DNA of 13,557 nt from Novosphingobium sp. CECT 9465 (GTDB lineage: Bacteria; Pseudomonadota; Alphaproteobacteria; Sphingomonadales; Sphingomonadaceae), in NCBI RefSeq assembly GCF_920987055.1, contig NZ_CAKLBX010000005.1:1-13557 (forward strand), written 5' to 3'. The notes under the pieces were generated by a model that was not told the DNA's origin, made no database searches, and saw nothing but the letters and a program-made list of their open reading frames with translations. Numbering within the stretch: position 1 is the stretch's first letter; each line of letters begins with the position of its first letter. Shown piece after piece: positions 1 to 13,557 of this stretch. The position numbers and the translations under genes were made by a program.

Positions 1-318
1 GCACAGCAGCGGAGCGCAACCGGCGCGGCGCTTCGAGCGCTTTGTCGCGCTCAGCCGGAGCGAGCTTGCGAAGGAGGGGAGGGGTTCTTCCGGCGCCCGC
101 AGCCGAGGGTCGAGGGAATCGATATCGAGGCGGCTCGACAGGCCAGGCGCGGCCGCCGCTGGGAACCCGATTTGCCGATGCTGTTGCAAACCTATCTGTC
201 CATTGCCCAGCGCGCGGAAGCGCGGGGCGAGCCGCTCGGTCGCCCCGCGGGGCCTGGAGACAATTATGGCTTCTATCGCTCGATGAAACAGCGCATCGGC
301 GCAAAAATGGACGAATGA
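1..318 (+). CDS. 3' end of an unrecognised protein (partial)
   Basis: A frame stays open from base 1 to a TGA at 316-318, so the gene begins upstream of the window. The last 65 or so codons look genuine: about 70% GC at third positions and an ordinary residue mix ending in GFYRSMKQRIGAKMDE. I do not recognise a family. The first 80 bases read better one frame over (there the residues are ARRFERFVALSRSELAKEG), so a frameshift near the G-rich stretch at about 72-88 is possible. If so, this is a broken gene, or the sequence has an error there. No promoter or start can be assigned. It ends about 90 bases from the decayed HTH gene, which converges on it from the other strand. Confidence 0.4.
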   Translation, partial: AQQRSATGAALRALCRAQPERACEGGEGFFRRPQPRVEGIDIEAARQARRGRRWEPDLPMLLQTYLSIAQRAEARGEPLGRPAGPGDNYGFYRSMKQRIGAKMDE

Positions 319-442
319 TCGCGGGCCGGGCGGCCTCGGTTGGCAAAATCGCCCTCAGAAGCCGTACAGCGCGATTTGGGGTCGCTGCCGTAAGTCGGGC
401 TGGCCTACGCCCGTTTTGGCGCTGTAAGGGGCATTTGCAGGG

Positions 443-457
443 GGCAAAATTTTTGCC
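443..457. repeat. A/T-cored palindrome (7-bp arms, 1-nt centre)
   Basis: GGCAAAA, T, TTTTGCC form a perfect palindrome in otherwise GC-rich DNA. It lies just inside the 3' end of the decayed HTH gene (minus strand) and downstream of the partial plus-strand gene. It could act as a weak bidirectional terminator, because an A-tract and a T-tract sit in the stem, but it has no separate U-tail. Bases 319-404 to its left hold no gene I can support. Confidence 0.3.
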
Positions 458-1344
458 TGGTTTTCAGGCCTGGGTCCGACTGATCGTCATAGCGTGCCAG
501 CAAGGCGTCGATCTTGGCGAGGGCGGCATCATAGTCCTCGATCGCCTCGCTGGAAAAACTGGCTCGGTTCGTCGGCCAGGGCGGTGGGGGAACGGAGGTC
601 GCCGCGCGTGACCGAGTAGAGCTTGACGCCCGAAACGGTTTCGATGGCCAGGTCGCCGGCTTCCGACAAGGCCTCCAGCATTTTTCCGGACCCCAAGGCG
701 GGTGACGCCCAGCACTGCCTCGATCTGCGACGACCGCAGCGGACCGAAGCTGGCGAGGAGGCCATAGAGCTGGGGCACGCGCGAATTCGCCCGCTTCGCA
801 CGGTAGCGATCGGCCAGCGCCTGGCGCGTGTCGCGGGCTTTTCGCGACCAGGCTGTAGAGGTGCTCCAGGACATCGCGCAAACGCCTCGGCCTGAACAAT
901 GGCGGCGTGCGCCGGGTTGTCGTCGACGTCGGCCGCGCGCACCGTGTCGAGCGGATCAGACCGTTCAGCGGCCAGCGCCGCACCATGGGCGCCGGTGGCT
1001 TGGAGATGCGCACCAAAGGCGCATTCGATCGCCCAGCGCGGGGAAGGTGGGCGCGGCCGCTCGATCACGACTTGCCGGTTCGCGAGCGCGATCGTGTCGG
1101 TCGTCCGCTCGGCGGGAGCGAAGCGCGGGCTCTGGCCGATGGCGCGGTGGAGGGCGGCGAGAGCGGTGAAGGGGAGGGGGGCCGGCTCGAGCGCCGCGGA
1201 CCAGGGCCGCGGCCTCGTCGATCGCGGCCTTTGCGGTTTCGGACGGCGGCAGCGCTGTCGGGATCGCGCAGCGCCAGACAGGCTTTTTCCAGCCCAGCGC
1301 CGCGTCGGCGAGCGGCGTCCAGCGGCTGCGGGTCATCTCCGCGA

Positions 1345-1349
1345 GCAGG
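1345..1349. repeat. Left target-site duplication, GCAGG
   Basis: GCAGG lies directly outside the left TGT terminus and again directly outside the right ACA terminus at 7395-7399. Five base pairs is the duplication length expected for Tn7/Tn5053-type transposition. Confidence 0.75.
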
Positions 1350-1364
1350 TGTCACGCGACAAAG
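1350..1364 (+). repeat. Left terminal inverted repeat
   Basis: TGTCACGCGACAAAG, counterpart of the right terminus at 7380-7394. It marks the abrupt switch from GC-rich, minus-strand gene sequence to AT-richer transposon end sequence. Confidence 0.7.
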
Positions 1365-1443
1365 TTTCCAACATCGGGTGTAAACTATTGAATTAAAGTC
1401 ATATTCTCGCGATAAAGTGACAGTCAAATATGACGCACAAAAG
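1352..1443 (+). repeat. Three direct transposase-binding-type repeats in the left end
   Basis: Three 13-base copies in the same orientation: TCACGCGACAAAG (1352-1364), TCTCGCGATAAAG (1405-1417; 11 of 13 equal to the first) and TGACGCACAAAAG (1431-1443; 10 of 13). The right terminus holds a related copy, TGACGCACCATAA (10 of 13 to the third). Multiple short repeats near each end are what TniA/TnsB transposases of this superfamily bind. The stretch is also clearly AT-richer than its surroundings and must include the tniA promoter. Confidence 0.55.
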
Positions 1444-1510
1444 ATTCTGCTTTCAACGGTGGTCAAAACAAACGACAGTCTGCGCGGCCGAAAGAGAGGG
1501 AAATTTCCCT

Positions 1511-3988
1511 ATGATCGAACGCAAACCGCCAAGAATGGCAGCGTATTCGGAAGCTGCGCTAACGCGCGGCGCGGACCTCTATCAAACTTTCCGCAAATTG
1601 GTTCCGCTGGACGCGCCGCTGGCGGCCGACGTTGTTTCTGTCATTGCCCGGGAAACTGGCTTGGGCGAGCGGCGAATTCGGGAGTTGGCGCGGCGCTATC
1701 GCAGCAAGCCCATTGCCGAGAGCCTGGCCTCACGGCCGCGCGGTCCAAAGCCAGGAAGTAGACAAGCGCCGCCAGAGGTCCTCGTGGCGATCGATGGCCT
1801 CATTGAAGAAATCGTTCTGACGAAAGTGCCGCTCAGTGTTCGGGAAGCGGCGCAGCAGGTGCGTTATTTGCTGATCGCCGATAATGGCGACTACGGCTTC
1901 GATCCCGGGATCGTTCCAAGTTTTCGAACGATCGAGCGGATAATCGGGGAGATAAGCGAGCCGCAGAAGGCTCGTTTCATGGGTTCGAAACGGCGTACCG
2001 CCCACGAGGCGCACCCGGGGGAATACCACAGCGATGGTTTGCTCGATGTGGTCCAGATGGATCACACCCCCGCCGACGTCATACTTGTCGACAGCACACA
2101 CCGTATGGCTCTGGGCCGACCGTGGGTGACCTTGCTCATCGACGTCTGGAGCCGATGCATTCTCGGCTTCTACGTGAGTTTTGGGGCACCTTCGATTTTT
2201 CGATGCGGACGGGCAATCGCCAATGCTCTGTTGCCGAAACAGCCGTTGCTCGAGAGTCTCGGTCTCGAAATCGAATATCCAATGCATGGTTTTTTCAGGA
2301 AGTTGCATGCCGATCACGCCGGATCTCATCGCGCGGAAGTTTTTAGAAGCGCTTGCAAGACTTATGGCATCGATCCGGACGTCCGCCCACGTGGTCCGGC
2401 GCATTATGGCACGCATATCGAGCGTCTGATCGGCACCATGACGCGTAGAATGCGGCTTCTTCCGGGGGCGACCGGAGGTAATGTTACGGCGCGAGACGGC
2501 CATGATGCGGAAGCGGACGCGGCGATGACGCTTGAGGAATTCGAGCGGTGGTTGGTCCGGGAGATTTGCCGCTATCATCATACACCTCACGAAGGACTGG
2601 GTCGCGTCGCACCTGCGCAAATGTGGTCCACGGGTGTCGAGAGCCACGGGCCGCTGGCGCCGCCAGGTGTCGATATCGAGCAGCTAACCCGCCGATTTCT
2701 GCCGTGGGTCGAGCGGACCGTTCAATCGGGCGGCGTGAAGATTGATCATATTCGCTATTGGCACGAAAGTTTGGCGCCGCGCCTGGGTCTCAAGGTCATG
2801 ATCCATTACGACGACAGGACTATCCAGGAGGTCTATCCTGTCATCGATGGAGTTCTTGTCGCTGCTGCTGCGGTGGGCAATTATCCGAACGTGACCAGGC
2901 CTGAATGGGATGTTGCGGTCGCTGCACGGCGCCATTCCGGCGTGGTTTACCAGCATGCTGGGGGTCAGGCTGAAATTGCGCGGCTTGTGCATGCCAACAG
3001 GCAGGAAGTTCTCAACGCGAAATCCCGGACGCGGGGCTTGCGAGACGCGCGAAAAAGGCTGGAAAGGGAAGGTGTATCCCACGCCGCTCAGCCGGCAAAT
3101 CAGGAGGTTTCCAATGTACCCAGTTGGGTATCGGTGGCCGACTTACACGATGAAGGGTGGCTCAAATGGAGGGATAGGTCAGCGCACAGTTCCGCTTTCT
3201 GGATCGACTTCGACGAAGCGCGTTTTGCCGTGGAAACGCTGGTTGATATCGCACATGACGAGCCTGATGAACGGCCGCCCTGCGTCATTCTCGTGGGTCA
3301 ATCCGGTATGGGGAAGACATCGATCCTGCGCGAAGCCCAGCGGCGTATCGAATGCGACTTTCCAGAGCCTGAAGGGTGGCGGGATGCCCGGTATGCTCCC
3401 GTCCTCAGGACCGTGATCCCAGCTAGTCCGACGTCGCTCAAGATCAACCTGACCTTGTTGTGGAAGCAGGGTTGGCCGATCACCACCAGTATCCACCGGA
3501 TTGCCGACCTGAAAGTCGTTGAATTGCTCGGCAGACAGCGGACGCGGTTAGTGGCGGTCGACAATGTTCACGCCATTCTCACCGCGGGCGGCAGGGCGAG
3601 GCGTGACACCCTCGATGCATTCCGGTTTCTGATGAGCGAAGGCAATGTGTCTATGGTTGTCGCCGGTCTCGAAATCGCCGCAGACATCTTTGCCGAGGAC
3701 GTCGAGCTGGCCTATCGCTCGATCGTCCTGCGATTGCCGCTCTGGCCGCCTGGAGAGCCATCCCAGCGCCTGATCCTTGCGCTGGCGCGGGGATTGCGCA
3801 TCATCGAGCCGGAACGCTTCGCTGAGCCCGAGATGGCCGAATTCATCTGGCGCACCAGCCATGGCGTGACAGGGAATTTCAAACGGCTTTTGCATTGGGG
3901 CCATAAGATTGCCTCTCGCGACGGTCGTCAGCGTGTTGAATTTGCAGATTTGCGCGCAGCAGCAGCGATGCTCCCGGCTTCAGCTTGA
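1511..3988 (+). CDS. tniA: TniA-TniB fusion: DDE transposase joined to AAA+ ATPase
   Basis: An 825-residue product from ATG 1511 combines two proteins that are normally separate. Residues 1-150 carry HTH-like segments, including ARETGLGERRIRELARRYRS. The RNase-H-like DDE core shows D184 (VVQMDHT), D268 (HADHAGSH) and E304 (HIERLIG); the 35-residue spacing before E is typical. A C-terminal Mu-type beta-barrel segment follows (IHYDDRTIQEVYPVIDGV). From about residue 535 the TniB-like ATPase begins: Walker A GQSGMGKT at 596-603 and Walker B LVAVDNVH with D684. TniA cuts and joins DNA ends; TniB is the ATP-dependent target selector. I chose ATG 1511 because it follows AGAGGG at 1495-1500, though the 10-base spacing is long. 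An in-frame ATG at 1430 would add 27 residues but lies within the end repeats. The strong AGGAGG at 3102-3107, just at the TniA/TniB boundary, hints that TniB was once, or still is, translated separately. Confidence 0.88.
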   Translation: MIERKPPRMAAYSEAALTRGADLYQTFRKLVPLDAPLAADVVSVIARETGLGERRIRELARRYRSKPIAESLASRPRGPKPGSRQAPPEVLVAIDGLIEEIVLTKVPLSVREAAQQVRYLLIADNGDYGFDPGIVPSFRTIERIIGEISEPQKARFMGSKRRTAHEAHPGEYHSDGLLDVVQMDHTPADVILVDSTHRMALGRPWVTLLIDVWSRCILGFYVSFGAPSIFRCGRAIANALLPKQPLLESLGLEIEYPMHGFFRKLHADHAGSHRAEVFRSACKTYGIDPDVRPRGPAHYGTHIERLIGTMTRRMRLLPGATGGNVTARDGHDAEADAAMTLEEFERWLVREICRYHHTPHEGLGRVAPAQMWSTGVESHGPLAPPGVDIEQLTRRFLPWVERTVQSGGVKIDHIRYWHESLAPRLGLKVMIHYDDRTIQEVYPVIDGVLVAAAAVGNYPNVTRPEWDVAVAARRHSGVVYQHAGGQAEIARLVHANRQEVLNAKSRTRGLRDARKRLEREGVSHAAQPANQEVSNVPSWVSVADLHDEGWLKWRDRSAHSSAFWIDFDEARFAVETLVDIAHDEPDERPPCVILVGQSGMGKTSILREAQRRIECDFPEPEGWRDARYAPVLRTVIPASPTSLKINLTLLWKQGWPITTSIHRIADLKVVELLGRQRTRLVAVDNVHAILTAGGRARRDTLDAFRFLMSEGNVSMVVAGLEIAADIFAEDVELAYRSIVLRLPLWPPGEPSQRLILALARGLRIIEPERFAEPEMAEFIWRTSHGVTGNFKRLLHWGHKIASRDGRQRVEFADLRAAAAMLPASA
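3101..3107 (+). promoter_or_regulatory. Strong Shine-Dalgarno motif inside the tniA-tniB fusion
   Basis: CAGGAGG is followed six bases later by ATG at 3114-3116, which is perfect spacing. That ATG is one frame away from the ATPase reading frame, and the in-frame codons after the motif (GTT TCC AAT GTA CCC) hold no usual start until a GTG at about 3131. It looks like the relic of a separate tniB start that a small indel has put into the wrong frame, fusing the genes. An internal start in frame is the alternative. Confidence 0.4.
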
Positions 3989-5031
3989 TGGCCGCCAAGT
4001 GGTCGCCCAATCTTGAGCCTGAGACGCTGGCGTTCCCGATCAAGCCACGCAGAGATGAAGCGTTTGATTCGTGGTTGAGCCGCTTGACCGCCGCCCACCG
4101 GGTGAGCCGGGCACAATTGTTCCGCCATCTGGAGATCGCGCCGGGTCTTTCGCGCTTGGACCTGGCGCGAGGGAAGGGCGGTCTCGATCCGGCGCTGCAT
4201 GCGGCCTGCGATGCGATGGTGGAACGGCTTGCATGGGCGGTCGAAATCGATCCCGAGCAGATCAATGCGACCTTTCTCGCGTGTGAGGCGGAGGCGCTCC
4301 TGCCCTCTGCGCACCGCCATTACGTCTGTGCGCTATGCTGTTACGAGGCGCATCTGGCTGGCGGGCCTATAATCGTGCGCCGCGAATGGATTTTTCGGGC
4401 GACCTGGCTATGCAGCCTGCACGGGTTGCCGCTCACCGACATGCGGAGCCTTCCATTGGAGGACACGGGGCGGCAATTGCAGGCGTTCTTGGCGCATGCC
4501 GTGATGCGATCTCGCAGAATTCAATGGAAAATCAAACCGACTTCTGCCGCGCTTGCGCGAAACAAGACAGTGATCGACTGCCTGATGCGCCCTAGCGATT
4601 GGGTGGGGCTTGCGCCGCCATACCAGCGTTATCAGGAGCAGTTCGTAGCCAATCAGTACCATTTTGCGCGCGAACGGATCGGCATGCTGGCGCTGGCGCA
4701 CAGCCCACGTACGAAAGCCGCGCACCGCTTTGAGCGTATGATCGCAACCAGACTGGCCGAGAGGCCGCTGACTGAAGGTAGAATTGAAACGCCGGTTCGA
4801 GGTGCATTGCGTCTGCGGACCTGCAAGCTCCCCAAGCCCAGATCCAAATGGACCTGCGACATCTTTGCGCTGATCGCCACATACGGCACTGTGCGCCAAC
4901 GCCAGGAGAAAGAAAGGGAGCTGGCGGCGGAATTCGCGCGCTACGAGGGTCTTCCTCTCCCGCCGACGGCAGCCTGGCCGTCTAGAAGCTTGCTTGATGC
5001 CGCCAATCTGGCAGTGCCAGGGTTGGCGTAA
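3988..5031 (+). CDS. tniQ: TniQ-type target-selection protein
   Basis: A 347-residue protein whose ATG overlaps the TGA of the upstream fusion gene by one base (TGATG), so translation is coupled. The N-terminus has the TniQ signature FPIKPRRDEAFDSWLSRL near residues 12-30. A zinc-finger-like module follows, with C114 and C117 (CALC) paired with C142 and H145 (CSLH), as in TniQ/TnsD N-terminal domains. The C-terminal half (residues 170-347) is basic and has no motif I can name. TniQ/TnsD proteins bind target DNA or a targeting partner and recruit the TniB/TnsC ATPase and transposase. The size is closer to TniQ of Tn5053 (about 400) than to TnsD (about 500). Its last 50 bases overlap the 3' end of the convergent gene at 4982-5950. 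Confidence 0.85.
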   Translation: MAAKWSPNLEPETLAFPIKPRRDEAFDSWLSRLTAAHRVSRAQLFRHLEIAPGLSRLDLARGKGGLDPALHAACDAMVERLAWAVEIDPEQINATFLACEAEALLPSAHRHYVCALCCYEAHLAGGPIIVRREWIFRATWLCSLHGLPLTDMRSLPLEDTGRQLQAFLAHAVMRSRRIQWKIKPTSAALARNKTVIDCLMRPSDWVGLAPPYQRYQEQFVANQYHFARERIGMLALAHSPRTKAAHRFERMIATRLAERPLTEGRIETPVRGALRLRTCKLPKPRSKWTCDIFALIATYGTVRQRQEKERELAAEFARYEGLPLPPTAAWPSRSLLDAANLAVPGLA

Positions 5032-5950
5032 TGGCGCAGACAAAGGTCGTGAACGGGCCTTGAGCGTAGGCCATGCGTGTTGCCTCCAGCTGGCGCAGGA
5101 GTTTGGCAGCACCGGCCTTGGTCGCGCCAAGCGCGCGGGCAAGTTGGGCGGGGGTGAGGGTGCCAAGGCCGAACAGCAGCATCCAGGCATGATAGAGGCG
5201 CGAGTTCGAACGCTGGCTCGGAAACTCGCGCGCAAAAACATCGGCGCCGCGCGGGAAACGGGCGATATCGCAGGCAGTAGCATAGAGTGCATCGTGCAGA
5301 CTCTCGCGGGCTTGGGCGCGGCGCTGGCTGGGGTCGCGGTCGGCCCTGAACAGTCGGCGCTGGACAAGGCCGGGGAAGGGGAGGGGGGTCTCGCTCAGCC
5401 GAAAGGCATGCCCGCGCGCGCTCGCCGCCAGGTTGATTGCCCAGCACGGGGTTCGGGCGGTTGCCGTCAGGGCATCGGGCTCGTTCCCGCGCGAATAGCG
5501 GAAGCGCTCGACGAGGGAAAGCAGCCGCTCGAGTGGATCGCCGGGCAGCTTGGCGTGACCCAGCGCGTCGAGTACGGCACTGAGTTCGGGAAGGCTGGCA
5601 GCGACGATGGTTTCGGTCTCTCGGGCTTCGCTGGCCATCGGCAGGATTGCGATCTTGCGCACTGTCCGGATGGCCTCGGCGATCACCTTTTCGGGGGTTG
5701 GCAGGGCGTGCTCGAAGAGGGCGAGGAAGGCGTTACGCTCGCCCATGCATTCGGCGCCGATCAGCGAGGCCCCGAGGGTAATCGCCCGGTCCTGGCGGTA
5801 TTGCTCCCAGGCACGGCTGAGCCAGTGGAGGGCGAGTGCGGCGCGCATTTCTGCGGAATAGCAGGTGTCGGAGGCCAGCAGGCATTTGGCCAGAGCATCG
5901 ATCTGGCCGATACGGAAGGCGATAGGGCCGGCGTCGATCGTGCTGCTCAA
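4982..5950 (-). CDS. HTH protein carried by the transposon (DUF1612-like, tentative)
   Basis: An intact 322-residue protein, read from TTG 5950, the first possible start after an in-frame stop; the ribosome site is weak. The N-terminal segment (residues 12-75, AFRIGQIDALAKCLL…) is helical and distantly resembles the start of the target-gene product at 7395-7929. A middle block TPCWAINLAASARGHAF near 170-185 parallels PRWAIECAFGAHLQ in the decayed copy. A helix-turn-helix lies at about 268-305 (RSNSRLYHAWMLLFG, LTPAQLARALGATKAGAAKLLRQL). It resembles plasmid-borne proteins with a DUF1612-like N-domain and C-terminal HTH, whose biochemical role is unknown. It is divergent from the recombinase at 6168 across 217 bp that hold an inverted repeat, which it might bind. 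It is convergent with tniQ and overlaps it by 50 bases. DNA binding is inferred from the HTH; partnership with the recombinase is inferred from the repeated gene arrangement. Confidence 0.75.
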   Translation of the reverse strand: MSSTIDAGPIAFRIGQIDALAKCLLASDTCYSAEMRAALALHWLSRAWEQYRQDRAITLGASLIGAECMGERNAFLALFEHALPTPEKVIAEAIRTVRKIAILPMASEARETETIVAASLPELSAVLDALGHAKLPGDPLERLLSLVERFRYSRGNEPDALTATARTPCWAINLAASARGHAFRLSETPLPFPGLVQRRLFRADRDPSQRRAQARESLHDALYATACDIARFPRGADVFAREFPSQRSNSRLYHAWMLLFGLGTLTPAQLARALGATKAGAAKLLRQLEATRMAYAQGPFTTFVCAITPTLALPDWRHQASF

Positions 5951-6072
5951 TTCAAGGCTTTCGCTCTGGAGGCTGCGAACTGGCTAACGGGACAGGGAAT
6001 CGTCGTCAACACAGAGTTTACTAAACCTACGCTTTGGTATCCTATCCATAGCATCGTAAATCGGCGGTATTT

Positions 6073-6091
6073 CCATAATCTAATATTATGG
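6073..6091. repeat. Inverted repeat in the divergent region of the transposon's HTH/recombinase pair
   Basis: CCATAAT, spacer CTAAT, ATTATGG. With three more bases on each side the arms match at 9 of 10. It lies in the 217-bp divergent spacer, 76 bp before the recombinase start, and has the same plan (ATAAT-N5-ATTAT) as the repeat at 7947-7973. It could be the crossover core of the neighbouring tyrosine recombinase (about 11-bp arms around a 7-bp centre) or an operator for the HTH protein. Confidence 0.6.
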
Positions 6092-6167
6092 TAAAATCAG
6101 CATTGCCCAGAGTGCCGATTTTGGCCCATAAAGTGCCCATGAAATCCACCCAAAACGATCCTTCCGC

Positions 6168-7310
6168 ATGACAACCGATCGTCCGTTCCCGTCATCGGTG
6201 GAACTGGTGCTCGGCGGCCACGGGATGCTGATCGATACCCGCGCCGCCAGTCCGCTGGCGCTTGAGGCCGCAGTCGCGGCGATGGCGCCGGCGACCAAGG
6301 CGGCCATCACGGCCGATCTCAAATGCTTTCTAGGGTGGTGCAAGGCGCGACGGCCTGTCGCCACGGCTGTTCCCGCCGAACCGGAAACGCTGGTCCACTA
6401 CTTGCACTGGTTGTCTAAAGGATCGGACACGCGCGCGGGTGCCAAGCCCGCCACCCTTGCCCGCCGGATCGCCTCGATCGCGCGCATTCACCGCATCCTG
6501 GGTTTTGGCGACACAGAGCCGCTGCCCACCCAGGCTGGAATGGTGCGCGATACGCTGAAAGCCATCCGCCGCAAAAAGCGTGAACGGCAAAAGCAGGCTG
6601 CGCCGCTACGGCTCGGCGAGGCGATGCAGGAGGGTCAGGCACCGCCCGAGGGGGTAACCGTCAACGCACTGCTGGCCTCGTGCGGCAGCGACATCATCGG
6701 TCTGCGTGACGCAGCGCTGATCAGTCTCGCCTATGACGCGGGCTTAAGAGTCTCCGAACTGGTCGGCACCACGGTTTCCGATCTGCGCCAAGTCGGCGAT
6801 GGCAGCGGACGGCTCGACATCGCGCATTCCAAGACTGACCAGTTGGGGGAGGGGGCTCTGGCCTGGCTGTCGGGCGACACCATGGCGCGCCTATCGACCT
6901 GGTTGCTCGCAAGCGGCATCGGCGAGGGTCCGGTGTTTCGGCGCATCAATGTTCTGAGCGGTCCGCCAGACGCCTCCGGGCAGCGAATTGTGCGGCACTA
7001 CATCGGGGCCAGGCCGCTCACGCGTCAGGGGGTGGTTGCGATCCTGCGTCGCCGGGTGCTGGAGGCGGTCGATTGCGGTCTCGTCGAAGTCGAGCCCGGG
7101 ATGGAAGGTGACACCGTGCGTGGGCTGAGCGCGCACTCGTTCCGGGTCGGGTTAACACAGGACCTGTTCGCAGCGGGCGAGGACGGCGCAGGGATCGCGC
7201 TGGCGCTGCGCTGGTCCTCGCCGACCACCGCGCTGCGATATGCCCGCGAGCTTGCCGTAGGCAATAATGCGGCCGCACGGGTGCTGGGCAAGTTGCGAGG
7301 GAGCGGCTGA
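6168..7310 (+). CDS. Tyrosine recombinase carried by the transposon
   Basis: A 380-residue site-specific recombinase. Residues about 35-140 form the core-binding, SAM-like domain (TKAAITADLKCFLGWCKARR, then LARRIASIARIHRILG). The catalytic domain has the full set: R194 (GLRVSEL), K222 (HSKTD), H323 and R326 (HSFRVG), W349 and the nucleophile Y358 (ALRYARE). It should break and rejoin DNA through a phosphotyrosine. It is divergent from the HTH gene at 5950 and is the last gene before the right end, 84 bp away. The family has many uses: integration, plasmid dimer resolution, cointegrate resolution. Its place in a TniA/TniQ element that lacks a serine resolvase suggests cointegrate resolution, which is inference. 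The ATG at 6168 has no good ribosome site, but its relative at 8013 aligns in length from the same point. Confidence 0.88.
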   Translation: MTTDRPFPSSVELVLGGHGMLIDTRAASPLALEAAVAAMAPATKAAITADLKCFLGWCKARRPVATAVPAEPETLVHYLHWLSKGSDTRAGAKPATLARRIASIARIHRILGFGDTEPLPTQAGMVRDTLKAIRRKKRERQKQAAPLRLGEAMQEGQAPPEGVTVNALLASCGSDIIGLRDAALISLAYDAGLRVSELVGTTVSDLRQVGDGSGRLDIAHSKTDQLGEGALAWLSGDTMARLSTWLLASGIGEGPVFRRINVLSGPPDASGQRIVRHYIGARPLTRQGVVAILRRRVLEAVDCGLVEVEPGMEGDTVRGLSAHSFRVGLTQDLFAAGEDGAGIALALRWSSPTTALRYARELAVGNNAAARVLGKLRGSG

Positions 7311-7379
7311 GGCAGAAGCAGGCCAATGTCACTATTGTTGAAGCGCTAAAGGCTCCGCTTGGACCCGGCATGACGTCAA

Positions 7380-7394
7380 TTATGGTGCGTCACA
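7380..7394 (-). repeat. Right terminal inverted repeat
   Basis: Read inward on the minus strand it is TGTGACGCACCATAA, matching the left terminus at 10 of 15 positions including TGT and ACGC. The 84 bp between the recombinase stop and this end hold a further TGTCAC at 7327-7332 but no clear series of repeats like that at the left end. Confidence 0.65.
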
Positions 7395-7399
7395 GCAGG
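7395..7399. repeat. Right target-site duplication, GCAGG
   Basis: Identical to 1345-1349 and directly adjacent to the terminal ACA. Confidence 0.75.
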
Positions 7400-7929
7400 G
7401 GAGTGGTCACCATCCCCTTGTCGCGCAGAGCGAAGGGCAGCGAGAGCCAGGGCAGGGCGGTGCTGTCGAGACGCGCATGCTGGCGGACCCGATCGAGCGC
7501 GCGGATCAGCGGCGAATGGTCCGCGGCTATCTCGATCTCGCCGATCGCGGTCGGAAGCGCGTCGCGCCAGGCGAGGGGGTCGGGATCGCGCAGCGCCGCT
7601 TCCCAGGCGGGAAAGCGATCGAACAGGTCGAGGTTGGTCGACCGCAGCGGCCGGCCGGGGATTTGCAGCCCGCAGCCCCAGGAAAATACGTCAATTTCGT
7701 CGATCTCGGCCGATTGCAGTTGCAGGGCCCGGGTGTAGCCACTCCAGGCGGCGCGGCGTGCCCAGGCCGATGCCACCGAACTAACGCAAAACCGGGCATC
7801 GAGACGCGTAATGGCGGCCGTGCAGGAGGCGATCGCGGAGACCATCTTCGCGCTGTAGGCGGGGCCGTAGCGGCTGTTCGAGAGAGGCGCGTCCACGCCG
7901 TCTTTTAACCCAGAGCTGCTCTCAGTCAA
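7395..7929 (-). pseudogene. N-terminal part of HTH (DUF1612-like) gene cut by the transposon
   Basis: Reads from TTG 7929 for about 178 residues with no frame damage, then runs into the transposon end and stops at a TGA (7390-7392) supplied by the terminal repeat. An internal ATG (KMVSAIAS, residue 29) is an alternative start that fits the family better. Visible blocks are AAITRLDARFCVSSVASAWARR, EIDEIDVFSWGCGLQIPGRPL, FPAWEAALRDPDPLAW and PWLSLPFALRDKGMVTTP, a style I associate with DUF1612-like proteins of sphingomonad plasmids. The HTH-bearing C-terminal part is at 405-1349, on the far side of the transposon. Divergent from the recombinase at 8013 across a short spacer with a long inverted repeat. 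The truncated product lacks the HTH, so any regulatory role is probably lost. Confidence 0.72.
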
Positions 7930-7946
7930 ATTGGCTCGTATGCGTA

Positions 7947-7973
7947 GTCGTGATAATGGGAGATTATCACGAC
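7947..7973. repeat. Perfect 11-bp inverted repeat in the divergent region of the target HTH/recombinase pair
   Basis: GTCGTGATAAT, spacer GGGAG, ATTATCACGAC. Both arms match perfectly. It sits between the truncated HTH gene and the recombinase, 39 bp before the chosen recombinase start. Its inner part, ATAAT-N5-ATTAT, is shared with the repeat at 6073-6091 while the outer arms and spacer differ. Candidate recombinase core site or HTH-protein operator. Confidence 0.7.
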
Positions 7974-8012
7974 CCTATTATTATGAGAAGGACCGGGCTA
8001 TGTCTCGCCGTC

Positions 8013-9152
8013 ATGGCGAAAACGGCCCTCACCCGCAGGCAAAGCACGCCGCCCGCCGGCGCCGACGACGTCGTGGGCGAGGTCCGCGCGCTGGCTATCG
8101 ACAAGGCGGCGGTCGATCCGCAGGTCATCGCGGCCGCGGCGCGGGCCTGGTCGCCGAACACGATCCGCGCGTTCCTTTCCGACATGAAGCTCTGGGATGC
8201 TTGGTGCCGGCGCACCCGAGTGCGGGCAGGGGAGGCGACCGCCGAGACCGTCGCGGCCTATGTCCGCGCGCTGTCGGGTCAGGATCATGATGAGGCGACG
8301 CGGGCGACGCCGCAGAGGGCGGCCGCGACGATCGCGCGCTATCTCGTCAATATCGGCTGGGCCTATCGCATGGCGGGGCTGGACGATCCGACCGCAGCCC
8401 CGCTCGTGCAGCTCGAGCACAAGGCGGCGCGCAAGCTTCTCGGCACCCGCCAGACGCAGGCGCGGGGTATCCGCTACAAGGGCGATGTCAGCGATCTCGA
8501 CGCGCCGGCGAGCGGCGTGAGCCTCGCGGTCCTCCTCAAGGCCACGCGCCGCGATCTCCTGGGCGCGCGCGATCGCGCGCTACTGCAGGTCAACTATGAT
8601 ACCGGCTGCCGGCGCTCCGAACTCGCGGCGATGCGTATCGAGCATATCGACGGGCCCGACGTCGACGGGGCAGGGGTGGTCGAGATCGGCCGCAGCAAGA
8701 CCGATCAGGAAGGGCAGGGGGCTCTCGCCTATCTCTCGCCCGCGACCATGCGCGCGATCGCTGAATGGTGCGACAAGGCCGGGATTGCGCGCGGGGCCCT
8801 GTTCCGGCGCGTCGAAACCTGGTTCGATGGCTCGATCCGCGGTGTGGGAGAGGAGGCGCTCAACCCCGGCACGATCACGCTCATCTACAAGCGGTTGATC
8901 CGCCAGGCATTCGACAAGAAACTGCTGGGGGCGATGAGCGAGGCCGAGCTCGAGCGCTGGGTCGCGGCCGTGTCGAGCCATTCGATCCGGGTTGGCGTGG
9001 CGCAAGACAATTTTGCGGCAGGAGAGAGCCTGCCCGCCATCATGCAGGCCTATCGCTGGCGCGATCCCAAGACGGTCATGCGCTATGGCGCGAAGCTGGC
9101 GGCCAAGAGCGGAGCGAGTGCGCGTCTCGCGAAGCGTTTCGGCGGTGAATGA
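8013..9152 (+). CDS. Tyrosine recombinase beside the transposon
   Basis: A 379-residue paralogue of the recombinase at 6168-7310. The core-binding domain spans about residues 35-130 (ARAWSPNTIRAFLSDMKLWDAWCRR). Catalytic residues are R200 (GCRRSEL), K229 (RSKTDQ), H323 and R326 (HSIRVG), W349 and Y358 (VMRYGAK). Starting from ATG 8013, the last four have exactly the same residue numbers as in the other recombinase, which favours this start over the upstream GTG 7950 or ATG 7956, which lie inside the inverted repeat, or ATG 7983. The ribosome site at 8013 is poor. Both recombinases share KTDQ, GxGALAxLS and FAAGE motifs but otherwise differ widely, so they are old relatives rather than a recent duplication. 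Its original partner was the HTH gene now cut in two. Confidence 0.88.
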   Translation: MAKTALTRRQSTPPAGADDVVGEVRALAIDKAAVDPQVIAAAARAWSPNTIRAFLSDMKLWDAWCRRTRVRAGEATAETVAAYVRALSGQDHDEATRATPQRAAATIARYLVNIGWAYRMAGLDDPTAAPLVQLEHKAARKLLGTRQTQARGIRYKGDVSDLDAPASGVSLAVLLKATRRDLLGARDRALLQVNYDTGCRRSELAAMRIEHIDGPDVDGAGVVEIGRSKTDQEGQGALAYLSPATMRAIAEWCDKAGIARGALFRRVETWFDGSIRGVGEEALNPGTITLIYKRLIRQAFDKKLLGAMSEAELERWVAAVSSHSIRVGVAQDNFAAGESLPAIMQAYRWRDPKTVMRYGAKLAAKSGASARLAKRFGGE

Positions 9153-9154
9153 CA

Positions 9155-9189
9155 GGTTTTAGCTGTCCGCGTTTGGACAGTCGCAAACC
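9155..9189. terminator. Hairpin just after the recombinase gene
   Basis: GGTTT…CTGTCC, loop GCGTTT, GGACAG…AAACC: a 6-bp perfect inner stem (9163-9168 with 9175-9180) and a 5-bp outer stem separated by short unmatched bases. It begins two bases after the stop codon. With no U-tract it is a doubtful intrinsic terminator; a protein-binding or recombination site is possible. From here to 9404 I see no gene, only GC-rich spacer that must hold the promoter of the next gene. Confidence 0.4.
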
Positions 9190-9394
9190 GATGACCTGGC
9201 GCGGTTGGGCAGTGAGCGACACCGACATGCCTCAACGACCGAAGAAGCGAGCTCGCCGTCGGGCCGGCCCTAGCGCGCACCGATGGGGGCGAAGCCGCCG
9301 ACCGGCGGGAACGCCTGTGCGCACTGCGACGTTCTTCTCGTCAGCGCGAGCATGCGTGACTGAACCTCTCCGGCTCGAAACCAAATCCCAAAGT

Positions 9395-9399
9395 GGAGG
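9395..9399 (+). promoter_or_regulatory. Ribosome binding site fixing the start at 9405
   Basis: GGAGG with a 5-base gap to ATG 9405. A GTG at 9393 in the same frame overlaps this motif and so is not the start. Confidence 0.7.
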
Positions 9400-9404
9400 G
9401 CGGC

Positions 9405-11198
9405 ATGGCCCGCATGTCGAGCGATTTCTTCGTCCAGCGCCTCAAGGATTGGGGCGTGAGCCGAATCTACGGCTATTCTGGCGATGGCATCAATGGCGTG
9501 CTGGGGGCGCTCCAGCGCGCCGAGAAGGAAGGCTCGGGCATCGAGTTCATCCAGGTCCGCCACGAGGAGATGGCGGCCTTCATGGCGACGGCGCATGCGA
9601 AATTCACCGGCGAGCTCGGCGTCTGCCTGTCGACCGGCGGTCCGGGCGCGACCCACCTGATCACCGGGCTCTATGACGCCAAGCTCGACCATGTCCCGGT
9701 CCTCGCGATCGCGGGCCAGGCCGAGAGCACCGTGCGCGGTGCAAGCTATCAGCAGGAGCTCAATCTCGACCGACTGTTTGCCGACGTCGCCGCCTATGTG
9801 CAGGAGGCGAGCGCGCCGGCGCAGGTCCGCCATGTGACCGATCGCGCGATCCGGATCGCGGTCGCGGGCAACGCGGTCTCAACCATCGTGCTGCCCAAGG
9901 ACATACAGGATACGAAATATGAGGAGCCGGGCCAGGCGCACGGCTTCACCCGCTCGGGCACCGGCTATGCACATCCGATCGTCGTCCCGCAGCCCGCCGA
10001 TCTCGCGCGCGCGGCGGAGGTACTGAATGCAGGCGCCAAGGTCGCTATCCTGATTGGGGCGGGAGCCCGCGGCGCGTCGGCCGTGGTGACCGAGGTCGCC
10101 GACCTGCTTGGCGCCGGCGTCGCCAAAGCGTTGCTCGGCAAGGATGTCCTGCCTGACGATCTGCCGTTCGTGACCGGGGCGATCGGCTTGCTCGGGACCA
10201 AGCCATCGTCCGACCTCATGCGCGAGTGCGACACGCTTCTGCTGATCGGCACGGGCTTTCCCTGGGCCGAGTTCCTGCCGAAAGACGGGCAGGCGAGGGC
10301 CGTGCAGGTCGACATCGACGCATCGATGCTGGGGCTGCGCTACCCCGTCGAGGTCAACCTGCATGGAGATGCGGCCGAAACGCTGAAAGCGCTGATCCCG
10401 CTGCTCCAGCGCAAGGATGATCGCAGTTGGCGCGAAGGCATCGAGAAGGCGACTGCGCAGTGGTGGCAGACGCTCGAGGAACGCGCCATGGCGGAAGCAA
10501 AGCCCGTCAATCCCCAGCGCGTGGTCTGGGAAATGTCGCCGCGTCTGCCCGCCGACGCGATCGTCACCTCGGATTCGGGCTCATGCGCCAACTGGTACGC
10601 GCGCGACTATCGCGTGAAGGTCGGGCAGCGTGCCTCTCTCTCGGGCGGTTTAGCCTCTATGGGCGCTGCGGTTCCCTATGCGATCGCGGCCAAGTTTGCT
10701 TATCCTGATCGGCCCGTCGTGGCGCTGGTCGGCGACGGCGCAATGCAGATGAACAATCTGGCCGAACTCATCACCGTCCAGAAATATTGGAAGCAGTGGC
10801 GCGATCCGCGCTTCATCGTCTGCGTCTTCAACAACGGCGATCTCAACGAGGTCACGTGGGAACAGCGGGTGATGGAAGGCAATCCGCGTTTCCCGACGAC
10901 GCAGGATATTCCGGACGTCCCCTACGCGCGCTTCGCGGAATTGCTGGGGCTTGGCGGCATCTACGTCGATGATCCATCCGCGCTTGGGCCGGCGTGGGAA
11001 GTTGCGCTCTCCGCCGATCGCCCGACGCTCATCGAGGTGAAGACCGATCCCGAGGTCGTGCCGTTTCCACCGCAACTGACGCTCGAGCAGGCCAAGGGTC
11101 TGATGAGTTCGATGGTGATGGGAGACAAGGGCCTGGGCACGATGATCGCCGACACGGCGCGCCAGCTCCTGGTAACTAATGCGCGATTCAGCGGTTAA
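9405..11198 (+). CDS. Thiamine-diphosphate enzyme of the pyruvate oxidase/acetolactate synthase type
   Basis: A complete 597-residue cytosolic enzyme. Residues 1-170 form the pyrimidine-binding domain with the cofactor-activating glutamate E54 in VRHEEMAAFM and LSTGGPGATHLITGLYDA. The central domain (about 190-330) has the ILIGAGARGA and VQVDID segments, as in FAD-binding family members. The diphosphate-binding domain (about 370-560) has SGGLASMGAAVPYAIAAK and the TPP motif beginning GDG at 443-445 and ending in FNNGDLN. Order and length match pyruvate:quinone oxidoreductase (PoxB) and related TPP-requiring proteins; acetolactate synthase is less likely given the N-terminus. Substrate cannot be fixed from sequence; decarboxylation of pyruvate or another 2-oxo acid is the family reaction. 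The C-terminus (ARQLLVTNARFSG) lacks an obvious PoxB membrane-binding tail. The membrane protein 34 bp downstream may be co-transcribed. Confidence 0.85.
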   Translation: MARMSSDFFVQRLKDWGVSRIYGYSGDGINGVLGALQRAEKEGSGIEFIQVRHEEMAAFMATAHAKFTGELGVCLSTGGPGATHLITGLYDAKLDHVPVLAIAGQAESTVRGASYQQELNLDRLFADVAAYVQEASAPAQVRHVTDRAIRIAVAGNAVSTIVLPKDIQDTKYEEPGQAHGFTRSGTGYAHPIVVPQPADLARAAEVLNAGAKVAILIGAGARGASAVVTEVADLLGAGVAKALLGKDVLPDDLPFVTGAIGLLGTKPSSDLMRECDTLLLIGTGFPWAEFLPKDGQARAVQVDIDASMLGLRYPVEVNLHGDAAETLKALIPLLQRKDDRSWREGIEKATAQWWQTLEERAMAEAKPVNPQRVVWEMSPRLPADAIVTSDSGSCANWYARDYRVKVGQRASLSGGLASMGAAVPYAIAAKFAYPDRPVVALVGDGAMQMNNLAELITVQKYWKQWRDPRFIVCVFNNGDLNEVTWEQRVMEGNPRFPTTQDIPDVPYARFAELLGLGGIYVDDPSALGPAWEVALSADRPTLIEVKTDPEVVPFPPQLTLEQAKGLMSSMVMGDKGLGTMIADTARQLLVTNARFSG

Positions 11199-11232
11199 TG
11201 GACCGTCAGCATCTTGCTGCTAGGTGGTCGGC

Positions 11233-11508
11233 ATGCCCCAAGCGACACTTCAGGCCTGGCTTTCACTCTATGCCGCGGTCGGCGTCATGGTGGCGCTGTG
11301 CGCTGTCCTCGCGATGATAAAGACCGCCTACGATTATCGTCTGGGAACTAGGAAACTCCCAACTGCGACCGTCCTCGATAAGGTACTCGTTGCACCCCGG
11401 TTGTGGATACGTTGGCAGATCAACTATCTGCTCGGCGCGCCGGCGATCCTCGGAATTGCGATCTATTACGCGCACTACCTCGGGTTCGATACTCTTGTAG
11501 ATGTGTAA
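11233..11508 (+). CDS. Small membrane protein, two predicted transmembrane helices
   Basis: A 91-residue protein from ATG 11233, preceded by AGGTGG at 11222-11227 with 5-base spacing. A first hydrophobic helix spans about residues 7-28 (AWLSLYAAVGVMVALCAVLAMI), then a basic loop (YRLGTRKLP…APRLWIRWQ), then a second helix at about 65-84 (INYLLGAPAILGIAIYYAHY). I recognise no family. It follows the TPP enzyme by 34 bp on the same strand and may share its transcript; a membrane partner for a quinone-linked oxidase is one guess, without support beyond position. Its last 34 bases overlap the convergent lytic transglycosylase gene. Confidence 0.65.
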   Translation: MPQATLQAWLSLYAAVGVMVALCAVLAMIKTAYDYRLGTRKLPTATVLDKVLVAPRLWIRWQINYLLGAPAILGIAIYYAHYLGFDTLVDV

Positions 11509-12392
11509 GCGAGTAACTGGACCCCCCTGCCCCGGAATTCCTGTCGACCCACTGCCAAACCGGCGGTCTGAATCGATGCTGTCCTGAACGATCCGGTGCT
11601 CCACCCTCGAGTGATCGCTGCGACATAGTCCATCGTCTCGCGAAACGGCGGAATACGGCGCATCGATCGAACGCGTCCTGGACCTGCATTGTACGCGGCC
11701 AAGGCTAGATCGACCCGCTTGAACTCATCCAGATGCGCGCGGAGGTATCTGGCCCCTCCCCTCAGGTTCGACAACGGATCTCTCGAATTGAAAACCCCAA
11801 GTCCACGCGCTGTACCGGGCATCAATTGGGTAAGGCCAACGGCGCCCTTCGGTGATACGATCAATGGGTCATAGCGGCTTTCCTGGGCCACCAGTGCATC
11901 GAAAAGCCCGACTGGCACACCAGCTTCGCACGCCACGGCCTGGATCAAGGGGTAATATTGAGCCCGCCGAGCTTCGAGCCAGCCTGGAAAATCGCCGCGT
12001 GGACGGTAGGGTGTGATTGAGCAAGCCTGTGGGGTGTAGAGATAACTTGCGATATCGGACATCGCTGCCCGGCCAGCTCCCCCCGAAACCTGGCCAGTCT
12101 GCATCCAAAGGGGCACCGATATATGCGACGTGCTTATTGCCTCCTCTTGGGGTTCCATTACGGGGCTGCCGAATGATCTGAAGTCATTGCCTAAAACGGC
12201 TTCCATGCTTGGTACTGGCGGCGTTCCGTCTGTTGGCATACCCCGCATTCTCGGGCCCACATCGATGACGGCTTCAACTGCCTGCCCATCAAATGTCATT
12301 ACCTCGGCCTGCTTAGCTGCCGATGTTTGCGCCCATAGCAGTGCCATAACACTACCCACTACGCATAAGCTCGAGTTCGATCGCGTGTTCAT
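11475..12392 (-). CDS. Secreted lytic transglycosylase (SLT domain)
   Basis: A 305-residue protein. Residues 1-26 are a signal peptide with a short basic start, a hydrophobic core (CVVGSVMALLWAQ) and a cut site near TSAAKQ. Residues 27-145 are a low-complexity region. The goose-lysozyme-like SLT domain spans about 145-262, with catalytic E171 in VAQESRYDP, then GAVGLTQLMPGTA (184-196), AYNAGPG (233-239) and YV at 256-257. It cleaves peptidoglycan by forming 1,6-anhydro-muramic ends in the periplasm. On plasmids such proteins (VirB1-like) usually help assemble conjugation machinery, but no conjugation gene lies in this window. The tail after 262 is of unknown function. It starts 222 bp from parA in a divergent arrangement, so the spacer serves both. 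Confidence 0.85.
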   Translation of the reverse strand: MNTRSNSSLCVVGSVMALLWAQTSAAKQAEVMTFDGQAVEAVIDVGPRMRGMPTDGTPPVPSMEAVLGNDFRSFGSPVMEPQEEAISTSHISVPLWMQTGQVSGGAGRAAMSDIASYLYTPQACSITPYRPRGDFPGWLEARRAQYYPLIQAVACEAGVPVGLFDALVAQESRYDPLIVSPKGAVGLTQLMPGTARGLGVFNSRDPLSNLRGGARYLRAHLDEFKRVDLALAAYNAGPGRVRSMRRIPPFRETMDYVAAITRGWSTGSFRTASIQTAGLAVGRQEFRGRGVQLLAYTSTRVSNPR

Positions 12393-12429
12393 CGATCATT
12401 GAACATCATGTTTCGATCAACCGCACAAC

Positions 12430-12446
12430 GTGGAAAAAAATTCCAC
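12430..12446. repeat. Short perfect inverted repeat between the transglycosylase and parA genes
   Basis: GTGGAA, AAAAA, TTCCAC. It lies 37 bp upstream of the transglycosylase start and is a possible operator. It is distinct from the GCTAGC repeats nearer parA. Confidence 0.35.
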
Positions 12447-12490
12447 TATCTCCCAGTGCTTGATCCAGACTAGGTCAGGCAAACCCCCGT

Positions 12491-12586
12491 GGGTAGCAGC
12501 TAGCTCACAGATATCTGCTGGTTGGGTATCAGCTAGCTATCACATAGGTAGCGGTTGCCAAACTGCTAGAGAGCGGCTAGCTATCC
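12491..12586. repeat. Candidate centromere/operator of the partition cassette
   Basis: Near-identical 15-mers GGGTAGCAGCTAGCT (12491-12505) and GGGTATCAGCTAGCT (12524-12538) are 33 bp apart, close to three helical turns. A third related block, AAACTGCTAG…GGCTAGCTATCC, spans 12560-12586. Each block holds the palindrome GCTAGC. Short repeats upstream of a small parA with an RHH partner are usually both the centromere and the autoregulatory operator. A further copy lies at the right edge of the window. Confidence 0.65.
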
Positions 12587-12614
12587 AGTCGTTCGAACTA
12601 TTACAGGATCGGTC

Positions 12615-13246
12615 ATGGCTGCTGTCGTAGCATTCGTCTCACAAAAAGGCGGTGTAGGAAAAAGCACCTTGGCAAGAGCCCTTGCTCGCGAGGCGGCGGC
12701 AGGCGAACTGCGGGTTAAAATCGCCGATCTCGATACTCAACAGGGCACTTCGGTCGATTGGCACCGAGCACGCCTTGGCATCTCCATCGAGCCGATTGTG
12801 TCGGTTGAGGCATTCAAAACCGCGTCTCAGGCCCTGGCCGCTGCAGACGGCTTCGATCTGCTTATCATCGACGGCCCCGCTCGGACCAGCAAAGCTACAC
12901 TTGAAATTGCACGGTCATCGTCACTCGTGGTTCAACCCCCGGCGCATCCTTGGACGATCTCAGGCCTGCCGTCCGCGAATACCATGCCCTTGTTAAGGAG
13001 GGTATCCCGACTGGACGGCTCGTTTTTGCGCTCAACCGCATTGGAACTTCGGCTGAAGAAAATGACGCGCGGGCGTATTTGACCGAAGCGGGGTATAATG
13101 TCCTCGACGGTTCGATCGTGGAACGACCAGCATACCGGCAAGCGCAGAACCAAGGCCTGTCAATTACCGAAACCAAATTCTCCGGCCTTAACCAGCGTGC
13201 TGATACTCTGATCCAATCCCTAATCGACAAAGTAGCGGGTGAATGA
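12615..13246 (+). pseudogene. parA: ParA-type partition ATPase with a one-base frameshift
   Basis: Residues 1-108 read MAAVVAFVSQKGGVGKST… with deviant Walker A KGGVGKST at 11-18, ADLDTQQ at 37-43 and DLLIIDGPA at 81-89. These are the marks of a small ParA/ParF ATPase without an N-terminal HTH. After SSSLVVQP the frame is lost in the C-run at 12936-12940; the rest (ASLDDLRPAVREYHALVKEGIP… to VAGE) continues in the -1 frame to the TGA at 13244-13246. One extra C would restore a 210-residue protein, the normal size for this family. The run has five C where six fit. No good slippery heptamer is present, so I favour a real mutation or a homopolymer reading error over programmed frameshifting. As written, the product ends at 13082 with a wrong tail. 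AGGA at 12605-12608 precedes ATG 12615. Confidence 0.82.
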
Positions 13247-13551
13247 TGGCCGATATCTCGAAGCTAAAGAAGGCTACTCGTTTGGGTTCACCCCCACCAA
13301 TCAGTGAGGCGAGCCAGAATTTGGATGCACCCGAAGTAGCCCCCGCCCCTCCGGCTGCACCGCTGATAACCGCAACCCGCATTGATGCCCGCAGTTCGCG
13401 CAAGACTAACCGCACTCAACAATTTGCGACTAGGGTCACACCCGAATGGGACAATCGAATCCGCGAAATAGCTCAACGTGAGGGTCTGCTTCTTACAGAA
13501 GTGCTCGAGAAGGCACTCGACGCTTATGAGAAACTGCTAGCTCAAAGGTAG
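13243..13551 (+). CDS. Small ribbon-helix-helix partition protein (ParG-like)
   Basis: A 102-residue protein whose ATG overlaps the parA stop (ATGA), so it is translationally coupled; ATG 13246 is an equal alternative. Residues 26-42 are a Pro/Ala-rich linker. Residues 45-57 are Arg-rich (TRIDARSSRKTNR) and would be a flexible arm like the one with which ParG stimulates its ATPase. Residues 58-99 form an RHH fold: strand TQQFATRV, helix WDNRIREIAQRE, turn, helix LTEVLEKALDAYEKLL. By analogy with ParF/ParG it binds the centromere repeats as a dimer, links them to ParA and represses its own operon. The stop codon lies within the last set of GCTAGC repeats. Confidence 0.78.
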   Translation: MMADISKLKKATRLGSPPPISEASQNLDAPEVAPAPPAAPLITATRIDARSSRKTNRTQQFATRVTPEWDNRIREIAQREGLLLTEVLEKALDAYEKLLAQR

Positions 13552-13557
13552 CTAGCC
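13531..13557. repeat. Second set of GCTAGC partition repeats (cut by window edge)
   Basis: AAACTGCTAGCTC and GGTAGCTAGCC. The 10-mer AAACTGCTAG is identical to 12560-12569 upstream of parA. GCTAGC occurs at 13536-13541 and 13551-13556. The repeats overlap the 3' end of the RHH gene and probably continue beyond the window. Confidence 0.55.

Follow-up and report, generated by a model that had tools for sequence, protein, structure and literature searches.

TniABQ transposons, mainly of sphingomonads, that probably seek plasmid resolution loci and carry a putative resolution pair of their own

The window analysed here comprises the 13,557 nucleotides at positions 1–13557 of contig NZ_CAKLBX010000005.1 from Novosphingobium sp. 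CECT 9465. Its central feature is transposon E1 (positions 1350..7394, plus strand; 6,045 b), of which four further copies, all ending at the same bases, occur in the same genome on the contigs referred to as C1–C4. E1 has TGT..ACA ends and imperfect inverted repeats; compared with each other only, the left and right ends are alike at 10 of the first 14 bases and at 17 of 30. GCAGG is found on both sides, at 1345..1349, within a C1-derived flank here, and at 7395..7399, where it is the target duplication of the C4 locus. TniA, TniB and TniQ are encoded in that order and match Mu-transpos_C, TniB and TniQ of Pfam above the cut-offs: the DDE transposase gene tniA (1430..3180, plus; end approximate) runs here into the AAA ATPase gene tniB (3165..3988, plus; PF05621 by Pfam and profile; start approximate), followed by tniQ of the target selector family (3985..5031, plus; PF06527). 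The cargo consists of an HTH gene (4982..5950, minus; 322 aa; an ORF matching the family profile) and, divergent from it, a Cre-like tyrosine recombinase gene (6168..7310, plus; 380 aa) with its catalytic residues present; both stand in the ORF list as the first-pass annotation had them. The HTH protein has weak, sub-cut-off similarity to MarR_2 and RHE_PE00001, and a search of PDB sequences returned one match, at E 0.97, and no usable relative. Since the E1 ORFs include no TnsA gene, the element is probably replicative. No TniR-like serine resolvase was found among the E1 ORFs given to Pfam, and the cargo includes neither mer nor an integron.

To the right of E1 lie the N-terminal part of a target HTH gene (7395..7929, minus; type T2, from C4), a candidate core site with perfect 11-bp arms and a 5-bp spacer (7947..7973, also seen in the C4 copy) and a target tyrosine recombinase gene (8013..9152, plus; 379 aa, by ORF, Pfam and alignment), present as annotated and with its frame open from 7950. 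To the left, the C-terminal remnant of a tniQ (1..318, plus) and frame-shifted pieces of an HTH gene (405..1349, minus) belong to a second transposon, E2, and both come from C1. The window contig is in fact a mosaic: positions 1–7394 match C1 and 1345–13557 match C4, the differences being gaps with 0 substitutions, and while 1–1349 derives from C1, where another transposon has its HTH gene, the sequence from 7395 onward derives from C4. The claim that a single outer HTH gene is cut in this contig was consequently rejected, because the flanks match different contigs; on C4, one HTH gene is truly split by the element, with the same GCAGG duplication, its C-terminal part starting at profile residue 208 and its N-terminal part running to 204, and there one pair adjoins the other. 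The C4 copy of E1 has several gaps of its own. A fusion of tniA with tniB, also claimed from the window, is confined to this contig and was rejected as a family trait, as the C1, C2 and C3 copies have separate ORFs for tniA (582 aa) and tniB (277 aa). Although a C1 left side joined to a C4 right side at the repeated element, the differences being all gaps, is what an assembly chimera would give, it is barely credible that the finding is nothing but such an artefact: from 1345 on, the stretch that holds both pairs runs colinear with C4, and the pattern recurs in many named plasmids.

The inner and outer recombinases are relatives, as had been noticed, with 35% identity over 379 columns (E 1e-52) and H323, R326, W349 and Y358 equally placed. 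Across 41 aligned recombinases, that of E1 included, no change occurs at R194, K222, H323, R326 or Y358, and 37 retain W349. Between the divergent cargo genes lies a candidate core site or operator (6069..6095; 11-bp arms, 9/11 paired, 5-bp spacer), present in the C1 copy too and accompanied by a second 9/11 palindrome nearby. Palindromes occur 5' of 31 of 64 recombinases, a count that includes some distant loci, vs 1 of 64 windows inside genes, a control unmatched in composition. They track the recombinase type at some loci and the HTH type at others, and from their sequence they are candidates for either recombination core sites or HTH operators.

Relatives of E1 were surveyed among 60 of 4,564 records in one list and the best 80 of 560 in another. 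The flank survey leaves out the window, L111 and L114–L116 (repeats of included places), L084 (TniA in pieces) and elements whose left flank is shorter than 500 b, and uses an HTH profile made from ten HTH proteins beside recombinases, from plasmid loci and E1. An HTH gene lies on the minus strand in 49 of 55 non-redundant left flanks and on the plus strand in none, and in 46 of the 55 it is broken at the element end; as background, the profile covers 1,467 of 383,582 bases (0.4%). Under very loose clustering, which also drops the repeat L112, an HTH gene is found in 43 of 49 left flanks, 40 of them broken. Homologous elements are thus not placed at random, a point on which the first-pass annotation had staked its proposal. 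In all 46 broken cases the tniA end is toward the 3' side of the HTH gene and the other end toward the recombinase, where one remains; the insertion points span profile residues of about 44 to 208. The hallmarks of TniABQ transposition are evident from clean 5-bp duplications at 11 loci and from TGT..ACA termini, five copies sharing the same ends. When the flanks of the 11 clean loci were joined, a single HTH-side ORF of 333–370 aa spanned the junction in 8. Moreover, L131 represents a natural empty site relative to L019, the left side matching at 96.3% over 4,000 b and the right at 86.6% over 329 b, with a 5-b overlap where they meet. The profiles of HTH types T1–T3 were made from joined target ORFs, and therefore the matching of HTH halves is independent only at L012, L030 and L035.

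By profile, no HTH gene was recognised in 6 of the 55 left flanks, among them that of L015, where an HTH gene has the element at its 3' end. L039, likewise without an HTH gene by profile, lies with a clean duplication at an unrelated site; L049 lies 306 b before a serine resolvase gene with no recognised HTH; the left flanks of L073 and L016/L048, which lack an HTH gene, are unexplained. The HTH gene is present and unbroken at the element end in L047, L067 and L072, the L047 element being inside a recombinase gene and that of L072 lying 340 b outside the HTH match. Extra genomes of the order contributed 11 loci (L112, L113, L121–L129) and add little: six left flanks are identical to known loci, L113 has a new flank with an HTH gene that is already in the count, and the remaining four have no usable flank.

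A distribution of this kind might arise with no targeting at all, if insertions elsewhere harmed plasmids and were lost, or if one old insertion had been inherited with the plasmid backbone. Rep or par genes do lie near the locus in 16 of 17 annotated plasmid stretches, and some flanks recur (L025/L061/L062; L020/L077). We nevertheless regard this as very improbable, since 12 near-identical elements (≥95%, single linkage; L012 is left out of this count and of those of cargo and module discordance) occupy 11 different flanks, 10 of which are broken HTH genes, since duplications and insertion residues vary, and since an orientation of 49 to 0 stands against the 0.4% background. Alternatively, a conserved stretch of DNA in the HTH coding sequence could be what is recognised, the neighbouring recombinase being incidental. 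Coding sequences serve as targets elsewhere, glmS for Tn7 and comM for Tn6022. The high proportion of broken HTH frames fits this idea, as does the spread of type T3 in sphingomonad plasmids (matches in 34 records, of which 26 cover 80% of the query or more). It is, however, unlikely, given that types T1 and T2 have no similarity to each other by profile, that the insertion points are spread along the gene, and that L047, L072 and L049 lie in a recombinase gene, outside the HTH match and before a serine resolvase, respectively.

A plus-strand recombinase gene lies within 1 kb in 18 of 32 non-redundant right flanks (two of the 18 being fragments) and is absent from that interval in 14, the background being 7 recombinase matches in 383,582 bases. 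The distance from insertion to recombinase start is 306–862 b at the 13 loci where it is not shortened to near zero, and the right end abuts the recombinase in L009, L028, L034 and L038. These four abutting ends, together with the 14 flanks that have no recombinase and the small number of clean duplications, indicate that later rearrangement is common. End pairings in L009, L011, L029 and L051 with no more than 7/14 terminal bases alike were rejected as chance, as were second end candidates of the same quality in L010 and the window. Of the 18 recombinases, 12 are tyrosine enzymes and 6 serine resolvases. Because HTH genes at the targets pair with either class, tyrosine-only prey was rejected: the elements prey on resolution loci whichever class the recombinase belongs to. 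The target loci presumably resolve plasmid multimers. The original proposal that a TniQ element hunts recombination sites through tyrosine recombinases is thereby well supported by the flank survey as regards the choice of resolution loci, but its tyrosine specificity is lost, and the landing point is the HTH gene instead of the recombination site itself.

As expected from the window, most copies carry the pair: a near-complete HTH gene and tyrosine recombinase gene were found in 40 of 50 long loci, those with less than 6.7 kb to the right being excluded, while no tyrosine recombinase was found within the L031 and L032 elements. Such frequent carriage would also be expected if the carried HTH protein or recombinase were itself the target selector, binding a related target site and handing over to TniQ. 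There is a precedent in TnsF of Tn6022, which has an inactive tyrosine-recombinase domain and targets comM, and whose authors propose that selection was at first the task of tyrosine recombinases acting in trans, open to later capture as cargo (PMC10293859). The E1 clade is akin to Tn6022 in linking a tyrosine-recombinase fold to TniQ targeting; unlike TnsF, its recombinases look active and its target is a recombinase locus. A selector role for the cargo seems doubtful to us, in view of the catalytic residues retained, the presence of tyrosine-recombinase carriers at serine-resolvase loci as well, and the association of related tniABQ sets with different pairs. This discordance between modules can be large (TniA 58% with recombinase 84% identity; TniA 77% with recombinase 40%). 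Elements carrying the same locus type as they hit would be expected to hit each other, and a newcomer's left end together with a right end beyond the resident recombinase could then move as one unit, giving a new recombinase module. L035 and L071 share an identical composite of 7,847 b, with CTCAG on both sides in L071. It partly shows that hitting can add a recombinase to an element, which would give transposons a route to renew their resolution module.

Res-site hunting is known for serine resolvases, Tn5053 sensing res occupied by the resolvase. E1 resembles Tn5053/Tn402 in its tniA-tniB-tniQ order, 5-bp duplication and putative resolution system of its own, and in using plasmid resolution loci as targets in a single orientation, with the end far from tniA facing the recombinase gene. 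It differs in carrying a tyrosine recombinase and an HTH gene where Tn5053/Tn402 carry the TniR serine resolvase and res, and in that its clade hits both tyrosine and serine loci and has the divergent HTH gene, instead of res, as its landing site. Terminal inverted repeats of 25 bp mark the Tn5053/Tn402 family. By analogy, the E1 clade may work as these elements do, with the hunt extended to another recombinase class and the sensing of a similar kind. In relatives of Tn5053, the IRo end adjoins parA (PMC7765201). Tn7-like elements without TnsA have been described as carrying tyrosine or serine resolvases, a trait that E1 shares through its tyrosine recombinase, and insertion at tyrosine-recombinase loci is not among the features described in the sections available (PMC8649781).

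For Tn4651, a Tn3-family element and in this unlike E1, divergent TnpS and TnpT with the rst site between them are described (PMC7157771). The E1 cargo has a comparable layout, a recombinase homologous to TnpS (117.8 bits against the recombinase profile) divergent from a helper gene, with candidate palindromes between. Positions 29463–31613 of L117 (pWW0), a record that names no genes, are taken to be tnpT/tnpS, which fits their layout. The helper there is a KfrA_N protein that the HTH profile does not match, and the E1 HTH protein is accordingly, by profile, not homologous to it.

Cumulatively, we consider it probable that E1 belongs to a mainly sphingomonad TniABQ clade that seeks plasmid resolution loci by sensing the resident complex and brings a resolution pair of its own. 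Their sequences show that such elements insert, with a 5-bp duplication, into an HTH gene whose divergent neighbour encodes a site-specific recombinase, in most cases close to rep/par genes. TniQ with TniB would be drawn to the complex that the resident resolution system forms on its DNA, much as Tn5053 is to resolvase-occupied res, and the cargo pair would resolve the element's own cointegrates in the manner of TnpS/TnpT/rst of Tn4651. Since the elements land in the HTH gene and the candidate core site is hundreds of bases away, the thing sensed could be the HTH protein, the recombinase complex or nearby DNA. A literature search that covered few subscription papers found nothing on TniABQ insertion at tyrosine-recombinase loci. 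With both tyrosine and serine loci hunted, recognition of a resolution complex is uncoupled from any particular recombinase chemistry, and what TniQ reads becomes testable. For Tn7-like elements, a stage has been proposed at which insertion is guided by a recombinase in trans; the clade is a natural candidate for it, and the plasmid HTH genes beside both recombinase classes may be an unrecognised part of multimer resolution.

More tentatively, the HTH protein could be a hitherto undescribed plasmid resolution factor for both recombinase classes and at the same time the beacon for the transposon, with nested hits by relatives renewing recombinase modules; carrying its own beacon locus, a transposon would itself be the prey of its relatives. 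If this were so, targeting and module capture would be one self-feeding process, and the clade would be a present-day example of the stage, suggested for the target selectors of Tn7-like elements, at which the recombinase acts in trans.

Among 31 distant TniABQ loci (TniA at most 38% identical), 13 have a tyrosine recombinase gene in opposite orientation outside the left end, and several of the others have little left flank. Within the bacterial family, matches at E 1e-100 occur in 3 of 298 genomes, that of the window included, and within the order, at E 1e-150, in 7 of 396.

The window spans all of contig C5 (13,557 b), one of six that make up a 4.39-Mb genome. Judged from open reading frames and Pfam matches, the TniABQ transposon E1 (1350–7394; 6,045 b, with TGT..ACA ends and GCAGG at either side) carries tniA, tniB and tniQ, then a minus-strand HTH gene and a plus-strand tyrosine recombinase gene, and to its right lie the start part of another minus-strand HTH gene and another plus-strand tyrosine recombinase gene. 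The two recombinases are identical at 35% of residues and share the catalytic set; by sequence search, the nearest solved structure to the carried one is Cre.

Among the matches listed, TniA relatives of at least 50% identity come from sphingomonads, apart from a few in metagenome bins that bear other names, and the next relatives have at most 38% identity. The clade comprised at least 18 plasmid loci, from 19 hits among the matches listed with H15 left out as a duplicate entry for one plasmid sequence, and at least 47 genome-contig loci (L033–L078 and L084), from the best 80 of 560 matches. The proteins encoded by these elements, together with those of the adjacent pairs, supplied the profiles for HTH, REC (the tyrosine recombinase), TniA, TniB and TniQ. 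Left ends, at the tniA side, are similar throughout the clade and lie 159–166 b upstream of the tniA profile start in nearly all elements; the five bases preceding them tend to GCNGG (GCAGG in 5 of 59).

In keeping with the first-pass annotation, which had pictured an element that both carries and hunts HTH/recombinase loci, the sites of homologous elements are not random. Sixty elements had a left flank of 500 b or longer, and these gave 55 non-redundant flanks. In 49 of them a minus-strand HTH gene is present, broken at the element end (−30 to +15 b) in 46, and no flank has one on the plus strand; away from elements, HTH matches cover 1,467 of 383,582 bases. Looser clustering (65%) left HTH at 43 of 49 flanks, broken in 40. 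Twelve near-identical elements of one cluster occupy 11 flanks, 10 of them broken HTH genes, a distribution that points to recent, independent and aimed insertions. By profile, HTH was absent from six of the 55 left flanks (L015, L016, L048, L049, L039 and L073); in L015 the element sits at the 3′ end of an HTH gene, visible from the right flank, and in L049 a serine resolvase gene lies 306 b from the right end. Elsewhere, elements lie beside the HTH match, at 340 b (L072) and 150 b (L067), or inside a recombinase gene (L047).

Duplications of 5 bp with matching ends were found in 11 loci, and when the flanks were joined, a single frame of 333–370 aa on the HTH strand spanned the junction, at residue 110–163, in eight of them. 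In L015 the joined frame was a 405-residue HTH gene, crossed by the junction at residue 379. The copy in L012 is frame-shifted, with HTH halves that remain a match (profile residues 208 and 204). L039, with a clean duplication at an unrelated place, gave no such frame over the junction. Moreover, plasmid pTSSC1 (L131), with an unbroken HTH gene and a tyrosine recombinase, is a natural empty site for L019: the two flank matches (left, 96.3% over 4,000 b; right, 86.6% over 329 b) meet with a 5-b overlap.

On the opposite side, 18 of 32 non-redundant right flanks have a plus-strand recombinase gene no further than 1 kb away, which is of the tyrosine class in 12 and the serine class in 6 (two of the 18 are fragments), and the other 14 have no plus-strand recombinase in that span, one having a minus-strand serine recombinase. 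The right end lies 306–862 b from the recombinase start in 13 loci and abuts the recombinase in L009, L028, L034 and L038. Each of the three HTH types of targets (T1, T2, T3) occurs with tyrosine and with serine recombinases. Palindromes (11-b arms, at least 9 paired) are present in 31 of 64 spacers before recombinase genes vs 1 of 64 stretches within genes; those of the window lie at 6069–6095 and 7947–7973. Genes for rep or par are nearby in 16 of 17 annotated plasmid stretches, and also at the two unbroken loci: each has parA-parB alongside an intact T3 HTH gene, whose divergent partner is a tyrosine recombinase in L131 and a serine resolvase in L132; L130 has an HTH gene near rep and no annotated recombinase in the stretch. 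We infer from these gene neighborhoods a layout as expected for plasmid multimer resolution.

The carried pair, proposed earlier as the mark of a transposon subgroup, is kept in most copies, being near complete (at least 200/352 HTH and 300/379 recombinase profile positions) in 40 of the 50 elements for which enough sequence was available. Among the ten incomplete cases, a nested element interrupts four (L009, L022, L023, L047), the recombinase is shortened in four (L026, L027, L029, L055), and by profile coverage it is absent from L031 and L032. The elements are targets for one another as well: an HTH gene of one element is broken by a second in L009, L022 and L023, and no duplications were found at these nested hits. 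In L035, a T2 HTH/recombinase pair that contains an element with an ACTGT duplication terminates in a different type of right end. The 7,847 b bounded by the newcomer's left end and this foreign-type right end recur in L071, on another plasmid of that strain, where they lie, flanked by a CTCAG duplication, in a T1 HTH gene ahead of a serine resolvase; the presence of this unit in both loci indicates that hitting added a recombinase module. Further, TniA and recombinase similarities disagree (correlation 0.50, 17 representatives), as repeated exchange would give.

The closest system, in the available portions of PMC7765201 and PMC11406308, is the res-site hunting of Tn5053/Tn402, in which TniQ is regarded as guiding the element to resolvase sites. 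As described there, polarity is similar; unlike Tn5053/Tn402, the E1 clade carries a tyrosine recombinase as its resolution gene, has tyrosine loci among its prey and lands in the divergent HTH gene. TnpT/TnpS have the layout of the carried pair, with rst between the genes; REC matches the pWW0 recombinase at 117.8 bits, and the HTH profile gave no match to its partner protein. According to the portion available of PMC8649781, elements without TnsA are expected to need a resolvase, and so are E1-type elements, which lack TnsA; the carried pair may resolve cointegrates, and the HTH protein may take part. Faure and others proposed, in the text available (PMC10293859), that tyrosine recombinases in trans could formerly have acted as selectors and later been captured, and the E1 clade looks like such a stage.

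Among the matches listed, 31 more distant TniABQ loci (L081–L110, TniA at most 38%) include 13 in which a tyrosine recombinase gene directly adjoins the left end on the outside, so the habit may be wider than the E1 clade. The start of this gene faces the element end, the reverse of the E1 arrangement; the left end of one such group was confirmed by comparing L083 with L085, L086 and L082.

Further E1 copies are present on contigs C1, C2, C3 and C4. Window positions 1–7394 match C1 and 1345–13557 match C4, with gaps and no substitutions; therefore, the HTH pieces left of E1 are part of E2, a related transposon on C1, and the HTH part to the right is that of the C4 gene. Thus the outer HTH gene, first read as one gene split by E1, stems from two, and the arrangement of pair beside pair in one orientation holds, with a duplication, on C4. 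The reported tniA-tniB fusion did not extend to other copies, the fused frame being limited to the window contig. This contig may be an assembly fault in error-prone sequence, with gaps dense in 1–1349, or it may be a real recombinant from exchange between element copies. A mosaic of the same kind is seen in L042 and L065, where the HTH parts left and right of one element differ in type as if copies had swapped flanks, as expected after true exchange. At E 1e-4 this genome has ten HTH matches, of which five are E1 cargo genes and the other five are pieces adjacent to E1; the C4 target gene falls short of that threshold, as does the HTH gene into which E2 inserted. On C1 (3.74 Mb), parA- and replication-initiator-like ORFs adjoin E2/E1 (L009, 15820–18137), a stretch that, judged by eye, is an integrated replicon or a joined plasmid. 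In the window, direct repeats of 27–33 nt (12490–12555 and 13527–13553) near a ParA-like ORF and a small ORF are possibly partition or iteron sites.
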